From a virus: a DNA stretch of 64,000 nt. This document shows positions 1 through 64,000 of this stretch, piece by piece. The notes beneath the pieces were generated by a model. The model ran no database searches, had not been told where the DNA came from, and saw nothing but the letters and a program-made list of their open reading frames with translations. The DNA lies in the IMG/VR virus record IMGVR_UViG_3300042332_001447, positions 1 to 64,000 of that record. One strand, given 5' to 3'. Position numbers and translations under genes: made by a program. The number at the start of each line of letters is the position of its first letter. The stretch's first letter is position 1.

Positions 1-144
1 TTCATCGGCAGGAACTGCCGATTACAGACATGGAGCTAAAATAAGACTTTTAAAGCAATTTAAAAGCAGCGGCTATGAAGTGTCTAAAAAGAAAGAACAT
101 TTATGTTCTGAAGCCGAACGATCTTTAGTCGTTCGGTAGTTCAC
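1..144 (+). mobile_element. TnpB-type (IS200/IS605-like) element copy 1, 3' end only
   Basis: The first 144 bases are the right end of an element whose left part lies outside the window. They differ from 15009-15152 (copy 2) at only three positions and share the terminal hairpin and end with the complete TnpB element at 20906-22288. In frame they encode the divergent C-terminal tail of TnpB (DYRHGAKIR...), ending at TAG 137-139. The terminal hairpin is CCGAACGA-TCTTTAG-TCGTTCGG (114-136), followed by TAGTTCAC, where the similarity between all copies stops. I take TTCAC (140-144) as the right cleavage site. Whether this copy carries a full tnpB cannot be seen. Confidence 0.85.
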
Positions 145-150
145 TTTAGC

Positions 151-157
151 ATAAATA
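151..157 (+). promoter_or_regulatory. Late-promoter-like ATAAATA
   Basis: ATAAATA matches the core of the T4 late -10 (TATAAATA). It ends 10 nt before the ATG at 168, so a transcript would have a leader of only a few bases. It lies just beyond the element end, inside the presumed guide of copy 1. Confidence 0.5.
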
Positions 158-167
158 ATACATATCT

Positions 168-974
168 ATGGCTAGCAAAAAAATATCTGAATTTCCAGAA
201 GAACTTTTACCGGATGTTACGGATGTTATACCTATTGTAGGTGGCGGAGCTAATAAAAAAGTAACCATTAGCACTATGGCTAATCAGGTTGCTGTAACAA
301 TGCAAACCTATACCGATAATAGGTTACTGGATTATTACACAAAAGCTGAAACAGACGGTAGTTTTTTACCTTTAAATCAGCTTAACACTATTTCAGATCA
401 AGTGAGTTCTTCGGTAGTAGCTAGTATTAACACACAATTACTCACATACGCTACACAAAACTATGTAAATAGTAACTTTATTAACGTTACAGAGTATACA
501 AATATATATCAAACGGCTAGTACTACTGCTAAAGATTATACAGATAATCAGCTATTAAATTATATTACAGTAAGTTATATTAATAGCACTGTTTATCCTG
601 CGGCGAGTGCAACAGCTAGAGATTACGTTAATACTAATTTTGTCCCGCTTAGTAGTTTAAACACTATTTACCAGACAGCAAGCACTACAGCAGCAACATA
701 TGTACAGAATTACACAAACGATGTTCATACACTTGTAAGATCTAATTCAGCAATTTGGGCCGAACCAACACGAAGATTTGAATATTTAGAGAATATAAGT
801 ACTCAGGTTAACCCGGTTACTTCGTACTCTGGATCTGCATTACCTGGAACGGCTTTAAGCTCGTCAGGTTGGACTATTAGAAGGATTATATACACAAATG
901 TAGGGAGCGTGTTTAATACAGGGATAGCACAAAATGCTATCTGGGATAATAGAACATCTACAATTTACGTATAA
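168..974 (+). CDS. Phage fibre-like structural protein
   Basis: 268 aa. The first 35 residues (KISEFPEELLPDVTDVIPIV) resemble the N-terminal adaptor found on many phage fibre proteins. Residues about 45-180 hold imperfect repeats of roughly 35-40 residues with recurring Tyr/Asn-rich elements (YTDNRLL, YTDNQLL, NYVNSNF, YINSTVY, DYVNTNF), the pattern of a thin trimeric fibre shaft. The C-terminal ~60 residues are Ser/Thr/Gly-rich and probably form a small beta head. It is followed after 13 bases by a LamG adhesin gene on the same strand, so it may connect the adhesin cluster to the virion. No enzymatic motif. Family membership is inferred from pattern only. Confidence 0.6.
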   Translation: MASKKISEFPEELLPDVTDVIPIVGGGANKKVTISTMANQVAVTMQTYTDNRLLDYYTKAETDGSFLPLNQLNTISDQVSSSVVASINTQLLTYATQNYVNSNFINVTEYTNIYQTASTTAKDYTDNQLLNYITVSYINSTVYPAASATARDYVNTNFVPLSSLNTIYQTASTTAATYVQNYTNDVHTLVRSNSAIWAEPTRRFEYLENISTQVNPVTSYSGSALPGTALSSSGWTIRRIIYTNVGSVFNTGIAQNAIWDNRTSTIYV

Positions 975-977
975 ATA
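970..977 (+). promoter_or_regulatory. Late-promoter-like TATAAATA
   Basis: An exact TATAAATA overlaps the stop codon of the preceding gene and ends 10 nt before the ATG at 988. No Shine-Dalgarno sequence is present between them. Confidence 0.55.
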
Positions 978-987
978 ATTTTATTAA

Positions 988-3981
988 ATGATTATTACAC
1001 CTCTAGATATTCCTGCATGTGCTTTATGGTTAGATGGAGCTGATCCGTCTACGATGTATCAATCTATAAGTGTAAGTAGAGAAAATCTATTTTTATACCC
1101 CGAATCGTTCTATCAGTGGAATACATTTAACGGGGGCGCTGGTAGTAATTTTTCTGTAGTCGCAGTTTTAACGTCTGATCACGTACCACCTGATAATAGT
1201 TACCCTATAACCAATAGGTTAAGCATAAGCGCAGCTAGTACGTTTGATACCACTTTATATCAAACAGTTACATTAGCTCCATGTGCTTATACTTTTTCTG
1301 TTTGGTTTAAACCTCTAACCTTATCTGCAGTACGGTTAGATATAACACGCTCAACAACTTCTGTACCAGGTGTGCAGGGAGCAAGCTGTATATTTGATCT
1401 ACAAACAGGTACCGTATCAGGTAGTGTAATCACATACGGTGGAGTCTCGTCATCTACTGCTACGATAACTCCTTCTGCAGGTTGGTATGAGTGTACATTA
1501 ACAATCTCTAATAGCACCACTCAAAACTACAATACACAAATTAAATTATTATCCACAGGTTCATTATTAGCGTATGGCGCACAATTAGAACTAAGTGCAA
1601 CGCGTACTGGCTATTTTGTCGGTGCTACAGTTGCTCCGATATTTAGTGACGCTATAACAACAAACCTCTCTGCAGTTGGTTGCTGGCTTGACAAATCTCC
1701 GAGACAACAAGTATTTAGCAACAAGTGGATCCCTGCTTGGAGACCGGTATATATACCTAGTTTGAGCGCAGTTCGCTTTACTGGTCCGTATCTTGCAACA
1801 TCATCAGTAGAGTCACTATCAGCTCAAACTGTATTTATTTTCGGGAGAATATTTGGTGGTAATAATAGTTTGCTTTTTGCACAAGGTGCTATATATCCTA
1901 CATCTAATTACGCTGCAATACAATCTGAACCTATGTATTATACTCCGTTCTATCACGGCGGAGGATGGAATAACACATGGGGCGGTCAATTTGGGTCTGC
2001 TTGGTGGAACAGTCAAGTGTATACCAATGGTAGGTATCAAATTTATAACGCAACACGTGTACGGAATGTGGTAATAAACAGAGTAGACGTGGCGAATATC
2101 GGTGCAACATATACAGGGACGTATATGCAAAACATTAAAACTAATTGCCGAGTTTTAGCGACCGGGATGCAGGAAAACCAATTTGCAGACGTGTGTGAGG
2201 TAATTGTATATAACCGAGAACTAACACCTACGGAAAAATCTGAAGTTGAGTATTATCTAACAAGAAAATGGAGCTCTTTAAATTCAACTATACCTCGTTA
2301 CGTATATGCTACTAAAAACGGTAGTTGGTCAGATTCTACAGTCTGGTCAATTAATACTGAACCTTCTCCTTGGAATGTAATTTTAAGCTCTGATAACGTC
2401 TATTCTAATACTTTTACTGTTACTGCTAATAGTTCTACAAGAGTTAGTACTGTACAAAATGCTGCATTAGTTCCAAATATTGCTGCTGGAGGCTCTTTTA
2501 TTTTATCTAATGATGTTTCTTTGAGTGCAAGCATTATAGGCAACGGTACACAATATTGCATGTTAGCTAACGTACCTAATAGCAATTGTTCATTGTATGG
2601 TAGTTTTTTGCAGTCTTCTGCTCTGAGTAGTACAAATAACAATACAATATACTTGCAAGGATTTACGTTTACTGGTGCAGGCGGACCAGCAAATGTTTTA
2701 GCGTTAAGTTCAAATTTAATTGTTGTTAATTGCGTTCTCCCTGGCAACGTAGGTGGTAGTTTTAGAATACAATTAGGGGGTAGTGCAAATACTAGCTACT
2801 ACTTATCAGCTATAAACTGTAACGTAGGAGACTACAGCGGTTTTGGAAATAGTGGGACGTTAATAAATTTTATTAATAGTTCGCCTATTGGATATTTTAG
2901 AAATTGTAATTTTGGGTCAAGTGGCGGTGGGAATGGCTGGCCAGGTAAAGGTGTTTGGTTTTCTTCAACTAACGGCACTGCGTATGTAACAAATTCTGTT
3001 CTTAGTAGTTATCCAAATACTCAGTGGTCAGGAAATAGTTTTACAATTAATAGCACAAATACTGGTTATTTTGACAATTGCGTTCTCCTTGGCGGCGGAT
3101 CAGCCAATGAAAATTGCTGTGCTATAAGCAATGGTGGATTGATATACATAACAAATTCCTCTCTAAGAGGTGGTACTGCTGGCCACGCTGTTCGTAACTC
3201 TGGGACATGCTTTATTTCAGCTAATAGCTTATTTAACGGGATAGGTGGAGCTATCATAAATAACACAGGGACATTGAGTTTATTTGCCTCAGCATCAGAT
3301 TTAATAGCTAATAATATCACCAATGCTATTATATCAACTGGCAGCTTGAGTGCTACAGTCAGAAACATCATAAACGCTCCAAATGGTTATCAAGCCATTT
3401 TTGCTTCTCGTTATCACGTCTTCCCAGGCACTTCAGCAACTTATACAAGACATGCTGTAAATGGTTATGATTCCTATGTAGATTACTGGACATCTAATGC
3501 AACATTCACTTACCCAGCCTCTTCGGATGTTGTTTTAAATACAACTTATAATAACAATACATTGACAGGATCGATGGCTCTTCCAAATACTTCAGCAGTA
3601 TTCTTAGATTGCCCTGTTGGTTCCACAACAACAACTATTTTTCAAGTTACTACTGGTAACAGATATCTAATTACTTCAAATCCTCTTAACACTAATTTTA
3701 CTCTAGTAGGTGCAAGTAGTAACACACCAGGTACAATATTTACAGCTACTAGCGCCATAACACTATCCACACCTATTACGGCATATAACAGTGATACTGG
3801 TAGAGTAGCACTTCTCGGTACATCAACACCACCCACTGTTGATAGTTTTTGGAATAGAGCGTTATCTGAGCTTACTTTACCGAGTAATACAGCTGGTGGT
3901 AAATTGAAGAATGTTGTAACAACTCAGCAACTTTCAAGCATATATACAGGGTTAATATATACAGTACCAGGGAATTTTTAA
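988..3981 (+). CDS. Modular adhesin: LamG with inserted CBM-like module, then beta-helix
   Basis: 997 aa. A LamG/concanavalin-like fold starts at residues 9-25 (CALWLDGADPSTM). It is interrupted at about 31-215 by a jelly-roll carbohydrate-binding-like module (start NLFLYPESF, centre GWYECTLTI, end YGAQLE), then resumes to the characteristic closing helix at about 410-430 (LTPTEKSEVEYYLTRKW). Residues 437-500 hold a short domain starting YATKNGSWSDSTVWS. About 500-800 are Gly/Asn/Ser-rich and read as a right-handed beta-helix. The C-terminal ~180 residues are shared with the adhesins at 4294-8835 and 8901-10226. Probable role: receptor or glycan binding on the virion. The module calls come from family patterns, not from a search. 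Confidence 0.75.
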   Translation: MIITPLDIPACALWLDGADPSTMYQSISVSRENLFLYPESFYQWNTFNGGAGSNFSVVAVLTSDHVPPDNSYPITNRLSISAASTFDTTLYQTVTLAPCAYTFSVWFKPLTLSAVRLDITRSTTSVPGVQGASCIFDLQTGTVSGSVITYGGVSSSTATITPSAGWYECTLTISNSTTQNYNTQIKLLSTGSLLAYGAQLELSATRTGYFVGATVAPIFSDAITTNLSAVGCWLDKSPRQQVFSNKWIPAWRPVYIPSLSAVRFTGPYLATSSVESLSAQTVFIFGRIFGGNNSLLFAQGAIYPTSNYAAIQSEPMYYTPFYHGGGWNNTWGGQFGSAWWNSQVYTNGRYQIYNATRVRNVVINRVDVANIGATYTGTYMQNIKTNCRVLATGMQENQFADVCEVIVYNRELTPTEKSEVEYYLTRKWSSLNSTIPRYVYATKNGSWSDSTVWSINTEPSPWNVILSSDNVYSNTFTVTANSSTRVSTVQNAALVPNIAAGGSFILSNDVSLSASIIGNGTQYCMLANVPNSNCSLYGSFLQSSALSSTNNNTIYLQGFTFTGAGGPANVLALSSNLIVVNCVLPGNVGGSFRIQLGGSANTSYYLSAINCNVGDYSGFGNSGTLINFINSSPIGYFRNCNFGSSGGGNGWPGKGVWFSSTNGTAYVTNSVLSSYPNTQWSGNSFTINSTNTGYFDNCVLLGGGSANENCCAISNGGLIYITNSSLRGGTAGHAVRNSGTCFISANSLFNGIGGAIINNTGTLSLFASASDLIANNITNAIISTGSLSATVRNIINAPNGYQAIFASRYHVFPGTSATYTRHAVNGYDSYVDYWTSNATFTYPASSDVVLNTTYNNNTLTGSMALPNTSAVFLDCPVGSTTTTIFQVTTGNRYLITSNPLNTNFTLVGASSNTPGTIFTATSAITLSTPITAYNSDTGRVALLGTSTPPTVDSFWNRALSELTLPSNTAGGKLKNVVTTQQLSSIYTGLIYTVPGNF

Positions 3982-4007
3982 CTTCTAGCAATAATTATAC
4001 GTAAACT

Positions 4008-4289
4008 ATGACATCAACAACACCTATTGAATATGACGGAGAAGTATATCCATTATATAGTGCAAATCTTGCAATTACATCTTCATTTGTTAATGGTAAT
4101 ATAGAAGCCAGTGCTGCTATGCGTCTAGTGCCAACTCGAATTGATTCAGACGGTAATGCTGTAACACTTGATTCACAAGCAAAGTCAGTACTCGTTGGTA
4201 CTGTACAAGGCATATCCGGACCTGAACAAGAAGCTATGGCTGCTATCTACACTGCTGTTCAAAACTTTATTAACGCTAAAGGTCTTTAA
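4008..4289 (+). CDS. Small protein of unknown function in the adhesin cluster
   Basis: 93 aa, not recognised. The N-terminal half is beta-rich and polar (EYDGEVYPLY...), followed by a Thr/Ser stretch and a C-terminal helix (GPEQEAMAAIYTAVQNFINA). It has no signal peptide or membrane segment. It lies between two large adhesin genes on the same strand, with 26 bases before it and 4 bases after, so it is probably cotranscribed with them. It could be an assembly or connector protein for the adhesins, but nothing in the sequence proves that. Confidence 0.6.
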   Translation: MTSTTPIEYDGEVYPLYSANLAITSSFVNGNIEASAAMRLVPTRIDSDGNAVTLDSQAKSVLVGTVQGISGPEQEAMAAIYTAVQNFINAKGL

Positions 4290-4293
4290 TTAG

Positions 4294-7200
4294 ATGGCTG
4301 CTGTATCGTCTCCATTACTAATACCTGGGTGTCAACTTTGGCTGGATGCTGCTGACAGCTCCACGCTGTTTGATGCTACAGTTGGTGGTTCTTTAGTAAC
4401 CACCGACGGTACTGCAGTAGCTCGTTGGGAGGATAAATCTGGAAACGGTAGACATGCTACTCAATCTACTGCTAATGCAAGACCTCTTTTAAGAACAAAC
4501 GTTAAGAACGGAAGAAACGTTTTAAGATTTGATGGTTCTAACGATTTTATATCTGGCTCATCCTTCCCCTCTGTTTCTCAGTATAGTATATTTGCTGTAT
4601 ACAAGCGAACCGGATCGAATACAAACGCGTTTGGTAATTTTACCTTTGTTTTTGGTATAGGGAAAAGCGGAGATGGAACCGCTGCAGGTAGATTAACGCA
4701 CATTCATTACGCGAGCACTCCAAATGCATTTTGGTGGAGTGTTAGAGTTGGGGCTGCAGATTTAAGTATTACTCGGAATGACAATTTTAATGTTCATTCT
4801 TGCATTGCTCCTTTAGGAACAGGAACCGCAAGATATCTATTAAATGGGTCAAATGAACAAACAGTAGACGTTTCAACTCTGAATGGCTCAACAAACACTC
4901 CTCTTATATATAATTTAGGAGCAAATACTTGGAACCAGGGTCAATTCATGAATGGAGACATTTCAGAAATCCTTGTCTACAACACTGCTCTTACAACAAC
5001 TCAACGTCAGTCTGTGGAAGGGTACTTAATGGATAAATGGGGTATACCGTTAGCTATTAATTCTCCAAATGATGTAGTTGGTTGCCAGCTTTGGCTTGAT
5101 GCTAGTGACACAAGCACTCTAGCTATGGCTACTAGTGCTGTACGTACTAATTTGCTTACATATAGCGAAGATTTTGATAACACAGCTAACTGGTCTGTTA
5201 ATGGTATTACTTCAAGAACTGCAAATATAACAGCGTCTCCGTTTGGTTTAATGACTGCAGATCTCATTACTGAGAACACCTCAGCTGGGGCACATGGTAT
5301 ATTTCAAAGCAGAAATACTTACCCTGCTGGGGTTTATACGGCTAGTGTTTATTTAAAATATCACAGTAAGCAATTTGCTAGTGTTAATATTTATTCTGGT
5401 ACGACTAGTGCTACCAGAGTAGGGGTTACATTAGATCTCACAACTGGTACAGTGACTCAGGTAAATACACTCGGAACACCGGGTCTTTCGTCATTTTCTG
5501 TTGATACGACCTATGCTTCTCAAGGCTGGTATAGAGTTACAGCAACTATGCAATGTTCCGCTGTTGGTAACAATACGGGTATTGCAATTAATCTTTCTAA
5601 TACCGGCACACCAACGAGTTTTGTTGCGAGTACACTTGACCCGTCATACACAGGTACGAGTGGTGCTATGTTTATTTACGGTGCTCAGTTTGAAGCTGGT
5701 TCAGTTGCAACACCGTATTTGTATTCTGGTCCAGTTAGTAATAGTGTATTTCGACCGTTGAGCGGTAAAAATGTTACTAATCTTTTAACATTTAGTGAAG
5801 ATTGGGGTAATGGCGTGTGGGTTAAAGATAATCTTACAGTAGCTGCTAATGTGTCTGCGTCTCCAATAGGTACCCTTAGCGCTGATAAACTTTTTGAAAC
5901 TGTTACAGCTTCTCCTGTTGCTCACCGTGTTCTTAATCAATTCAACAGCGCAGCACAGCATATACCTATAACGTTTTCAGTTTACGCAAAACAAGCTGAG
6001 CGACAGTTTGTACAATTAGCTGTAGAAGCAGGTAGTAACTCAAACATATTTACTACTATTTTTGATATTACGAGCGGGGCAGGAGCAGTAGCTGCTTCTC
6101 GGGTCACAGGTACTGCTAGCCTTAGTACATCGACAATAACTCATGTAGGTAGTGGTTGGTATAGATGCTCGATTACCGGTACAAACTCCAATACATCAAC
6201 CACTGGTAATATATTTCCCTACATAAATATAACAGATAGACCAGACTTTACCGGTACTCTAGCATCCACTGTTTACCCAGCTTATATTGGTTCATCTCTA
6301 TCTGGGGTACTCGTTTGGGGTGCTCAACTCGAATACGGTTCACTTTCAACATATGTCTCAACTGGCGCTAGTACTGTTACAGCTCTTATTACTAGCGATC
6401 CGTTAATTGATAATTCTCTTATTGCACATTGGAGTAATAAGTCTGTTAATAGTAGTGTTTCTAGTATTAGCGATTTTACAGATGTCGGAGGTTCGGTTGT
6501 AACCAGACCAGTTTACAAAACAAATATACAAAATAACTACGGTGTCGTGAGATTTAACGGTATTTCACAATATTTAACAGATTATTTTAACGGTACTAAC
6601 TATACTTCTCAAACTGTGTTTGTTGTAGCTACACTCGGAACGAGTACAGGGGGTTGGGATAGATACTACACGCAAAACTCATCTGCTGTTGCTGATTATA
6701 CTATAGGTTCCGGGCATTATATACCTATAATTAGGAACACGACAACTCAAACAGTCGGTTCATACGCCAACGGTATAGCTGTTAGTACATTTACCCCTCG
6801 CGGTACCGTGGTTGCTGATATAATGACGTCTACACATACAGGGTCAGCTATACAGTGTTTTTTAAACGGTTATCCGAGTTCTTCTACATATGCTCATTCA
6901 CTTAACTATAATGTCGTAATGTCGAGACTCGGAGCTAATTTTGATAGTACTATCGGTTCTTACCTAAGAGGAGGTATAGCTGAAGTTATTGTATACAATC
7001 AATGTTTAAGTTTAACAGAACGTCAAGCTGTTGAAAATTATTTAGCGAGAAAATGGAATTTACCTCGTACCGTGCGAGCTCTCCAAGATGGTAACTGGTA
7101 TGATCCTAATACGTGGAGTATTAATGCTGAAAGCTCATCATTTAACGTACCAGCATCTACTGACGACGTATTCGCAAATAGTTTTAATATTAATATAAGC

Positions 7201-8835
7201 TCGAGTGTTATAGCGCAATCTCTAAATACTCTAAACACTCTAAATACATTAAGCCTCACTGGCGCTCTACTCTCTGCTGCATTCTTAAGCGGTGGTACAT
7301 TTAATATAACTCAACCTATTAATGTTGTAACTCTTTCCGGTATACGGGCAGGTAGTACGACTTGTATTGTCGATCATGTCAGCTCGGGTACTGTTTCATT
7401 TACAGGTAACGTATTTGCAGGTAACTTTACTAATGCTGATGGAATTATTAATTTATCCGGTGGTAATATTTCAGTCTTCGGTAATATTACAGGAGGAGCT
7501 GGTATTGGAGCTGATGGTCTTTTGAATCCTTTTGGAGGTAATATTTCTGTTACCGGTAACGTAACTGGTGGTTCAAATACTAATGCTAACGGTATCAATA
7601 GTCTTTCGAGTAATAATATTTCTGTTACCGGTAACGTAACTGGTGGTTCAAATAGTACAGCTTACGGTATATTAAACAATCAAAGCACAACTGCAATTAT
7701 TTCTGGTAATATATTAGGTGGTACCGGTACTGGTGTATGGAGTGGTTCTTTAGGTAATACGCTCATTACAGGTAACGTTACAGGAGGTTCTGGTACTTCT
7801 GCGTTTGGAGCAGTTAATAACTCCACTGGCAGCATTTCGATTTTGGGCAACGTTACGGGCGGTTCGTCTGGATCTGGAGCAGTTAATAATAGTACTGGAA
7901 GTATATCAATAACTGGTGTAACATTGGCCGGATCAGCTGCCAGTGCGTCCGGAGCAGTTAATAACGGAGCTGGTAATGTTACTTTAGTTGGTAATGTGTC
8001 TGGTACCAGTGCGTCTACAGGAGCTCATAATAATGGTTTTGGAAACATTTATGTAATAGGTGATATTCGACCAGGAGCTGGTACGTCTGCATCAGTAGGA
8101 TTACACAACGCGAGTCAGGGCAACGCTTATATTACCGGAAACGTTATAGGGGGTACAATAGCAAGCAATAATAGTGCTGTTGCTAACTCATCGACTGGAG
8201 CTGTCTTGATAGTTGGTAATGTATTTGGAAGCACAGGTAATACTCAAGCAATAAATAACTCTTCTACCGGGACACTTTTAATTTCTGGAATAATTACGGC
8301 TTCTGAGAGTATGCATGGAGTAGTTTCTTCAAACACTGCTGCTAGAAATATATTTACAGGATCATTAGTAAACGGTTTAAGCGGAAGACAAGCAGTATAT
8401 GCTGCTAGATATCTTCTCCGACCACAAATGTTCAATAGTTATACAAGAATAGCTGGTCCTTCGGCAACAAATACCCCGGTATTTTATTACGGACCAGAAG
8501 CCTACGCGTCAACTTACGTGCCACATACCTCTTCAGTAAGAGCTGGTACAACATATGCTGCTGTTTCTTCGTTATCTGAAGTTGCTGTAAACATTCCTAC
8601 CCAGCTTATTGGTACTATGCACGTACCGTCTCCTGCATCAGTATCATTTAATGTACCAGTTGAAAGTACGACTGGTACTGGTATAGTTAGTCCTGCTTCT
8701 CTACAGCAGCTTTGGAGTGTAAGTCTTGATAATATTAAGACAAGTAACTCACTCGGTGCTAGGTTAAAAAATGTAGCTACTATACAAGAAGTCGGAGATT
8801 TACTAGCTTATGGTGTCACTTCTCACAACAACTGA
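4294..8835 (+). CDS. Giant modular adhesin: two LamG domains, two inserted CBM-like modules, beta-helix
   Basis: 1513 aa. LamG 1 covers about residues 8-250 (GCQLWLDAADSSTLF at the start, TTTQRQSVEGYLMDKWG at the end). LamG 2 starts at about 262 ([14 protein letters not shown]) and is interrupted by two tandem jelly-roll modules: about 283-475 (NLLTYSEDF, QGWYRVTATM, YGAQFEAGS) and about 493-690 (NLLTFSEDW, SGWYRCSIT, WGAQLEYGS). LamG 2 then resumes to ERQAVENYLARKW at about 910. A short domain (RALQDGNWYDPNTWS) leads into a beta-helix of repeated SVTGNVTGGS-type rungs (about 1000-1350) and the C-terminal domain shared with its two neighbours. It is likely a receptor-binding or glycan-binding virion protein. 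ATG follows the preceding stop by 4 bases. Confidence 0.78.
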   Translation: MAAVSSPLLIPGCQLWLDAADSSTLFDATVGGSLVTTDGTAVARWEDKSGNGRHATQSTANARPLLRTNVKNGRNVLRFDGSNDFISGSSFPSVSQYSIFAVYKRTGSNTNAFGNFTFVFGIGKSGDGTAAGRLTHIHYASTPNAFWWSVRVGAADLSITRNDNFNVHSCIAPLGTGTARYLLNGSNEQTVDVSTLNGSTNTPLIYNLGANTWNQGQFMNGDISEILVYNTALTTTQRQSVEGYLMDKWGIPLAINSPNDVVGCQLWLDASDTSTLAMATSAVRTNLLTYSEDFDNTANWSVNGITSRTANITASPFGLMTADLITENTSAGAHGIFQSRNTYPAGVYTASVYLKYHSKQFASVNIYSGTTSATRVGVTLDLTTGTVTQVNTLGTPGLSSFSVDTTYASQGWYRVTATMQCSAVGNNTGIAINLSNTGTPTSFVASTLDPSYTGTSGAMFIYGAQFEAGSVATPYLYSGPVSNSVFRPLSGKNVTNLLTFSEDWGNGVWVKDNLTVAANVSASPIGTLSADKLFETVTASPVAHRVLNQFNSAAQHIPITFSVYAKQAERQFVQLAVEAGSNSNIFTTIFDITSGAGAVAASRVTGTASLSTSTITHVGSGWYRCSITGTNSNTSTTGNIFPYINITDRPDFTGTLASTVYPAYIGSSLSGVLVWGAQLEYGSLSTYVSTGASTVTALITSDPLIDNSLIAHWSNKSVNSSVSSISDFTDVGGSVVTRPVYKTNIQNNYGVVRFNGISQYLTDYFNGTNYTSQTVFVVATLGTSTGGWDRYYTQNSSAVADYTIGSGHYIPIIRNTTTQTVGSYANGIAVSTFTPRGTVVADIMTSTHTGSAIQCFLNGYPSSSTYAHSLNYNVVMSRLGANFDSTIGSYLRGGIAEVIVYNQCLSLTERQAVENYLARKWNLPRTVRALQDGNWYDPNTWSINAESSSFNVPASTDDVFANSFNINISSSVIAQSLNTLNTLNTLSLTGALLSAAFLSGGTFNITQPINVVTLSGIRAGSTTCIVDHVSSGTVSFTGNVFAGNFTNADGIINLSGGNISVFGNITGGAGIGADGLLNPFGGNISVTGNVTGGSNTNANGINSLSSNNISVTGNVTGGSNSTAYGILNNQSTTAIISGNILGGTGTGVWSGSLGNTLITGNVTGGSGTSAFGAVNNSTGSISILGNVTGGSSGSGAVNNSTGSISITGVTLAGSAASASGAVNNGAGNVTLVGNVSGTSASTGAHNNGFGNIYVIGDIRPGAGTSASVGLHNASQGNAYITGNVIGGTIASNNSAVANSSTGAVLIVGNVFGSTGNTQAINNSSTGTLLISGIITASESMHGVVSSNTAARNIFTGSLVNGLSGRQAVYAARYLLRPQMFNSYTRIAGPSATNTPVFYYGPEAYASTYVPHTSSVRAGTTYAAVSSLSEVAVNIPTQLIGTMHVPSPASVSFNVPVESTTGTGIVSPASLQQLWSVSLDNIKTSNSLGARLKNVATIQEVGDLLAYGVTSHNN

Positions 8836-8884
8836 GCGTCAAGGAATTGAAATATATCTTAACACAAAATGGGGGATTTATTAA
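8810..8884 (+). pseudogene. Out-of-frame remnant of a LamG closing helix
   Basis: In the +1 frame relative to the adhesin ending at 8835, an ATG at 8810 opens 24 codons reading MVSLLTTTERQGIEIYLNTK then WGIY and stop. This is the closing LamG helix seen inside the adhesins (TTTQRQSVEGYLMDKWG; ERQAVENYLARKW). It straddles the end of the adhesin gene and stops before the next one. It is best read as the scar of a recombination that fused a C-terminal domain into a former LamG gene. Confidence 0.6.
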
Positions 8885-8885
8885 T

Positions 8886-8899
8886 AAATAAATAAATAA
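8886..8899 (+). promoter_or_regulatory. Overlapping ATAAATA repeats
   Basis: An AAAT tetranucleotide run gives overlapping copies of the ATAAATA motif ending immediately before the ATG at 8901. It could act as a late promoter giving a nearly leaderless mRNA, or simply be A/T-rich ribosome-accessible sequence. Confidence 0.4.
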
Positions 8900-8900
8900 T

Positions 8901-10226
8901 ATGGCGAACGTAAGAGCACTAAGAAGCGGAATTTGGCATGACACAAACCCGACAACGTCTCCATGGGGATCGGGAGGGCAAGTGTTTTTTCCAGCGTCGA
9001 ATGATGATGTCTGGCTAAACAATTTTACTGTTCAATTGACTGCTAATGCTACTGTTGCTTCCATAACCAACGCCTCTGCAACGTCCAGAGCGTGGATTTA
9101 CGGTGACACAACAACCGCTGCTTCTGGAGGAGTTTTAGTTATTGAAAATAATTCTAGTTTTTCGTCTAGTTCAATAGTTGCAGGAACGGCTACTGTTATT
9201 AATGTAGGTGGAGCGAGCGGAGCAACAATTACTGGAAGTATTTGGAATTCTTCTGCTTCATCTCAACCAGCGTTAAGCATCAATACTACTGGTACTGTTA
9301 ACATCGTTGGTTCAGTTGCTGGAGGGGCAGATTCAGGTCGAAACGGAATTAATGTTGTGAGCGGAACAGTGAATATCACAGGAAACGTTAGCGGAGGCTC
9401 TGGTGGTAATCTAAACGGCAATGGGCTGTTTAGTTCTGGAGGAACTACGACGATTACCGGTAACGTTGTTGGTGGAACTCATACTGGTGGAGGAGGATCT
9501 GATATGAGTCACGGCGTAAGAATATCTGGAGGGGTTGTAAGAATAACGGGAAACATAACTGGCCAAGGCCAGTCGAGCGCTGCTCTTGGAAGTGGTAATG
9601 TAGCTGGTTGTGGAGCATATATCACAGGTGGAGCTCTTACGACAACAGGTATCGTTAATGGTAGCAGTTTAAGTTATTTGGCTCCTGGTTTGTTTGTTGG
9701 TGGAGGAACAGTAAACGTAAACGGTAATGCAGTCAGTTCAAACACGAATTCAGCAATTTGGGGAAATACATCGTTCAATTTTTCTGGAAACATTTTAAAT
9801 AGTGCAACTGGAATTGTTGCAATCTATGCCCCAGTTTACAGAATTGATCCAGTCCCAACAAACGGTTTTATAAGACATGCAAGAAACGGTACTGGAGTTG
9901 GTTCAGATGCTTGGCTTTATCAATATACAACTGATTCGTTGAGTGCTTTTTCAATGCCTCCTGTAAGTTCTGTTAGAGCTGGCGTACAATTTGCTAACAA
10001 CACTTTAACCGGTACTTGTCTCGTACCTTCACCTAGCTCTGTATCATTTGGTACGTTAGTTGATAATACATCAGGTACCGCGGTTGTTAGTGTTAACGAT
10101 TTATTTCAAATCTTTAGTACGCCGCTCTCGTCTCTAACTACACCGAATACAATAGGTAGCAGAATAAGAACAGCTGCAACAACTGAAGCAGCTGGAAATC
10201 TTATTGCTTCGTTTACAAACGGTTAA
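8901..10226 (+). CDS. Beta-helix adhesin, short paralogue lacking LamG
   Basis: 441 aa. It starts directly with the domain that follows LamG in the neighbours (VRALRSGIWHDTNPTTSPW; compare RALQDGNWYDPNTWS at 4294-8835). Residues about 90-300 form Gly-rich rungs (VNITGNVSGGS, TITGNVVGGT, VRITGNITG) typical of a right-handed beta-helix. The C-terminal ~130 residues match the other two adhesins (IRHARNG, SVRAGVQFANNTLTG, PSPSSVSFG, TIGSRIRTAATTE). It is thus a truncated version of the same architecture without a sugar-binding LamG head. Possibly it mixes with its paralogues in one fibre. Its end overlaps the convergent gene by 4 bases. Confidence 0.7.
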   Translation: MANVRALRSGIWHDTNPTTSPWGSGGQVFFPASNDDVWLNNFTVQLTANATVASITNASATSRAWIYGDTTTAASGGVLVIENNSSFSSSSIVAGTATVINVGGASGATITGSIWNSSASSQPALSINTTGTVNIVGSVAGGADSGRNGINVVSGTVNITGNVSGGSGGNLNGNGLFSSGGTTTITGNVVGGTHTGGGGSDMSHGVRISGGVVRITGNITGQGQSSAALGSGNVAGCGAYITGGALTTTGIVNGSSLSYLAPGLFVGGGTVNVNGNAVSSNTNSAIWGNTSFNFSGNILNSATGIVAIYAPVYRIDPVPTNGFIRHARNGTGVGSDAWLYQYTTDSLSAFSMPPVSSVRAGVQFANNTLTGTCLVPSPSSVSFGTLVDNTSGTAVVSVNDLFQIFSTPLSSLTTPNTIGSRIRTAATTEAAGNLIASFTNG

Positions 10227-10492
10227 CCGAGTCCTGCTGTTTTACTGATGTTAATAGATACTTCAGTTACGTCAAAGTAAATAGTATGATTTTCTCCGCC
10301 GACGTCGATTGAATAACCTTTAATTTTACGCATTTTACCGTTTGAGTACCGTGTAATTCTATCGAGAGTTTGTTCAGTTATAATGCTGTAATTTGTACCT
10401 TCAAATTGCTTACTAATAGCTTGGCGAAGAAATTCATTAATTTCCATATGCCCTACCTGTTCCGGTTTTACGATGTATACTACTGGTTCCAT
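10223..10492 (-). CDS. Small protein of unknown function
   Basis: 89 aa, not recognised. The sequence is compact alpha/beta with charged residues (VYIVKPEQVGHMEINEFLRQ; RYSNGKMRKIKGYSIDVGG) and has no membrane segment. The upstream sequence ATAATAAAT ends directly at the ATG, a weak match to the late motif. It is the last gene of a short minus-strand group and is convergent with the adhesin gene, overlapping it by 4 bases. Confidence 0.6.
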   Translation of the reverse strand: MEPVVYIVKPEQVGHMEINEFLRQAISKQFEGTNYSIITEQTLDRITRYSNGKMRKIKGYSIDVGGENHTIYFDVTEVSINISKTAGLG

Positions 10493-10521
10493 ATTTATTA
10501 TAAATTATAGTAAATATTAAA

Positions 10522-10953
10522 TTAGTCAAGCCCGTAATAGGTATTAAGGATCTTTATATGTTCTTGTTTATTCTTTACAAGATACGCAAAATGATACTTT
10601 CCCCAAATTTTGCTATCTACGTATCTACACCACAATTTTCTAGCTAAACGGTCTATCTTATTTTCAACTCTAAAAGCAATTTCTGTATTTGTTATTGCGC
10701 CGAAGTGATATGGTTTCCACCACCCTCTTTTACAGGCAATATGATGTGCAAATTCATGAAAAAAAGTCTGCAATATACGAGCTTTAGTTAATCTACTACA
10801 AATATAAATAACTTTTGTTTTATTATGATATGTACCGTCTACGTATATACCTCTACTATTATAAGTTACCCTACTAACACCGTTCGTTTTTGCTAAACAT
10901 TTTATGTTCTGTTTTAAACAAACAAGAGACATACGTTTAGCAAATACTTTCAT
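10522..10953 (-). CDS. SprT-like zinc metalloprotease
   Basis: 143 aa. The motif FFHEFAHHIACKRG at about residues 64-77 carries HExxH, the zinc-binding signature of the zincin metalloproteases. Its position and the protein length resemble SprT-like or small phage metallopeptidases. The N-terminal part is basic, and the C-terminal part is Tyr/Trp/Lys-rich. The start overlaps the stop of the upstream oxidoreductase gene by 4 bases (ATGA type), so the two are translationally coupled. Substrate unknown; phage or host protein processing is possible. The third zinc ligand cannot be assigned with certainty. Confidence 0.65.
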   Translation of the reverse strand: MKVFAKRMSLVCLKQNIKCLAKTNGVSRVTYNSRGIYVDGTYHNKTKVIYICSRLTKARILQTFFHEFAHHIACKRGWWKPYHFGAITNTEIAFRVENKIDRLARKLWCRYVDSKIWGKYHFAYLVKNKQEHIKILNTYYGLD

Positions 10954-11684
10954 AATTCCTTAATTATATCCTGTTTAAACACCTTAGGTGCCTGTTCATA
11001 CGATTTCAAATCTTCATCTTTTGCGTTTTTTGTGTATTGCCAGTTCCATGAAAGAATATCAGGTACTTTAAACCCATAAAATTCAAGCACATGTTTTTGT
11101 ACCTTAACAACTTCTTGACCGTTCCAGTTTTGACCGATGAAAATAACACCTGATTCTATATTTTTCAATATATTTGATTCCTTAAGTGTTGTGTGTCTAT
11201 TTTCTAACCATGACAATCGCTCTATAAGTTTCTGATAAATAGCGTTTGTTTGTCCCCATCTTATTGATCCGAAGAATAAGACAACATCGCTATTAAAGAG
11301 TTCTTTTGATATCTTCCAGAGCTCGTCATCTTTATTATTAATTGACGCCCAACATCTATGACAGCCTGTTGGGTTTTTTTCTTTATCTTTTAATGCAGAG
11401 TTTTTTGTGCCGCAGTGATTTCCTTTGAGAGAATCACTTACATTACCTTCGCAATCGTAGATATTAAGCTTTGAAACATCTATCAATGTCGTTTTACCGA
11501 TCAGTTTTTCTTCAAACAATCTCGCTAACTGCGTACTTTTTGGTGTATCATCTGAACCTTTCCATCTATTGCTCGTACATAAAAGAAGTATTTTCTTCTT
11601 TGTAGAGAGATACTCTATCATACTTTTTAGCTGTGTTTGCTGTTTAGCTTCAGCTAAAAAATAATGCATTGTAATATCGTTCAT
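10950..11684 (-). CDS. Flavodoxin-fold NAD(P)H-dependent oxidoreductase-like protein
   Basis: 244 aa. Residues about 29-45 (KKILLLCTSNRWKGSDDTPK) look like the first beta strand and phosphate-binding loop of NADPH-dependent FMN reductases. Later come SDVVLFFGSIRWGQTNAIYQ (about 128-147) and SGVIFIGQNWNG, which correspond to the flavin-ring loops of that fold. A Cys-containing insertion (NPTGCHRCWASIN) lies between the first and second halves. The family reduces FMN or quinones with NAD(P)H. It is translationally coupled to the metalloprotease downstream. The role in phage biology is unknown; redox control of host metabolism is one possibility. Confidence 0.6.
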   Translation of the reverse strand: MNDITMHYFLAEAKQQTQLKSMIEYLSTKKKILLLCTSNRWKGSDDTPKSTQLARLFEEKLIGKTTLIDVSKLNIYDCEGNVSDSLKGNHCGTKNSALKDKEKNPTGCHRCWASINNKDDELWKISKELFNSDVVLFFGSIRWGQTNAIYQKLIERLSWLENRHTTLKESNILKNIESGVIFIGQNWNGQEVVKVQKHVLEFYGFKVPDILSWNWQYTKNAKDEDLKSYEQAPKVFKQDIIKEL

Positions 11685-11730
11685 TTAATTAATTATTCGA
11701 ATTTTATGTCTGTACGCTTAAATAACATAA

Positions 11731-12030
11731 ATGATACCTGATGATTATAGTTTTAAAACGAGTGGGGAGTTCCCGGTGCCTATTAACTTAGCTCCTCCTG
11801 TTAAAAAGATCTTACCATTTCCACTAGAAAATATTGAAGAAGATCTTGGTAATATATATTTTGAATTAGACAAAGTGCGCAAACGCATAGAGGTTACTAA
11901 ACGTAATAACACTGCTAATCTTGCAAAAGCGAGACTCGAAAAACTTAAAAAAATGCAGTTTAAAATTAATACTGCAATGAGTTTTGTGAGAAAATTAGTT
12001 TTAGACCTCGATGATTTTTGGATTAACTAG
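11731..12030 (+). CDS. Small coiled-coil protein
   Basis: 99 aa, not recognised. After a Pro-rich N-terminus (PVPINLAPPVKKILPFP), residues about 33-85 form a charged amphipathic helix (ENIEEDLGNIYFELDKVRKR; ARLEKLKKMQFKIN), likely a coiled coil. It is the only plus-strand gene in this minus-strand accessory block and is convergent with the next gene, overlapping it by 8 bases. TAAATAACATAA precedes the ATG, with no Shine-Dalgarno sequence. Confidence 0.55.
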   Translation: MIPDDYSFKTSGEFPVPINLAPPVKKILPFPLENIEEDLGNIYFELDKVRKRIEVTKRNNTANLAKARLEKLKKMQFKINTAMSFVRKLVLDLDDFWIN

Positions 12031-12466
12031 TCTGAATAATTTCAGGTATTACCACCTTTTCGAGAGGTACAGTTATTTGTGTTGAGAAGAACTGCATCTT
12101 AACCCCGTTAACTTGTTGACAAGATTCGCATTTATACCTATTTTCGTTATTAAGCACGATAGGTACTGAATTTGAATTAGAACAGTATGCACAGGTAAGC
12201 TTAATGACATACTTAGACAAAGCATTTAACTGATCTGTTGTAATTTTTGCTTCAGTTTCTTCATCTTTTTTTTGAAGAATAGTATTAAGCACGAAAAACA
12301 ACACAAACTGACAACCGAAAGCGATGAAAAACGTGCCCCAAAAGTTATTAAAGAGTATACTACCACCCACCCCTATAACTCCACTAACTACTAACGTGAA
12401 ACATAGAGAGAGTAATATTACAACAATTTCCGGGGAAGCTATAAAGTTTTTTATTTTAGCGAACAT
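12023..12466 (-). CDS. Membrane protein with cytoplasmic zinc ribbon
   Basis: 147 aa. Two hydrophobic segments at about residues 10-36 (IVVILLSLCFTLVVSGVIGV) and 43-65 (FWGTFFIAFGCQFVLFFVLN) form a hairpin. A linker helix (LQKKDEETEAK) follows, then a four-cysteine ribbon (CAYCSNSNS ... YKCESCQQ) at about 93-118. The arrangement suggests a membrane-anchored zinc-ribbon protein, perhaps binding RNA or a protein partner. No family recognised. An ATAAATA motif lies 8 bases upstream. Confidence 0.6.
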   Translation of the reverse strand: MFAKIKNFIASPEIVVILLSLCFTLVVSGVIGVGGSILFNNFWGTFFIAFGCQFVLFFVLNTILQKKDEETEAKITTDQLNALSKYVIKLTCAYCSNSNSVPIVLNNENRYKCESCQQVNGVKMQFFSTQITVPLEKVVIPEIIQTS

Positions 12467-12474
12467 ATTTAAAG

Positions 12475-12481
12475 TATTTAT
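12475..12481 (-). promoter_or_regulatory. Late-promoter-like ATAAATA
   Basis: TATTTAT on the plus strand reads ATAAATA on the minus strand. It ends 8 nt upstream of the ATG at 12466 and overlaps the 3' end of the preceding gene. Confidence 0.45.
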
Positions 12482-12705
12482 CGCTTACCAAAATATTTTG
12501 AATAGATATTATCTGTTGCTTTTTCAACATAATCAAAAATATCTAAAGGATTTAGTTGGATAGATTCAAAATCAAGTTTCCTGTCTTCGCATTTATCACC
12601 AATGATGTTTACAGCTTCTTCAAGAGCTGTCCACCTGCAGAGCTGGTAGAGAGAGTAGGTGTTAATATCGATGTTTGTTAGTTTACTTGTTTTTGTTTTG
12701 TTCAT
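12478..12705 (-). CDS. Small protein of unknown function
   Basis: 75 aa, helical and charged (YQLCRWTALEEAVNIIGDKC; NPLDIFDYVEKATDNIYSKY). It has no membrane segment and no recognised family. It is followed after 11 bases by the membrane zinc-ribbon gene on the same strand, so the two may be cotranscribed. Confidence 0.5.
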   Translation of the reverse strand: MNKTKTSKLTNIDINTYSLYQLCRWTALEEAVNIIGDKCEDRKLDFESIQLNPLDIFDYVEKATDNIYSKYFGKR

Positions 12706-12751
12706 TAATTGAATATACAGCTTTTAGTAGGAACTAGCAAGAAAAAAAAAA

Positions 12752-13015
12752 TTATTCTTTAGCATTTGCTACACAAACTTCAAACACATCTGGTGGTAAG
12801 CATTCCACCCATTCAAAAAGATTGGTTACTATTCCGCTGTTAAAATCATCTACGGTAACGTAAAACCGTGTACAGTCTGGTAATCTCATAAACTCAAGAG
12901 TTTCATCGTTTTCTTTTTTTATAAAGAGTACGAAATCTCCTCGTCTATACTTAGTTATTGCATACACCCCTCTCTCTTTAGGGGTATGAAACTTTTTCTT
13001 AAAAATACTAAACAC
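12752..13015 (-). CDS. Small protein of unknown function, GTG start
   Basis: 87 aa beginning at GTG 13015. The body is beta-rich (GVYAITKYRRGDFVLFIKKE; RFYVTVDDFNSGIVTNLFEW) and resembles a small SH3- or OB-like barrel, but no family is recognised. It lies 23 bases downstream of the intron-containing fibre gene on the same strand. TATAATTTA immediately precedes the start and there is no Shine-Dalgarno sequence. Confidence 0.5.
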   Translation of the reverse strand: MFSIFKKKFHTPKERGVYAITKYRRGDFVLFIKKENDETLEFMRLPDCTRFYVTVDDFNSGIVTNLFEWVECLPPDVFEVCVANAKE

Positions 13016-13038
13016 TAAATTATATTATGCTAGAAATT

Positions 13039-14550
13039 CTAAAAATTCCACAACCTTACTGCTCTTGTCGTACCATTTACGTTTAGAAGGAGAAAGTCTC
13101 CAGTAGCTGTAACTGGAGTTGTGAAAGTACTAAGTTCACTTGTAAGTGTGAGATTTGCAGGTTTTATGTCGAGGGTTTGTAAGCTAAACGAGTTTGCAAA
13201 TATAGTACCTGTTGCAGAAATATCCCCTGTAACTGTTAGAGGTCTATTAGGAGCAGGGGTGTTTATACCAACATTACCATCTATAAATACATTTTTCGTT
13301 GCAGACAAGGTGCTATTAACAACGAAAGTGTTACTCGGTAAGGTAGGCCAAACTCCTGTAGGTATATCTACGTTAATACTCACATAATTATCATCTGTAT
13401 TAACATATAGAGCTTTCTGCCCTATATTGAGATGTCTAGTGGCGGATATCTCTCCAGACACTGTTAATTGCTTGTTTGGGGTTGTGCCTATGCCAACGTT
13501 ATCATTTACTGTTAGGTTTTGAGAAACTAGTGCACTACCTATGACATGTAAATCAAACAACGGGGTTAAAGTATTAATACCTACTCTACCATTTGAACTC
13601 TTAACATGTAAAACATTACCTGCTACAGTTAGGTCTTTTTTGATTGACGCGTCACTATTTGCTAAAAGAGAACCACTTAACGATACATTTGTAAGTACAT
13701 CAAGTGAATTATCAATTTTTGTGTATGCGTTTGTATAAAAATTTGTTAAAGAAGGGTTATAAAAGAAACCAGGTCCACTAAAAACCCCATTTGACACGTT
13801 AATTTTACCGGTACCAGATATGTCTCCAACAACAGTTAGATCAGCATTCGGTGTTATGGTGTTAATACCGACTTTATTAGACGTAGAATTAACAAAAAAC
13901 GTATTATTATCCACTCTAAGAGATTTACCTACTACTAATTCCCCATTAAGTAGTGTGCTCCCGTTTACTTGCATGTCACCACCAAATACGACAGCAGTCT
14001 GTATAGTGAAAGAGTTGGTGATGAGAATATTGTCACACGTAATATTTTTTACGAGTGTGCTTCCGTCCTCAATATATAAAGCCCATTTAGGGCTATTGAG
14101 TATTAAAGCGGTATCTGTATTATGGGAAATCTTTGCAGAGTGAGTTTCTTTTGGTGAGTTTGCAGATAACACTCCCTGTAGAACAAAAGGTCCTTGAAAC
14201 GGAGAATCTGGGGACGCAATCGGATCGTACGATGAGTCTGGGTATCTTGGATCAGGGCTCGGATCAGTGTGATGGTTGTGTCTATGGAATTTACTCCTGT
14301 ATACCCAATTTTTTTATATAAGCTAGATTATATTGGGAGTGGACTATATCATCAACCTTACGGTTGCGGGGCGCTATTGAAGTCTTATTGTTTGGCTACT
14401 CAACTTCTAGTCTCTGCACCTTCTTAGTACTCTGTGCCTTCCTAAGCTTGGCTCAGGATTAAGTTTCTCAACTCTTCCCCTGAATTCACCCCGTTTGCAT
14501 ATACTATTACTAGTATAAGCCACTATAAATTAATGGAATCTTGTTGACAT
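13039..14550 (-). CDS. Tail-fibre-like protein, gene split by a group I intron (exons 14550-14533 and 14295-13039)
   Basis: Spliced product 424 aa. Exon 1 encodes MSTRFH; exon 2 continues SKFHRHNHHTDPSPDPRYPD, a His/Asp/Pro-rich N-terminal segment of about 45 residues. Residues about 90-390 contain five or so copies of a fibre repeat of the form VGINTxTPxxxLxVxGdIS (VGINTITPNADLTVVGDIS; VGINTLTPLFDLHVIGS; VGIGTTPNKQLTVSGEIS; VGINTPAPNRPLTVTGDIS), common in phage fibre and bacterial surface proteins. A short C-terminal domain closes the protein. AAGGAG lies 18 bases before the ATG. Without splicing, translation stops at once: the intron begins with TAA. A GTG at 14172 would give a shorter protein but would discard a clearly coding N-terminus. 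Confidence 0.75.
14296..14532 (-). ncRNA. Group I intron, subgroup IA-like, ORF-less, 237 nt
   Basis: Helices read on the minus strand. P1: exon CCAU plus UA pairs with UAGUGG, giving the U.G pair at the 5' splice site. P2: UAUACUA-GUAA-UAGUAUA. P3: CGGGG/CCCCG. P4: UUCAGG/CCUGAG. P5: AGUU-GAGA-AACU. P6: GCC/GGC. P7: AGACU/AGUC within CAGAGACUAG and AUAUAGUCC. P7.1: GAAGU/ACUUC, typical of IA introns. P8: CAACC-GUAA-GGUUG. P9: CCCAAU/AUUGGG. The intron ends in G, and the start of exon 2 (GUAAAUU) pairs with the P1 loop as P10. The conserved AAUCCUGAGCC and GGUGCAGAGACUAG are diagnostic. No endonuclease ORF lies inside. Confidence 0.9.
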
Positions 14551-14648
14551 AAATTATAAAAAATACTTCTCCTTTGTTATATTTAATCATATTTTATAAA
14601 AAAAACGATTTTGTCTCCTCGGTTTCATGTATAATTAATATTAAGCTT

Positions 14649-14810
14649 ATGAATAAAAAAAGAGAAAAAAAATGTTTTCATGTACCTGTTAACTGTAAGC
14701 AGTGCGGAGATATAACCCATCATAACAAGTATTACTACAAAAAAATGAATGGCGTAGTATTTTGTTCTCAGCGTTGTTGCGTTTACATTTCAGGACTGAG
14801 TTTCATCTGA
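14649..14810 (+). CDS. Small zinc-finger protein, C-terminus altered by element insertion
   Basis: 53 aa, start ATG 14649 following a basic stretch (MNKKREKK). Two Cys pairs, CKQCG and CSQRC about 22 residues apart with intervening His residues, make a compact zinc finger, probably nucleic-acid binding. The last six codons (SGLSFI) come from the left end of the TnpB-type element. Removing 14787-15152 would give a different short tail ending at TGA 15189-15191. The host gene may originally have been longer. Earlier in-frame starts exist only in low-complexity A/T sequence. Confidence 0.5.
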   Translation: MNKKREKKCFHVPVNCKQCGDITHHNKYYYKKMNGVVFCSQRCCVYISGLSFI

Positions 14811-14840
14811 GTGACTAAAGATCACTCAGATGAAACTCAG
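14796..14840. repeat. Perfect 19-bp palindrome at the left end of copy 2
   Basis: CTGAGTTTCATCTGAGTGA, loop CTAAAGA, then its exact reverse complement. In copy 3 the corresponding left end is only a quasi-palindrome and the loop reads TCTTTAG, the reverse complement. It may also act as a transcription terminator hairpin, although no T-run follows. Confidence 0.85.
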
Positions 14841-14886
14841 CCTTGCAAAAGATAAATAAAAAAGATAAATAAAAATAACCCCTTCA

Positions 14887-15147
14887 ATGGAAACAGATCT
14901 AAAACAAATAATAAAAAGACCTTTCAGTGGCGTAGCAAGGAAGACTCCGTCTTCCTTTTGGATGCTGATACCAAGTAAATCAAAGGCACAAAGAAACTAC
15001 TTTGGAGTTTCATCGGCAGGAACTGCCGATTACAGGCATGGAGCTAAAATAAGACTATTAAAGCAATTTAAAAGCAGCGGCTATGAAGTGTCTAAAAAGA
15101 AAGAACATTTATGTTCTGAAGCCAAACGATCTTTAGTCGTTCGGTAG
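14887..15147 (+). pseudogene. ORF of the non-autonomous element: TnpB C-terminal tail only
   Basis: 86 codons. The last ~45 residues (DYRHGAKIRLLKQF ... SEAKRSLVVR) match the C-terminal tail of TnpB as it overlaps the omega-RNA region. The first ~40 residues (METDLKQIIKRPFSG...) match nothing in the intact TnpB. There is no RuvC Asp, Glu or zinc knuckle. The ORF may exist only because the RNA scaffold happens to be open in this frame. Confidence 0.5.
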
Positions 15148-15172
15148 TTCACATTATGTATATCTTAACGGA
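15012..15172 (+). ncRNA. Omega-RNA-like guide RNA, copy 2
   Basis: It contains the same three hairpins as copy 1: ATCGGCAG-GAA-CTGCCGAT (15012-15030), GAACAT-TT-ATGTTC, and a terminal hairpin with one G-to-A change that breaks a pair in its stem. The presumed guide is about 15153-15172. The 5' end is unknown and may extend to the extra hairpins from about 14937. Because the scaffold is conserved, the TnpB of copy 3 could load it in trans; that is inference. Confidence 0.5.
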
Positions 15173-15187
15173 AGAAACATACTACAG

Positions 15188-15316
15188 ATGAAAGACGTCT
15201 ATCAGTTAGATACAGAAAAGGATCTCTATTTAAAAAGAAAGTATGATACATATAAACATATCCAACGGTTTTATGAAGATAAAGATAATACAAAAAAATT
15301 TCCTGTAATAGAATAA
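15188..15316 (+). CDS. Short charged ORF downstream of the element
   Basis: 42 aa (MKDVYQLDTEKDLYLKRKYD...). It is Lys/Asp/Tyr-rich and helical, and resembles an ordinary phage small protein or the orphaned C-terminus of a gene split by the element: the reading frame is open upstream to the element border. It is out of frame with the zinc-finger gene by simple excision. Expression is uncertain. Confidence 0.3.
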   Translation: MKDVYQLDTEKDLYLKRKYDTYKHIQRFYEDKDNTKKFPVIE

Positions 15317-15319
15317 ATA
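15313..15319 (+). promoter_or_regulatory. Late-promoter-like ATAAATA before the lysis cassette
   Basis: ATAAATA lies 17 nt upstream of the ATG at 15337, overlapping the stop of the previous short ORF. The position fits a late promoter for the lysis genes. Confidence 0.5.
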
Positions 15320-15336
15320 ATGGTAGTACACCTCTT

Positions 15337-15972
15337 ATGGACTTTACCCCGCACATTTTACCGATATTAGCAGCGTTCTTTACAGGTATTGCAGGCCCTG
15401 TATTAGTCGCCTTTGTAAAACATAGACTTAGCATTAAAAAAATAAACGAGATACAGAAAAGACGTACAGATTTTAATATAACTATTGACACACAACAAAA
15501 AATTAATAGATCTATCAACCAGTTTCAAACAAAGCACGATTTAGATAGAATTTGGATTGCACAATTTCATAACGGTGGTAATTTTTACCCAGGTAACAAG
15601 AGTATGAAAAAACTTTCTGTTACGTTTGAATCTACTAGACCTGGTATATCGACTGATATAATGAAAATGCAAAACTTACCGGTATCGTTCTTTAGTACTG
15701 TTTTGCAGGAAATGAACGTAAAACAGACAGGGTATATTATTGAAACTGCTGAAACAGAGGATAACGCATTTAAGGGATTCTGGGAAAGTCGCGGTATAAC
15801 TAGAACATATTTATTCCCTGTGATATGTATAGAAGGTGGGTTTATTGCTATTTTCGGTGTAGATTTTATTCACAGAGATGAAAAATTACCGGATAATGTT
15901 TTTAGGGAATTAGAAATAGAGTCGAAGCATTTATCGGGGTATATTGCTACTGTTTCTGTAGAAAAACATTAA
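15337..15972 (+). CDS. Membrane-anchored GAF-like protein at the head of the lysis cassette
   Basis: 211 aa. One N-terminal membrane segment (about 7-28, ILPILAAFFTGIAGPVLVAF) is followed by a basic linker and a soluble domain of about 150 residues. Elements such as DRIWIAQFHNGGNFYPGN, a central variable part and YLFPVICIEGGFIAIFGVDF are reminiscent of GAF/PAS-like sensor domains in phage membrane proteins. It precedes a spanin, a holin candidate and an endolysin on the same strand. A lysis-timing or antiholin-like role is plausible but unproven. Confidence 0.55.
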   Translation: MDFTPHILPILAAFFTGIAGPVLVAFVKHRLSIKKINEIQKRRTDFNITIDTQQKINRSINQFQTKHDLDRIWIAQFHNGGNFYPGNKSMKKLSVTFESTRPGISTDIMKMQNLPVSFFSTVLQEMNVKQTGYIIETAETEDNAFKGFWESRGITRTYLFPVICIEGGFIAIFGVDFIHRDEKLPDNVFRELEIESKHLSGYIATVSVEKH

Positions 15973-15988
15973 AACGCGAAAAAATAAC

Positions 15989-15995
15989 ATAAATA
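15989..15995 (+). promoter_or_regulatory. Late-promoter-like ATAAATA
   Basis: ATAAATA ends only 5 nt before the ATG at 16001. If used as a -10 element, the transcript would start at or next to the start codon. Confidence 0.4.
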
Positions 15996-16000
15996 ATTTT

Positions 16001-16597
16001 ATGTTATTAAGATATATTTACACAAGTTGTTTATCTATGCTTTTCTTAACGTCGTGTACTGTGTACACAGAGAAGCAATCTGAAGCGTTATCTCGCTCTG
16101 TATATGCTACAAAAGATTCAATTGATTACGCCCGAATAGATTTAGCGGATTATTATATTAGTGAATCTATTAGACTTGTAAGACCACCGAAAGAAAGAGT
16201 GTCTATACAATCAGTGTATAAAAAAGACGAGGTATCTACTAAAAAAAAAGTAGATACTGTAGTTAATAAACAGAGAGTGCTTTTAATACCAGAAAAATAT
16301 AAAAGTGATACGGTTGTTACGATTAACTCTCAAGAATACGAACAATTAATAAAAAATAAAGAAATATCTGTTCAATTAGAAAAAGATTTTGCAAATATAG
16401 CAAAAACAAAACAGTTAGTGGATACAGAGTTAACTCGTCAGATAGAGTATAGTGAAAGAATGATTAGAGATTTAAACACTATGCAAAAAAAGCTAGTGGA
16501 AAAAGACTTAGCTATATTACAAAGAAATATAATAATTGTTGCTTTATTAGCATCAATAGGGGTAGGAGTTTATTTGAGAATGAAAGGAGTATTATAA
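16001..16597 (+). CDS. Unimolecular spanin (u-spanin) candidate
   Basis: 198 aa. The N-terminus is a short lipoprotein signal with lipobox LTSC (Cys19). The middle is polar and predicted helical, including a Lys/Glu-rich segment (about 110-170). The C-terminus is a single membrane segment (about 173-191, NIIIVALLASIGVGVYLRMK). An outer-membrane lipid anchor joined to an inner-membrane segment in one polypeptide is the u-spanin design (T1 gp11 type), which fuses the two membranes of Gram-negative hosts at the end of lysis. The gene stands two positions before the endolysin and its stop overlaps the holin candidate. Sequence identity to known spanins cannot be judged here. Confidence 0.65.
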   Translation: MLLRYIYTSCLSMLFLTSCTVYTEKQSEALSRSVYATKDSIDYARIDLADYYISESIRLVRPPKERVSIQSVYKKDEVSTKKKVDTVVNKQRVLLIPEKYKSDTVVTINSQEYEQLIKNKEISVQLEKDFANIAKTKQLVDTELTRQIEYSERMIRDLNTMQKKLVEKDLAILQRNIIIVALLASIGVGVYLRMKGVL

Positions 16598-17028
16598 TGA
16601 TACCTGCTCTTAAAGATATTATACTAACAGCAACTGCTTTTTTGAGTAGTAACCGAGTTCCTCCAAATACACTACCGGAAGATTGCGAGAGGTTAAAGTC
16701 AATAAACCACATGGAATCTAAAAAATTTTTTATTGTTTTAACATCTGTGTTTATTCTTGCTTTTTTTTATTTTGCTAGTGTTGGAGTGTTATTCTTGTTA
16801 CCACATAATGCACCAGAATTTGTTAGCGGTTTTGTGACACTGTTCTCAAAAACAATTGAAATTTTAGCTGTTGTTATAGCGTCGTATGTTGGAGCACAAG
16901 CTGTTGTTGATTTAAAATACGCAAGTAACTCTAATGCTTCTTTAGCTGGTACAACCCACACTGAAGACATACAAAATGTAACTGTTATACAAACAAACAT
17001 AAAAGAAGATGATTATGAACTCAATTAA
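16597..17028 (+). CDS. Holin candidate
   Basis: 143 aa. Two membrane segments at about residues 45-68 (FFIVLTSVFILAFFYFASVG) and 80-103 (SGFVTLFSKTIEILAVVIAS), with an N-terminal soluble part of about 40 residues and a polar, acidic C-terminus. A clear Shine-Dalgarno sequence AAAGGAG lies 8 bases before the ATG, and the gene overlaps both neighbours, spanin and endolysin. The position and topology fit a holin that permeabilises the inner membrane for the endolysin. Other small membrane proteins would look similar. Confidence 0.55.
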   Translation: MIPALKDIILTATAFLSSNRVPPNTLPEDCERLKSINHMESKKFFIVLTSVFILAFFYFASVGVLFLLPHNAPEFVSGFVTLFSKTIEILAVVIASYVGAQAVVDLKYASNSNASLAGTTHTEDIQNVTVIQTNIKEDDYELN

Positions 17029-17632
17029 ACCGTCTAAAAAAACGTTAGATCTCTTACTTCAATACGAAGTCGGTGGTGGTAAATTGTACTACGAAAAACA
17101 TCTTTCAAAATTTACCTGGCCTGGCGGAGCATCAGGGCCAACAATCTCGATCGGGGTAGACTGTGCATATTATTCAGAAGCTGAATTAGCAGAAATATTT
17201 TCTTTTTTACCTGATGATCAAATAAAACAAGTTCAGGGTGCTTCAGGTAAAACCGGAGAAAAAGGTAAACAATACACTGTTATACTGAGAGCTGCAGGAA
17301 TTACTGTGAGTTGGGATAAAGCACTTGAAATTTTTGAAAAGTTAACTTGGCCAAAATTTACCAAGCTAGCTGAGAAGACATTTCCGGGATTAGCTGATTT
17401 ACACCCAGATGCTTACGGTGCAATCGTGTCTTTAGTCTTTAACAGAGGAACGAGTCTTTCTGGAGAGAAAAGAAAAGAAATGGCTAATATTAAAACACTA
17501 ATTCCTAAAAAAGATTATAAGAAAATCGCTAAAGAGTTTCGTAATATGAAGCGAATTTGGATAGGAAAAGGTCTTGATGGATTACTAGAAAGAAGAGAAG
17601 CTGAGGCTAAATTGATTGAAAGTGTGGTCTAG
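17009..17632 (+). CDS. Endolysin (lysozyme-like muramidase)
   Basis: 207 aa from ATG 17009; ATG 17015 is an equally likely start. The N-terminal motif LLQYEVGGG (about 16-24) carries the Glu expected as general acid, followed by PTISIGVD, equivalent to the T-x-G-x-G region of lysozymes. DAYGAIVSLVFNRG (about 132-145) is the hallmark helix of phage lysozyme-type endolysins. No signal peptide or membrane segment, so it needs the holin. It overlaps the holin candidate by 20 bases. Substrate: the glycan strand of host peptidoglycan. Confidence 0.7.
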   Translation: MIMNSIKPSKKTLDLLLQYEVGGGKLYYEKHLSKFTWPGGASGPTISIGVDCAYYSEAELAEIFSFLPDDQIKQVQGASGKTGEKGKQYTVILRAAGITVSWDKALEIFEKLTWPKFTKLAEKTFPGLADLHPDAYGAIVSLVFNRGTSLSGEKRKEMANIKTLIPKKDYKKIAKEFRNMKRIWIGKGLDGLLERREAEAKLIESVV

Positions 17633-17817
17633 TGTATAGTTTCCCGGTAACAATACAGAGTCTCTCTTGAGTTTAGTTTAAAATAACGATCTTACCATAG
17701 TTTTAAAATACAACCATTCTCTGAGACATAGTAAATAAACAAATGTAGGGCTCTTCTTAACGTAAAAATACATTAACCAAAATAAGAATAGTGCATTACG
17801 CATAAATATAATTATAT
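17633..17817. other. Non-coding interval after the lysis cassette
   Basis: 185 bases without a convincing ORF. Apart from the ATAAATA motif near its right end I see no strong hairpin with a T-run, no tRNA and no repeat of the TnpB elements. Confidence 0.5.
17802..17808 (+). promoter_or_regulatory. Late-promoter-like ATAAATA
   Basis: ATAAATA ends 9 nt before the ATG at 17818, with only A/T-rich sequence and no Shine-Dalgarno sequence between. Confidence 0.5.
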
Positions 17818-18345
17818 ATGGGTATTAAAAAATTCGACATTCTTGTAAACAGTATCTTACAAGAAGGAGAAATCTTAACAAATGCTGAAGATGTTAACAA
17901 TCTAACATCTTACGATACAATAGTGAGTATTGTTAATAGAATGATCGAAGATCCAAGAGAGCTTTTACCGCCTGTTGATCTTAAAAAATTTATTATAAAA
18001 GATCCTAAGGAAAAAGACGGCTATAAGTTTACTTGGCGGTACGGTAATAGTATCTTTGTCGAAATTAAAGTAACACCGAGTAATATCTATATATACGATA
18101 TAAAGAGTGATAAAGTATTATTTAGTACACCTACTACTGAGAGCCCTGTACATAGTGTCGAAAACACAATTTTCACAGAGATTGAAAAGTTGATCGCAGC
18201 TGATAAACAAAAAGATGAATTAGGAGTCTCTACACCTCTTGAGCTCGGAGATATAAATAAATCCGCTTTACCAGGAGCTGAGAGAGAAGCTAATAATAAA
18301 GCTCCTACATCGAAAACGAGTGAGTATTTAAAAGGTCTTAGATAA
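17818..18345 (+). CDS. Unknown protein with N-terminal FDxLxNxxLxE-type peptide
   Basis: 175 aa, not recognised. The first 16 residues (MGIKKFDILVNSILQE) form an amphipathic peptide similar to the start of the 54793-55353 product (MNFNALYNKMLSE). Residues about 60-125 are a beta-rich core (KFTWRYGNSIFVEIKVTP; NIYIYDIKSDKVLF). The C-terminal ~45 residues are polar and probably disordered. It overlaps a small convergent minus-strand gene by 8 bases. The N-terminal peptide may be a capsid-targeting or interaction tag; this is inference. Confidence 0.55.
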   Translation: MGIKKFDILVNSILQEGEILTNAEDVNNLTSYDTIVSIVNRMIEDPRELLPPVDLKKFIIKDPKEKDGYKFTWRYGNSIFVEIKVTPSNIYIYDIKSDKVLFSTPTTESPVHSVENTIFTEIEKLIAADKQKDELGVSTPLELGDINKSALPGAEREANNKAPTSKTSEYLKGLR

Positions 18346-18505
18346 CAAAATCTTCGGGATCTATTTCATCGATCTTTTGTTTAAGATATTCTAAAGCGTA
18401 TTCTATATCAGTAATTTTTGTAAAATTACCTGCTATTGCTATTTCTATAATATCTTCAACCGCTGTATCTATTACGGATTCAATTTCGCTATGTTTTTGT
18501 GACAT
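18338..18505 (-). CDS. Small acidic helical protein
   Basis: 55 aa from ATG 18505 (MSQKHSEIESVIDTAVEDII...). It is helical and acidic, without membrane segments. A longer reading from 18661 exists, but its extra N-terminus is Cys/Phe-rich and antisense to the phoH start, so the inner ATG is preferred. It overlaps the 3' end of the preceding plus-strand gene by 8 bases. No family recognised. Confidence 0.5.
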   Translation of the reverse strand: MSQKHSEIESVIDTAVEDIIEIAIAGNFTKITDIEYALEYLKQKIDEIDPEDFVI

Positions 18506-18587
18506 AAGTGTATAAAACGTATTTATACATCTCGGTAATATTTTTTGCGAACAGGAACCAGCAGTGGTCGCGATTAAATAATATAGA

Positions 18588-20510
18588 GTGAAAACTAAAC
18601 GATCACCAAAGCAAACTGCGTCAAAGCAGAACGCATCAGACGTATCATCTGATATAAGCAAAAAAGATACTTCTCCAAGAGTGCATCAAAGAGAAAAAAT
18701 AAATTTTAATCTCAATATAAAAGGACTTGATTGGACGGAGAAACAAAAAGCATTTATAGAACTTGCTACTCACAAAGACACTAGAGTTGTATTTTTAAGT
18801 GGTCCTGCCGGTACAAGCAAGGCACAGCCTCTTGATGCTAAATTATTAACACCTAATGGATGGCGTTTAATGGGAGACATACAACCAGGGGACAAGGTAT
18901 ATGGTAGAGACGGCACACCTGTTAAAGTAATAAGTATACATCCTCAAGGTATACAGGATATTTTTAAAGTAACGTTTTCTGATGGCACATCGACAGAATG
19001 TACTGATGATCACTTATGGCTTACTAAGACATACTATGATCGTACTTTTGAGAAAACTAGAGAGACTGTCAGGTTATCGCGTCAAAAAAGAGGTTTACGT
19101 GAATTAAAGCATAGTCAAGCAAGAATTGACTCCTCTAAGAACGGTACTGTAAAGACTCTAAAAGAAATTAGAGAAACTTTGTATGTCGGTGGTAGCGAGA
19201 ATATTAATCACACGATACCTATTGTTGATGTTTTACAATTTCCTGCTCGGGAACATATAATACATCCGTATATTATGGGTGTATTATTGGGTGATGGATG
19301 TTTACGTACTCGTATTGGTATAACGAGTGCTGACTCCGAGCTTGTTGAACGGGTAAGAGAGTTTTTACCGAGTGATATGCAACTCAAGTATCTAGACAGA
19401 CCGTACGAATACAAGATCATGGGTAAAGAGAGAAGCACTAACTATTTCTTAAAAGAATTAGCTCGAATGGAATTAAGAGGTAAGTATTCATACAATAAAT
19501 GTATACCTGATGAGTATCTTTTTGATTCACAAGAAAATAGACTGTGGTTACTAAAAGGTTTAATGGATACAGATGGTTTCGCGGTTTCAAAACAAAGCTA
19601 TGTAGGTTTTTGCAGCACGTCTGTTGATTTGATGGATGGTGTTCGTTTTTTGGTAGAATCTCTCGGTGGAGTATGTTCAGCGGGCCATGCCTCTGATGGT
19701 AACGATTATATGTATAATGGCGAATTACGTAAAGGTAGACCGTCATGGTCGTTTTTTGTAAACTTACCTGTAAATCCGTTTAGTTTGAGTCGTAAGCAGG
19801 TATTAGTGAAGCAGCGAACTAAATATTTTCCACAGCGATACATAACAAACGTGGAATATGTAGGGCAAAAAGAAGCTCAGTGTATTTTAGTGGATAGTGC
19901 AGAACACTTATATCTCACAAATAATTGTATTGTTACACATAATACCGCGCTGGCAGTATTCTGCGCTCTTCAATTAATAAACACAAAGAGAGCTAGTGAG
20001 TTAGTTTACGTTAGATCATTAGTCGAGAGTGCATCCCAGAGCTTAGGTTCTCTACCTGGAGAGATGGGTGAAAAATTTAAACCGTTTGCTATGCCTCTTA
20101 TAGATAAATTAGAAGAGTTTCTATGCACAGGGGATATAAAGAAATTATTCGCTGATGAAAGAGTTAAACCTACACCTGTTAACTATCTTAGAGGTGCTTC
20201 ATACAACGCAAATGTAGTTATTGTAGATGAAGCGCAAAATCTCGATTTTAATAAAGAGCTCGTAACTGTTATAACCCGTATAGGTAAATTTAGTAAATTT
20301 TTTATACTCGGGGATCCTATGCAAACAGATCTTAAGCATAAAGAGCAGTCCGGATTTAAGCCTATGTTTGATCTCTTTAATGACGAGCAATCTCAAAAAG
20401 AAGGAATATATTGTGTAGAATTCACTAAGGATGATATCATGCGTTCTGAACTTCTCAAGTTTATCGTAGAAAAAATTGAAAATTATCAAGCTATAAAGAA
20501 ACAAATGTAG
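18588..20510 (+). CDS. phoH: PhoH-like ATPase precursor interrupted by an intein
   Basis: 640 aa precursor from GTG 18588. The extein parts, residues 1-78 and 453-640, make a 266-aa PhoH-type P-loop ATPase. The Walker A is GPAGTSK at 72-78, continuing after the intein as TALAV; Walker B is VVIVDEAQN at about 544-552; ILGDPMQTDL follows at about 575-584. PhoH proteins are widespread in phages, related to superfamily 1 helicase motors and possibly active on RNA. The intein sits in the catalytic loop, so the ATPase is inactive until splicing. The next gene starts 2 bases after the stop, suggesting one transcript. Confidence 0.88.
   Translation: MKTKRSPKQTASKQNASDVSSDISKKDTSPRVHQREKINFNLNIKGLDWTEKQKAFIELATHKDTRVVFLSGPAGTSKAQPLDAKLLTPNGWRLMGDIQPGDKVYGRDGTPVKVISIHPQGIQDIFKVTFSDGTSTECTDDHLWLTKTYYDRTFEKTRETVRLSRQKRGLRELKHSQARIDSSKNGTVKTLKEIRETLYVGGSENINHTIPIVDVLQFPAREHIIHPYIMGVLLGDGCLRTRIGITSADSELVERVREFLPSDMQLKYLDRPYEYKIMGKERSTNYFLKELARMELRGKYSYNKCIPDEYLFDSQENRLWLLKGLMDTDGFAVSKQSYVGFCSTSVDLMDGVRFLVESLGGVCSAGHASDGNDYMYNGELRKGRPSWSFFVNLPVNPFSLSRKQVLVKQRTKYFPQRYITNVEYVGQKEAQCILVDSAEHLYLTNNCIVTHNTALAVFCALQLINTKRASELVYVRSLVESASQSLGSLPGEMGEKFKPFAMPLIDKLEEFLCTGDIKKLFADERVKPTPVNYLRGASYNANVVIVDEAQNLDFNKELVTVITRIGKFSKFFILGDPMQTDLKHKEQSGFKPMFDLFNDEQSQKEGIYCVEFTKDDIMRSELLKFIVEKIENYQAIKKQM
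18822..19943 (+). mobile_element. Class 3 intein with LAGLIDADG homing endonuclease
   Basis: 374 residues (79-452 of the precursor). Block A starts with Ala79 (AQPLDAKLLTPNGW) instead of Cys. Block B is TECTDDHLWLT, with Trp144 after the His. Endonuclease motifs are IMGVLLGDG (about 229-237) and LLKGLMDTDG (about 321-330). Block F is AQCILVDSAEHLYL, with Cys432. Block G is IVTHN, with Thr450, and the +1 residue is Thr453. Trp-Cys-Thr at these places is the WCT triplet that defines class 3 inteins, where the block F Cys starts the reaction in place of residue 1. The endonuclease keeps both Asp motifs, so homing may be active. Confidence 0.88.
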
Positions 20511-20512
20511 AT

Positions 20513-20929
20513 ATGAAAGCTCTTATAGACGAAATATACACCGAACAAGAATGTTCACATATTAAAACGTTCTTTAGTGAAGATTCATCTTTAAGAGATA
20601 TTATAAAAAAAGCTATAGGGGATAAAATAATACTGAGTAGCGAAAAAATACTACTCAGTAGCCCTTTGGATATAGTCTACCTAATTTGCTTGACAAGTAA
20701 ATTTGCAACTTCTGATGATGAGTGTCATCGAGTTGCTATTACCGTGTTTCAGTTTATTGAAAAGATCGATGATTCACTACCCTATTTGAGTGAGGATGGT
20801 TGTACATTACTTTTTGCAAGTAAGGTTCTTATGGCGTTATCATTCAGAGTAAAAGCTATTGAACATCGTTGGAAGTATCGTGGTGCACCTTCACCTAGTT
20901 TTTACATGTTAGGACTGAGTGAAAGCTGA
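20513..20929 (+). CDS. Unknown protein, 3' end truncated by TnpB element
   Basis: 138 aa, helical, not recognised (MKALIDEIYTEQECSHIKTF). It begins 2 bases after the phoH stop and is probably cotranscribed. The last seven codons (MLGLSES) lie inside the left end of the TnpB element, which starts after TTTAC 20901-20905. A coding-like tail continues beyond the element at 22290-22361, one base out of frame with simple excision, so the original protein was probably about 22 residues longer. Confidence 0.6.
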   Translation: MKALIDEIYTEQECSHIKTFFSEDSSLRDIIKKAIGDKIILSSEKILLSSPLDIVYLICLTSKFATSDDECHRVAITVFQFIEKIDDSLPYLSEDGCTLLFASKVLMALSFRVKAIEHRWKYRGAPSPSFYMLGLSES

Positions 20930-20948
20930 GTGATCTTTAGTCACTCAG
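20926..20948 (+). repeat. Left-end subterminal hairpin of copy 3
   Basis: 8-bp stem with loop TCTTTAG, identical to the loop of the right-end hairpin at 22258-22280. It lies within a larger imperfect palindrome bounded by CTGAGT and ACTCAG. Confidence 0.8.
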
Positions 20949-21030
20949 ATGAAACTCAGCCTTTAAAATATTTGTAAAGAAATTAATATTTTCATTAGAA
21001 AAATACTTCCGCTTTGATTAAATATAATAA

Positions 21031-22272
21031 GTGGAAGCACCAAAGACATATTTTAAAGCGTTCAAGTTTAGACTTGATCCCAAAGAGGATCAACTCACCT
21101 TGCTTTCAAAGCACTTTGGTTGCACAAGGTTTCTTTATAACTATTTCTTAGGTGAAAAGATTCGTCACTACAAAGATAACGGAACTACTTTGAACTTTAA
21201 CAACACATGTATATCTCTAACTTCTTTAAAAAAACAAGAAGAATACGAATGGCTTTCAGAAGTTAACGCTCAGTGTCTCCAAGGCTCTTTGAAGAATTTA
21301 GAGAACGCATATCAAAGATTCTTTAAAAAACAATCAAAGTTTCCTCGTTTTAAGTCAAAGAAAGTTAATAGTGACTCGTTTTGTTGCCCTCAGCATGTAA
21401 CCATAGAAGGAAACAAAATCTTCGTTCCTAAGTTTAAAGAAGGCATTCCTTTCACAAAGCACAGAGAGATCAAAGGAGAAGTAAGAAGTGCAACGTTTTC
21501 TAAAGTCCCTTCTGGAAAGATGTACGTTAGTATTCTTTGCGAGTTGCCTTTAGAGACTCCTCTAAAAAAGACAGGAAAGAAGATTGGAGTAGATTTAGGC
21601 TTAAAAGACTTCTTGATAACCTCTGATGGCAAAAGATTTGCTAATCCAAGATTTTTAAAACAATTTTTAAAAGAACTTAAAGACCAACAAAAACATTTTA
21701 ATAGAAAACAAAAAGATTCGAAAAGAAAAGACAAACAAAGACTGAAAGTAGCTTGTTTGCATGAGAAGATAACCAATTCTCGTACTAACATGCAACACCA
21801 GATCAGCTCTTTTCTTGTTAAAAACTACGATCTAATAGCATTGGAGAGCCTTAATGTAAAAGGAATGATGGCTAACCATAGGTTAGCACAGTCTATTAGT
21901 GATGTAGCATGGAGTGGCTTTGTCTCCAAGTTAGAATACAAAGCAAAATGGTATGGAAAGGAAGTCATTCGTATTGAAACTTTCTTTCCATCCAGTAAAA
22001 CATGCAGTTGTTGCAATCAGGTCAAATCCAAACTAACTCTCAAAGAAAGAGATTGGACGTGTGTTTCTTGTAACACAAAGCATGACAGAGATATTAATGC
22101 CGCAACAAATATTTTGCAAAGAGGCATTACGATCTTATCGTCTGGAACAGACGATTACAGACATGGAGCTAAAATAAGACCCGTCAAGGAGAAATCTTTG
22201 AAAGGCACAAGCGTTGAGATGTCTAAAAAGAAGAATGTGCGCAAGTACATTCTGAAGCCGAACGATCTTTAG
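21031..22272 (+). CDS. tnpB: TnpB RNA-guided nuclease
   Basis: 413 aa from GTG 21031. The N-terminal part (FKFRLDPKEDQLTLLSKHFG ... FLYNYFL) is the usual OrfB helix-turn-helix region. The RuvC catalytic residues are present: Asp188 in GVDLGLKDF, Glu272 in LIALESLNVKGM, Asp354 in HDRDINAATN. The zinc knuckle between the last two has pairs SKTCSCC (325-328) and TCVSC (344-347). TnpB cuts DNA next to a short 5' motif using an omega RNA derived from its own 3' end. The last ~40 codons lie in the RNA scaffold and are poorly conserved as protein. All catalytic residues are intact, so it is probably active. Confidence 0.9.
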   Translation: MEAPKTYFKAFKFRLDPKEDQLTLLSKHFGCTRFLYNYFLGEKIRHYKDNGTTLNFNNTCISLTSLKKQEEYEWLSEVNAQCLQGSLKNLENAYQRFFKKQSKFPRFKSKKVNSDSFCCPQHVTIEGNKIFVPKFKEGIPFTKHREIKGEVRSATFSKVPSGKMYVSILCELPLETPLKKTGKKIGVDLGLKDFLITSDGKRFANPRFLKQFLKELKDQQKHFNRKQKDSKRKDKQRLKVACLHEKITNSRTNMQHQISSFLVKNYDLIALESLNVKGMMANHRLAQSISDVAWSGFVSKLEYKAKWYGKEVIRIETFFPSSKTCSCCNQVKSKLTLKERDWTCVSCNTKHDRDINAATNILQRGITILSSGTDDYRHGAKIRPVKEKSLKGTSVEMSKKKNVRKYILKPNDL

Positions 22273-22308
22273 TCGTTCGGTAGTTCACAAATAACGGTCA
22301 AGCAGATA
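22137..22308 (+). ncRNA. Omega-RNA-like guide RNA, copy 3
   Basis: Hairpins: ATCGTCTG-GAA-CAGACGAT (22137-22155), GAATGTGC-GCAA-GTACATTC (22233-22252) and the terminal hairpin (22258-22280). The first two stems differ from copies 1 and 2 by paired, compensatory changes while the adjacent stretch TACAGACATGGAGCT is kept. A possible further stem UAAUGCC/GGCAUUA lies just upstream in tnpB. The presumed guide begins after TTCAC, about 22289-22308. Ends are approximate. Confidence 0.65.
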
Positions 22309-22361
22309 TCGCTAAACATCACGAGCAATGGGAAGGATTTCTTGGAGAGTTGTTAGTTTAA
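22290..22361 (+). pseudogene. Orphaned C-terminal tail of the gene interrupted by copy 3
   Basis: 23 codons reading NNGQADIAKHHEQWEGFLGE then LLV and stop. It has ordinary protein-like composition but no start codon or ribosome site. It lies directly after the element border and most simply is the displaced end of the 20513 gene. The frame differs by one base, possibly slippage in the TTTTT run at the left border. Confidence 0.5.
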
Positions 22362-22397
22362 ACTTGATTTTTAGTTAGGAAAATAATAAATTTTTAA

Positions 22398-22892
22398 ATG
22401 GAAAATTATAGTGCTCTACAAGCTGAATTATCATCTACACTTTTTCATCTTAGTAGTTCAATCCAAGCTTTTAGCGACACACTAACATCTATACCACAGC
22501 ATCCTTATGATGCAACAAAGGCGATGTATTTTCCTGTGGATTATAAATTTCCAACGGTATACGATGTTAATGTACCAGAGGACGTATGCTTAAACACTAT
22601 TATAAAGGGGTTCGATACAGTACATCATAGATATCAAGAAAAAATACTCGATTACCTATCTTGCCCTAGTGAGTACGATTTAACTGATGCAGGTAATCAG
22701 TTTACTATACTAGCAGAACATCTCGGAGAAAATAAATATATTGTAACTGAAGACAAATATCGAATGTATCTAGAAGCGTTAGAGTTAATTCAGGGTATAG
22801 ATATAACAAGTGTTAATGAAGATAACTGTGTGGAGTTAATACATAAAATATGTTTTACTGTTTTACAGGCTTTACAGAAAAAAACAATCTAA
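22398..22892 (+). CDS. Unknown helical protein
   Basis: 164 aa, not recognised. Mostly helical and acidic (YSALQAELSSTLFHLSSSIQ ... EDNCVELIHKICFTVLQAL), with no membrane segment or catalytic motif. AATAATAAATTTTTAA precedes the ATG. It is the last plus-strand gene before the large minus-strand tail block and overlaps the convergent spike gene by 4 bases. Confidence 0.55.
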   Translation: MENYSALQAELSSTLFHLSSSIQAFSDTLTSIPQHPYDATKAMYFPVDYKFPTVYDVNVPEDVCLNTIIKGFDTVHHRYQEKILDYLSCPSEYDLTDAGNQFTILAEHLGENKYIVTEDKYRMYLEALELIQGIDITSVNEDNCVELIHKICFTVLQALQKKTI

Positions 22893-24427
22893 GGGTTAAC
22901 TCTTAAAGAGAGTACACCTAGTATACTACTCCCCATCTTACTAAAGATGTTTCCGCCTGGTTCAGATATACCTACAGGTGCTATTGCTTCTTTTTGCTTT
23001 GCGTTCTTTCTTACTTCATCAGAAGAGTTCATGAGTTTAATGTTAGGTACAAAGCTATCGTGACTATGTGCACCATCTGCAAGGGTGTGATGATGAGGAA
23101 AATTATATATAGGTATAGGTGCAGGGTTTGTAGATGTACCATTTGCGCCTACCACGACGCACTGTCCGGGTAAGATTACACCTGTTGGCTGAGTCTCTAT
23201 AGGTAATGCTTTTTTTGCAAGAGACATAGCTTCCTGCTGTATGTTTTTCATACCACGCGGGCTTAATAGCACTGAAGTAGGGTCTGCTAACTGCACTGTT
23301 ACTTTTCTTATAAAATCTGTTAGTGCGTTAGCTGCTCCTGTATAACTCCACTGTGCCGGACCAGTAACTTGATTAGGATCTGAAGATACTCTCGATCTTT
23401 CAACACGACCTGGACATGTTGCAGAATTGAATGATAAGTCTCCATCAATATGTGCACCTCCGCCTATAATAGCGTTACCAGCTGTATGCATAGTGCCTTG
23501 TACGGTTACCTGACCGTTACCTGCAGGGTCTGGAGTAAGTGCTATACTCTTACCTGTTATTTGTACGTGATCTCCTTCTAAGGATATAGGACCGACACTT
23601 GAACCTATAGTTACTTCTGGACCTATAATCTGAGTAATACCTCCTTTTATAGTTACTGGTCCTACAGAAGTTAAATTAATACCTTGTGCTCCTGTAAACA
23701 CGCTAAATTGATTACTGCATTTAATGTGATAATGACCACCTGGGGTTGCAAGTGGGTTCGTACCTACTACACTAGAGCTTTTTTTATACACTGGTATAGT
23801 AGCTTTTGATTCTATTTTACCACCGGAAGGAGATACTTGACCTTCCTTAACAACTTTATACGATTTAGAGTCATTAAAACCTAAACCTATTTCTAACATA
23901 TCATCTCCAACTATTAGCTGATGTCTATTGCCACCTAATGGCCCGAGCTTACTCTCTAGTTCAAGTATTTCTTTAGATTCTTTTTGAGCGACTTCTGCTG
24001 CTTTTTGAGTTTGTTTAGTTTGATCTGTTTTGTCTTCTAATTCCGCTTTACCTTCACATGTCGGGCACTTTTTATCAAAAAGACTTTGCTTGTCTTTCGG
24101 TCCTTTAAAAAGAGCACCTATGATAGGTATTCTAGCAGCAAAGCCTGTATTACCTGTATATCCCTCTAATGTTTCTTCTTTTTGCTTATAATCATTTACA
24201 AGCATTTTTCCTGAACAAGTCGGGCACTGTACACTAGTCTTTTTTTGTTCTGATGCTTGCTTACTTCTTGATTCTTTATCAGCAATTGCATCGTCTAAAG
24301 CTTCTGTACTTGATTTACCAGATGTTAAAGAGTTATTATACGCTTCACTAAATTTAGGATCTTTTTCTGATATCTTCGATATCATAGCTGCATTTTCAGC
24401 TCTTGTTTTTGTTAATTCGTCAGCCAT
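22889..24427 (-). CDS. Baseplate central spike-like protein with zinc finger
   Basis: 512 aa. Residues about 230-340 are short valine/isoleucine-rich repeats (VTIKGGITQIIGPEVTIG; SLEGDHVQITGKSI) like the beta-helical needle of T4 gp5 or VgrG spikes. The N-terminal third is charged and helical and carries two CPTCxGK pairs (Cys68/71 and Cys121/124) that can form a DnaJ-like zinc finger. A His cluster near the end (FPHHHTLADGAHSHD) could bind metal as in spike tips. The gene directly follows the hub gene (24435-26648), so the gp5 function seems split over two proteins. The zinc finger is unusual for a spike. Confidence 0.65.
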   Translation of the reverse strand: MADELTKTRAENAAMISKISEKDPKFSEAYNNSLTSGKSSTEALDDAIADKESRSKQASEQKKTSVQCPTCSGKMLVNDYKQKEETLEGYTGNTGFAARIPIIGALFKGPKDKQSLFDKKCPTCEGKAELEDKTDQTKQTQKAAEVAQKESKEILELESKLGPLGGNRHQLIVGDDMLEIGLGFNDSKSYKVVKEGQVSPSGGKIESKATIPVYKKSSSVVGTNPLATPGGHYHIKCSNQFSVFTGAQGINLTSVGPVTIKGGITQIIGPEVTIGSSVGPISLEGDHVQITGKSIALTPDPAGNGQVTVQGTMHTAGNAIIGGGAHIDGDLSFNSATCPGRVERSRVSSDPNQVTGPAQWSYTGAANALTDFIRKVTVQLADPTSVLLSPRGMKNIQQEAMSLAKKALPIETQPTGVILPGQCVVVGANGTSTNPAPIPIYNFPHHHTLADGAHSHDSFVPNIKLMNSSDEVRKNAKQKEAIAPVGISEPGGNIFSKMGSSILGVLSLRVNP

Positions 24428-24434
24428 ATAACTA

Positions 24435-26648
24435 TCAATCTTTAAGCATTTCTTCGTTAATTTTTTTTACTTTTTGAGTCAATTCTTCTATTACCTTGAT
24501 ATTTGCTTGCGTGGGTGTACCTACAACTATGTATTGATCTCCTATTGTAACTCTATTATCAGTGCCTTGAACCCATTCTTCTTTATTTAAACAATAACTG
24601 AAACGATTACCACCGATTTGTTCTACATGCTCGTTTGGGGAGTAATGTATTGTACCTGTTGCGTGTAACTCGTGAAAACCGCCATTAGCATGAGCTATTT
24701 TTATACTTCTATAATCCTTTTCATCAGTAACAGTACCGTTAAATTTTATCGCACCACAACTATTAGGTCTCAAAGTAGCTTCATTGTTTATAGTGGAAAT
24801 ATCGTTTTCTTTGGGGTAGTAAAGAGGCGGAGATTGCTGAGTGTATACACTTGCCCACTCAGCGGCACCATAAGAAGCTGCAAAATACACCGGGAATAAA
24901 GGATTACCTTCTCTAAAAAATACCCATAAGAGAGCGCCAGGATTAGGAACAGAAAACAGACCTTGAGCCATACCAGTTGTGTCTAAGGGTGTTGCTTGCG
25001 TACTCGTTGTATGTTTGCTTATATTGGAATTGTAATCCCCTTCTATACCGTTATTTTCGTCATTAGCTCTAGCTGAAGCTGTTGCGAGCACGCTTCCGTC
25101 CTTACCGAGTAAAGAAGCATCCGCTACTCCTGCGCTAGCTAATTTTTGTTTGCCTTGCTCTGTTAATCTCATAACAGTAGTTGTTTGACCTGATTTATTT
25201 AAATAACCTTGTACGTCGTCTCCTGATTTCCACGAATGCCATTGACCATCTAAATACACTTGAGCGTGACCGTAAGCGGTACCTCCTTTATTTTTTTGAT
25301 GTACGAGTACATCTCCTTGTTGTGGTTTATAATCACTACCGACTGTACCTCCATTAGCGTAATCTCCTTTCTTTGTCCAGTACCCGTTCCTTACAGTATC
25401 AGCTGTTATATCAGTACCGAAACCGGTATTTGAATAATATGAATCCCCTAAAGCTAATCCAACTGCTTTTCTCGTGCCTTGTCCGCACAATGTTGTACCA
25501 CTCGCACTCTTTAAGCCAGAAGCTCCCTTTAAAACATTACTTTTAAAAGCGTTAGCAAACCCCGGGCTCGACGTTGTACTCTTACCAGATACTGTACCTG
25601 TTATACCTTGCCCACCGCCTGATACAGTTGTACTCACATTTACTCCATCAGACGGTACTTGAGAATTAGTAGTATAATCTCCTCCCTCTGCAGTACTTTG
25701 CGGCATCGGTGGCGCTGTTAACGAAGACGGGTCAGGGTTACTTGCCGGTTGATTGATATTAGGTGCTTGCTTTGAACCTGATAAAAATGCGTTAGCTTTA
25801 CTGTCTTGACCAGGTTTATGGCTTCTCCCACCTGGTAGACTCGGCCACTTACCTTTTAATAGAGCGTTAGCTGTTGCGTAATCCCCTCTCGAGGCAGCTG
25901 CAGCTGCTTCAGGTCTATAAGCTTTTATATATAAAGCAGTAGCTCTGGCTTGCTGTTCGGGAGTATAATTACCTCTACCTCCACCGTTATTCATTGCAGA
26001 TGCAATGTCTCTCGGTACACCTAATCTTACGGCGTGCTCGACATCGTTTTGATTTGTTTGAAAGTAGCCATAATCCCCGTATTTTGCTTGAGATTGCTCA
26101 AGGGTTAATCCTTCCTTATTAACACCTCTTGCCACATTTGAATTATAATAACTGCCATTTTTACCTGGTATAGTAGCTGTGCCGTTGTAGTAGTCAGAAT
26201 TAGCTTCAGACGTATCGAAACTTGTTTCTCTAGCTCCTATACTCATAGTGTATCTTGCTAAATTCTCATCGATGTTTTCATCAATCTTAAAATTTGCTGA
26301 AGAAGGAGTTAATGCAGCATTACTATTCTCAGTGTAATTTGTTTGATTGTATGTACCGTTAACCGGGTTAAAGGAACCTGCAGTAGACGTACCAAAGACA
26401 GGTGAAGCACATTCCGCCCATGGTAGAATACTTCTTAGTTTATCGATAATACTTGAATCTAAACCGTTTTGTAAATTGTTACCGACGCAATCAATAGTTA
26501 TATCAAGCCCTGAATCATTCCAACTTTCTTGAAGATCGGGCATTATATGTGGTATAAAGATTTTCACTCTACCACGATACTCTGGATCTCTATTCTCTAT
26601 ACATATACCGAGGTAATTACCGTATTTTTTAAAATCCTCATTAAACAT
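24435..26648 (-). CDS. gp5-like baseplate hub with two cell-wall-degrading domains
   Basis: 737 aa. Residues 1-50 (YLGICIENRDPEYRGRVKIF) and about 560-640 (GLFSVPNPGALLWVFFREGN) form a gp5/VgrG-type OB region split by a long insertion. The insertion holds a muramidase-like domain at about 130-290 (ARETSF with Glu141, DYGYFQTN, KWPSLPGG; GH104-like). A CHAP- or NlpC/P60-like amidase domain follows at about 384-485 (TTLCGQGTRKAV with Cys388, AYGHAQVYLDGQWHSW with His461). Pro/Ser/Thr/Gly linkers join them. The C-terminal part leads to the spike. Role: the tail tip that perforates the wall during injection. T4 gp5 has one lytic domain; two are unusual. Confidence 0.75.
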   Translation of the reverse strand: MFNEDFKKYGNYLGICIENRDPEYRGRVKIFIPHIMPDLQESWNDSGLDITIDCVGNNLQNGLDSSIIDKLRSILPWAECASPVFGTSTAGSFNPVNGTYNQTNYTENSNAALTPSSANFKIDENIDENLARYTMSIGARETSFDTSEANSDYYNGTATIPGKNGSYYNSNVARGVNKEGLTLEQSQAKYGDYGYFQTNQNDVEHAVRLGVPRDIASAMNNGGGRGNYTPEQQARATALYIKAYRPEAAAAASRGDYATANALLKGKWPSLPGGRSHKPGQDSKANAFLSGSKQAPNINQPASNPDPSSLTAPPMPQSTAEGGDYTTNSQVPSDGVNVSTTVSGGGQGITGTVSGKSTTSSPGFANAFKSNVLKGASGLKSASGTTLCGQGTRKAVGLALGDSYYSNTGFGTDITADTVRNGYWTKKGDYANGGTVGSDYKPQQGDVLVHQKNKGGTAYGHAQVYLDGQWHSWKSGDDVQGYLNKSGQTTTVMRLTEQGKQKLASAGVADASLLGKDGSVLATASARANDENNGIEGDYNSNISKHTTSTQATPLDTTGMAQGLFSVPNPGALLWVFFREGNPLFPVYFAASYGAAEWASVYTQQSPPLYYPKENDISTINNEATLRPNSCGAIKFNGTVTDEKDYRSIKIAHANGGFHELHATGTIHYSPNEHVEQIGGNRFSYCLNKEEWVQGTDNRVTIGDQYIVVGTPTQANIKVIEELTQKVKKINEEMLKD

Positions 26649-26656
26649 ACAAGTAC

Positions 26657-27982
26657 TTAACCTGTTTTTGGCGGAATAACAGGCTCAGGTTTCATTATAC
26701 GTACAACTTGACCTGTCGTTCTATCTATATTGTATTGCGGTCCATTCGGTACACTCACAATGGCTGTAGAATTAGGATAATCACTTGTCGCAGGTATTGA
26801 TCTACCTGTATAAAGTGGAGCAAGTATAGGAAATTGATCTGAAAACCCTTTTAGTATACTTGATACAACACCTTGCCTCGATCCTTCTAAAACACTCTGT
26901 AGACCATATCCCATCTTGCCGTTAAAACCGAAACCAGTTATCTTTGAGATAGTTGAAAAATTATTTGCAAGTTCAGTTGGTACAAATTGATTTAAAATTG
27001 TTTGAGGGTTTCTTAAAGTGTACATAGAGCTTGATACCTGGGCAGGCATAAAGCTGTATGCATAATCAAACGGGTTTTGTATAAAGCCGTTTAATTTGTT
27101 AGACATTGTTTGTAATTGAGACGTGTATTGCGTAACTTGACTGAATCCAGAATATATGGATGATATACCAGAAAGCTGATTTGAAAAATCAGCTAGGGCA
27201 GATAAAAATTCCGGTAACCCTGGAGCAAGAGTACGAATAATAGTATTAAACATAAGCTGAACCATTTCAAATGCTTTATCTATTAAATCGTTAATTTGCT
27301 TCATTATATCCATCATACCGTAGTATATATCTGTAACTAAATTAATTGGTACAGCTAATGCAGAATCAATAAGCTTAACCATCTGTTGTAAATTGCCGAA
27401 CATATTTTGTGGTAATTCGGCTAATTTATCTATATTGTATTTTTTAAATGTAGCTTCATATTTTGCAGCTAAAGCAGGATTGGTATTGTTCATCATTGTA
27501 CCTAGTGTGCTTGGTAATGCTTCTGCAGAGCCAATAGGATCTTTTAAAACTCCAGTCATTGTACCTAGTGTTGAGCCCATAAAGCTAGAAATAGGTTTTA
27601 ACTTCTTTTGTAACTCCATGCTAGCTCCACTGACTGCAGATACCATAGTATCCTGTACACCACCTATAGCGCTTGTAGTAGCACCAGCTACAGTAGCTAC
27701 ATAGAGATTTGAATACTGATATCTCAGTCTTCTATAAATTTCAGGGTTTAGTTTTATATCGCCATCAGCTGCAGCTCCAGCTAGACCTGCTCCACTTACC
27801 GCACCTGCAATTCCCTCAACTCCACCTTGAGCTGTATTTAGTGTAGATGCAGCTGTACCGGTTGTAGGAGAAAAGAAAGTCGTTAGACCTTTAATAGCAT
27901 TAGCAAGTGGCGGGGATTGTCTTGCTGCTAGATCGTAAGCTTTTTCTCCAGGTTGGGAATTAATATACCAATTTGAGGGCAT
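26657..27982 (-). CDS. Putative baseplate or tail structural protein
   Basis: 441 aa, not recognised. The N-terminal third is Ala/Gly/Ser-rich (GVEGIAGAVSGAGLAGAAAD). The centre is a series of amphipathic hydrophobic helices (LPQNMFGNLQQMVKLIDSAL; YYGMMDIMKQINDLIDKAFE). It lies 8 bases upstream of the hub gene in the same direction, so it probably acts in baseplate assembly or sits at the tail tip. The hydrophobic helices could also interact with the host membrane during injection; this is inference. Confidence 0.5.
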   Translation of the reverse strand: MPSNWYINSQPGEKAYDLAARQSPPLANAIKGLTTFFSPTTGTAASTLNTAQGGVEGIAGAVSGAGLAGAAADGDIKLNPEIYRRLRYQYSNLYVATVAGATTSAIGGVQDTMVSAVSGASMELQKKLKPISSFMGSTLGTMTGVLKDPIGSAEALPSTLGTMMNNTNPALAAKYEATFKKYNIDKLAELPQNMFGNLQQMVKLIDSALAVPINLVTDIYYGMMDIMKQINDLIDKAFEMVQLMFNTIIRTLAPGLPEFLSALADFSNQLSGISSIYSGFSQVTQYTSQLQTMSNKLNGFIQNPFDYAYSFMPAQVSSSMYTLRNPQTILNQFVPTELANNFSTISKITGFGFNGKMGYGLQSVLEGSRQGVVSSILKGFSDQFPILAPLYTGRSIPATSDYPNSTAIVSVPNGPQYNIDRTTGQVVRIMKPEPVIPPKTG

Positions 27983-27990
27983 ATAAATAA

Positions 27991-28173
27991 TTATCTCTTT
28001 AACCCGTTAAAAAATGTACCAATAAAATTTACTATATTGTTATAAACAGTGCGTATAGGGGTTGCTGTTTCATTAGTAACAGTTTTAGTTGTTAGTTTAC
28101 CGTACTTTTTTTTAGTATTAGTTTTTTTGTTCGGGGTAGTACTATATTTTCTTTTAGGGCTATATTTTCTCAT
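27991..28173 (-). CDS. Small very basic protein
   Basis: 60 aa. The first ~35 residues are mostly Lys, Arg, Tyr and Thr (MRKYSPKRKYSTTPNKKTNT), followed by a short amphipathic helix (IVNFIGTFFNGLK). It lies between two structural genes on the same strand. The composition suggests binding to nucleic acid or to acidic virion surfaces. No family recognised. Confidence 0.5.
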   Translation of the reverse strand: MRKYSPKRKYSTTPNKKTNTKKKYGKLTTKTVTNETATPIRTVYNNIVNFIGTFFNGLKR

Positions 28174-28211
28174 TACTAATATTTAATCAAAAAAAAACAA
28201 CTACAGCAACT

Positions 28212-31200
28212 TTAGCGGCTAATCTCTTCCCAATCCATAGATGCAAACATACCAGAACCATTTGAGGTATCTGATGCAGCAACCAATGTTAATTCAAAAG
28301 GAGTTTTTGTTAAATTGTTTCGTTCTAATTGAAACTTAAACAAAGCTTCTTTGAGAATATCCAAATTCGGAGAACCTTGATTAGAAGAATTTAAGAAGCC
28401 ACTTGCTAAAATTCTTCCCCCCGCATAGCTTGTTCCTGTAATGTTGTATTGAACGGCACTATCAACTCCTGCATCAACCCAACTTCCACCTGTCGTGACT
28501 CCGCTTGCTTTTACCTGCCAGTTGTAGTTTATACCATTTCCTTGTCCGAGTATTGATAAAGCCGTTAAAATAACAATTCCGTCCAATCTGTCTGGAGTTG
28601 CTTTTAATCGAATTGTAATAATTGGGTAAAACGTGCCAGCTACTGCAAACGTTCTTGGTGCAGTTATTGGAATAGAGACTGCTTGTTGTAAGCCTCTTAA
28701 CTCATAACCACCTTCAGAAATAACAGTAGAGCATATTTGCTTCATTGTACGAGAACCATCGGTTGCTCCTTTGTTAGTAATTTCATACCTCAAAGGTAAC
28801 GAAGCAGTTGTAATGTACGTTGAAAAAATTAAGTTTGCATGATGGAATGAGTGACAAAGAATAAACTGACCATTAATTACAAAGCCGGTTCGAACAGTTC
28901 CAACTCCCAACCATTCAATGTCCATCCATTGAATTTGAGCTTTTGTAACATCTAGTTTAAAACCAGACGGACCTGTGCCGTCGAGCTTGTCGCCGTTCCA
29001 AGAAGTTTGCGGTACAATTGTTTCCGAAGACGGAGAACCGTACACCAAACTCCTCTCAACAAAGCTTGGTGTAGCGCTATCTAACTGAAAATAGATTCCG
29101 TTGTCATGACCAAAGTAACCTACTCTTTGAATTACATTTTGAGCAGACGGAGCCATTACAAGCGTATTCATAATCTGCAAAGATTTTCCGGCCTGGTATG
29201 AGAAGACTTTTGTGGTTTCACGGATCACTGAAGAACCGGACAAACTACTAACAGTCATTTCGATTAAACCTTGATTTTGACTAAATGAAGTAGAACCACC
29301 AGCTGCTGTCAAAGAACTCCAAAGATTATTATCTCGATATCTATGAGAAGAATCAAAGAGGGTTAAAGGGCTGGAAACTCTTAAGCGACCGAATGCATCA
29401 GTATTCAGAGCACCAGTTACAAAGGAAACAGGTACCGGGTTTGTTACATTAACATTCAGGGAAGAAGTTGCGGGTACTACTGTAACGTTATTGTTGTTAA
29501 GATCCTTTAAGGTGATTGAGTTAAGAATATTAACGCCCGTAGTTGGGTTAGTGACTGTTATACTAGTTAGTTGATTTGTTAAAGAGACCGCACTAACAGG
29601 GTTTAGCACTGTCACATTACCTGAAACTGCTACCGTGTTTAAAACATCGACTGACGTAACCGGGTTTAATACTGTAATACCGGTAAGTTGATTTGTTACA
29701 GAAACAGCGCTAATCGCGTTAAGAATAGTTACCGAGCCAGATACATCAACGGTGTTATTCACACTCAATGATGTTACAGGGTTAGTGATCGTGATACTCG
29801 TTAGTTGATTTAAAACTGTAATTGCACTAATTGGGTTTAAAACAGTTACGGAACCGGAAATAGGAAATGTCGACGAAGCATGTACGTGTACATCGTCTGT
29901 AATTACGATCCCTGTTAACTGATTTGTTATAAAGACTGAGCTAACAGGGTTTAAGATTGTAATACCTGTTAATTGATTTGTAAGAGAAATCGAACTGACA
30001 GAATTTAAAACTGTAACATATAAAGGTGTACCACTCACTGTACCAAAAATACTGTTAGCTGTAAGTGTCTTTTCTAGAGTTATTTGAATGTTTTGATTAG
30101 ATGTAATCTCGTTTAAGAACGTGTTAGAAGCGGTTAGCAGCTCTTCAACATTGTCTACATTAAGATTTATATCTTGTGCATTTAATGTAATATCATATTC
30201 TCTTGCAGTTAGCGCATCAAGTAGAGTGATAATTCTTTCTTGTTTAACGGTCGTAGAAAATTCAACCCCTGTGAGATACGCTACACCAGTGCTTAATGCC
30301 GTAGTTTTTTCTTCTATATCGTTAACTATAGCTGTAAGACTAGTTAACTCTGTGATACAGTTTGTGTAAAAATTATTTGCTGCAGTAAGTGTATAAATTT
30401 GATTAGTTGCAGTAGCATAGTCTTTTGCTGTAAGAGAGTCTAAAAGAATCTGAGTTTCATTAAATTCTCTTTGATTTAGAGAGGTCAGAGAGTCTATGAG
30501 GATCTGAGTCTCGTTGAATTCATTTTGATTAAGAGCCGTTAATGAGTTTAATAACGTCTCTATCTTTACTGTAGGTAAATCGATACTTGCAACATTTAAC
30601 GTGACATTATATTCTTTAGCTGTTAATGCGTTTAATAAAGTGTTTTGTATCTCTTGGTTATTAACAATTTCATAACCCGTAGTAGTGAGTGTTGATAGCT
30701 GGGTGTTAGTTACGTTGCTACTGGCGGTTAATATAACACTTAACGTATTTGCAGAACTTAAAAGATATTCAATATCATCTGTATTTAAATTAAAATTATA
30801 CTCACTACTTGTTAATGAGTTTAATAAAGTAATAATAGCTGTTTGATTAGTTGCAGTAGCATAATCTTTTGCTGTTAACGTGTTCAATAGAGTCTGAGTC
30901 TCATCGAATTCTTTTTGACTAAGAGCTGTAAGAGAGCTTAAAAGTGTTTCTACTCCATCAGTATTAATTTCGAGATTATCTAAATTAACTTCTAATTCAT
31001 CTGTGTTTGCAGTTAACTGATGTAGCAGTGTAATAATCTGACTCTGTTTATTATCCTGTAACCCAGTTAGAGAGTCTAAAAGAGTTTGAGTTTCGTTAAA
31101 TTCTCTCTGATTAAGAGCTGTAAGTGAGCTCAAAAGAGTCTGTGTTTCGTTGAACTCTCTTTGGTTTAAAGATGTCAGAGAGTCTAAAAGAGTTTGAGTT

Positions 31201-31847
31201 TCATTGAATTCGACCCGTGTCAAAGAAGTCAATGAACTTAAAAGAGTCTGAGTATCATTAAATTCTCTCTGATTAAGAGTCGTAAGGGAGCTCAAAAGGG
31301 TCTGAGTGTCATTAAATTCTCTTTGGTTTAGTGATGTCAGAGAGTCTAAAAGAGTCTGAGTTTCGTTGAATTCTCTTTGGTTAAGAGCTGTTAGAGAGCT
31401 TAAAAGGGTCTGTGTGTCATTAAATTCTTTCTCTAAAAATGATGTAAGAGAGCCAAAGTTAGTGAGATGTACGCGTAAGGAAGATGTTTCAGCGTACACA
31501 GTAACGTTATTACTATTCTTATCAGCTATAGATATTGTATCTATTTCAGGATCTAGATCTTGATTTACAACTCTTAATGCATTGTAGCTACCATCTTCAT
31601 ATGTAAAAGACGTAACATCACATCTAAGAGATGATTCGTTATCCACTATTTCAACACCACCTATACGTATGTCAGCTGCGCATAACGAAAATGTTAAGTC
31701 AGATAGATTAGTTATGTAACATGCTCTAGCGTAAAACTCTCTCGGTAAACTCGTACTTTCAAACGCAACCCACGAAAATGTTTCAGCCTTACCGAAATTA
31801 AACGGCTGAGCTGTAAGGGATGGTACGAATTCAAAAGGAGGTGTCAT
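28212..31847 (-). CDS. Long tail fibre with coiled repeats and C-terminal binding domain
   Basis: 1211 aa. Residues about 130-300 and 410-490 repeat a ~19-residue unit of the form LNQREFNETQTLLDSLTS, a helical coiled-coil shaft. About 610-790 repeat SVSLTNQLTGITVLNPV-type beta units. From about 800 (GALNTDAFGRLRVSSP) to the end there is a globular domain of ~400 residues (RETTKVFSYQAGKSLQI ... FRLKATPDRLDGIVILTA-like strands) found at the tips of phage fibres. Architecture: N-terminal attachment, long shaft, terminal receptor-binding head. The gene ends 1 base before the next start region and belongs to the minus-strand late block. Confidence 0.65.
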   Translation of the reverse strand: MTPPFEFVPSLTAQPFNFGKAETFSWVAFESTSLPREFYARACYITNLSDLTFSLCAADIRIGGVEIVDNESSLRCDVTSFTYEDGSYNALRVVNQDLDPEIDTISIADKNSNNVTVYAETSSLRVHLTNFGSLTSFLEKEFNDTQTLLSSLTALNQREFNETQTLLDSLTSLNQREFNDTQTLLSSLTTLNQREFNDTQTLLSSLTSLTRVEFNETQTLLDSLTSLNQREFNETQTLLSSLTALNQREFNETQTLLDSLTGLQDNKQSQIITLLHQLTANTDELEVNLDNLEINTDGVETLLSSLTALSQKEFDETQTLLNTLTAKDYATATNQTAIITLLNSLTSSEYNFNLNTDDIEYLLSSANTLSVILTASSNVTNTQLSTLTTTGYEIVNNQEIQNTLLNALTAKEYNVTLNVASIDLPTVKIETLLNSLTALNQNEFNETQILIDSLTSLNQREFNETQILLDSLTAKDYATATNQIYTLTAANNFYTNCITELTSLTAIVNDIEEKTTALSTGVAYLTGVEFSTTVKQERIITLLDALTAREYDITLNAQDINLNVDNVEELLTASNTFLNEITSNQNIQITLEKTLTANSIFGTVSGTPLYVTVLNSVSSISLTNQLTGITILNPVSSVFITNQLTGIVITDDVHVHASSTFPISGSVTVLNPISAITVLNQLTSITITNPVTSLSVNNTVDVSGSVTILNAISAVSVTNQLTGITVLNPVTSVDVLNTVAVSGNVTVLNPVSAVSLTNQLTSITVTNPTTGVNILNSITLKDLNNNNVTVVPATSSLNVNVTNPVPVSFVTGALNTDAFGRLRVSSPLTLFDSSHRYRDNNLWSSLTAAGGSTSFSQNQGLIEMTVSSLSGSSVIRETTKVFSYQAGKSLQIMNTLVMAPSAQNVIQRVGYFGHDNGIYFQLDSATPSFVERSLVYGSPSSETIVPQTSWNGDKLDGTGPSGFKLDVTKAQIQWMDIEWLGVGTVRTGFVINGQFILCHSFHHANLIFSTYITTASLPLRYEITNKGATDGSRTMKQICSTVISEGGYELRGLQQAVSIPITAPRTFAVAGTFYPIITIRLKATPDRLDGIVILTALSILGQGNGINYNWQVKASGVTTGGSWVDAGVDSAVQYNITGTSYAGGRILASGFLNSSNQGSPNLDILKEALFKFQLERNNLTKTPFELTLVAASDTSNGSGMFASMDWEEISR
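30881..31425 (-). repeat. Tandem ~57-bp repeats encoding the fibre shaft
   Basis: Consecutive imperfect units encode LNQREFNETQTLLSSLT-type repeats. Copies differ mainly at synonymous sites and by S/D and E/D exchanges. Further copies lie at about 30425-30560. Such arrays expand and contract by recombination. Confidence 0.75.
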
Positions 31848-31848
31848 C

Positions 31849-33159
31849 TTAAATTATTTCAGCGTCTGCTATATAATGATATTGTAAAATTTTACCGTTC
31901 GCAATAGGTACCGATGTTGTAATTGTAGAAATTCTCGTTTCTGTGCTCTGTGTACTTGTTACTGTGTAAATACTACCACCTGTATCTATAAATTTATTAG
32001 AAGACGGTGCTGTTCCTGTGGGGTTAAAAACTGTAACTTGCGGAGCTTTAAACTTACGTGTTAAAAAGTTACCACTAGAGCCGTAAAGCGTATTACTTAA
32101 ACCTGGTATTGCGTACTGTACAGCTTCAGTGGTTGCAGCTGTACCAGGGGCTTGATCTAAATCGTAGCTTTTTTCGAAATATCTCTGACATAAATCAAGT
32201 TCGTAACCTATAGCTCTATACTCAAAAGGTGTTACAGTTACACCTAATTCAAACTGTACCCCAGTTATGTAAAGGGTTTCATCAGCTCCTGCTGATCCTG
32301 CTTGTGGAGTATACTGTATAGAAAAACCGATTTCTTTGACATTATTTGCTATACTAACTGTTTGTGTTATTCTTTGCCAGTTAAACGAAACTGGTATTAC
32401 AGAGCTTGCTTGAGTGTTAATCCCGGTCCATGAATTACCGTGTAAACTCGTTATACCTTGATTTTCACTAACCCCTGTGTATACGTAAGATGTAAGATCT
32501 GTACTTGTAAAATCTGTACCTCTTTTAACAAAGAAAGAAAGTGTTGCACTCTTACCACTAAACAGCAAGCAATCTTTTGCTTCTAGTACATAAATTAATT
32601 TCACAGTTTGCGTACTAGTATCTCCAGCTACTCTTTGTATTTTCATACAACTAGTAAAATTATCAGGATCCGAAGGAAACTGCGAGGGAGTAGTTGTATC
32701 TTTCGTAACTGTTAAATTTGTTGAACCTGTACCTATCCCGCTACCGCCTCTTGTTACTAAAAAACGATCTGCTGTAAAATAGTTTGAACTTGTGAATGAT
32801 GTACCTCTTTGCCATATTTCAAATGCACCGTTAATTACCTTATTTCTATGGCTTAAAGAACCGCCGTCAAATGCTAATTTACTTGTTGTAACATTGGAGT
32901 CTTTTATTTTTGCAGTTTCTACGGCATTATCTCCAAGTTCTATTACAGATACAGATAACGGGTTTAACGATGCGCTAACAACTCTTGTAGCAGGGTTAAA
33001 TGTCATCGCTATAGTAGACGTGTTACTTACTCCTATACCGGTGGATGATAATGCACATACAGCATTATCGAGATTAGAAAAATTTTGATTAATAATTGCA
33101 CGGGAATCTCCAATACAATCTGTTCCGTTAATTGATACTGTATAGTTACAAACGCTCAT
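31849..33159 (-). CDS. Fibre protein with CBM-like jelly-roll domain
   Basis: 436 aa. The N-terminus (CIGDSRAIINQNFSNLDNAV) is a common attachment motif of phage fibres. A spacer follows, then a phage carbohydrate-binding-like jelly roll at about 105-320: RNKVINGAFEIWQRGTSF at the start, ATLSFFVKRG in the middle and ITGVQFELGVTVTPFEYR at the end. The tail is LCQRYFEKSYDLDQAPGT. Such proteins sit at fibre tips and bind cell-surface sugars. A TATAAATA motif lies 7 bases before the ATG. Confidence 0.65.
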   Translation of the reverse strand: MSVCNYTVSINGTDCIGDSRAIINQNFSNLDNAVCALSSTGIGVSNTSTIAMTFNPATRVVSASLNPLSVSVIELGDNAVETAKIKDSNVTTSKLAFDGGSLSHRNKVINGAFEIWQRGTSFTSSNYFTADRFLVTRGGSGIGTGSTNLTVTKDTTTPSQFPSDPDNFTSCMKIQRVAGDTSTQTVKLIYVLEAKDCLLFSGKSATLSFFVKRGTDFTSTDLTSYVYTGVSENQGITSLHGNSWTGINTQASSVIPVSFNWQRITQTVSIANNVKEIGFSIQYTPQAGSAGADETLYITGVQFELGVTVTPFEYRAIGYELDLCQRYFEKSYDLDQAPGTAATTEAVQYAIPGLSNTLYGSSGNFLTRKFKAPQVTVFNPTGTAPSSNKFIDTGGSIYTVTSTQSTETRISTITTSVPIANGKILQYHYIADAEII

Positions 33160-33165
33160 CAGTTA

Positions 33166-33173
33166 TATTTATA
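33166..33173 (-). promoter_or_regulatory. Late-promoter-like TATAAATA
   Basis: TATTTATA on the plus strand is an exact TATAAATA on the minus strand, 6 nt upstream of the ATG at 33159. It lies in a 39-base gap between two genes. Confidence 0.55.
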
Positions 33174-33198
33174 GGTTATCCTTTGAAATTCATTATTT

Positions 33199-34236
33199 TT
33201 ACTCCTGTATGATAGGATCTCCACCTTCTTGTACTATAGTGTTTCCTTCTTCATCAAAAATACTGTTACCACCAATGATAGAAACGCTCGATGCATATAT
33301 ACCTGCTCCTAGGACAGGTGGTGGAGTTGCTGCTTGAGGAGCTGCAGAAAGCACTGGTATAGGTACGCCTTCTGGAGTAAAGTTAGTGCGTAAGTTTGCA
33401 AAATTTAAATTTACTTCCCCTGTAGTTGCAGCTTCATGTATTGAAAAACTCGCTAAAAAGTTCGTTTTAACTTCTTGAATTTGATTTATTTTAACGTTTT
33501 CGTTATTTTGTCTATCTTCAAAACTTAAAAAATACGAAACAATATTGTTTTTTGGAATAAATCCTAACGATTTTGCCTTTGGAGTGACTTCTATTACATT
33601 AAAAATATAATTATTAGGTATAGAATTACAAAGCATAGTACCAACTGCTCTTAATATATCATCATTATTATATGCTAAGTATCTTACTCCTGCATTAGTC
33701 TGTATACTGAAACTGCAAGTATTACCTTGATACGTACATGTAAACCTTTGTCTATATAGATCTGCACCGCTAAACGAATCTTCTGATAAATACACAGTGA
33801 ACGGGTAATTTGGCTCTATCTGTAAATATTCATTATCTATAAGTACCTCGACTTCGGAAGTACCAGGTACTGGTCGAACGTGTATAAAAGAGGGGGTGTT
33901 GCTAATGGTAACTCTTTTGGTTAAAGGCTCTTTAGCTGCAAAAAAAGACGTGGAATTATTAGGTTGTATTAGTATTGTACCTGGTATTGTGTTCAGTTGA
34001 TTTTGTGTTAAGCCTCTAAACACACTACTTAATTCTGTATGAGATGTTAAAACTAAACAGTTACCTCTATTTTGTACAGTGTCTTGAAAGTTATTAAATG
34101 CCTGTAAACTCTCAATACGTAATCCGCCGACATACATTGTGCTCGTTTTGTTAAGCTCTTCGTCATTCTTATACTCGTATCTAAGCTTTACAGGTTGTAA
34201 AGAGCTTAATGAAGAAATTGTAAGTTGCGGTATCAT
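33199..34236 (-). CDS. Unknown structural protein of the adhesin block
   Basis: 345 aa, not recognised. It is rich in beta structure, Asn, Ser and Thr (ISSLSSLQPVKLRYEYKNDE ... YLAYNNDDILRAVGTM). A Pro/Ala-rich linker (AAPQAATPPPVLGAG) follows, and the end is a short acidic tail with the repeated phrase I-x-x-EG. It lies between fibre genes in the same orientation. A head- or neck-type fibre connector is possible, but no motif decides. Confidence 0.5.
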   Translation of the reverse strand: MIPQLTISSLSSLQPVKLRYEYKNDEELNKTSTMYVGGLRIESLQAFNNFQDTVQNRGNCLVLTSHTELSSVFRGLTQNQLNTIPGTILIQPNNSTSFFAAKEPLTKRVTISNTPSFIHVRPVPGTSEVEVLIDNEYLQIEPNYPFTVYLSEDSFSGADLYRQRFTCTYQGNTCSFSIQTNAGVRYLAYNNDDILRAVGTMLCNSIPNNYIFNVIEVTPKAKSLGFIPKNNIVSYFLSFEDRQNNENVKINQIQEVKTNFLASFSIHEAATTGEVNLNFANLRTNFTPEGVPIPVLSAAPQAATPPPVLGAGIYASSVSIIGGNSIFDEEGNTIVQEGGDPIIQE

Positions 34237-34255
34237 TAGGTGTATGTATACTTAT

Positions 34256-35269
34256 TTACGGAAATACTACAAGTCTTATACCACAAAATTCTGCGCTGTA
34301 GTTACGCGTACTTACTCCGTTATTAGTACTACCTGTAAAGCTTGTAACATTACCCATATCTATAACCCGTATAGTAGCCGTGTCACCTACAGAAACTAAG
34401 CCTGCATGTACTGCAGCTGTGTTAATATCTGAGTCTGCTGTATATGGATTACTACCCCAGACGTTCCCTGTGCTAGTACCAGTAACAGTAATAATGAAAG
34501 GTATAAATCCGCATGCTCTCGTAGATGGGGTAACAGTCGGGGTCGGGGTGGTTGTTGGTGTGCACGTTGGGGTAGTTGTGATCGTCGGGGTTATCGTCGG
34601 GGTTACTGATGGAGTAGGAGTGTTTGTTGGTGTAACAGTATTAGTTACTGAAGGTGTTATAGTTATTGTAGGGGTGTTTGTAGGGGTCGGTGTTGGTGTG
34701 AGATTTCGTGTAAGAGTTGGAGTTGGTGTTACCGTAGGAGTTGGTACTGGGAAATTGTTCTGTACACTAGTTGTGTAATTGAACATGGTTGTGCTCGAAG
34801 GTAGTATGTAAAAATTACTGATAGAATTTGTTTTTATCAAATCATTAAAATCTACAGATAGGGATGTTAAGGAATACGTAGCACTAATGCTATTAATACT
34901 AAAAGGCATTACTATATTATATGTATCAACAAAACCGGTAACCGAACATAATTGCTGAGTGAATACTGCTGATATTGACGTATTGACTGGGTATTGGGCT
35001 AGAGCTACATAATTAACTATCGTAGAACCTGGTGCAAACGTTGCATTTAACGTAATAGTATTAGGCGGTGTTACATACAGTGTACATGTCTTGTTGTATT
35101 GCGAAAAAAAGAAATTATACGCACCGTACGGGTATGCAGATGTATTGTAAGTGTGCGGAAGTGTAAATAAGCCTAGATTTATCGTACTACCACCAGTGAG
35201 AGGCGAAAAGGTAACATTTGCGGATTTACCAGTGTAATTAAGAGATTTAAATTTTATCACAGTAGACAT
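34256..35269 (-). CDS. Structural protein with Thr-Pro repeat linker
   Basis: 337 aa. Residues 1-175 are beta-rich and look like two Ig-like or jelly-roll folds (SVDFNDLIKTNSISNFYILP). Residues about 178-260 are a Thr-Pro linker (PTPTPTNTPTITITPSVTNT). The C-terminal ~75 residues (ACGFIPFIITVTGTSTGNVW) form a small separate domain. The same linker type occurs in the next two large genes. The linker probably provides a long stiff spacer between virion and binding domain. Neither globular part is recognised. Confidence 0.6.
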   Translation of the reverse strand: MSTVIKFKSLNYTGKSANVTFSPLTGGSTINLGLFTLPHTYNTSAYPYGAYNFFFSQYNKTCTLYVTPPNTITLNATFAPGSTIVNYVALAQYPVNTSISAVFTQQLCSVTGFVDTYNIVMPFSINSISATYSLTSLSVDFNDLIKTNSISNFYILPSSTTMFNYTTSVQNNFPVPTPTVTPTPTLTRNLTPTPTPTNTPTITITPSVTNTVTPTNTPTPSVTPTITPTITTTPTCTPTTTPTPTVTPSTRACGFIPFIITVTGTSTGNVWGSNPYTADSDINTAAVHAGLVSVGDTATIRVIDMGNVTSFTGSTNNGVSTRNYSAEFCGIRLVVFP

Positions 35270-35275
35270 ATATTG

Positions 35276-37474
35276 TTATATATTTACACTCCAGCCTCTA
35301 CTTGCTAGTGTTAGTATATCTGCTGCTGCTGTTGTACTCGCAGTAGATGAACCTGGGTTACCAAACAGGCTTAGTGTTCCGTTATTTTTGTTAAATACGA
35401 CAAGTTTTTGTATAATATCTACAATATCAATTGATTGCATCGCGCAACCATGAGCTGCAATACTCGTGAGATTACTACAGCCGGTTATATCTAGACTCGT
35501 TAAAGAGGTATTAAAATAAGCGGTTATATTTTGTAGTGCTGAGCAGTTAGTTACGTTTAGAGTTGTTAAGTTAGCTGATACGTAGCACTCGATACTTGTA
35601 AGTGAAGGTGAATTGGAGTGATTGACTGTTTGCCAACCGAACGGAGCTGTTCGTGCTTTAATGAGATTGTTCATCCCTGCAAAATTACCAGTAGCTAAGT
35701 TACCAGGAGAGAGGGGTAGAAAAATTTCAGTAATACCGTTTACATTATTTGTCAGTATTTGAGTGTTTCTATACCACACATCAGTGCCTGGTGTTCTTGT
35801 AAAGTTACTGTTTAATGTAAGATTTAACGGGGCGTTATCTACGATTACCGTGCCAGCTCGGTTTGACGGAGTCGGGGTAGGGGTTATAGTTGCAGTCGGG
35901 GTTATTGTAGGAGTGATTGTTGGGGTTGGGGTTGGGGTAATTAGTGGGTTTAATTCAAAATCCAGATCGCATAGAGGTGGCGGAGTCGGTGTACGGGTAG
36001 GTGTTGGCGTAGGTGTCGGCGGAATACAAAGAGGTACGTCACAAGATGTGTTAGCTTGAGGTGGTGGATAGCCGGTACCTGGGTTACCCTGATACACTAA
36101 CGGTAAGTTATTTACACAGTTACTTAAAGCGTTCGGTGGGGTAATGTGAGTTGATGTTCCGCTATTGCTTATACTAGGTATATTAGGATCTTCAGATCTT
36201 ACAAACCCGACACTATTCTCTACCTGTACAGTGTATACTACGTCATTGTTCTTATTTCTAGCTCCTAATAAACGGGAGACAGGCTTTGTAATAACGCTAC
36301 CTGTATTGACTACATTCACTGTTTTTGGTACTTGAGGATTAATAGGTCCTAATACAGTAGAGCTTGAATTACGAGAATCTGTATTACAGCTATGAGCTGT
36401 AATCGATGGGAAAAACATATGATAGCTATTAGCAGAGCGTATGTAGTTATGAACTACATCATAGTTTCTTGGATCATTTACATCATTAGGAAATATATCC
36501 GTGTATGCAAAATACTGTGGATCAGGTGCTGCGTGTCTAGATACTGTTAGAAGCGGAGTTTCATCTCCAAGATCCCATACTATTTTTTCAAAAGGAAAGC
36601 TACCAGGTACACTATATCTTGCAGTAATATGCGCGCTTAAAGGAGCTGTGCCGTGAGTCGGTGATGATAGTATACAAACTTTTGCAGTTGGTAGAATTTC
36701 TTTTACCTCTATTAAAAATGTCTGTAAATTAGTCTGCGTTGTAATATCTGATACCTCTTCAAATTTAAAACCTGTAGGAGTCTCACAATCAACAGCGGGT
36801 GGTTCATATTTCCATAATTTGGAAAATTCAGCAGACGGGTAAGTTTTATCCCATTTAACAGGGTTTCTACCGACTTCTTTAAGCTCAGTCCAGCTCCAAT
36901 CTTTACAATGTGTTTGTAAGCACGCAGTTTGGTTGTCCCAAGTTCTTGCTACTCTCCCGTTGAGTATACACGAAGCATCATCCCATGATACTCTGTTTTT
37001 TATATCAACAGCGTTGCACGTGATTTTATCCCAGTACCATAAAATATCAAAACTACCTATACACGGGTTACCTTCTTCTATAAAATTCTGCTTACGTTTA
37101 ACTTCGTACTGAGTTAGCTTTACTGTGTAAATTCCTGGCATTACATATATATGGTCGATGTAATGATTCGGGCAGCTTACTCTTACTATATTAGTATCAT
37201 CGTTATAGTAGTCTCCAAAATCCCATTCAAAATACGTTGATGTTCCATTTACAGGCGGATTTGCTTGAGATGTACTATGAAACTGTACAATCAAGCCAGG
37301 GGAATAACCAGAGGTATAACTAGTAGTTAGATAAGCAGGTGTTATAGGAGCTCTATTAACTGAACTCGGTATAGAAGAAGGAAATGAACAGGATTGAACA
37401 TTAGGTACACCATGATCCCAAGAGTATGTATTAAATACTGTTGAACTCGATACTATGGTAAACCCTGTTGTCAT
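35276..37474 (-). CDS. Structural adhesin with PKD domains, Thr-Pro linker and LRR-like end
   Basis: 732 aa. A PKD domain lies at about residues 55-135 (YFEWDFGD ... DHIYVMPGIYTVKL). A second PKD-like stretch lies at about 265-370 (KIVWDLGDETP). After a Cys-containing segment come Thr-Pro linkers (about 480-535, PTPTPTRTPTPPP). The end, about 600-732, is leucine-rich-repeat-like (LTTLNVTNCSALQNI; LTSLDITGCSNLTSI). PKD and LRR domains are usual in extracellular adhesion proteins. TATAAATA lies 7-8 bases before the ATG region. Expected location: virion surface. Confidence 0.65.
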   Translation of the reverse strand: MTTGFTIVSSSTVFNTYSWDHGVPNVQSCSFPSSIPSSVNRAPITPAYLTTSYTSGYSPGLIVQFHSTSQANPPVNGTSTYFEWDFGDYYNDDTNIVRVSCPNHYIDHIYVMPGIYTVKLTQYEVKRKQNFIEEGNPCIGSFDILWYWDKITCNAVDIKNRVSWDDASCILNGRVARTWDNQTACLQTHCKDWSWTELKEVGRNPVKWDKTYPSAEFSKLWKYEPPAVDCETPTGFKFEEVSDITTQTNLQTFLIEVKEILPTAKVCILSSPTHGTAPLSAHITARYSVPGSFPFEKIVWDLGDETPLLTVSRHAAPDPQYFAYTDIFPNDVNDPRNYDVVHNYIRSANSYHMFFPSITAHSCNTDSRNSSSTVLGPINPQVPKTVNVVNTGSVITKPVSRLLGARNKNNDVVYTVQVENSVGFVRSEDPNIPSISNSGTSTHITPPNALSNCVNNLPLVYQGNPGTGYPPPQANTSCDVPLCIPPTPTPTPTRTPTPPPLCDLDFELNPLITPTPTPTITPTITPTATITPTPTPSNRAGTVIVDNAPLNLTLNSNFTRTPGTDVWYRNTQILTNNVNGITEIFLPLSPGNLATGNFAGMNNLIKARTAPFGWQTVNHSNSPSLTSIECYVSANLTTLNVTNCSALQNITAYFNTSLTSLDITGCSNLTSIAAHGCAMQSIDIVDIIQKLVVFNKNNGTLSLFGNPGSSTASTTAAADILTLASRGWSVNI

Positions 37475-37481
37475 GTATTAC

Positions 37482-37489
37482 TATTTATA
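37482..37489 (-). promoter_or_regulatory. Late-promoter-like TATAAATA
   Basis: TATTTATA on the plus strand reads TATAAATA on the minus strand, 7 nt upstream of the ATG at 37474, in the 42-base gap after the preceding gene. Confidence 0.55.
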
Positions 37490-37516
37490 TAAATCTTATC
37501 TTTGAAAGCTATATAT

Positions 37517-37765
37517 TTATAATTCTTTTTTTAAAAGAAAGCTTTGAAATTCTTCTTCAGAGATTTCTTGAGCACCAGCTTTAATGAACCCCTCTGCAAT
37601 CTCAGGCATTGCTGCAATGAGAACGTTACCTTGTTCATCCATTGGGGCATCAGTTACTGGAGCAAACCAAGTCTCAGCTTCATTGGAAGGATATCCAGAA
37701 GCTTTATCCATTGTGTCTCTAATTGTTTCGTATGTTACTGAATTAGTTTTGAAGTATTTGTTCAT
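37517..37765 (-). CDS. Small acidic protein of unknown function
   Basis: 82 aa, acidic ([35 protein letters not shown]), not recognised. Its start overlaps the stop of the 1369-aa adhesin gene by 4 bases, so the two are translationally coupled. A chaperone or assembly partner for that adhesin is possible, since fibre genes are often followed by small assembly factors. This is inference from position. Confidence 0.55.
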
Positions 37766-40700
37766 ATGTTTTGGTATAGTCTTGTAATTTCAGCTTGTGT
37801 TAAATTTCTGTTGTAGTAAAGAATTTTGCTAATACTTCCTGTAAAATAATTTGTAAAATATGTAAAATTTCTATATCTGCCAATTTCTGCTGTAGTATAG
37901 GTAGTTGTATCAGAGACAGTATAATTAGCATTAGTTACGGTTTGAAACTGTCCATTAACGCATAAAACTCCTGATAACGTTCCTGTCGTACTTGGAGCAA
38001 CGTAACTCACTGCACAAAAGTTCATTCTATTGGCACTTAAGGATGCAGCAGACGTCAAAGTGTATTCATAAGGATGAGCACTGTGTGTGTTTGCAGTGTA
38101 TTGAAGTTTATTGCTTCCTACTTGAATCGTTCCGTTGCCAGTACTAGTTGAGGTACGCTCATTTGAAATGAGAGCTCGACCATTTCCACTAGTCATGACA
38201 ACAAACGTGCCGTTTGAACCTCTGCCCATATTCAACGAAAGATTGTTAATAGAGTCAAAAAAACTCGTCGAACCGTTAAAGAACAGAGCACCTCCGCTCT
38301 TAGTTGGTCTGTTGTTAACGGTTCCTTGAATTGCATGTCTATTGTTTCCAGACTTATCAGCCCAGCGAGCAACAGCAGAACCATCAGCAGTCACCAAAGA
38401 ACCACCAGCAGTTGCATCAAAGAGAGTAGAGCTATCAGAAGCATCAAGCCAGAGTTGGAGACCAGAAATAGTAAGAGGAACTGGTGTAAGAAAGTTTTCA
38501 GCGTTCCGAGTAGGTATAAAAATTGTAGGAGACTTTATTCTATTTAAAGTGTTACCAATTAAATCTGAAGCTGTACCCGAAGGTGCAATATACTGATTGT
38601 CCGTAGATCTGTTTAAGTAATTTTTAAATAAAATAAACGAGGTTAGTACAACATCTTTATTTAAATTCATATTACTATATGTTTTCGGGTATCTAGTAGA
38701 ACTAAACGTACCGTTATCAAAGCTATATGTTACCGGGGTTGTGTTATTCCATTGTATAACCGGTGGAACTCCATCGTCATCTCCGAGTTTAAATATATAA
38801 CGACCACTTTGTAGTTGATCAGTAACATAACTGCCGACCCAATCTGCCCCGTTCTTCATAGCCCATGAGAGAGTGCTACCTGGAGCTTGTACAAAGCTGC
38901 TTCTACCGAAAATAACAGTACCATCGGTACTACTCAAACTCGGAAGAATAGTGCTGCTGTAATCATCATATGAATTAACAGCAGATAGTAAATCTAAGCC
39001 TAGAAATAAATGCTGACTTTGAGATGTAAGCTGTACATTTGTTGTTATACCAGAAAGAGTGCAAGATGTATTGTCTTTACATGTTATACCTGGAACACCG
39101 AAACGATCAGTTATTAGCGTACCGTTTCTGGCTATTATAGGTGCTGTATCAACGCTCGTGTATATTATATCATCACTATTGCCGCTCTGATCATAAAGTT
39201 TAGTTACGTAAACTGTATCTGTACCTGCCCAGCTTATTAAGTCACCACTTAAAACGCTTACTGCAGTAAAATTAACAGGTGTTATAAGGTCTGTATCTTT
39301 TACACATTGAACAACATTTGTCGCTGACCATGATAAATTAAAAAGAGCGTAACAACTAACAACACTATCTGGAAAACGTGAAACAATATACGCTGGTCCA
39401 CCGACAAGAACACTATCAGTTAAGCTATTTACATTATAATATCTATTTGCTACAGAAACATTAGCTCTAACAATCTGTCCGTTTACAGCACTACCTGGTA
39501 TCCAATTCGTTGTTGGTGTACTCGTTAAATCTAACCATATCGTGAGTGATGAGCTATCTCCCACTTGCCACGTCGAAGATACGGGGTAGTATGCGTTACT
39601 CCAGGCTGGTATTATATTAATAGCGCTATTACATTCAAAGTAAACACTATTAGAAGTTAATAGAAGCGTGCCAGTTAATACTGGGGCAGTTGGCGTCGAA
39701 GATGTCGAAAAAGCTAAGACACTACTAACTGAATTAACTCCAGCAGCTACATATCTAATAGAGCTTCTGTATAAGCTTTCACTACTTAAAACAAACACAT
39801 TATTATTAATATCTCCTACTGTTGTCCAAGTTGGGGTAGTAGCTGACAAAGGTGATACTTGCCATACAGAGCCTACACTATCTGCAAGACTCCATGTAGA
39901 ACTACCCGTGAGAGTGTAATAACCTTGAGCATCATAAGCTGTTAATACGGTTAGTGCCCTGGGTATAGGTAGATCATACGACCTTATGCTGGAGCTGTTA
40001 ATTATAGTGCTACCAAAGGGGTTACTTGCAGACACACTGTAGCGTAAAAAGGATGAAAGATCAGATGTTGTTGTGGTATACGTGAGTCCAGATGCACCTG
40101 GTATAGTGCTCCATAGAGTAGGTAACGCTACACTGGCTTTTTGCCAATTTGCACTGAGTGTATCAACATTTAACCACGTACCAGTTAATGCAGTTACAGT
40201 ATCTAGATTTTGTAAATCTGTTGTTGCGGTTATACTTTGTAAGGCAATAGGTGTTTGCTGTATCGTTCTATTCCACTTACTTTGTAGTATTTTACAGATA
40301 GTTATAATTTCTTTATTTGTTAATAAAGAACTTGTAGAAAAATACTCACATATATCACTATCACTAAAGTATTCAGTGTTATTGAAGGATAGTTTTCCGA
40401 ATGTATTATAACCTGTTATTGAAGTAAACAAAACAGGTTCGCCGTTTATATTACTGGTTTCAGAAAAAACGCTGTTGTTAAAAGTAGCAGGGCTACCATC
40501 TTGAAATAATATTGCAACTGTATTAATACTGCTATTGTTAAATATATCACTCTCTGTAAGAGTGTTTTGAGTTTTAATTTTTAACCTACTATCATCTGCA
40601 TGCCATACCGAAAAAACGGAGTTGTTTTGAGCGTTAGCAAAACCTATATAATTGTTATTTCTTCTATAAACAGCAAAGTGTGTACCTTTAGAGTTACCAA

Positions 40701-41871
40701 TTTCATTTTGTAAACTTAAAAATCGATTTGTACCACTAAAACTCAAAGCGTAATTATTGTATATATTTTCTCTAGATAGAGTCGGTCTTGAACTTAACAC
40801 TGTTTGAGTTAATGTAAAGTTACCTGTTACTCTATCATTCCATCTTGCTATTCTTTCTCCTATATTATTAGGGGTAGTTGTACCCTCTATATCTGTAAAA
40901 TACGTGCTACTATCTTCAGTGCTATACCATGTAGTAAGCTGTGGTATATCTATTGTATTGTTAACGCTTATATTCAGTGTATTTGAGTCTACAGTAACCG
41001 TGTTCATCATGTTTACACCGGTTACTGTGAATATGAAATTGCAGTTATTAAAATCACTAACATCTACGTTTAATACTTGAGATGATAATAATGTCCAGCC
41101 GTTTGTATTTGTGCCGCTTACTTTCCAATTATATGTTAGCGCAGGTTCAGGTACACCGCTCCATACCCCGAGAGTTGACGAGAGATTAAAAACAGAAGTT
41201 CTTGTTATAGACGGCGCTGTTACATTAATAACAGAGGCTACATAGGTAGTTGTTGGAGTGGGGGTGTTTGTAGGTGTAACTGACGTAGTAGGTGTAGGTG
41301 TCGGGGGTTCAGGAGTACCTGAGGGTGTCGGAGAGTTAGTGGGAGTGCTCGTGGGAGTTACTGAAGGAGACTGCGTAATAGTAGGAGTTACCGAAGGTGT
41401 TATTGTAAGGGTAACTGAAGGGGTTGGAGTAGAAGTACTAGTAGGTCTCGGTGTTATGGTAGGAGTTACTGTAGGAGTCGGGGTCTCTGTAGGAGTTGGA
41501 GTCGGGGTAGGCGTTGAAGTTTCTGTCGGAGTAACAGTGGGTGTCACAGAGCTCGTTGGTGTTTGAGTGGGAGTTTCTGTCGGGGTAGGAGTTGGAGTCG
41601 GGGTCTCGGGTGTACCAGATGGTGTTAGCGAAGGAGTCGGAGTCTGGGTTGTAGTCGGGGTAGGTGTTACAGGGTTTACAATTAATTTAACAACCTGCTG
41701 TACTGTTACTCCGTTATCTGTAAACAATATAGGTATTTCATATTCTCCAGGTTCTGTCGGAGCTGTACCAGATAGAAGGCTAACGTATGCTCCAGGAACG
41801 AGCGTGTTAGATTTTTCAATACTAACCCATTCAGGAGAATTAGGATCTAAATTAAAAGGAGTTTGAGACAT
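37762..41871 (-). CDS. Giant adhesin with Thr-Pro linker and several LamG-like domains
   Basis: 1369 aa. Order: N-terminal Ig-like domain (1-68), long Thr-Pro linker (about 70-210), Ig-like domain (about 215-305), LamG-like domain (about 312-545, ending [10 protein letters not shown]), several Ig-like modules (about 550-840), a LamG-like domain (about 850-1150, with [13 protein letters not shown]), and a C-terminal LamG (about 1155-1369, [19 protein letters not shown]). The last is very close to the N-terminal LamG of the plus-strand adhesin at 4294. Likely a long flexible receptor-binding fibre. Expression is coupled to the next small gene. Confidence 0.7.
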
Positions 41872-41877
41872 ACTAGA

Positions 41878-44049
41878 TTATGAAAGAGAAAACTGCTGGG
41901 TGGGCGGAGTAAATGTATTAGTGTACCTCGCAAAATCTTTAGTAACTCTAAAATTATCAATATAACCTTTAAAAGAATTAGTAGCGGTTTTATACGTCCC
42001 TATACTCAAAGATGTAGCGATTATAGGATGTTTGTATAGAACATCTGTTGTAAATTTTTGAGAACCATTTAAAAAGAAAAACATTTGTCCGTTTTTTCTC
42101 GTAACAGCGATATGTTGCCACGAACTTACTACGTTTGTTGCATTTACAGGCATGATTACATCATGACCAGTATAAGTGCTATTACAAACACGTAACACGT
42201 AAGCGCCTACTGCAGGGGTAACGGAAAGCGATAAACCAGTATTAAAATCGCTGTTATAACCTACATCCGTATAAGATGTTTGAAATATACCAGTTTCTTT
42301 TAAGTTATCTACTTCTTCCCATTGTAACCATGTCTCTACTGTAAAGTCTCCGTTAAAAGTGAGCTCATTAATATCAAAAGGATTTACTACAATGAAGCTA
42401 CTCGATCCTGTGAATTTATAACTATTTGCTTGAAATTTTTTAATACTACTTGAATCTTCAACTGTACCGTAGATTTTGATGTCGTTCTTTGCACTTTTGT
42501 CGTACGCTTGTATATTATCAAAGTTAAGATATAAAGATGTGTTTGATGTTACAGGTGACGCTGTGAGTTGCGGTGTAAAGGGTTGAAGCCAGTCAGTACT
42601 TGCGTTACAAATTACGTTATTTTTAATAGCGGTATTAGAAACTCTAGCACCGGACACATACCCTTTAAAGAAGTCTACATAATTAGTATTTACCAATTTT
42701 GCGCCAATGGTAGAGTAGTAACTATTAACAACATCGTAAGTAAAGTCTGTACTCGGTGACATGACCGGTGCCCCGTTTAGATACATCATTAACACAGTGT
42801 CTCCAGGAGAGTAGGTACCAGGACCGTGATCAAGAATGTTATTTTTAAATATAACACATAATTGAGACCAGGTACTATCGCTATAATCGAACCCATCTAA
42901 TGCAAACATTCTACTGTATAATTCAGTGTTTACTCCTTGATATTCAAATGTTATAAAGTCTGTATTGGTACCTATATCTTTCTGTAGACCTATTGTTATA
43001 CCTGGGGTATTATTACCATCCCCTCCATATGTTGTGAACAGTGTTTGTGTGGGGTTACTACTCGTCAAACCGTGTGGATTAAACCACATATCTATACTCC
43101 AACTACTAACACCGAAATTAAAATTACTTGTCTGTGATATTAAACAGCTACTACCATCTAACAGAACGCTGCCCCCGTGTATAGATGGAGTGTAGTTCCG
43201 TGTTGGTGGATATGGAGCGTAGGGTGTTAATTGAGTACCTTGCACTGAAAGAGATGTATTAAACGTTAAAGGTATCTTACCTCCTTGCTGCAAAGTATTT
43301 GTAGTGCTGATTATTTTACTATGATCTCGAAATATAGGTCCTTGGAACAATAATAATGTTGTGTTAATATCTGGTATAAATTTACTTGAACTAAGGTTAA
43401 AATTATCTTCTCCGTATCGGGCTATTTTTGAAACACGAAAGTTTGACATATACCCTATAAAAGAAACAGGGAAAGTACTATCTGTAGAATTAAACCCACC
43501 TATTGTCGGTGCTGTATTGCACGTGATATCAATGCTCTTATAAGTATCTGTTATTTTTTTGCCGTTTATATGTACAATAAACCGTACACCTCCTTTACGA
43601 GTAACAGCTATATGAAACCAATTTGTTGTTAAAGCCTCGGGTATTACACCCACTACGACGCTTTCATTATTGTGAAAAAGTGTTATAACTGTTTGGGTGC
43701 CTACTATATTGTTTCCTTCATTAAGTTTAAGAGTAATATATAAACCGTTATTAGTTTGTTTATCGTAACTTGAAAAAATACAGTAACCTGTTGTGTCCCC
43801 GGTCTGAGAATTTACAGAGTTATACGTATCTATATTAACCCATGTTTCAATTGTAAAATCGTTTCCTCTAAAGCTAAAGTCGTCGTTTCTTTGGTTTATG
43901 TATATAGGTGACGTATTCTTATTAAAACGCATCGACCAATTTTCATAACTATAAGGAGAAACGCTCGATTGAACTGGCTGTCCAAATGGTATTACGGAGA
44001 CACTATTAGGCGACGTATCTCTAAAAACACTATTTGTTATAAGACTCAT
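41878..44049 (-). CDS. Adhesin with three LamG/pentraxin-like domains
   Basis: 723 aa. Three concanavalin-like domains in tandem, each with the signature pair of strands: FTIETWVNI ... GYMSNFRVSKIARYG (about 50-215), WSIDMWFNP ... GYVSGARVSNTAI (about 310-480), and FTVETWLQW ... GYIDNFRVTKDFARY (about 565-715). This is the standard phage LamG type (LamG_3-like) that binds sugars or proteins. No linker repeats. It ends 6 bases before the next adhesin gene, probably in one transcript with the 1369-aa protein. Confidence 0.7.
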   Translation of the reverse strand: MSLITNSVFRDTSPNSVSVIPFGQPVQSSVSPYSYENWSMRFNKNTSPIYINQRNDDFSFRGNDFTIETWVNIDTYNSVNSQTGDTTGYCIFSSYDKQTNNGLYITLKLNEGNNIVGTQTVITLFHNNESVVVGVIPEALTTNWFHIAVTRKGGVRFIVHINGKKITDTYKSIDITCNTAPTIGGFNSTDSTFPVSFIGYMSNFRVSKIARYGEDNFNLSSSKFIPDINTTLLLFQGPIFRDHSKIISTTNTLQQGGKIPLTFNTSLSVQGTQLTPYAPYPPTRNYTPSIHGGSVLLDGSSCLISQTSNFNFGVSSWSIDMWFNPHGLTSSNPTQTLFTTYGGDGNNTPGITIGLQKDIGTNTDFITFEYQGVNTELYSRMFALDGFDYSDSTWSQLCVIFKNNILDHGPGTYSPGDTVLMMYLNGAPVMSPSTDFTYDVVNSYYSTIGAKLVNTNYVDFFKGYVSGARVSNTAIKNNVICNASTDWLQPFTPQLTASPVTSNTSLYLNFDNIQAYDKSAKNDIKIYGTVEDSSSIKKFQANSYKFTGSSSFIVVNPFDINELTFNGDFTVETWLQWEEVDNLKETGIFQTSYTDVGYNSDFNTGLSLSVTPAVGAYVLRVCNSTYTGHDVIMPVNATNVVSSWQHIAVTRKNGQMFFFLNGSQKFTTDVLYKHPIIATSLSIGTYKTATNSFKGYIDNFRVTKDFARYTNTFTPPTQQFSLS

Positions 44050-44077
44050 GCATATAATTATGGTAAACTCTCGAGAA

Positions 44078-44536
44078 CTAAAGCGAAAGAATTAAGCCAG
44101 TATACATGTTGTTGTTATATAGATAAGGTGTATTATACGAGTTGAGTAAGAATGACGTACGTGGTTGACGAAGTAGTATGGATGTATACGTTGGTATTGC
44201 TACTTCCTGATTTACCTCAGGGGATTCCGTAACACCGGCTACTGTTAGACTGAACGGTGTACCAGCTATTGCGGTTATGGTTAGTGGAGTAGTAATGTTT
44301 ATCGGTACTGCTGCTCCGTTTGGAGTAAACACGCACGCCCTCTCTAAACTGTATATATCTGTTCTTTTTATTCTTAATTCGATTATATGTTCCTGAGAAA
44401 GATTGTTTCTACCTATAAAAGAGTATACTACCTGTTTTTTAAGAGTATCGTAACTTATAACGGGTCTATCAATTTCAATGAATTTAAAATTAGCAAGTTG
44501 TGCTAAAAGCGTACTGTCATTTGTTATATTTGTCAT
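44078..44536 (-). CDS. Unknown small structural protein
   Basis: 152 aa, not recognised; beta-rich (KQVVYSFIGRNNLSQEHIIE; INITTPLTITAIAGTPFSLT), with no membrane segment. Its ATG overlaps the stop of the 1521-aa protein gene by 4 bases, so the two are translationally coupled. Position and coupling suggest a partner of the large protein in the tail or baseplate periphery. Confidence 0.5.
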   Translation of the reverse strand: MTNITNDSTLLAQLANFKFIEIDRPVISYDTLKKQVVYSFIGRNNLSQEHIIELRIKRTDIYSLERACVFTPNGAAVPINITTPLTITAIAGTPFSLTVAGVTESPEVNQEVAIPTYTSILLRQPRTSFLLNSYNTPYLYNNNMYTGLILSL

Positions 44537-47500
44537 ACAGGGAACACTCTTTCTAAAGTTTCTTTTGAAATATCAAGCTCGTAAATAGTTGGTAGTACAT
44601 TACTTCCACTTAACTCACATACGCTTACTAATACAATTTTTTGTTCTGGAAAAAACCACGTATCTCCAACTACAGCTAAAGGTGTACTTGCTAAATTTAT
44701 TCGTGCAAATTCTCTACTGAGATTAGTAGTCACAGGGCACGGTAATGAGAGTGTGTGAGAACTATCTACAAAACTGTAAATATTATCATCCTCGTAGCTG
44801 TATATTATTTTTTCAAAAATAACCGTGTTTGTAGTTTCGATATAGAGCGTGTCAAAAAACACATCTATTTTCTTAATACCATTACCTGTTAAATCAGCAT
44901 ATACACTTAACCCTTTATATGTATCAAAAACAGAATCTAAAGCAATATACGCTGGCTGTACGATTTGAGAATTTTTTCTTACCCATAATTCCCCGAGAAC
45001 ATTTTTTTGAGAGTAAAAATCAACTCCTGCTATATCTTTAAAAAGAGCGTACTGATTACCAAAAATATCTGTAGACCAATTATATATTCTTTTTTTTGTA
45101 TTTTTTAATTGCTGAGAATCAACCCAGTTATCTATATTGAATACCCCTGTGAAGCTTCTCGGGGCATTAAGAGAATCTATCCACTTTTCATCTCGAGTAC
45201 CACCCCAGGGGGTTAGCTTACTATTGGTTGTTACAAGCCCGTATTGTTTGTTTTTTACAGATTCTGAACTAGGTTGATATGGTATAAATTTTTGATATTT
45301 TTTAATTGCCTCTCGGTTTACGTTACCTGCAAGTTCCCCGGTAATAAACGAATCTTTTAACCATGTTGCGTTTTCTTGTAAATCTTTATAAGGCGTTATG
45401 TGATCGTGTTTTGACACACTTCTACCTGCAAAATGTACATTAACATCTTCAAAATCACTGGTAAGAGCGCTAGAGGTTGTACCGAGATTGAATGTATAGT
45501 CTTTAGAGTTGTACAAACTCGTACCTAGATTATTAGGTAGAAAGTATCCGCCAGTATCTTTTTGAGCGTATATACTCTCAAGAGTAGGCATACGCGCAAC
45601 TGTAGGTGTAAATCTATTAGCAAAATGTGCCCATGGACGAGTAGCGTTGTAGCTTATATTTGCTGTATTTTCTGTAGTAATGGTTTTAAGTACTTGTGGT
45701 ACAGCTGTTATATTCCATGTAAATGTGTTTATCGCGTTATAATAAATCTCTACAGGTTCGTTGTTAACAATATTTGTTAACGTTATAGGCGAAGGACTTG
45801 AAAGCGGTATTACTACTAAATCAATGTTATCTCTTAGATTATCAATAACCCCTTGTAGCTTTGTAGTACTCGTGACTGTGAAATTAAGCGTGCACCATTG
45901 TTTTTCGTTAACCTCTATTTTTCTTTCTAGAGGTTGTTTCCATACTAATAGATTGTTATACTTTCTTTCATATTCAACATATTGACCTGTCTCAAGCAAG
46001 ATAGTTGAAATGTCAGGCTGAGTGATAAAATTATATGTGTCGTATACTTTTATCGGTATGCCCCAACTTTCTGTACCCTTAAAATCAGTTTTATTCGATT
46101 TATCTGTATAAGCTTTTGCCCAGAATGGTCTTGCACCTGGAGTTGTTGTAAATTTTTGCGCAAATGAGTTATAATCCCAACCGAAGAGATCAGTGTTTAA
46201 AATAAACCCTGGAACCGGAGTGTCTATAGCTGTTAAGGATGTTGCTTCCTGTAATAAAGGTACAGCAGTTATAGAGGGTATATTATTAAAAGTATATAGC
46301 CCAGTTGTACCGGGTGTATATATTGCACCTCCAGTAGCGTTAAATGTGAAAGTTGTCTGGTTACCTGTTAACGCTACTACTGAGACCTTATATTCACCAG
46401 TAATAACCGGAGTAAACGAGAATCCAGCTACGTCATTATAAGTTGCTACCGTGCCAGATGGATCGGTTAAACTCCAGCTCTTAACGCTTAAAATACGATC
46501 TCTATTTAAAAGCGGTATCCCTCCAGGTATAATTGCTGCAGCTGCAGCTGGGTCTGTAAAAGAGTTATTAGGGTACGTTACGTAAACTGTCTGGGTAATA
46601 TTTGTAATAGGACTGCTAGGGTCTACAATAGTTAAATAGTCGTAGTTAGACCATAGGCTTCCTTTATTTTCTGTTATTGTTAGTTGTTGAAGGTTATTAC
46701 CTGTAATCTGGAAAGAAGTCGTACTCGCTTTTTCGTATATAAGTAAGTCTTCTTGATTTAGGATCATATCAGAAGCGATCCCGGTATTATACCAAACATT
46801 ATCTACTTTCTTTGCCTTTACCCAGGTTTTTTCTCGAATGTCTGAATATTTGTGTCTTAGCGTGAGAGATGGTAAATTACTTGTACTATTATCTATAGCT
46901 TTTAAGTTCGGTCTATAAAAACAATACGGCTTACCTTTTACCAATCTTGGTATACCGCCAGGTATACCAGATATCCACTTACCGTCTCCGAAACCTGTTT
47001 TACTGTTCGTTTTATACCATGCAAACGCTAAACTGTTTTTATAGTTATTATTAGCTGTATCTCTCCAATCAAGAAGTACAAACACGTCTTCAAGTTTTAA
47101 AATTCCGGTATCTTCAAAGATAATATCTGCATAGCTGTTATTATCTGTTACTGTTGCTCCTGCGTGACCGAATGGCGAGAAATGCACTGCTCCGCAGGTA
47201 CATTTACTGAAATCTGTATACGTTAAAGTTTTATCTGTTACATACGGACAATCATCTTGATGAGCATAAGTTTTAAAGACTGTGTTTATATCCGTCTGAG
47301 TCGTACCATCCCATATAAATCTCGTGAGGGTACCTGCTTCTCCTATGAGATTTAAACTAGTCTGTCTTGTAAATATAAAACCAGATTGTTTTATATTTAC
47401 GCCTGATAGCCATGCACACTCCGTGGCTTGTTCTTTAGTGTGTTTGTAGTTTGTGATCTTATACACTACATCTGCACTAGTTATAGCGTCAGAGGCTGTA

Positions 47501-49098
47501 CTAAAGGGCAATTCTATACTCGTGAGCGATTTTTGATTGCAAATAAAAACATCTTTCGGGTAATAATCTGGAAAAGTTTCTTCTTTATTAACTCTCTCGT
47601 ATGGCCAATAAATAACGTTTTCTCCAGGGGCAATCGGTATATCAGTACGGGTAAACCGGTACAGCCAAGCTTGATTCGATTCTCCTTTATAGGATGATTC
47701 AAACGTATATGGCGGTACTTGCCATGTACGCATCTTATCAGCATTTGTGTAATTGGTACTCGCAAACGCCTTACAGTCTATTAAGGAGGTATTATTTATT
47801 GCTACCGGTACTACTGTCGTAAGTGTGTGATTGAAATTCCAATACGCATACTCAACACTTTTTTTAAAAGAATTATCTAGGTAAAAAAACTCCGAAGTAA
47901 AGGTCATAGATGGCCCTGTCCATTCCATATTTTCGCTTGACAGTCCGTAACCTGGATACGGAAAAATAAAGGATGTTTTTTTGCTACTATCGATATATGA
48001 AATCATATCGACGTCTACGGTGTTATACTGTTTTAGCTGTAACCACGCACCTTCTACTCCGTTCGCTGTCTTAACAAAAATAGTATCTGCACCTTCAATA
48101 CTTACCCCTGCTGTACCTAATGTTTCTATATCCGTAGCTGTTAACGGCTGAGGCACATATCTTGTATCACTAATGACCTCAGATCTATAAACTCCCACTG
48201 GCCACAAAAAGAAATTATTACCTGTATTAATATCGATACTATAATTCTCTACGTTCTGGGTTTGATTTATTAGATCGCTTATGTAGTGATCTTGACCTGC
48301 GTATTTTGCTAAATACTCCGTAGCAATATCTAGTCCTGTGTCTGGGTTAAATAAGTCTCCTGTAAGGGTGATATTATTAGTAAATAGCCATTCAAGCTCA
48401 GGCAAATTAAGATCTTTTGTTTTAAAAAACTTCTTTGTAGTAGAATCATTTAAATCAAAATACGCAGAAACCGGCATCGTACTACTATGATCAAAATAGC
48501 TATGATCATCGTAAATTTCTTCTACCTGGGCAACTAAGGTATCTTTTGTAGCACTTAAATCTGGTATATTTGCGAAAATATAGGAAGGGATATGTAATGT
48601 GTTGTACTCGGATTTTGAGAAGTTACTAAGTACATGTTCCTTTGAATCTAGAATAAACCCTGTACCTGTACCACCTATGTTATATTGTAGTTTTGATCTT
48701 TTAAGTTTTTTACGTAGTTCAATGTAATATAATGATATTTCTTTTAATTTTTTTGCAAAAAAAGGTATAGCTAGTAAAACTTCTCGTTCGCTACTAAAAT
48801 TAATAAAATTATACCATTTTTCTTTTTCTTCTTGCGTAAAAAAGACCTGTAACTGTTTTAATAATGATAAATAGCGAACTTTAAGATCATTAGTTTTTTC
48901 ATTTATAAAAGTATCTTTTTTCGCTGTATACCAATCGGTGAGGTATTGATTGTATAGCGTGTACTCTTGACCCGGTATAATACCAACTCTCGTATTAACC
49001 CAATCTTTAAACGACAAAGGATCTTCTATATCGTGAGCTTTTGCCGTTGTGCTTATCGGGGCTGCATAAATTGAGAGATGTTGTTTATTAGTTTCCAC
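44533..49098 (-). CDS. Very large virion protein of unknown family, GTG start
   Basis: 1521 aa from GTG 49098. The N-terminal ~170 residues are helical and charged (FFTQEEKEKWYNFINFSSER). The rest is beta-rich with many Trp, Tyr and Asn residues and includes at least one PKD/Ig-like stretch (FTPVITGEYKVSVVALTGN, about 875-895) and a Cys-containing part (KCTCGAVHFSPFGH). No enzyme motif is recognised. It lies two genes after gp6 in the direction of transcription, where T4 encodes the large wedge proteins gp7-gp10, so a baseplate periphery or fibre-anchoring role is possible. Family assignment is open. Confidence 0.55.
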   Translation of the reverse strand: METNKQHLSIYAAPISTTAKAHDIEDPLSFKDWVNTRVGIIPGQEYTLYNQYLTDWYTAKKDTFINEKTNDLKVRYLSLLKQLQVFFTQEEKEKWYNFINFSSEREVLLAIPFFAKKLKEISLYYIELRKKLKRSKLQYNIGGTGTGFILDSKEHVLSNFSKSEYNTLHIPSYIFANIPDLSATKDTLVAQVEEIYDDHSYFDHSSTMPVSAYFDLNDSTTKKFFKTKDLNLPELEWLFTNNITLTGDLFNPDTGLDIATEYLAKYAGQDHYISDLINQTQNVENYSIDINTGNNFFLWPVGVYRSEVISDTRYVPQPLTATDIETLGTAGVSIEGADTIFVKTANGVEGAWLQLKQYNTVDVDMISYIDSSKKTSFIFPYPGYGLSSENMEWTGPSMTFTSEFFYLDNSFKKSVEYAYWNFNHTLTTVVPVAINNTSLIDCKAFASTNYTNADKMRTWQVPPYTFESSYKGESNQAWLYRFTRTDIPIAPGENVIYWPYERVNKEETFPDYYPKDVFICNQKSLTSIELPFSTASDAITSADVVYKITNYKHTKEQATECAWLSGVNIKQSGFIFTRQTSLNLIGEAGTLTRFIWDGTTQTDINTVFKTYAHQDDCPYVTDKTLTYTDFSKCTCGAVHFSPFGHAGATVTDNNSYADIIFEDTGILKLEDVFVLLDWRDTANNNYKNSLAFAWYKTNSKTGFGDGKWISGIPGGIPRLVKGKPYCFYRPNLKAIDNSTSNLPSLTLRHKYSDIREKTWVKAKKVDNVWYNTGIASDMILNQEDLLIYEKASTTSFQITGNNLQQLTITENKGSLWSNYDYLTIVDPSSPITNITQTVYVTYPNNSFTDPAAAAAIIPGGIPLLNRDRILSVKSWSLTDPSGTVATYNDVAGFSFTPVITGEYKVSVVALTGNQTTFTFNATGGAIYTPGTTGLYTFNNIPSITAVPLLQEATSLTAIDTPVPGFILNTDLFGWDYNSFAQKFTTTPGARPFWAKAYTDKSNKTDFKGTESWGIPIKVYDTYNFITQPDISTILLETGQYVEYERKYNNLLVWKQPLERKIEVNEKQWCTLNFTVTSTTKLQGVIDNLRDNIDLVVIPLSSPSPITLTNIVNNEPVEIYYNAINTFTWNITAVPQVLKTITTENTANISYNATRPWAHFANRFTPTVARMPTLESIYAQKDTGGYFLPNNLGTSLYNSKDYTFNLGTTSSALTSDFEDVNVHFAGRSVSKHDHITPYKDLQENATWLKDSFITGELAGNVNREAIKKYQKFIPYQPSSESVKNKQYGLVTTNSKLTPWGGTRDEKWIDSLNAPRSFTGVFNIDNWVDSQQLKNTKKRIYNWSTDIFGNQYALFKDIAGVDFYSQKNVLGELWVRKNSQIVQPAYIALDSVFDTYKGLSVYADLTGNGIKKIDVFFDTLYIETTNTVIFEKIIYSYEDDNIYSFVDSSHTLSLPCPVTTNLSREFARINLASTPLAVVGDTWFFPEQKIVLVSVCELSGSNVLPTIYELDISKETLERVFPV

Positions 49099-49111
49099 GC
49101 TATATAAGTAT

Positions 49112-52100
49112 TTAAGTGTCGGGGAATAAATTTTTTGTTATAAGGTAATTAAAAGTGTTTTCTACAACTCCGGTTTCGCTATACCAATCTCTTTTACTAG
49201 ATAAATTATAGCTTAAAGCAGTGTATTCATTATTCCAATCTATTATATTTTCTATGTATACTGCATTACCTTCTATTTCTGTAGACGGGTAGACGGGAAC
49301 GTAATCATAAAATAAATAATTTACTGTTATTGGTTGTGCAAACCCTGTTCCGTCTAACGCTGTTAGCGGGTATACAGTTAGTCCTGATAATAACGGTATA
49401 GTTATTAGTGTGTAATCTGAACTAAATTTATTTTGTAAAAATATTTTCTTCCCCGCAGTTAATATAGCGGTTTCTGTGTTTAGAATTTTTCCAACACTCT
49501 TTGAGATAATAGGTATTGAATCTTTAACTCCGCGTATCTTTTCTTTAGGTACAGAAAAGAGGTCTAAAGCTTTTTTAATTTCTGCTGGAAGAGCGTGGGT
49601 GTATTCTATATTTTCTACATCTGTAGCGTTACAGTGAGATATAAGCTGCTCGACAGAACAAACGTCTAAATCCGCGTGCTGCGGTACAAAGCGAGCTATC
49701 CTTTCGTAAATCTTTTCACCTAAATCTTCGTTTACACTTGGTACACTATTACCTACAACTGCTCCAAAAAAATCATCAAATAAAAAATCATTACTTTTTA
49801 AGTGCTCAGGTAACGCCAGATCTTTATATTCTTTTGCCGTGTTAAAATTTTCATCTACTGTTTTTACTCTAAAACTGCTATTAAAATCGTACACAGTAAA
49901 AGGATCTGATACACCTGTTAAAAAAGCATCATCTGCTCCATATTTCTGTAACCACCTATTACCTGACCAATCACCAGTGGCTTGAGCTGATTTGTAATAT
50001 GGACTAGATAAAACAGTTGTTATTGCAGTTGTAATGTTAGGAGCGTAACCTATGATAGAATCTGGTAAGATCTTTATTTGTTTGCCTGTTAAGGTTGCTA
50101 TAGTTGTCGAGTCCGTGGTGAGTAAGTGAACTATATTTTTTTGAGAATCTATTACCCAGAGTCTATTGAGAGCGTCTATTGTGAGACCGCCTAGCTCTTC
50201 ATCTTCGGAAATGTATAGATCTATATTAGGGTTAGGTATAGGTATCTGTTTAAAACTATCTAATATTCCGTTTGACGTTAACGTCCAGGAAGAAGTCGCA
50301 TACGTAGTTGAGTCTATATAACCTAATTCTCTAAACCCGTGTGTAAACCACGCATTTGCATCTTTATCTAGCATTATATAACTCGGTCTCGAAAACCCGG
50401 TTATAGTGTTTACAAGAGTGCCGTCACTCTTGTAGTATTGTATATTACCCCCCGTTGGAGTGGAGTGCATGGTGTTTGTCACCCATACTCCATTGGACGG
50501 AGAAACAGCAACTCCTACAGGTATGCTGTTTATCGGTAAGTCGATTTTATATAACACGCTACCGAACTGATCGTATTTAAAAAGAGCACTACATAAGGGC
50601 TGAGCGTAAGTTACCCATATGTTGTTAAGTTTATCTGTTTCTGCAACTGGGGGTTTAAAAAGCCACTCATCTTCCTGTATAATATTGTACCCGTCATTCG
50701 GGCATGCAGCTAAAAGATAATTAAAATCTTTATCAAATTTAAGCACAGATACTGAATTAAAAAGCGTAATCCATATATTGTAGTTTTTATCTATACTCAA
50801 ATAACTAGGAGTTAACGCAATATCTTCCTGATAACCTATAGCTAGCGTACTACCGGTGCTTGTAACTATACCTGAACCGTTAGAGAGTGTTAGTCCGCCG
50901 CTTGATATTCTTAATTTTAAAGCACTAAGTAGAACTCCAGAGCTATTATATTTATAAATCGTATCACTCTCTGCATCTGCAGCTAATAGGTCTTGCTCTC
51001 TTATATCAACTGCTAAACCATAGACACCTGAAAAACCAGTGAGATTATAATTTTCTGTGCTCGTGGAGGATATAAGCGGTACTCTTGTTGTAAGCATCGC
51101 ACCATCAACCAAAGATCCGTTATTTTTTGCAGCTTTTATTGCGGAACAACTCTCTGTGTACGGTACAACCGTAACTCTATGAAGAGTGTTCGATTCAGGG
51201 TTCGATACCCATGTGTAGGTTGGTATACTGTAACCAAACGGTTTGGAGAATTTTGTAGCTGTTAAATTTAGATTAGAGGTTACTGTTGCAATAACCGCGG
51301 TATTAGTTACGGGTTCTAAAGGTATAATATCTGCATAAACATATCCGCCTGTATACGAGCCGTTTGCATCTGTAGATTGAAAATGTATAGATGGTTGAAC
51401 AACTTTATACGCAGAAGCTGGTACTCCTTGTAAGGACAAATCAACACTCGTTTTCAACCCTCTAGCGTTTGTGCCTGGGTGAGAGTATAAAATACCAGAT
51501 TGACCAGCAGATAACTGTACTTGATCTGTTAAGTGACTGTGAGATGTTATTAATACCGGTATTTTTTTATTAACCCATTTTACAGGGTGTACCTTATCTA
51601 AATAGTTACCAGTGACTTTGAGATAATCAGGTGGCACTGGGTTAACCTGCCATAATATAGTGGTGTATGTAACTTTACTGTTAGCAAAGCTAGGGTATAT
51701 ATACCTCGGAGAATCAGTAGGATTGTAGAAACTTGACGGTAAGAGTGTTAGAGTGAGCATTAGTGCACAATCTCCGTTAAGAGGATCGACGCCTAGATCA
51801 TCTATATAATAAAATTCTGCAGTACCTGTAGATCCTACTATCTTAGAATTACAATAAACAGGTGTCGTTTTGACAGGTAATTCAGTTATTATTTGATGAT
51901 TTGAATCTGTGAATCTCCAAGTAGGAACTAAAAATTCCCATTTTTTGGAAACAAAATTATACGGGGTAGAGTTTGAATTAGAGGAAAATAACTGTATATG
52001 TAGAGTATCGCTAATTTGGGCAGAAGTAACTGAAACTACAAACGGTTTCGTAGTTGGTATACCTGGTTTAGAGAATGTCGGGGGTATTTGAGTAATTTCT

Positions 52101-52372
52101 ATTAAATCTCTAATAAAATAATCCGCGGTAACGGATAAAACACTCGTACTCTGTTGCCCGCTTGAGTCTGTAGCTTGTAACTGTACGTTGTAGATGCCCG
52201 GGTAGGTGTAGGTATGAGTAACCGCATTGGTGTTATACGTAACATTACCGTCTCCGAGGTCCCAAAAATAGTTAACAACTGGTAGAGTGCTTACCGTTGT
52301 ATCTGTAAACACAAAATCAGTACAACCAACAATACCTGTAGTAAAATTTGCACTAAAGTTAGCAGCAATCAT
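49112..52372 (-). CDS. PKD and beta-propeller-like protein adjoining gp6
   Basis: 1086 aa. Residues about 5-85 form a PKD domain (NYFWDLGDGNVTY ... HTYTYPGIYNVQL). Residues about 430-760 contain NHL/SMP-30-like propeller repeats (YGLAVDIREQDLLAADAESD; GVAVSPSNGVWVTNTMHS; PSYIMLDKDANAWFTHG). The C-terminal ~220 residues are a separate helical and beta region (LALPEHLKSNDFLFDDFFG; LPAEIKKALDLFSVPKEKI). It ends 14 bases before the 1521-aa gene and starts 3 bases after the gp6 stop, in the place of T4 gp7. It may combine a baseplate-attachment C-terminus with an exposed adhesion module; that is inference. Confidence 0.55.
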   Translation of the reverse strand: MIAANFSANFTTGIVGCTDFVFTDTTVSTLPVVNYFWDLGDGNVTYNTNAVTHTYTYPGIYNVQLQATDSSGQQSTSVLSVTADYFIRDLIEITQIPPTFSKPGIPTTKPFVVSVTSAQISDTLHIQLFSSNSNSTPYNFVSKKWEFLVPTWRFTDSNHQIITELPVKTTPVYCNSKIVGSTGTAEFYYIDDLGVDPLNGDCALMLTLTLLPSSFYNPTDSPRYIYPSFANSKVTYTTILWQVNPVPPDYLKVTGNYLDKVHPVKWVNKKIPVLITSHSHLTDQVQLSAGQSGILYSHPGTNARGLKTSVDLSLQGVPASAYKVVQPSIHFQSTDANGSYTGGYVYADIIPLEPVTNTAVIATVTSNLNLTATKFSKPFGYSIPTYTWVSNPESNTLHRVTVVPYTESCSAIKAAKNNGSLVDGAMLTTRVPLISSTSTENYNLTGFSGVYGLAVDIREQDLLAADAESDTIYKYNSSGVLLSALKLRISSGGLTLSNGSGIVTSTGSTLAIGYQEDIALTPSYLSIDKNYNIWITLFNSVSVLKFDKDFNYLLAACPNDGYNIIQEDEWLFKPPVAETDKLNNIWVTYAQPLCSALFKYDQFGSVLYKIDLPINSIPVGVAVSPSNGVWVTNTMHSTPTGGNIQYYKSDGTLVNTITGFSRPSYIMLDKDANAWFTHGFRELGYIDSTTYATSSWTLTSNGILDSFKQIPIPNPNIDLYISEDEELGGLTIDALNRLWVIDSQKNIVHLLTTDSTTIATLTGKQIKILPDSIIGYAPNITTAITTVLSSPYYKSAQATGDWSGNRWLQKYGADDAFLTGVSDPFTVYDFNSSFRVKTVDENFNTAKEYKDLALPEHLKSNDFLFDDFFGAVVGNSVPSVNEDLGEKIYERIARFVPQHADLDVCSVEQLISHCNATDVENIEYTHALPAEIKKALDLFSVPKEKIRGVKDSIPIISKSVGKILNTETAILTAGKKIFLQNKFSSDYTLITIPLLSGLTVYPLTALDGTGFAQPITVNYLFYDYVPVYPSTEIEGNAVYIENIIDWNNEYTALSYNLSSKRDWYSETGVVENTFNYLITKNLFPDT

Positions 52373-52374
52373 AA

Positions 52375-54195
52375 TTAATATTCTACTTGCTCAAAAGAAC
52401 CAAACGATGAGTTAACCTGTATTCTTGTGTGTAGATTTTCTAAGTCGTGGAAAAACGGGTATTCAAAATATTGCATTAAAACATCATTTCTTGTTACTTG
52501 TATATCATTCTCTGGATAAGACGGGTTCCATATTAAAAACGATACACCATCTACTGATTCACCTGTGTCATCTCTAACTGTCTTAACTTCACCGACTCCT
52601 GGTATGTCCTTTATACCTTGATTTATTTCTCTTAAGTTAATAGTTTGCCCTAACCTTGTATCTACTCTGTTAAAGTATTTTTTTATAAATTCGACGACAT
52701 CATTCACGATCATATCATCATTTACTCGTATATTTGGAGATTTACGAATTACAAGTTTACAAATATCTCCATCAATAGACGCTATATCCGTATCAGATGA
52801 TTGTACACCAAAGCTTACTGCTTTATATACAGGGTCTACAAACGTTGTTTCAGTAGTAGCCATCTTGGTACTCAACATAGAGGAAGTTATTAATTCTTTC
52901 TGGGCAGGAGTTAAATAGTTGTAATTATTATTAACTGTTGCTCTAGGCACTATAATGAGGTATACATTATTAAAACTACAACTATCCGCATATAAGACTT
53001 GATTAAGAAGCGCTCTATCTGTTGCATAGGGAGCATTTAAACCTATATCATAGAAATATTTCATATAGCCAGAAGCGTAGGACCAATTATTTACAGCTTT
53101 GACATCAGATATTAAATTCGTAAAATTAGCTTTTACAAAAACTTCATAATCGTTTACTGTTACTAGTCTGTACTGGCTTCGATAGACTGCTGGTGCAAGT
53201 TGCCTTATATCGTCAGCAGTCTCTGGTTCTTTAGGTAAAGTCGAGCTTGCTGCGTTTTTAATTAAAAAGCTTGGTAATTCGTTAGATTCAAGATATGTGA
53301 GCTTTTCGTTATTAACATCATTAATGATACTATCGTACTGTGGTGTATTATATCTTCTAAGCTCAGATGTAGTAAACTCTTCACCTACCACTCCACTGTC
53401 GCCGTCACTTACAAGGTAGTAAATAGCAACTATATCTCCTTCCTTTAAACTCTTACCGTTGATATCGTTACCGAATTTTAATTCGTATCTTTTATTACTG
53501 TTAAATCTTATTTCAAATTTTTCTGCTAAACCATCTTCAAGGTAAAGATTAGTTGTTTTACGGTATTGCTTCCACAGTCCAGTTTGGACAGATTTTACAT
53601 AAACATCAATATTGAAATGATCTACTTTATTGTCTGTGGTGTTTATAATTAAAATTTCATTACCTTCCCCGGTTGCAACATACTGGGGATATTCTTGATA
53701 CTGACCTTGAAAAAGAAGTTTAAGTCTTGATAGTTCTAATAGCTCCTCTGTTGTACCGCTAACAGTCTTAACAACTGATATATCTTCATTAAATGAATAC
53801 GCTATACCGTTCATGTTAACAGTGGTATAGCGAGGTATTGCGTAAATACCTTGTGGTAAATTGCTTACTGAAACTGAAATAGATAAAGTGGATGTTTGAA
53901 AGCCGATGGGGTTATAATCTAGAAGTTTAACAATACGATTCATGTTCTCGTATAATTGACTTTCTGTGAACATCGATTCCGTTGATGTTTTGTTGAGATA
54001 GTAGATAAGAGTGTGAAAAGAGTAAGCTACTATATCTATAATTGAAGCTAAATTACTACCTATAAAATTTTGATCTGTAAAAACTTTTTGTTCGTTGAGT
54101 CTACTTACTATTAGCTGTCTTAAAGATAGTGCGTCAAACGCAACGTAACCATCCTTTGGTATACTATAAACGCTGGAATCTGTTATATTACTCAT
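52375..54195 (-). CDS. Baseplate wedge protein gp6-like
   Basis: 606 aa, close to the T4 gp6 length (660). The N-terminus (LRQLIVSRLNEQKVFTDQNF, then GSNLASIIDIVAYSFHTLIY) and the following NRIVKLLDYNPIGFQTSTLS are characteristic of gp6/baseplate J-type wedge proteins. The C-terminal half (QLAPAVYRSQYRLVTVNDYE ... GQTINLREINQGIKDIPGVG) is the conserved dimerisation and ring part. gp6 forms the inner iris ring of the baseplate with gp25 and gp53; both are encoded in this window and gp25 is the immediate upstream neighbour. Confidence 0.85.
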   Translation of the reverse strand: MSNITDSSVYSIPKDGYVAFDALSLRQLIVSRLNEQKVFTDQNFIGSNLASIIDIVAYSFHTLIYYLNKTSTESMFTESQLYENMNRIVKLLDYNPIGFQTSTLSISVSVSNLPQGIYAIPRYTTVNMNGIAYSFNEDISVVKTVSGTTEELLELSRLKLLFQGQYQEYPQYVATGEGNEILIINTTDNKVDHFNIDVYVKSVQTGLWKQYRKTTNLYLEDGLAEKFEIRFNSNKRYELKFGNDINGKSLKEGDIVAIYYLVSDGDSGVVGEEFTTSELRRYNTPQYDSIINDVNNEKLTYLESNELPSFLIKNAASSTLPKEPETADDIRQLAPAVYRSQYRLVTVNDYEVFVKANFTNLISDVKAVNNWSYASGYMKYFYDIGLNAPYATDRALLNQVLYADSCSFNNVYLIIVPRATVNNNYNYLTPAQKELITSSMLSTKMATTETTFVDPVYKAVSFGVQSSDTDIASIDGDICKLVIRKSPNIRVNDDMIVNDVVEFIKKYFNRVDTRLGQTINLREINQGIKDIPGVGEVKTVRDDTGESVDGVSFLIWNPSYPENDIQVTRNDVLMQYFEYPFFHDLENLHTRIQVNSSFGSFEQVEY

Positions 54196-54198
54196 ATA

Positions 54199-54702
54199 TT
54201 ACTTAGTTAATGTATCTGTAGATAGGGATATAAAGCTTTGCTCTTTCGTATCTATTGCAAAGCTTGATTTTATAAATTGACTTAAAATTCTTATAGTGTA
54301 GTAAACATCAATTATATATGTATTATCGTCAGGTATTGCTGTAATTTCTATATTTTCAACATTGATTCGTGGTTCATACTTCTCTATACCATGAAGAATA
54401 GCATTACCGATAGCGTCGCCATTAGTCTCGTTAATCTGTACAAAAACATATTTTAAAAGATCTACCCCATATTCAGGAAATAAAAATCTCTGCCCAGGTC
54501 TTGTATTAAAGAGATTTAGTAGGGAGTTTGAAATAGCTTTAGCATCTAAACTTACCTGTATATCTTTACCGGGTACGGATTTACTAAATCCGCTTTTAAG
54601 TGTTTTTTCTAAACCAATATCTAATGACAAATCCTTATACACGTACTGCTTGACACTGTACTGTTCAGAAAGATCTTTAAGAGATTTAACTTTGATTGCC
54701 AT
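54199..54702 (-). CDS. Baseplate wedge protein gp25-like
   Basis: 167 aa. The conserved gp25/GpW core is at about residues 65-150: NLFNTRPGQRFLFPEYGVDL, then GIEKYEPRINVENIEI and YIIDVYYTIR, with the EPR motif that is nearly invariant in gp25 proteins. gp25 links the wedge to the sheath initiator. The gene lies 3 bases upstream of gp6 and is the first of the minus-strand run 54702-22889. Confidence 0.85.
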   Translation of the reverse strand: MAIKVKSLKDLSEQYSVKQYVYKDLSLDIGLEKTLKSGFSKSVPGKDIQVSLDAKAISNSLLNLFNTRPGQRFLFPEYGVDLLKYVFVQINETNGDAIGNAILHGIEKYEPRINVENIEITAIPDDNTYIIDVYYTIRILSQFIKSSFAIDTKEQSFISLSTDTLTK

Positions 54703-54770
54703 GTATAATAATTAAGCAAAAAAATTTGAACTGTAAGTAATTTGTTTCGTGAAGTTTGTTGGGTTCTGGC

Positions 54771-54777
54771 ATAAATA
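54771..54777 (+). promoter_or_regulatory. Late-promoter-like ATAAATA
   Basis: ATAAATA lies 15 nt before the ATG at 54793, in the divergent interval between gp25 and a plus-strand gene. Confidence 0.5.
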
Positions 54778-54792
54778 TAATACATACGTAAT

Positions 54793-55353
54793 ATGAAAAT
54801 GAACTTTAATGCCCTATATAATAAAATGCTTTCAGAGCATGTACTGGAAAGAGATCAACAAGGCGGATTTCAACTCGGGGATAGAGTCGTTTTCAAAAAA
54901 GACTGGCAAAAAAATAACTATTTTGACGGTAAAGGTGCAAGTTTTCTTGAAACTATAAAGAGCTGTAGCTCGCCAGGGTTTGACTTACCGCTACGTATAA
55001 GTTCTTTTACAACATTAAAACCTACTAGTCTTCAAGATGTGGGTTACGGTAAAGTAAGTACTACAGGAATATTGGTTGATATTGTAATTGAGTACGCTCC
55101 AGGGCTCTTCCGCAACCCAATGACTGTTCCTATCGAAGTTCTCGAGAGACAAGATGATGGTATAAATACAGGGCCACGTGTTGCTAGCTGGACTCGTAAA
55201 TCGAGAGTTCACAGCCCTGAAGAAATTAAAGCAAAAGGTGCAGAAAATTTTGATGTAAATCTTATAAACAAAAATACTGTCTTACCTACAGCTACAAAAT
55301 CTCGAGACGATACTAAGCCGTCTAAAAACTGGAAACCTTTTCCGACTAAGTGA
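54793..55353 (+). CDS. Unknown protein with KOW/SH3-like core
   Basis: 186 aa, not recognised. It opens with an amphipathic peptide (MKMNFNALYNKMLSE) similar to that of the 17818-18345 product. Residues about 25-120 look like a small barrel (FQLGDRVVFKKDW; ILVDIVIEYAPGLFRNPMTV). The last ~50 residues are basic and Pro/Lys-rich. It is an isolated plus-strand gene inside the minus-strand tail block, and its stop codon overlaps the antisense TnpB-element relic at 55350-55380. Confidence 0.5.
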   Translation: MKMNFNALYNKMLSEHVLERDQQGGFQLGDRVVFKKDWQKNNYFDGKGASFLETIKSCSSPGFDLPLRISSFTTLKPTSLQDVGYGKVSTTGILVDIVIEYAPGLFRNPMTVPIEVLERQDDGINTGPRVASWTRKSRVHSPEEIKAKGAENFDVNLINKNTVLPTATKSRDDTKPSKNWKPFPTK

Positions 55354-55380
55354 ACTACCGATTAACTAAAGATCTCCTAA
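55350..55380 (-). mobile_element. Antisense relic of a TnpB-type right end
   Basis: GTGAACTACCGA (55350-55361) followed by TTA and ACTAAAGATC matches the reverse complement of the right end of copies 1-3 at all positions except the three-base stem segment (ACG there, TTA here). GATTA before and TAATC after the ACTAAAGAT loop region still pair, so the stem seems changed on both sides. No tnpB sequence adjoins it. It may be a solo end from an old insertion or a divergent omega-RNA end. Confidence 0.5.
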
Positions 55381-55404
55381 TCTCTGAGAGTAGGCTTTCT
55401 TATT

Positions 55405-56097
55405 TTAACTTATTTTCCAAAATTCAGCCTGTCCACCTAAACTCGTTAAAACGGTGTTTGTGTTGCTAGCTTTTTGCTGTACTCCGTAAACGGTGCTTGT
55501 TGATGTTACTTTTATCGTACCTTCTAGTGTTAAATGATGAGTGGTATGTTGCAATGGTGTATTAGATGCACTCCCCGCATTTGTCATATTATCAAGCATA
55601 GGGGTAAATTTTATAAATTTAACTGCTGTGCCTTCAACAAACTGCACGGTTGTTGTATAGTATAACCCGCTCGTGTACACTAAGTTATCTTTGAGATGAC
55701 AGGGAAGATGAATTTTACATTGATATACACCTGTAGATTTAAAGTTAAAATTACCTGATCCTTGATTATTAATAAAAGAAATAGATGTTTCTTCTAAACC
55801 ACTGTACACTCTGTTTTGAAATGTTGTTCCAATACTTACATTTGCTGAAGCTAGATTTTCATAAAGTCTAGCGTAAGGGTAGCTTCCGAGATTATTCATA
55901 ACAATAGTATTTAATGCATTTAAACTAGCGGATAGTGAAGAAATTTTTGTTTGTAGTGCTATATCAGTAGCATCAAAATGATTAAAGTTTGCATTAATAA
56001 CATCTAAAGAATCTCCCATGCACCATTCTTGATAAATTCTATACGGTACATTAGGATATGGAGTTGAAGGTAGGACTGTCGTGTTAAAAAGAGCCAT
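55405..56097 (-). CDS. Putative virion protein with jelly-roll-like C-terminus
   Basis: 230 aa. The N-terminus (NTTVLPSTPYPNVPYRIYQE then WCMGDSLDVINANFNHFDAT) resembles fibre attachment segments, followed by a short coiled coil (ALQTKISSLSASLNALNTIV). Residues about 90-230 are beta-rich (SIGTTFQNRVYSG; GVYQCKIHLPCHL) with the layout of a small C1q/TNF-like or jelly-roll head. A trimeric mini-fibre is plausible. An ATAAATA motif lies 16 bases upstream. Confidence 0.5.
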   Translation of the reverse strand: MALFNTTVLPSTPYPNVPYRIYQEWCMGDSLDVINANFNHFDATDIALQTKISSLSASLNALNTIVMNNLGSYPYARLYENLASANVSIGTTFQNRVYSGLEETSISFINNQGSGNFNFKSTGVYQCKIHLPCHLKDNLVYTSGLYYTTTVQFVEGTAVKFIKFTPMLDNMTNAGSASNTPLQHTTHHLTLEGTIKVTSTSTVYGVQQKASNTNTVLTSLGGQAEFWKIS

Positions 56098-56113
56098 AAG
56101 AATTTATATATTA

Positions 56114-56120
56114 TATTTAT
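56114..56120 (-). promoter_or_regulatory. Late-promoter-like ATAAATA
   Basis: TATTTAT on the plus strand, ATAAATA on the minus strand. It ends 16 nt before the ATG at 56097 and overlaps the stop of the upstream gene. Confidence 0.45.
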
Positions 56121-56638
56121 TCGTTAATTTCTGTTATGGATGTGTCTATAACTTGTATATCCTCTAATTGATCTACTTTTTGTACAATATCATCTTGTAT
56201 TAGTGCTTTAAACATCTCACTCCTTGAAGCTATAACTACATTAGTATTATTAACAGTGTTTGTACCTGGTAACAGAGCTGCAACTTCTTTTCTATTTTCA
56301 AGCTCCATTATTTTAAGTTCTTTTGTAGCTTCGTTTTTCTTTTTAAGTAAAACCATTTTATTTAAAGCTTCTATAGCTCCTGTTGTAGAGGTAATCAAAC
56401 TCGCTAAAGCATCTATTTCATCGGGGTTTTGACCCTGTACTATATAATCTCTTAAATCAGATACAGAATCTAGCCCTGCATTAATTAATGCTTCAGAGCT
56501 TTTAATGACAAAGTCAGTTACGTTGTCTTCGGTTATCTCGGTTTTTCTTGTTTCTCTGGTTCTAGGAACCGTAATAGGTGGAAAGTTAAACCCTGAAAGC
56601 TCGTCGAGTAAAGTATCTAAACCATCATTCTCTGTCAT
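56117..56638 (-). CDS. Possible small terminase subunit (gp16-like)
   Basis: 173 aa. The organisation fits T4-type small terminases: an acidic N-terminus, a helical pair (DFVIKSSEALINAGLDSVSD; ALASLITSTTGAIEALNKMV), a Lys/Glu-rich coiled coil (LLKKKNEATKELKIMELENR), then NVVIASRSEMFKAL near the end, like the short conserved tail motif of gp16 proteins. These bind DNA and regulate packaging by the large subunit, which is not in the window. Family assignment is by pattern and remains tentative. A GIY-YIG endonuclease gene lies close by, as is common around phage packaging genes. Confidence 0.45.
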   Translation of the reverse strand: MTENDGLDTLLDELSGFNFPPITVPRTRETRKTEITEDNVTDFVIKSSEALINAGLDSVSDLRDYIVQGQNPDEIDALASLITSTTGAIEALNKMVLLKKKNEATKELKIMELENRKEVAALLPGTNTVNNTNVVIASRSEMFKALIQDDIVQKVDQLEDIQVIDTSITEINE

Positions 56639-56660
56639 TTAAGTACTTATATCTTTTGAG

Positions 56661-56690
56661 TTGAAAAATCCTCTCTCTAATGTAATATAG
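56661..56690 (+). promoter_or_regulatory. Sigma70-like promoter
   Basis: TTGAAA (56661-56666), 16-bp spacer, TAATAT (56683-56688), placed 8 nt before the ATG at 56697. This resembles a host-type early promoter with a nearly leaderless transcript. Confidence 0.5.
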
Positions 56691-56696
56691 TATCGT

Positions 56697-56861
56697 ATGA
56701 ACATAACTATTCAAACTAGAGAAGGTACGTTTATCGTACCACCTGAAAAACAAGACCAACTCGTTGCTTGGCTATCTGCTAACGCAGTAAAAGTAGGGCA
56801 ACAGACTGTTGGTGAAATTAGAGAACCAAACTTCACTGGTAGACAATTTATTACCGAATAG
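56697..56861 (+). CDS. Small conserved-looking protein, 54 aa
   Basis: 54 aa (MNITIQTREGTFIVPPEKQD ... GRQFITE). Alternating beta and helix, with good codon structure and no membrane segment. It has its own sigma70-like promoter immediately upstream and stops 1 base before the convergent endonuclease gene. The composition is like small phage regulatory or host-takeover proteins, but no function can be read. Confidence 0.6.
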   Translation: MNITIQTREGTFIVPPEKQDQLVAWLSANAVKVGQQTVGEIREPNFTGRQFITE

Positions 56862-56862
56862 T

Positions 56863-57654
56863 TCATCTATGCTTTTTTGTTTTCCATATACCTGTTTGCA
56901 GATAAGATAGAGCGTTATTTCTTCTCGTTTTAAGCATCTGTTGCACATTAGGGTGTTGGCTTTTTGTTTTTAAAAAAATTAAAAATTCTTGCTCTGTCAT
57001 ATTTGCTAATTTTAAATCTCCTTTTTTGCCGTTTTGATTACCCTTTAGCTTATCAGATGTAATTCTTCGACCTTCATTATTTTCTTTTGTTTTACCTAAA
57101 TGTTGTTTTCTTATTTTTTCATTAATTTGATCGCGATATTTTGTTTGAGTTTCTTTAGAGCGTATAAGAGCAATTAACGGCAATCTTTTACCTTTCATTC
57201 TTTCACTATGTTCCTTATCAGCTCTAATTCTTATTAAAGATCTGCCTTTTTTGTATTTTGTTTCAGCGCCTCTCTTTTGAGCTTCTGTGCGCTGATCTCC
57301 TTTTAAAAATACTTTGTAGTGAGATATTCTGTATTGTTCTGGGGTATAAATTGCGCTCACAGTTGTCCATTTAGCATTACCATTAATACGGTTGTAAAAT
57401 TTTGGGTTATTTGACGCGTTAACTTTATGTAAGTATTTTTCTTCAGCCGTAATAGCTTCTTTTTCTGTTTCATAATATCTAACAATAGTTTTTTTAAAAA
57501 ACTGTATTCCGTACTTTTGTATATCTTCTTTAAGATATTTACTACTACTGTAATAATTACCATTATCTTTTTTAATTGTTTTATATCCAAAATAAAATTT
57601 AGGTCCTGGCAATTTATTATTTCTAACTATAATATAGGTGTATGCTTTCATCAC
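56863..57654 (-). CDS. GIY-YIG-type homing endonuclease
   Basis: 263 aa. The N-terminal domain is the phage GIY-YIG variant: YTYIIVRNN (strand 1), KFYFGYKTIK (strand 2, with the conserved Tyr-x-Gly-Tyr), NYYSSSKYLKEDIQKYG, then FFKKTIVRYYETEKEAITAE with the catalytic Glu region, as in Seg/Mob-like enzymes. The C-terminal half is very basic with NUMOD-like DNA-binding motifs (LKGDQRTEAQKRGAETKYKK; RITSDKLKGNQNGKKGDL). It is free-standing, not inside an intron, and lies between the small terminase candidate and dut. Its first 13 bases overlap the divergent dut start. It probably spreads itself into related phages by cutting nearby DNA. Confidence 0.75.
   Translation of the reverse strand: MMKAYTYIIVRNNKLPGPKFYFGYKTIKKDNGNYYSSSKYLKEDIQKYGIQFFKKTIVRYYETEKEAITAEEKYLHKVNASNNPKFYNRINGNAKWTTVSAIYTPEQYRISHYKVFLKGDQRTEAQKRGAETKYKKGRSLIRIRADKEHSERMKGKRLPLIALIRSKETQTKYRDQINEKIRKQHLGKTKENNEGRRITSDKLKGNQNGKKGDLKLANMTEQEFLIFLKTKSQHPNVQQMLKTRRNNALSYLQTGIWKTKKHR
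57606..57633 (+). promoter_or_regulatory. Sigma70-like promoter for dut
   Basis: CTGGCA (57606-57611), 16-bp spacer, TATAAT (57628-57633), 8 nt before the ATG at 57642. It lies inside the 5' end of the divergent endonuclease gene. Confidence 0.5.
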
Positions 57655-58124
57655 ATAATACTTATAACACCTCGGTAGACATTATTAACAATAAAAAACC
57701 GTCTATAAAGTTTGCTAAAACTCACAAAGACGCGCATTTACCTTCAAGAGCACATGAAACTGATACAGGTTACGATTTATATTGTGTTGAAGATATTACG
57801 ATAAAATCACGATTTCATGGTGTTGTACCTGTGGGGTTACAAGTTGCAGATATTACTCCGGGGTATTGGTATCTCATCTTACCAAGAAGCGGTCTTGGGT
57901 TTAAACATCAATTACAGCCACATCTTGGCGTTATAGATTCAGGGTATCGGGGTTCTTTAGACGTACAGATTTATAATTTTAGTGATAAAGACTATACCTT
58001 TATAAAGGGTGACAGAGTTGCACAACTAGCTTTTTATCCTCTTATTAGCATGGAAACTTCATTTATTGAAGAGGTAATACCTGCTGATAGAGGTAATAAA
58101 GGTCTTGGATCATCTGGTAAATGA
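57642..58124 (+). CDS. dut: dUTPase
   Basis: 160 aa trimeric dUTPase with all five motifs: ETDTGYDLY (about 39-47), PRSGLGFK (about 86-93), GVIDSGYRG (about 101-109), GDRVAQLAFYP (about 128-138) and the Gly-rich C-terminal arm RGNKGLGSSGK. The enzyme hydrolyses dUTP to dUMP and pyrophosphate, keeping uracil out of phage DNA and supplying dUMP. The first ~20 residues precede the conserved core and may include a later start. It is followed after 15 bases by the clamp-loader gene. Confidence 0.92.
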   Translation: MLSSHNTYNTSVDIINNKKPSIKFAKTHKDAHLPSRAHETDTGYDLYCVEDITIKSRFHGVVPVGLQVADITPGYWYLILPRSGLGFKHQLQPHLGVIDSGYRGSLDVQIYNFSDKDYTFIKGDRVAQLAFYPLISMETSFIEEVIPADRGNKGLGSSGK

Positions 58125-58133
58125 TGGTATAAT
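58105..58133 (+). promoter_or_regulatory. Extended -10 promoter for the clamp loader
   Basis: TTGGAT (58105-58110), 17-bp spacer ending TGG, TATAAT (58128-58133); TGGTATAAT is a full extended -10. The expected start of transcription falls on or next to the ATG at 58140, which would make the mRNA leaderless. Confidence 0.55.
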
Positions 58134-58139
58134 ATATGC

Positions 58140-59069
58140 ATGTTTACTGAACTTTTTGTAGAGCGTTACAGGCCAAAAAAACTCGAAGACCTTGTCTTAA
58201 GTGACGAAGATCTAAATTTTTTTACATCTTTAAAAGATAAAAAAGAAATACCTAATTTACTTTTTGCAGGTTCCCCTGGTACAGGTAAAACAAGTCTCGC
58301 TAAAATTATTGTTAATGATATTTTAAAGTGTCAGTATCTTTATATTAACGCGTCTGATGAGAACGGGATTGACACTATAAGAAATAAAGTTATCGGGTTC
58401 TCACAGACTAAGTCCTTTGATGGTGGTATTAAGATAGTACTACTTGATGAGGCAGATTCTATATCACTAGAAGGATCAAAGGCTCTTCGAAATGTTATCG
58501 AGGAATATTCTGAAAATACGAGATTTATATTTACGTGTAACTACCTCTTTAAGATAATACCCGCACTGCAATCAAGATGTCAGATTTTTAATCTTGTTCC
58601 TCCTCTCGATAAAGTCATCGGTAGAGTTGTGTCTATCCTCAAACAAGAAAATATTAATGTACCTGTTGAAGAGAAGCCTAAATTACTTGAATTAATTCGC
58701 TCTGGTTACCCAGATATACGGAGAATTGTAAACGACTTGCAAAAATTTTCTTTTACTGGTACACTACATATTAGTAGTAATAGAGCGAAGAGTGTCGCTG
58801 ATAAGGTAATACAAAAACTTAACGATAAAATTAATATTACCGATATACGTAAATATGTTATTGAATCAGAACAAGATTTCTCAGGGGACTATATGCAACT
58901 TCTAAAAGAAATGTTTGAGTGCGTGTATAACCTACCAGATTCCTTTGTTACTAAAGGAATCTGGTTATTAACCATATCTGAAGCTCTTTACAGAGATGCA
59001 ATTGTAATTGATAAAGAAATAAACTGGTTTAGCTGCTGTTTACGTCTTAGCGGCCACAGCATCGTTTAG
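58140..59069 (+). CDS. Sliding-clamp loader large subunit (gp44-like AAA+ ATPase)
   Basis: 309 aa. Typical RFC-small/gp44 start (VERYRPKKLEDLVLSDEDLN), Walker A GSPGTGKT (44-51), Walker B IVLLDEADS (about 99-107), sensor 1 FIFTCNYLFKI, and the SRC motif with the arginine finger (about 144-146). The C-terminal ~100 residues are the collar helices. It loads the phage sliding clamp on primer-template DNA together with a gp62-type partner, which is not seen here. The gene has its own extended -10 promoter. The 3' end overlaps the convergent small gene by 23 bases. Confidence 0.9.
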   Translation: MFTELFVERYRPKKLEDLVLSDEDLNFFTSLKDKKEIPNLLFAGSPGTGKTSLAKIIVNDILKCQYLYINASDENGIDTIRNKVIGFSQTKSFDGGIKIVLLDEADSISLEGSKALRNVIEEYSENTRFIFTCNYLFKIIPALQSRCQIFNLVPPLDKVIGRVVSILKQENINVPVEEKPKLLELIRSGYPDIRRIVNDLQKFSFTGTLHISSNRAKSVADKVIQKLNDKINITDIRKYVIESEQDFSGDYMQLLKEMFECVYNLPDSFVTKGIWLLTISEALYRDAIVIDKEINWFSCCLRLSGHSIV

Positions 59070-59322
59070 GCGGAGTAAACTCTGGAGCCGGAGTTGCTAC
59101 TGTTTCAGTAGCTGGTGCTTGAAAAGTAGTTGTATTTGTAATATTTTGTTGCAGCACTGTTTCATTAGATGTATTTTGCAAAAAGCTGTTAACATCTGTA
59201 ATAGCATCAGAATGACTGCCATATCCTACAGTACGATACACTGCTTGGTTAGAAGTTGTATCATGTACAGTACCGAAGAATTGACTGTCAACACGTTCAA
59301 TAGAAGTAAAATAATTTTTCAT
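59047..59322 (-). CDS. Small protein with Cys-rich end
   Basis: 91 aa, not recognised. Aromatic and polar N-terminus (MKNYFTSIERVDSQFFGTVH), a Gln/Asn/Thr-rich middle, a Pro/Ala linker and a C-terminal basic tip KRCCGR. ATAAATA lies 9 bases upstream of the ATG. It overlaps the clamp-loader 3' end by 23 bases in convergent orientation. Confidence 0.55.
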   Translation of the reverse strand: MKNYFTSIERVDSQFFGTVHDTTSNQAVYRTVGYGSHSDAITDVNSFLQNTSNETVLQQNITNTTTFQAPATETVATPAPEFTPPKRCCGR

Positions 59323-59331
59323 ATAAAATAA

Positions 59332-59338
59332 TATTTAT
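59332..59338 (-). promoter_or_regulatory. Late-promoter-like ATAAATA
   Basis: TATTTAT on the plus strand gives ATAAATA on the minus strand, 9 nt upstream of the ATG at 59322. Confidence 0.5.
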
Positions 59339-59353
59339 TTCAAGTAATGTGAA

Positions 59354-61096
59354 TTATCTAGCTCTTTCAAAGTTGTTATCAATTGTACCTACAAACTCTA
59401 CAGGTAATTTATCGAATCTATGTGTTTTAATAGCTGTAATTTCGTTGTAGTATATCTCTCCTTCAAAAACATGTTTAATGCTTATAATGAACCATTGTCC
59501 GTAAAATTTATCATTATGTGGAGTTTTATCTGCTCCCTCTGTACGATCTATCGCTATAAATCTCCCAATCTCTCTGCTCGGTAAACCGAGTGTTCTAAAG
59601 TGTATACACGCATTATGAAATAGACCGGTGTATAATAGTTTCTTAATACCATCACATTGTCTTAGTATAGGGTCTTCTCCGTATAGAGAATACGTCGGAG
59701 TTAAACTTAAATTGCGTTTATCTTTATCGAGAGTAATTAAGAACAGATCTTCTAAATTTGAATTGTTATTTTTATATACCCCTTTAATATATTGTTTAGA
59801 TATAAACTCTCTTGCTTTTTTAACAGTGTTATTTTCAAATTCAATATTGAATTTTCTTTCAGCGAAATTAAAAGAGTATACGGGACGAGTACGAAACACG
59901 CTAGAGTTTGTTAGAGGGGACATATCTACAAATCTATAATTTGTTATTAAACTATGTCTACCGGATTTTAAATCTACTTTAGAAGATTCTCCGTTACTTA
60001 TTGGAGCATAATGTCTTTTAGTAGCACCGTCACTGTTATCTGCATAGCCTTGTAAGAAGAAATGCTCAATCTGCATTGGACCTGGAGACTCTTTACTACT
60101 ACCTGCTTGATTGAAGTACCAAGAAATCGGTTTTAAAGTGAAATAACCAACATCATACGGAGTCGGGCCTTTTTCTATAGTTAAAAGACTTAGATCATTA
60201 ATTTGTGTTCCAGCACTTTCTATTTTTGTATTACTTGCATGATACCTATAAACATATGATAGACAATCATAAGCAGACATGTACGCAGGAGCTGTAAAGA
60301 ATATACTACTACCACCATCTTCCCACTCTTCTGCTGAACCTACTAATTGTTTCACATTTAAACTTAAATCAGTAATACTACTCTCTATTATTTCTTTTAT
60401 AGCAATACCTGTAGGTATAGAGTTATCTTTTTCTGCAAGGGACGCTTTAGATGCAACAGGAGAAAGTGCTGTAGAGTACTCTATTAAATTAGAGTTCATT
60501 TTTTGATACCTTATATCGTAAAAATAAAGCTTTAAGCATTTAATATCAGCTGAAGCTGCTCCAGTAGAGCCTACAGGTTTATCTATTTCTTCTACATCAT
60601 AAATTGCAAATAAATGAGATAGAGACCAAAATTTATCATTTGCATCTACAGTGTAACCTGCATATTGGGCGGTACCTTCTTCTTTAAGATTTGAACTATC
60701 ATCAACTTTAGGTGTAATTTTTATACGGAGTAAATCATCTCCGTCATTACGAAATATGTATCCAAAAAACTGAGCGGGGTCTCCTTTGCTATTTTTTTTT
60801 GAAAGCTCTGCAGGATCGATAACTTTTTTAGTATGAGCAGGTAACGCATCGGTGTGTTGCCCTGTTATATTGTCTATGCCGCTATCATTTGCATTAGGGC
60901 TATACATATATGTTAAAGTACCTCTTGTAACCCAGTCAGAAAGATCACTCTCAATAGATAAGTTAACTATAGAGTTCGGGTTAATTGGAAACTTTCTTTC
61001 AGCAGAATCCCCGTTACTGTTATCTAAATAGATTTCAATAGTGTGACGTAATTGATTGTATTTTGTTTCATAAACAAATTGAGATGGTGCTGGCAT
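59354..61096 (-). CDS. Baseplate hub protein (gp27-like)
   Basis: 580 aa. The overall layout fits tail hub proteins of the gp27/gpD type: N-terminal beta-rich domain (VNLSIESDLSDWVTRGTLTY), central alpha/beta part (AYDCLSYVYRYHASNTKIES; FTAPAYM) and a C-terminal ring domain with RTLGLPSREIGRFIAIDR and YGQWFIISIKHVFEGEIYYN, where the G-x-W-x-I and final beta hairpin are typical. It lies between gp53 and the gp25/gp6 group, in the baseplate operon. The hub holds the spike encoded at 24435. The identification rests on pattern and position. Confidence 0.6.
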   Translation of the reverse strand: MPAPSQFVYETKYNQLRHTIEIYLDNSNGDSAERKFPINPNSIVNLSIESDLSDWVTRGTLTYMYSPNANDSGIDNITGQHTDALPAHTKKVIDPAELSKKNSKGDPAQFFGYIFRNDGDDLLRIKITPKVDDSSNLKEEGTAQYAGYTVDANDKFWSLSHLFAIYDVEEIDKPVGSTGAASADIKCLKLYFYDIRYQKMNSNLIEYSTALSPVASKASLAEKDNSIPTGIAIKEIIESSITDLSLNVKQLVGSAEEWEDGGSSIFFTAPAYMSAYDCLSYVYRYHASNTKIESAGTQINDLSLLTIEKGPTPYDVGYFTLKPISWYFNQAGSSKESPGPMQIEHFFLQGYADNSDGATKRHYAPISNGESSKVDLKSGRHSLITNYRFVDMSPLTNSSVFRTRPVYSFNFAERKFNIEFENNTVKKAREFISKQYIKGVYKNNNSNLEDLFLITLDKDKRNLSLTPTYSLYGEDPILRQCDGIKKLLYTGLFHNACIHFRTLGLPSREIGRFIAIDRTEGADKTPHNDKFYGQWFIISIKHVFEGEIYYNEITAIKTHRFDKLPVEFVGTIDNNFERAR

Positions 61097-61098
61097 AC

Positions 61099-61452
61099 TT
61101 AATTCTCCTGTACTGTAATCTGCTCAATTATAGACTTAACAACCTCAGATTTGAGTAAACGAATCTTTGTGCCTGTTACTAATTTACCTGTAGGATTTAT
61201 AATATCGTTAGCACTAACTATTACCCACCAGAGATTTGGTGTACGATAGGCTTTATAAGAAATATAAGGCCAGGTATCTTCCTCTTGTATAACATATTCA
61301 TTATAATAACCTTTCGGTAAATTACTCGGTACTACAACTGTTTGTAATATATTATAAAAATATTTTGAATCTTCATCTGAATACACGTTAAAAATATTTT
61401 CAAGATTTTCTACTTTAAGATTTTTTAAATCGTTTATTTGATTCTGCTTCAT
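61099..61452 (-). CDS. Baseplate wedge protein gp53-like
   Basis: 117 aa from ATG 61452, preceded by AGGAG with 6-base spacing and following the upstream stop by 1 base. A start at 61506 would overlap the upstream gene by 53 bases and is less likely. The C-terminal part is LysM-like and typical of gp53: YVIQEEDTWPYISYKAYRTP, then LWWVIVSANDIINPTGKLVT and a final IRLL. gp53 clamps the wedges at the inner baseplate ring. The neighbours (hub, gp48/54-type) support this. Confidence 0.75.
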   Translation of the reverse strand: MKQNQINDLKNLKVENLENIFNVYSDEDSKYFYNILQTVVVPSNLPKGYYNEYVIQEEDTWPYISYKAYRTPNLWWVIVSANDIINPTGKLVTGTKIRLLKSEVVKSIIEQITVQEN

Positions 61453-61453
61453 A

Positions 61454-62425
61454 TTAATCTCCTCTTCCAGGGCTTTGTAATTTTGTAAAAACTTTAGGAT
61501 TTTCAATTTGTTGAAATAGGTTTTTACTCGGCATAACCATATCTGTTAAAGTTATAGTTACGTCGTACGCATCCGGTACAACACAACTCATATTTTTATC
61601 TAACAAGGGTAATTTTCTCATATTGCCTTTATTACCTATCGTAATATTTGTAACACAGGATGCATAACTATAATGCTGACCTGGTACGAGTACTTCATAG
61701 AAAACGGGCGGTAAACTGGTTATTAAATCTCTTTTATTATATAAATTCTGATTTACTAGTAACATACATAGTTCTCTGTTTAATATCCAGTCATCAGGTG
61801 CAAGAGTATTAAAGAGTGAAAATTTTATATCTATACTTCTTTCGCTATGGGATTCCCACATTTTCGGTCTGTCCGTAGCGCCAACCTTTGGATAACCACC
61901 GAGAGTTGCAAGACCGGTACCGAGTGCTTGTTTGAGCATCTCAGCACCCGTACCTAATGCATTTGCAGCTTCACTGCCAGCTATTAACCCGGTTAACCCT
62001 TTTGCAGCTTTACCTATACCTTCTACCTGATCTAAAGCTGTCCACTGAGCTGTTGTTACCTGAAAATTGATATCAGAAAAATAAGGCATGTAATATTTAA
62101 ACCCTGTAGGATTGTCTTTAGGGAACAAATTTTGATAGGGTTCTAACGGATCGTCTTGACCGAAAAGAGAATATTCTAAAGCATTACCCGCACCTCGAGC
62201 GTATCTATACGCAGCTCTCTTAAGAGTTCCCTCATTGAATTCATACTCTTTTAATATAACATATGGAGTATCTTTTCTTGCTTCTTTCGGTGCAAGAGTC
62301 CACGGAAAATCGTTCGTTACGTTTATATCGCTACCGTAATCACTAGGGGTATATAGTTTTGCAAGCCCTGCTTGGCCTTGACTCCAAGTCATACTTTGAT
62401 CTCTCTCTGCGTATATTTTTTTCAT
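61454..62425 (-). CDS. Tail-tube initiator / baseplate protein (gp48/gp54-like)
   Basis: 323 aa. It starts MKKIYAERDQSMTWSQGQ. The C-terminal half (MWESHSERSIDIKFSLFNTL; WILNRELCMLLVNQNLYNKR; PPVFYEVLVPGQHYSYASCV; PDAYDVTITLTDMVMPSKNL) has the pattern of tube-like beta-barrel proteins that cap the hub and start tube polymerisation. A Gly/Ala-rich helical insertion lies at about 130-185. It is sandwiched between the tape-measure-like gene and gp53, the equivalent T4 neighbourhood. Confidence 0.65.
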   Translation of the reverse strand: MKKIYAERDQSMTWSQGQAGLAKLYTPSDYGSDINVTNDFPWTLAPKEARKDTPYVILKEYEFNEGTLKRAAYRYARGAGNALEYSLFGQDDPLEPYQNLFPKDNPTGFKYYMPYFSDINFQVTTAQWTALDQVEGIGKAAKGLTGLIAGSEAANALGTGAEMLKQALGTGLATLGGYPKVGATDRPKMWESHSERSIDIKFSLFNTLAPDDWILNRELCMLLVNQNLYNKRDLITSLPPVFYEVLVPGQHYSYASCVTNITIGNKGNMRKLPLLDKNMSCVVPDAYDVTITLTDMVMPSKNLFQQIENPKVFTKLQSPGRGD

Positions 62426-62433
62426 ATATTATT

Positions 62434-64000
62434 TTAAGCTACTGCAAAATTAGATCTAACTGCTCGAATAGGGTCAAAGTTGTTACTAGCTATTTGAGAC
62501 ATTGAAGGAGAATTGTTTTGGGCTTGTTGCTGAGGTATAATAAGAGGTTGTATAGAGGGTGTTTTAGAGTTACCTAATGCCCCTGCAAGCTTTAGAATAG
62601 CCTGTGTCAGATTTGCAATTTGACTATTGGTATTATTTGTGTTAGCTGCAATTGTTTCTAGTATTGCTGAAGATTTATCTGTTACTGGTTTAGCGGGTTC
62701 CTGAATTGGTGTGAATTTTTGTGCTGGCGTATCAGCTGGTAAGACCGTAGGCGGTGTAGGTGAAATACTAGGTACATCTTCAGTCATATTATTTACTTTA
62801 GAAACTTCAGGAGATACAGTCTCATTATTAGCGTTATATGCGTCTCGTCCAGCTATTAAAGCATCTAAGCCAAATGACGCTGCAGTACCGTAGCCTGGTA
62901 TAGTACTTGCTGCTCCTGAAGCAAACTCCAGGCCTGCTCCTGCCCAGTCGCCACTTAATGCTCTTTGTGCACCAGCACCTATTCCAGCAACCAAGCCAAC
63001 ACCCGGTATTTTTTTAAGTAAGGATTTACCTAATGCTTTGGCGCCTACTTTAGCAGTTTCTTTACCAGCAACTTCTGTACCTGCTTTAACAACCTCTTTA
63101 TCCATTACTTCTTTTCCAACTGACTTAGTACTAGTCTCTAAAACTTCTTTTGCTCCAACTTTAGTACTTTCTTTACTAACAGGTTTTGCTTCAGTTTCTA
63201 ATGCTTCTTTTGTTTCGGTTTTAACTTTCTTTTTATTAGCTGTCTTTGCTTCCGGCTCTGAACCTTCTTTTTTCACCGGCTTAACATTCTCTTTCTTAGA
63301 GGGAGCTGTAGATGTTTTCTTACTAGACGGTTCTTTTGTGGTTGGTCTCGTAGAACTAGGTTTACCTGGTGCAGGTATCTTAGATTTAAATAAATCTTTT
63401 AAATACTTAATACCCACTAGTGTACCTAATATACCTGAGCCTGAACCTGAGCCTTCTTCTTCATTACTTGTTTTTTTAGCTGCTGTTAAGGATGATCCTA
63501 CAGCTTTTGATAAACCACTTTCAATTGCAGTTTGTATGTTCTTAAAAACATCGGGGGATATTTTATCTATAGATACGCTTTGAATTGATTCTTCATCTTT
63601 AATTAAATCTAACTGCTGTTCATTAGATTCGTTATCATTAACTTTAGAGCGTAGCGCTTCGAGTTTATCGTTATCTACTTGTACTTCTTCAAGTTTTTTA
63701 GAATATTTTTCAAAAGGTTTAAATAATTCTTGCATAATACCTTTTGCATTATCCAGAGGGGTTTTACTCGTAGCAGATTCTTTTAATTTATTAAAATATG
63801 ATGTTTTTTCACCATTTGCTGTCTCTCTTTGTTTGAGAAGAGCTTGTGTGATACCTATTAAACCTTTATCTTTTTCTTTTAAAAGTTGCTGAAAGATATT
63901 TTTTGGCTGCTTGTCACTTGATGTAAACTCAACAGGACGTTCTTCAAGAAATTTATTTGATTTTTCTTTAGCAGGTTCATATTGAGAAACAGCTTCTTCT
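62434..64000 (-). CDS. Tape-measure-like protein, 3' part (gene continues beyond the window)
   Basis: 522 codons are visible. The frame is open from 64000 down to the stop at 62434, so an apparent ATG at 63735 is internal. The visible N-terminal part is charged and coiled (LLKEKDKGLIGITQALLKQR). A long Lys/Glu/Ala/Val repeat follows (TEAKPVSKESTKVGAKEVLE). A hydrophobic Gly/Ala-rich segment (LLKKIPGVGLVAGIGAGAQR ... LEFASGAASTIPGYGTAASF) is typical of the C-terminal part of phage tape-measure proteins and probably inserts in the host membrane. The end is Gln/Asn-rich. Location beside gp48/54 agrees. Confidence 0.6.
   Translation of the reverse strand, partial: EEAVSQYEPAKEKSNKFLEERPVEFTSSDKQPKNIFQQLLKEKDKGLIGITQALLKQRETANGEKTSYFNKLKESATSKTPLDNAKGIMQELFKPFEKYSKKLEEVQVDNDKLEALRSKVNDNESNEQQLDLIKDEESIQSVSIDKISPDVFKNIQTAIESGLSKAVGSSLTAAKKTSNEEEGSGSGSGILGTLVGIKYLKDLFKSKIPAPGKPSSTRPTTKEPSSKKTSTAPSKKENVKPVKKEGSEPEAKTANKKKVKTETKEALETEAKPVSKESTKVGAKEVLETSTKSVGKEVMDKEVVKAGTEVAGKETAKVGAKALGKSLLKKIPGVGLVAGIGAGAQRALSGDWAGAGLEFASGAASTIPGYGTAASFGLDALIAGRDAYNANNETVSPEVSKVNNMTEDVPSISPTPPTVLPADTPAQKFTPIQEPAKPVTDKSSAILETIAANTNNTNSQIANLTQAILKLAGALGNSKTPSIQPLIIPQQQAQNNSPSMSQIASNNFDPIRAVRSNFAVA

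What the first reader, a model, noticed from the sequence alone, without database searches (positions are those of the whole stretch)
20906..22308. TnpB with an omega RNA supported by covariation between element copies
Two hairpins upstream of the terminal one keep their pairing while their sequences change: GGCAG/CTGCC versus GTCTG/CAGAC, and GAACAT/ATGTTC versus GAATGTGC/GTACATTC. The region between them (TACAGACATGGAGCT) is kept. The protein tail translated over the same bases is poorly conserved. Selection therefore acts on RNA structure, and a phage carries an apparently intact RNA-guided nuclease with its guide RNA.
Basis: partly seen in the sequence, partly recalled or inferred. Interest (0 to 1): 0.7.

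Follow-up and report, generated by a model that had tools for sequence, protein, structure and literature searches.

The report
Phage TnpB with many guide-RNA-only copies
A large phage carries an intact-looking RNA-guided DNA cutter of the TnpB type with its guide RNA built into the end of the gene, and contigs that are probably parts of the same phage hold about a dozen short mobile copies that keep only the guide RNA, so one cutter could be aimed at many insertion sites.

Summary
20906-22288 is a TnpA-less IS200/IS605-type element with an intact tnpB (21031-22272), a right end holding a TnpB guide RNA (omega RNA), and a TTTAC motif at the left border. In 77 relatives from phages, bacteria and archaea, 95.8% of cells pair (shuffles 61.5%; slid partners 34-47%). 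An invariant GGAAC loop matches the invariant 3' GTTCA, as in the ISDra2 pseudoknot. GU pairs greatly exceed AC mismatches, so the constraint acts on the transcribed RNA. TnpB in phages is common, so this part is a new member of a known kind. They belong to a family of ~360-bp elements with a left hairpin, late-promoter-like motifs, a conserved non-coding leader and a complete omega RNA. Three contigs that are probably one ~187-kb phage hold 11 of them beside three tnpB genes, and no Y1 transposase was found. Best reading: TnpB, loaded in cis and in trans, cuts element-free sites and drives retention and homing of both element types. Structure is shown; expression, cleavage and homing are inferred.

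The parts
20906..22288 (+). TnpB element (1383 bp), TnpA-less IS200/IS605 type
   Evidence: Removing it joins the host gene 20513-.. to ...SPSFYK*; ends shared with the other copies
20901..20905 (+). TTTAC, target-site motif / presumed TAM
   Evidence: TTTAC, TTTAT, CTTAC or TCTAC precedes the left border in nearly all copies
20915..20959 (+). left-end hairpin CTGAG...CTCAG with TCTTTAG loop
   Evidence: (family I2)
21031..22272 (+). tnpB, 413 aa, GTG start, stop inside the terminal loop
   Evidence: Pfam OrfB_IS605, Cas12f1-like_TNB; NF038281 430 bits over the cut-off of 425; PDB 8h1j/8bf8 about 7e-79
22137..22288 (+). omega-RNA scaffold overlapping the 3' end of tnpB
   Evidence: fold -52.3 kcal/mol, z -6.3; covariance model hit 146 bits
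22137..22155 (+). stem 1: ATCGTCTG/CAGACGAT, loop GGAAC 22144-22148
   Evidence: covaries
22159..22164 (+). stem 2, 5' arm AGACAT
   Evidence: pairs with 22219-22224; 99% of cells paired in 17 sequences; 92.7% in 77
22219..22224 (+). stem 2, 3' arm ATGTCT
   Evidence: 4 pairs with double changes, null 0/2000
22258..22280 (+). stem 4, terminal hairpin CCGAACGA/TCGTTCGG
22283..22287 (+). GTTCA, 3' strand of the predicted pseudoknot with GGAAC 22144-22148
   Evidence: both strands (near-)invariant; same register as ISDra2 (PMC10097598)
22289..22308 (+). presumed guide AAATAACGGTCAAGCAGATA
   Evidence: first 20 nt beyond the right end; no other near-match behind a TTTAC-like motif in the contigs
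14787..15152 (+). complete tnpB-less element (366 bp)
   Evidence: left and right ends, TTTAC 14782-14786; removal restores an ORF ending in ATGA
14796..14840 (+). left-end hairpin, perfect palindrome with inverted loop
14851..14871 (+). two GATAAATA motifs, late-promoter-like
   Evidence: ATAAATA lies upstream of 29 of 129 phage genes, 2.5 expected
14911..15011 (+). conserved non-coding leader with two hairpins; the second, 14993-15011, occurs in three fully compensated versions
   Evidence: 63 nonsynonymous against 9 synonymous codon differences
15012..15152 (+). complete omega-RNA scaffold of the tnpB-less element; guide 15153-15172
   Evidence: model hit 169.5 bits
4..144 (+). omega-RNA scaffold of another copy, cut by the contig start; guide 145-164
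   Evidence: 173.7 bits; no tnpB match beyond residues 370-402

Best explanation
20906-22288 is a TnpA-less IS200/IS605 (IS1341-like) element coding an intact TnpB, with its omega RNA in the 3' end of tnpB and beyond it. TnpB trims its own mRNA, or takes the transcripts of the ~360-bp guide-RNA-only elements, into a scaffold with stem 1, stem 2, terminal stem 4 and a GGAAC/GUUCA pseudoknot; the ~16-20 nt beyond each right end are the guide. The RNP recognises TTTAC-like motifs and cuts DNA that lacks the element at that site (sister copies after excision, co-infecting relatives), and repair from the occupied copy restores or spreads the element. One TnpB pool thus serves both tnpB copies and guide-only copies. 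Shown: gene integrity, RNA structure, target-site motif, precise borders, many guide-only copies, no Y1 transposase in the contigs. Inferred: expression, processing, trans loading, cleavage, homing, and that the three contigs are one phage.
For: TnpB with all catalytic residues and ISDra2 homology. Covariation of stems 1, 2 and 4 in 77 sequences: score 0.631, shuffled 0.145, slid 0.04-0.12. GU 139 against AC 18 over the three stems. R-scape-like null 0/2000 for all stems together in 17 copies. Pseudoknot strands and stem order as in the ISDra2 structure (PMC10097598). Lowered synonymous change over the 5' part of the RNA. Precise removal restores a 361-codon frame at 66 kb and plausible gene ends at 15 kb, 21 kb and 55 kb. 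Three related phages hold uninterrupted homologues of the 66-kb gene. 11 guide-only right ends and 3 tnpB genes in three contigs. No PF01797 in these contigs or in the further phage records searched, although it rings in controls and bacterial relatives. TnpB gene drive is shown for plasmids (PMC11870625).
Against: No RNA or cleavage data. No relative close enough to test a guide against an empty site at DNA level. The leader of the guide-only elements could also pair with the stem-2 3' arm, which might inhibit rather than help. Without TnpA in the contigs, present mobility is unproven.
Confidence: 0.75

Rival explanations
1. The hairpins are transposon DNA ends only (IS605 subterminal hairpins for TnpA), and the perfect arms are kept by DNA template-switch correction rather than by RNA selection.
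For: The elements do show such correction: the left end at 14796-14840 has an inverted loop, and another (G001 57 kb) is a perfect palindrome in the other direction.
Against: Stem 2 joins arms ~55-60 nt apart and still covaries. GU pairs far outnumber AC mismatches (139 to 18), which is strand-specific. Stem order and pseudoknot follow the ISDra2 RNA.
Confidence: 0.07
2. The guide-only copies are ordinary dead PATE/MITE-like decay products that share ends with the tnpB element and have no trans guide function.
For: Ends-only IS605 relatives are known (PMC7290912); one 46-bp ends-only copy and one orphan end are present.
Against: The leader is near-invariant across two phages, yet its variable hairpin exists in three compensated versions with no broken pair. 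Complete scaffold with no lost stem in the copies; late-promoter-like motifs; one copy (G001 2.6 kb) kept leader and RNA after losing its left end.
Confidence: 0.3
3. TnpB is a domesticated regulator (TldR-like) or inactive.
For: Phage TldRs exist (PMC13418256, listed).
Against: RuvC residues intact in all close relatives; multiple copies with transposon ends and site-specific borders.
Confidence: 0.04
4. The 3'-end conservation is protein-level.
For: SSGTDDYRHGAKIRP is conserved and resembles the ISDra2 tail.
Against: Same sequence kept where no tnpB exists; frames broken in 4 of 9 guide-only copies; last 25 codons of tnpB fast-evolving.
Confidence: 0.03

Closest known systems
ISDra2 TnpB and its omega RNA (IS200/IS605; PMC8612924, PMC10097598)
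   Same: TnpB family (about 7e-79), RNA from the right end overlapping tnpB, stems 1, 2 and 4, GGAA-type loop pairing with GUUCA before the guide, 5-bp TAM at the left end
   Different: No TnpA; TAM probably TTTAC rather than TTGAT; an extra hairpin between stem 2 and stem 4; sits in a phage
PATE-like ends-only IS605 elements (PMC7290912)
   Same: Left hairpin plus ~150-nt right end without tnpA or tnpB, presumably moved in trans
   Different: Here 11 right ends in contigs of probably one phage; tnpB remnant replaced by a conserved non-coding leader with its own promoter-like motifs
TnpB gene drive of IS elements in plasmids (PMC11870625)
   Same: Proposed outcome: cutting of element-free copies of a multicopy replicon
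   Different: Phage instead of plasmid; guide-only elements would share the nuclease; not tested experimentally here
TnpB genes in other phages (398 INPHARED records)
   Same: Same protein family, often same RNA class
   Different: In the further virus records examined nearly every strong omega-RNA match sits with a tnpB; guide-only elements with this leader were seen only in this phage and G003

Membership tests
IS200/IS605 TnpB | OrfB_IS605 and zinc-ribbon domains with RuvC D-E-D | tested here: met
   D188, E272, D354
IS200/IS605 TnpB | omega RNA at the right end with terminal hairpin near the guide | tested here: met
   stem 4 ends 8 nt before the guide; covaries
IS200/IS605 TnpB | pseudoknot between stem-1 loop and scaffold 3' end | tested here: met
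   GGAAC and GTTCA near-invariant and complementary; by sequence only, not by probing
IS200/IS605 TnpB | TAM equal to the target motif at the left border | tested here: inconclusive
   TTTAC-like motif in nearly all copies; recognition not tested
IS200/IS605 element, autonomous | Y1 transposase TnpA | tested here: not met
   no PF01797 in the phage contigs; filed as TnpA-less (IS1341-like)
IS200/IS605 element | subterminal hairpins at both ends, precise insertion without target duplication | tested here: met
   hairpins in both ends; joined flanks restore frames
RNA-guided nuclease in action | RNA-guided cleavage | not testable with these tools
   needs an assay
PATE / non-autonomous IS605 derivative | ends kept, no transposase or tnpB | tested here: met
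   tnpB search finds only residues ~367-411 in these copies
IStron | group I intron inside the element | tested here: not met
   only group I intron is at 14323-14542 on the other strand, outside the elements

The most novel reading that the evidence does not exclude
One phage runs a dispersed multi-guide OMEGA system: three TnpBs plus about a dozen guide-only mobile loci with promoter-like motifs, whose RNAs have their own conserved leader, each recording its insertion site, so that the phage cuts competitors lacking any of these insertions and converts their genomes at many sites in one co-infection.
Probability: 0.3. Interest if true: 0.75.

Novelty: new variant of a known kind. Interest (0 to 1): 0.52.

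Why it matters
A natural set of guide-only elements sharing one TnpB would show that TnpB guide RNAs act in trans, that tnpB coding sequence and guide RNA can be uncoupled by evolution, and that phages may use TnpB for homing as they use homing endonucleases. The covariation model gives a ready structure for a TnpB RNA class found in phages, Bacteroidota and archaea.

Tried and rejected
Rfam has no family for this RNA. The ~86-codon frame in the guide-only elements was considered as a small protein and rejected: broken in 4 of 9 copies, 63 nonsynonymous to 9 synonymous differences in the leader. IStron rejected. Additional targets of the guides in the contigs: none convincing. Search for empty sites through neighbouring genes in viral contigs gave no relatives; only diverged uninterrupted homologues of the 66-kb gene were found, and they do not align at the insertion point. 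An exact-motif scan of bacterial genomes found nothing, but TnpB relatives there carry the same RNA class. A long-range pairing of the leader AGACCTTTCA with TGAAGTGTCT does not vary enough to be tested and competes with stem 2; left open. The literature library lacks most subscription journals and preprints, so prior reports of guide-only TnpB elements in phages may have been missed.

Full report
What is there. The window is the first 64 kb of a 95.8-kb IMG/VR virus record. At 20906-22288 lies a 1383-bp element: TTTAC at the left border, a left-end hairpin, tnpB (21031-22272, 413 aa) and a right end closing in GTTCAC. TnpB matches Pfam OrfB_IS605 and the Cas12f1-like zinc ribbon, NCBI's IS200/IS605 RNA-guided endonuclease model and the ISDra2 TnpB structures at about 7e-79. 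The RuvC residues D188, E272 and D354 are invariant among close relatives.

The observation. Both reported hairpins are real. I collected 17 homologous right ends from this record, from contigs G001 and G002, and from three further phage contigs. Under a null that reassigns the inferred substitutions of each branch to random positions, the stems together show 12 pairs with compensated double changes and 32 such cells, never reached in 2000 runs. The hairpin ATCGGCAG/CTGCCGAT alone has two double-changed pairs (P 0.235 for that measure) but no broken pair in 15 sequences (0 of 2000 for pairing). A covariance model built from these ends finds the same RNA at the 3' end of tnpB in dozens of phage, Bacteroidota and archaeal relatives. 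On 77 of them 95.8% of cells pair, the covariation score is 0.631 against 0.145 shuffled, and sliding the partner by one base drops it to about 0.12. That alignment was fitted to the model, so the counts lean towards the structure, and a few of its rows are weak matches. GU pairs outnumber AC mismatches 139 to 18, which a DNA-level explanation does not predict.

Architecture. Stem 1 closes on an invariant GGAAC loop; the scaffold ends in invariant GTTCA. In ISDra2, -5U to -3C pair with -105G to -103A in the stem-1 loop to form the pseudoknot common to Cas12 guide RNAs, followed by stem 2, stem 3 and terminal stem 4 (PMC10097598). Order and register agree. Synonymous change is reduced over the 5' part of the RNA (dS 0.50 against 1.66 for G000/G004, 0.09 against 0.73 for the two G001 copies), while the last ~25 codons evolve fast at the protein level. 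These are small numbers of sites.

The guide-only elements. The other two copies in the window lack tnpB. G000, G001 and G002 carry 11 such right ends and three tnpB genes. G001 and G002 come from one metagenome; the three contigs have similar GC, share hardly any genes beyond these elements and one paralogous family, and are cut at their ends inside element copies. They are probably one T4-like phage of about 187 kb, but this is inference. A complete guide-only element of 353-374 bp has the left hairpin, usually one or two GATAAATA motifs, a ~100-nt leader and the full scaffold. ATAAATA is the strongest word upstream of this phage's genes (29 of 129, 2.5 expected), as expected for T4-like late promoters (own knowledge). 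The leader hairpin next to stem 1 occurs as GAAACT/AGTTTC, GAACAT/ATGTTC and CTAGTT/AACTAG with no broken pair. The leader's variation is not protein-like. The same element occurs once in a related phage, G003, but its leader was not found in the 12 other records checked. One copy (G002 5 kb) joins the guide-only leader to a tnpB-type right end, which suggests exchange between the two element types.

Mobility and sites. Joining the flanks at TTTAC-like|GTTCAC| restores a 361-codon gene at 66 kb and natural gene ends at 15, 21 and 55 kb. G003, G010 and G015 have uninterrupted homologues of the 66-kb gene, too diverged to test the guide. No Y1 transposase was found in these contigs or in the further phage records searched, whereas it is present in bacterial genomes with related tnpB. 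Movement would need TnpA from the host or another element, or TnpB-induced recombination.

Mechanism. The best-supported account is retention and homing: TnpB with a guide copied from the flank cuts element-free DNA at that site. This has been shown for IS elements on plasmids (PMC11870625). A phage replicating in many copies and meeting relatives in co-infection is a similar setting; this step is inference. That guide-only RNAs load the same TnpB follows from their near-identical scaffold but is untested.

Novelty. TnpB in phages is common (398 INPHARED records), omega RNAs at tnpB ends are well known (PMC10278001), and ends-only IS605 derivatives are known (PMC7290912). The dense family of guide-only elements with a dedicated, covarying leader is, as far as the searchable papers show, not described; most subscription papers were not searchable. 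I rate it a new variant of a known kind.

Noticed in passing
window 14323-14542 (-): Group I catalytic intron (80.8 bits, gathering 50) just upstream of the ORF 13039-14172 on the minus strand; not part of the IS605 elements.
   Followed up: no
window 18588-20510 (+): PhoH-like protein with a LAGLIDADG insertion also resembling insertions in terminase genes, probably an intein.
   Followed up: no
window 14796-14840 and G001 57.6 kb: Left-end hairpins that have become perfect palindromes in opposite directions, one with inverted loop: looks like template-switch (quasipalindrome) correction.
   Followed up: partly
window 55348-55374 (-) and G001 22367-22401: An orphan right-end hairpin and a 46-bp ends-only element, the smallest derivatives of the family.
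   Followed up: partly
G000-G002, upstream of genes: ATAAATA and the variant ATAAGTA are strongly enriched upstream of ORFs, a late-promoter-like motif.
   Followed up: partly
window 29500-31500 and 34500-41700: Long in-frame repeats (54-nt period; GTNGGNGT-type runs) in large genes.
   Followed up: no
G002 4963-5343 (-): Chimeric guide-only element with a tnpB-type right end, a sign of recombination between element types.
   Followed up: partly
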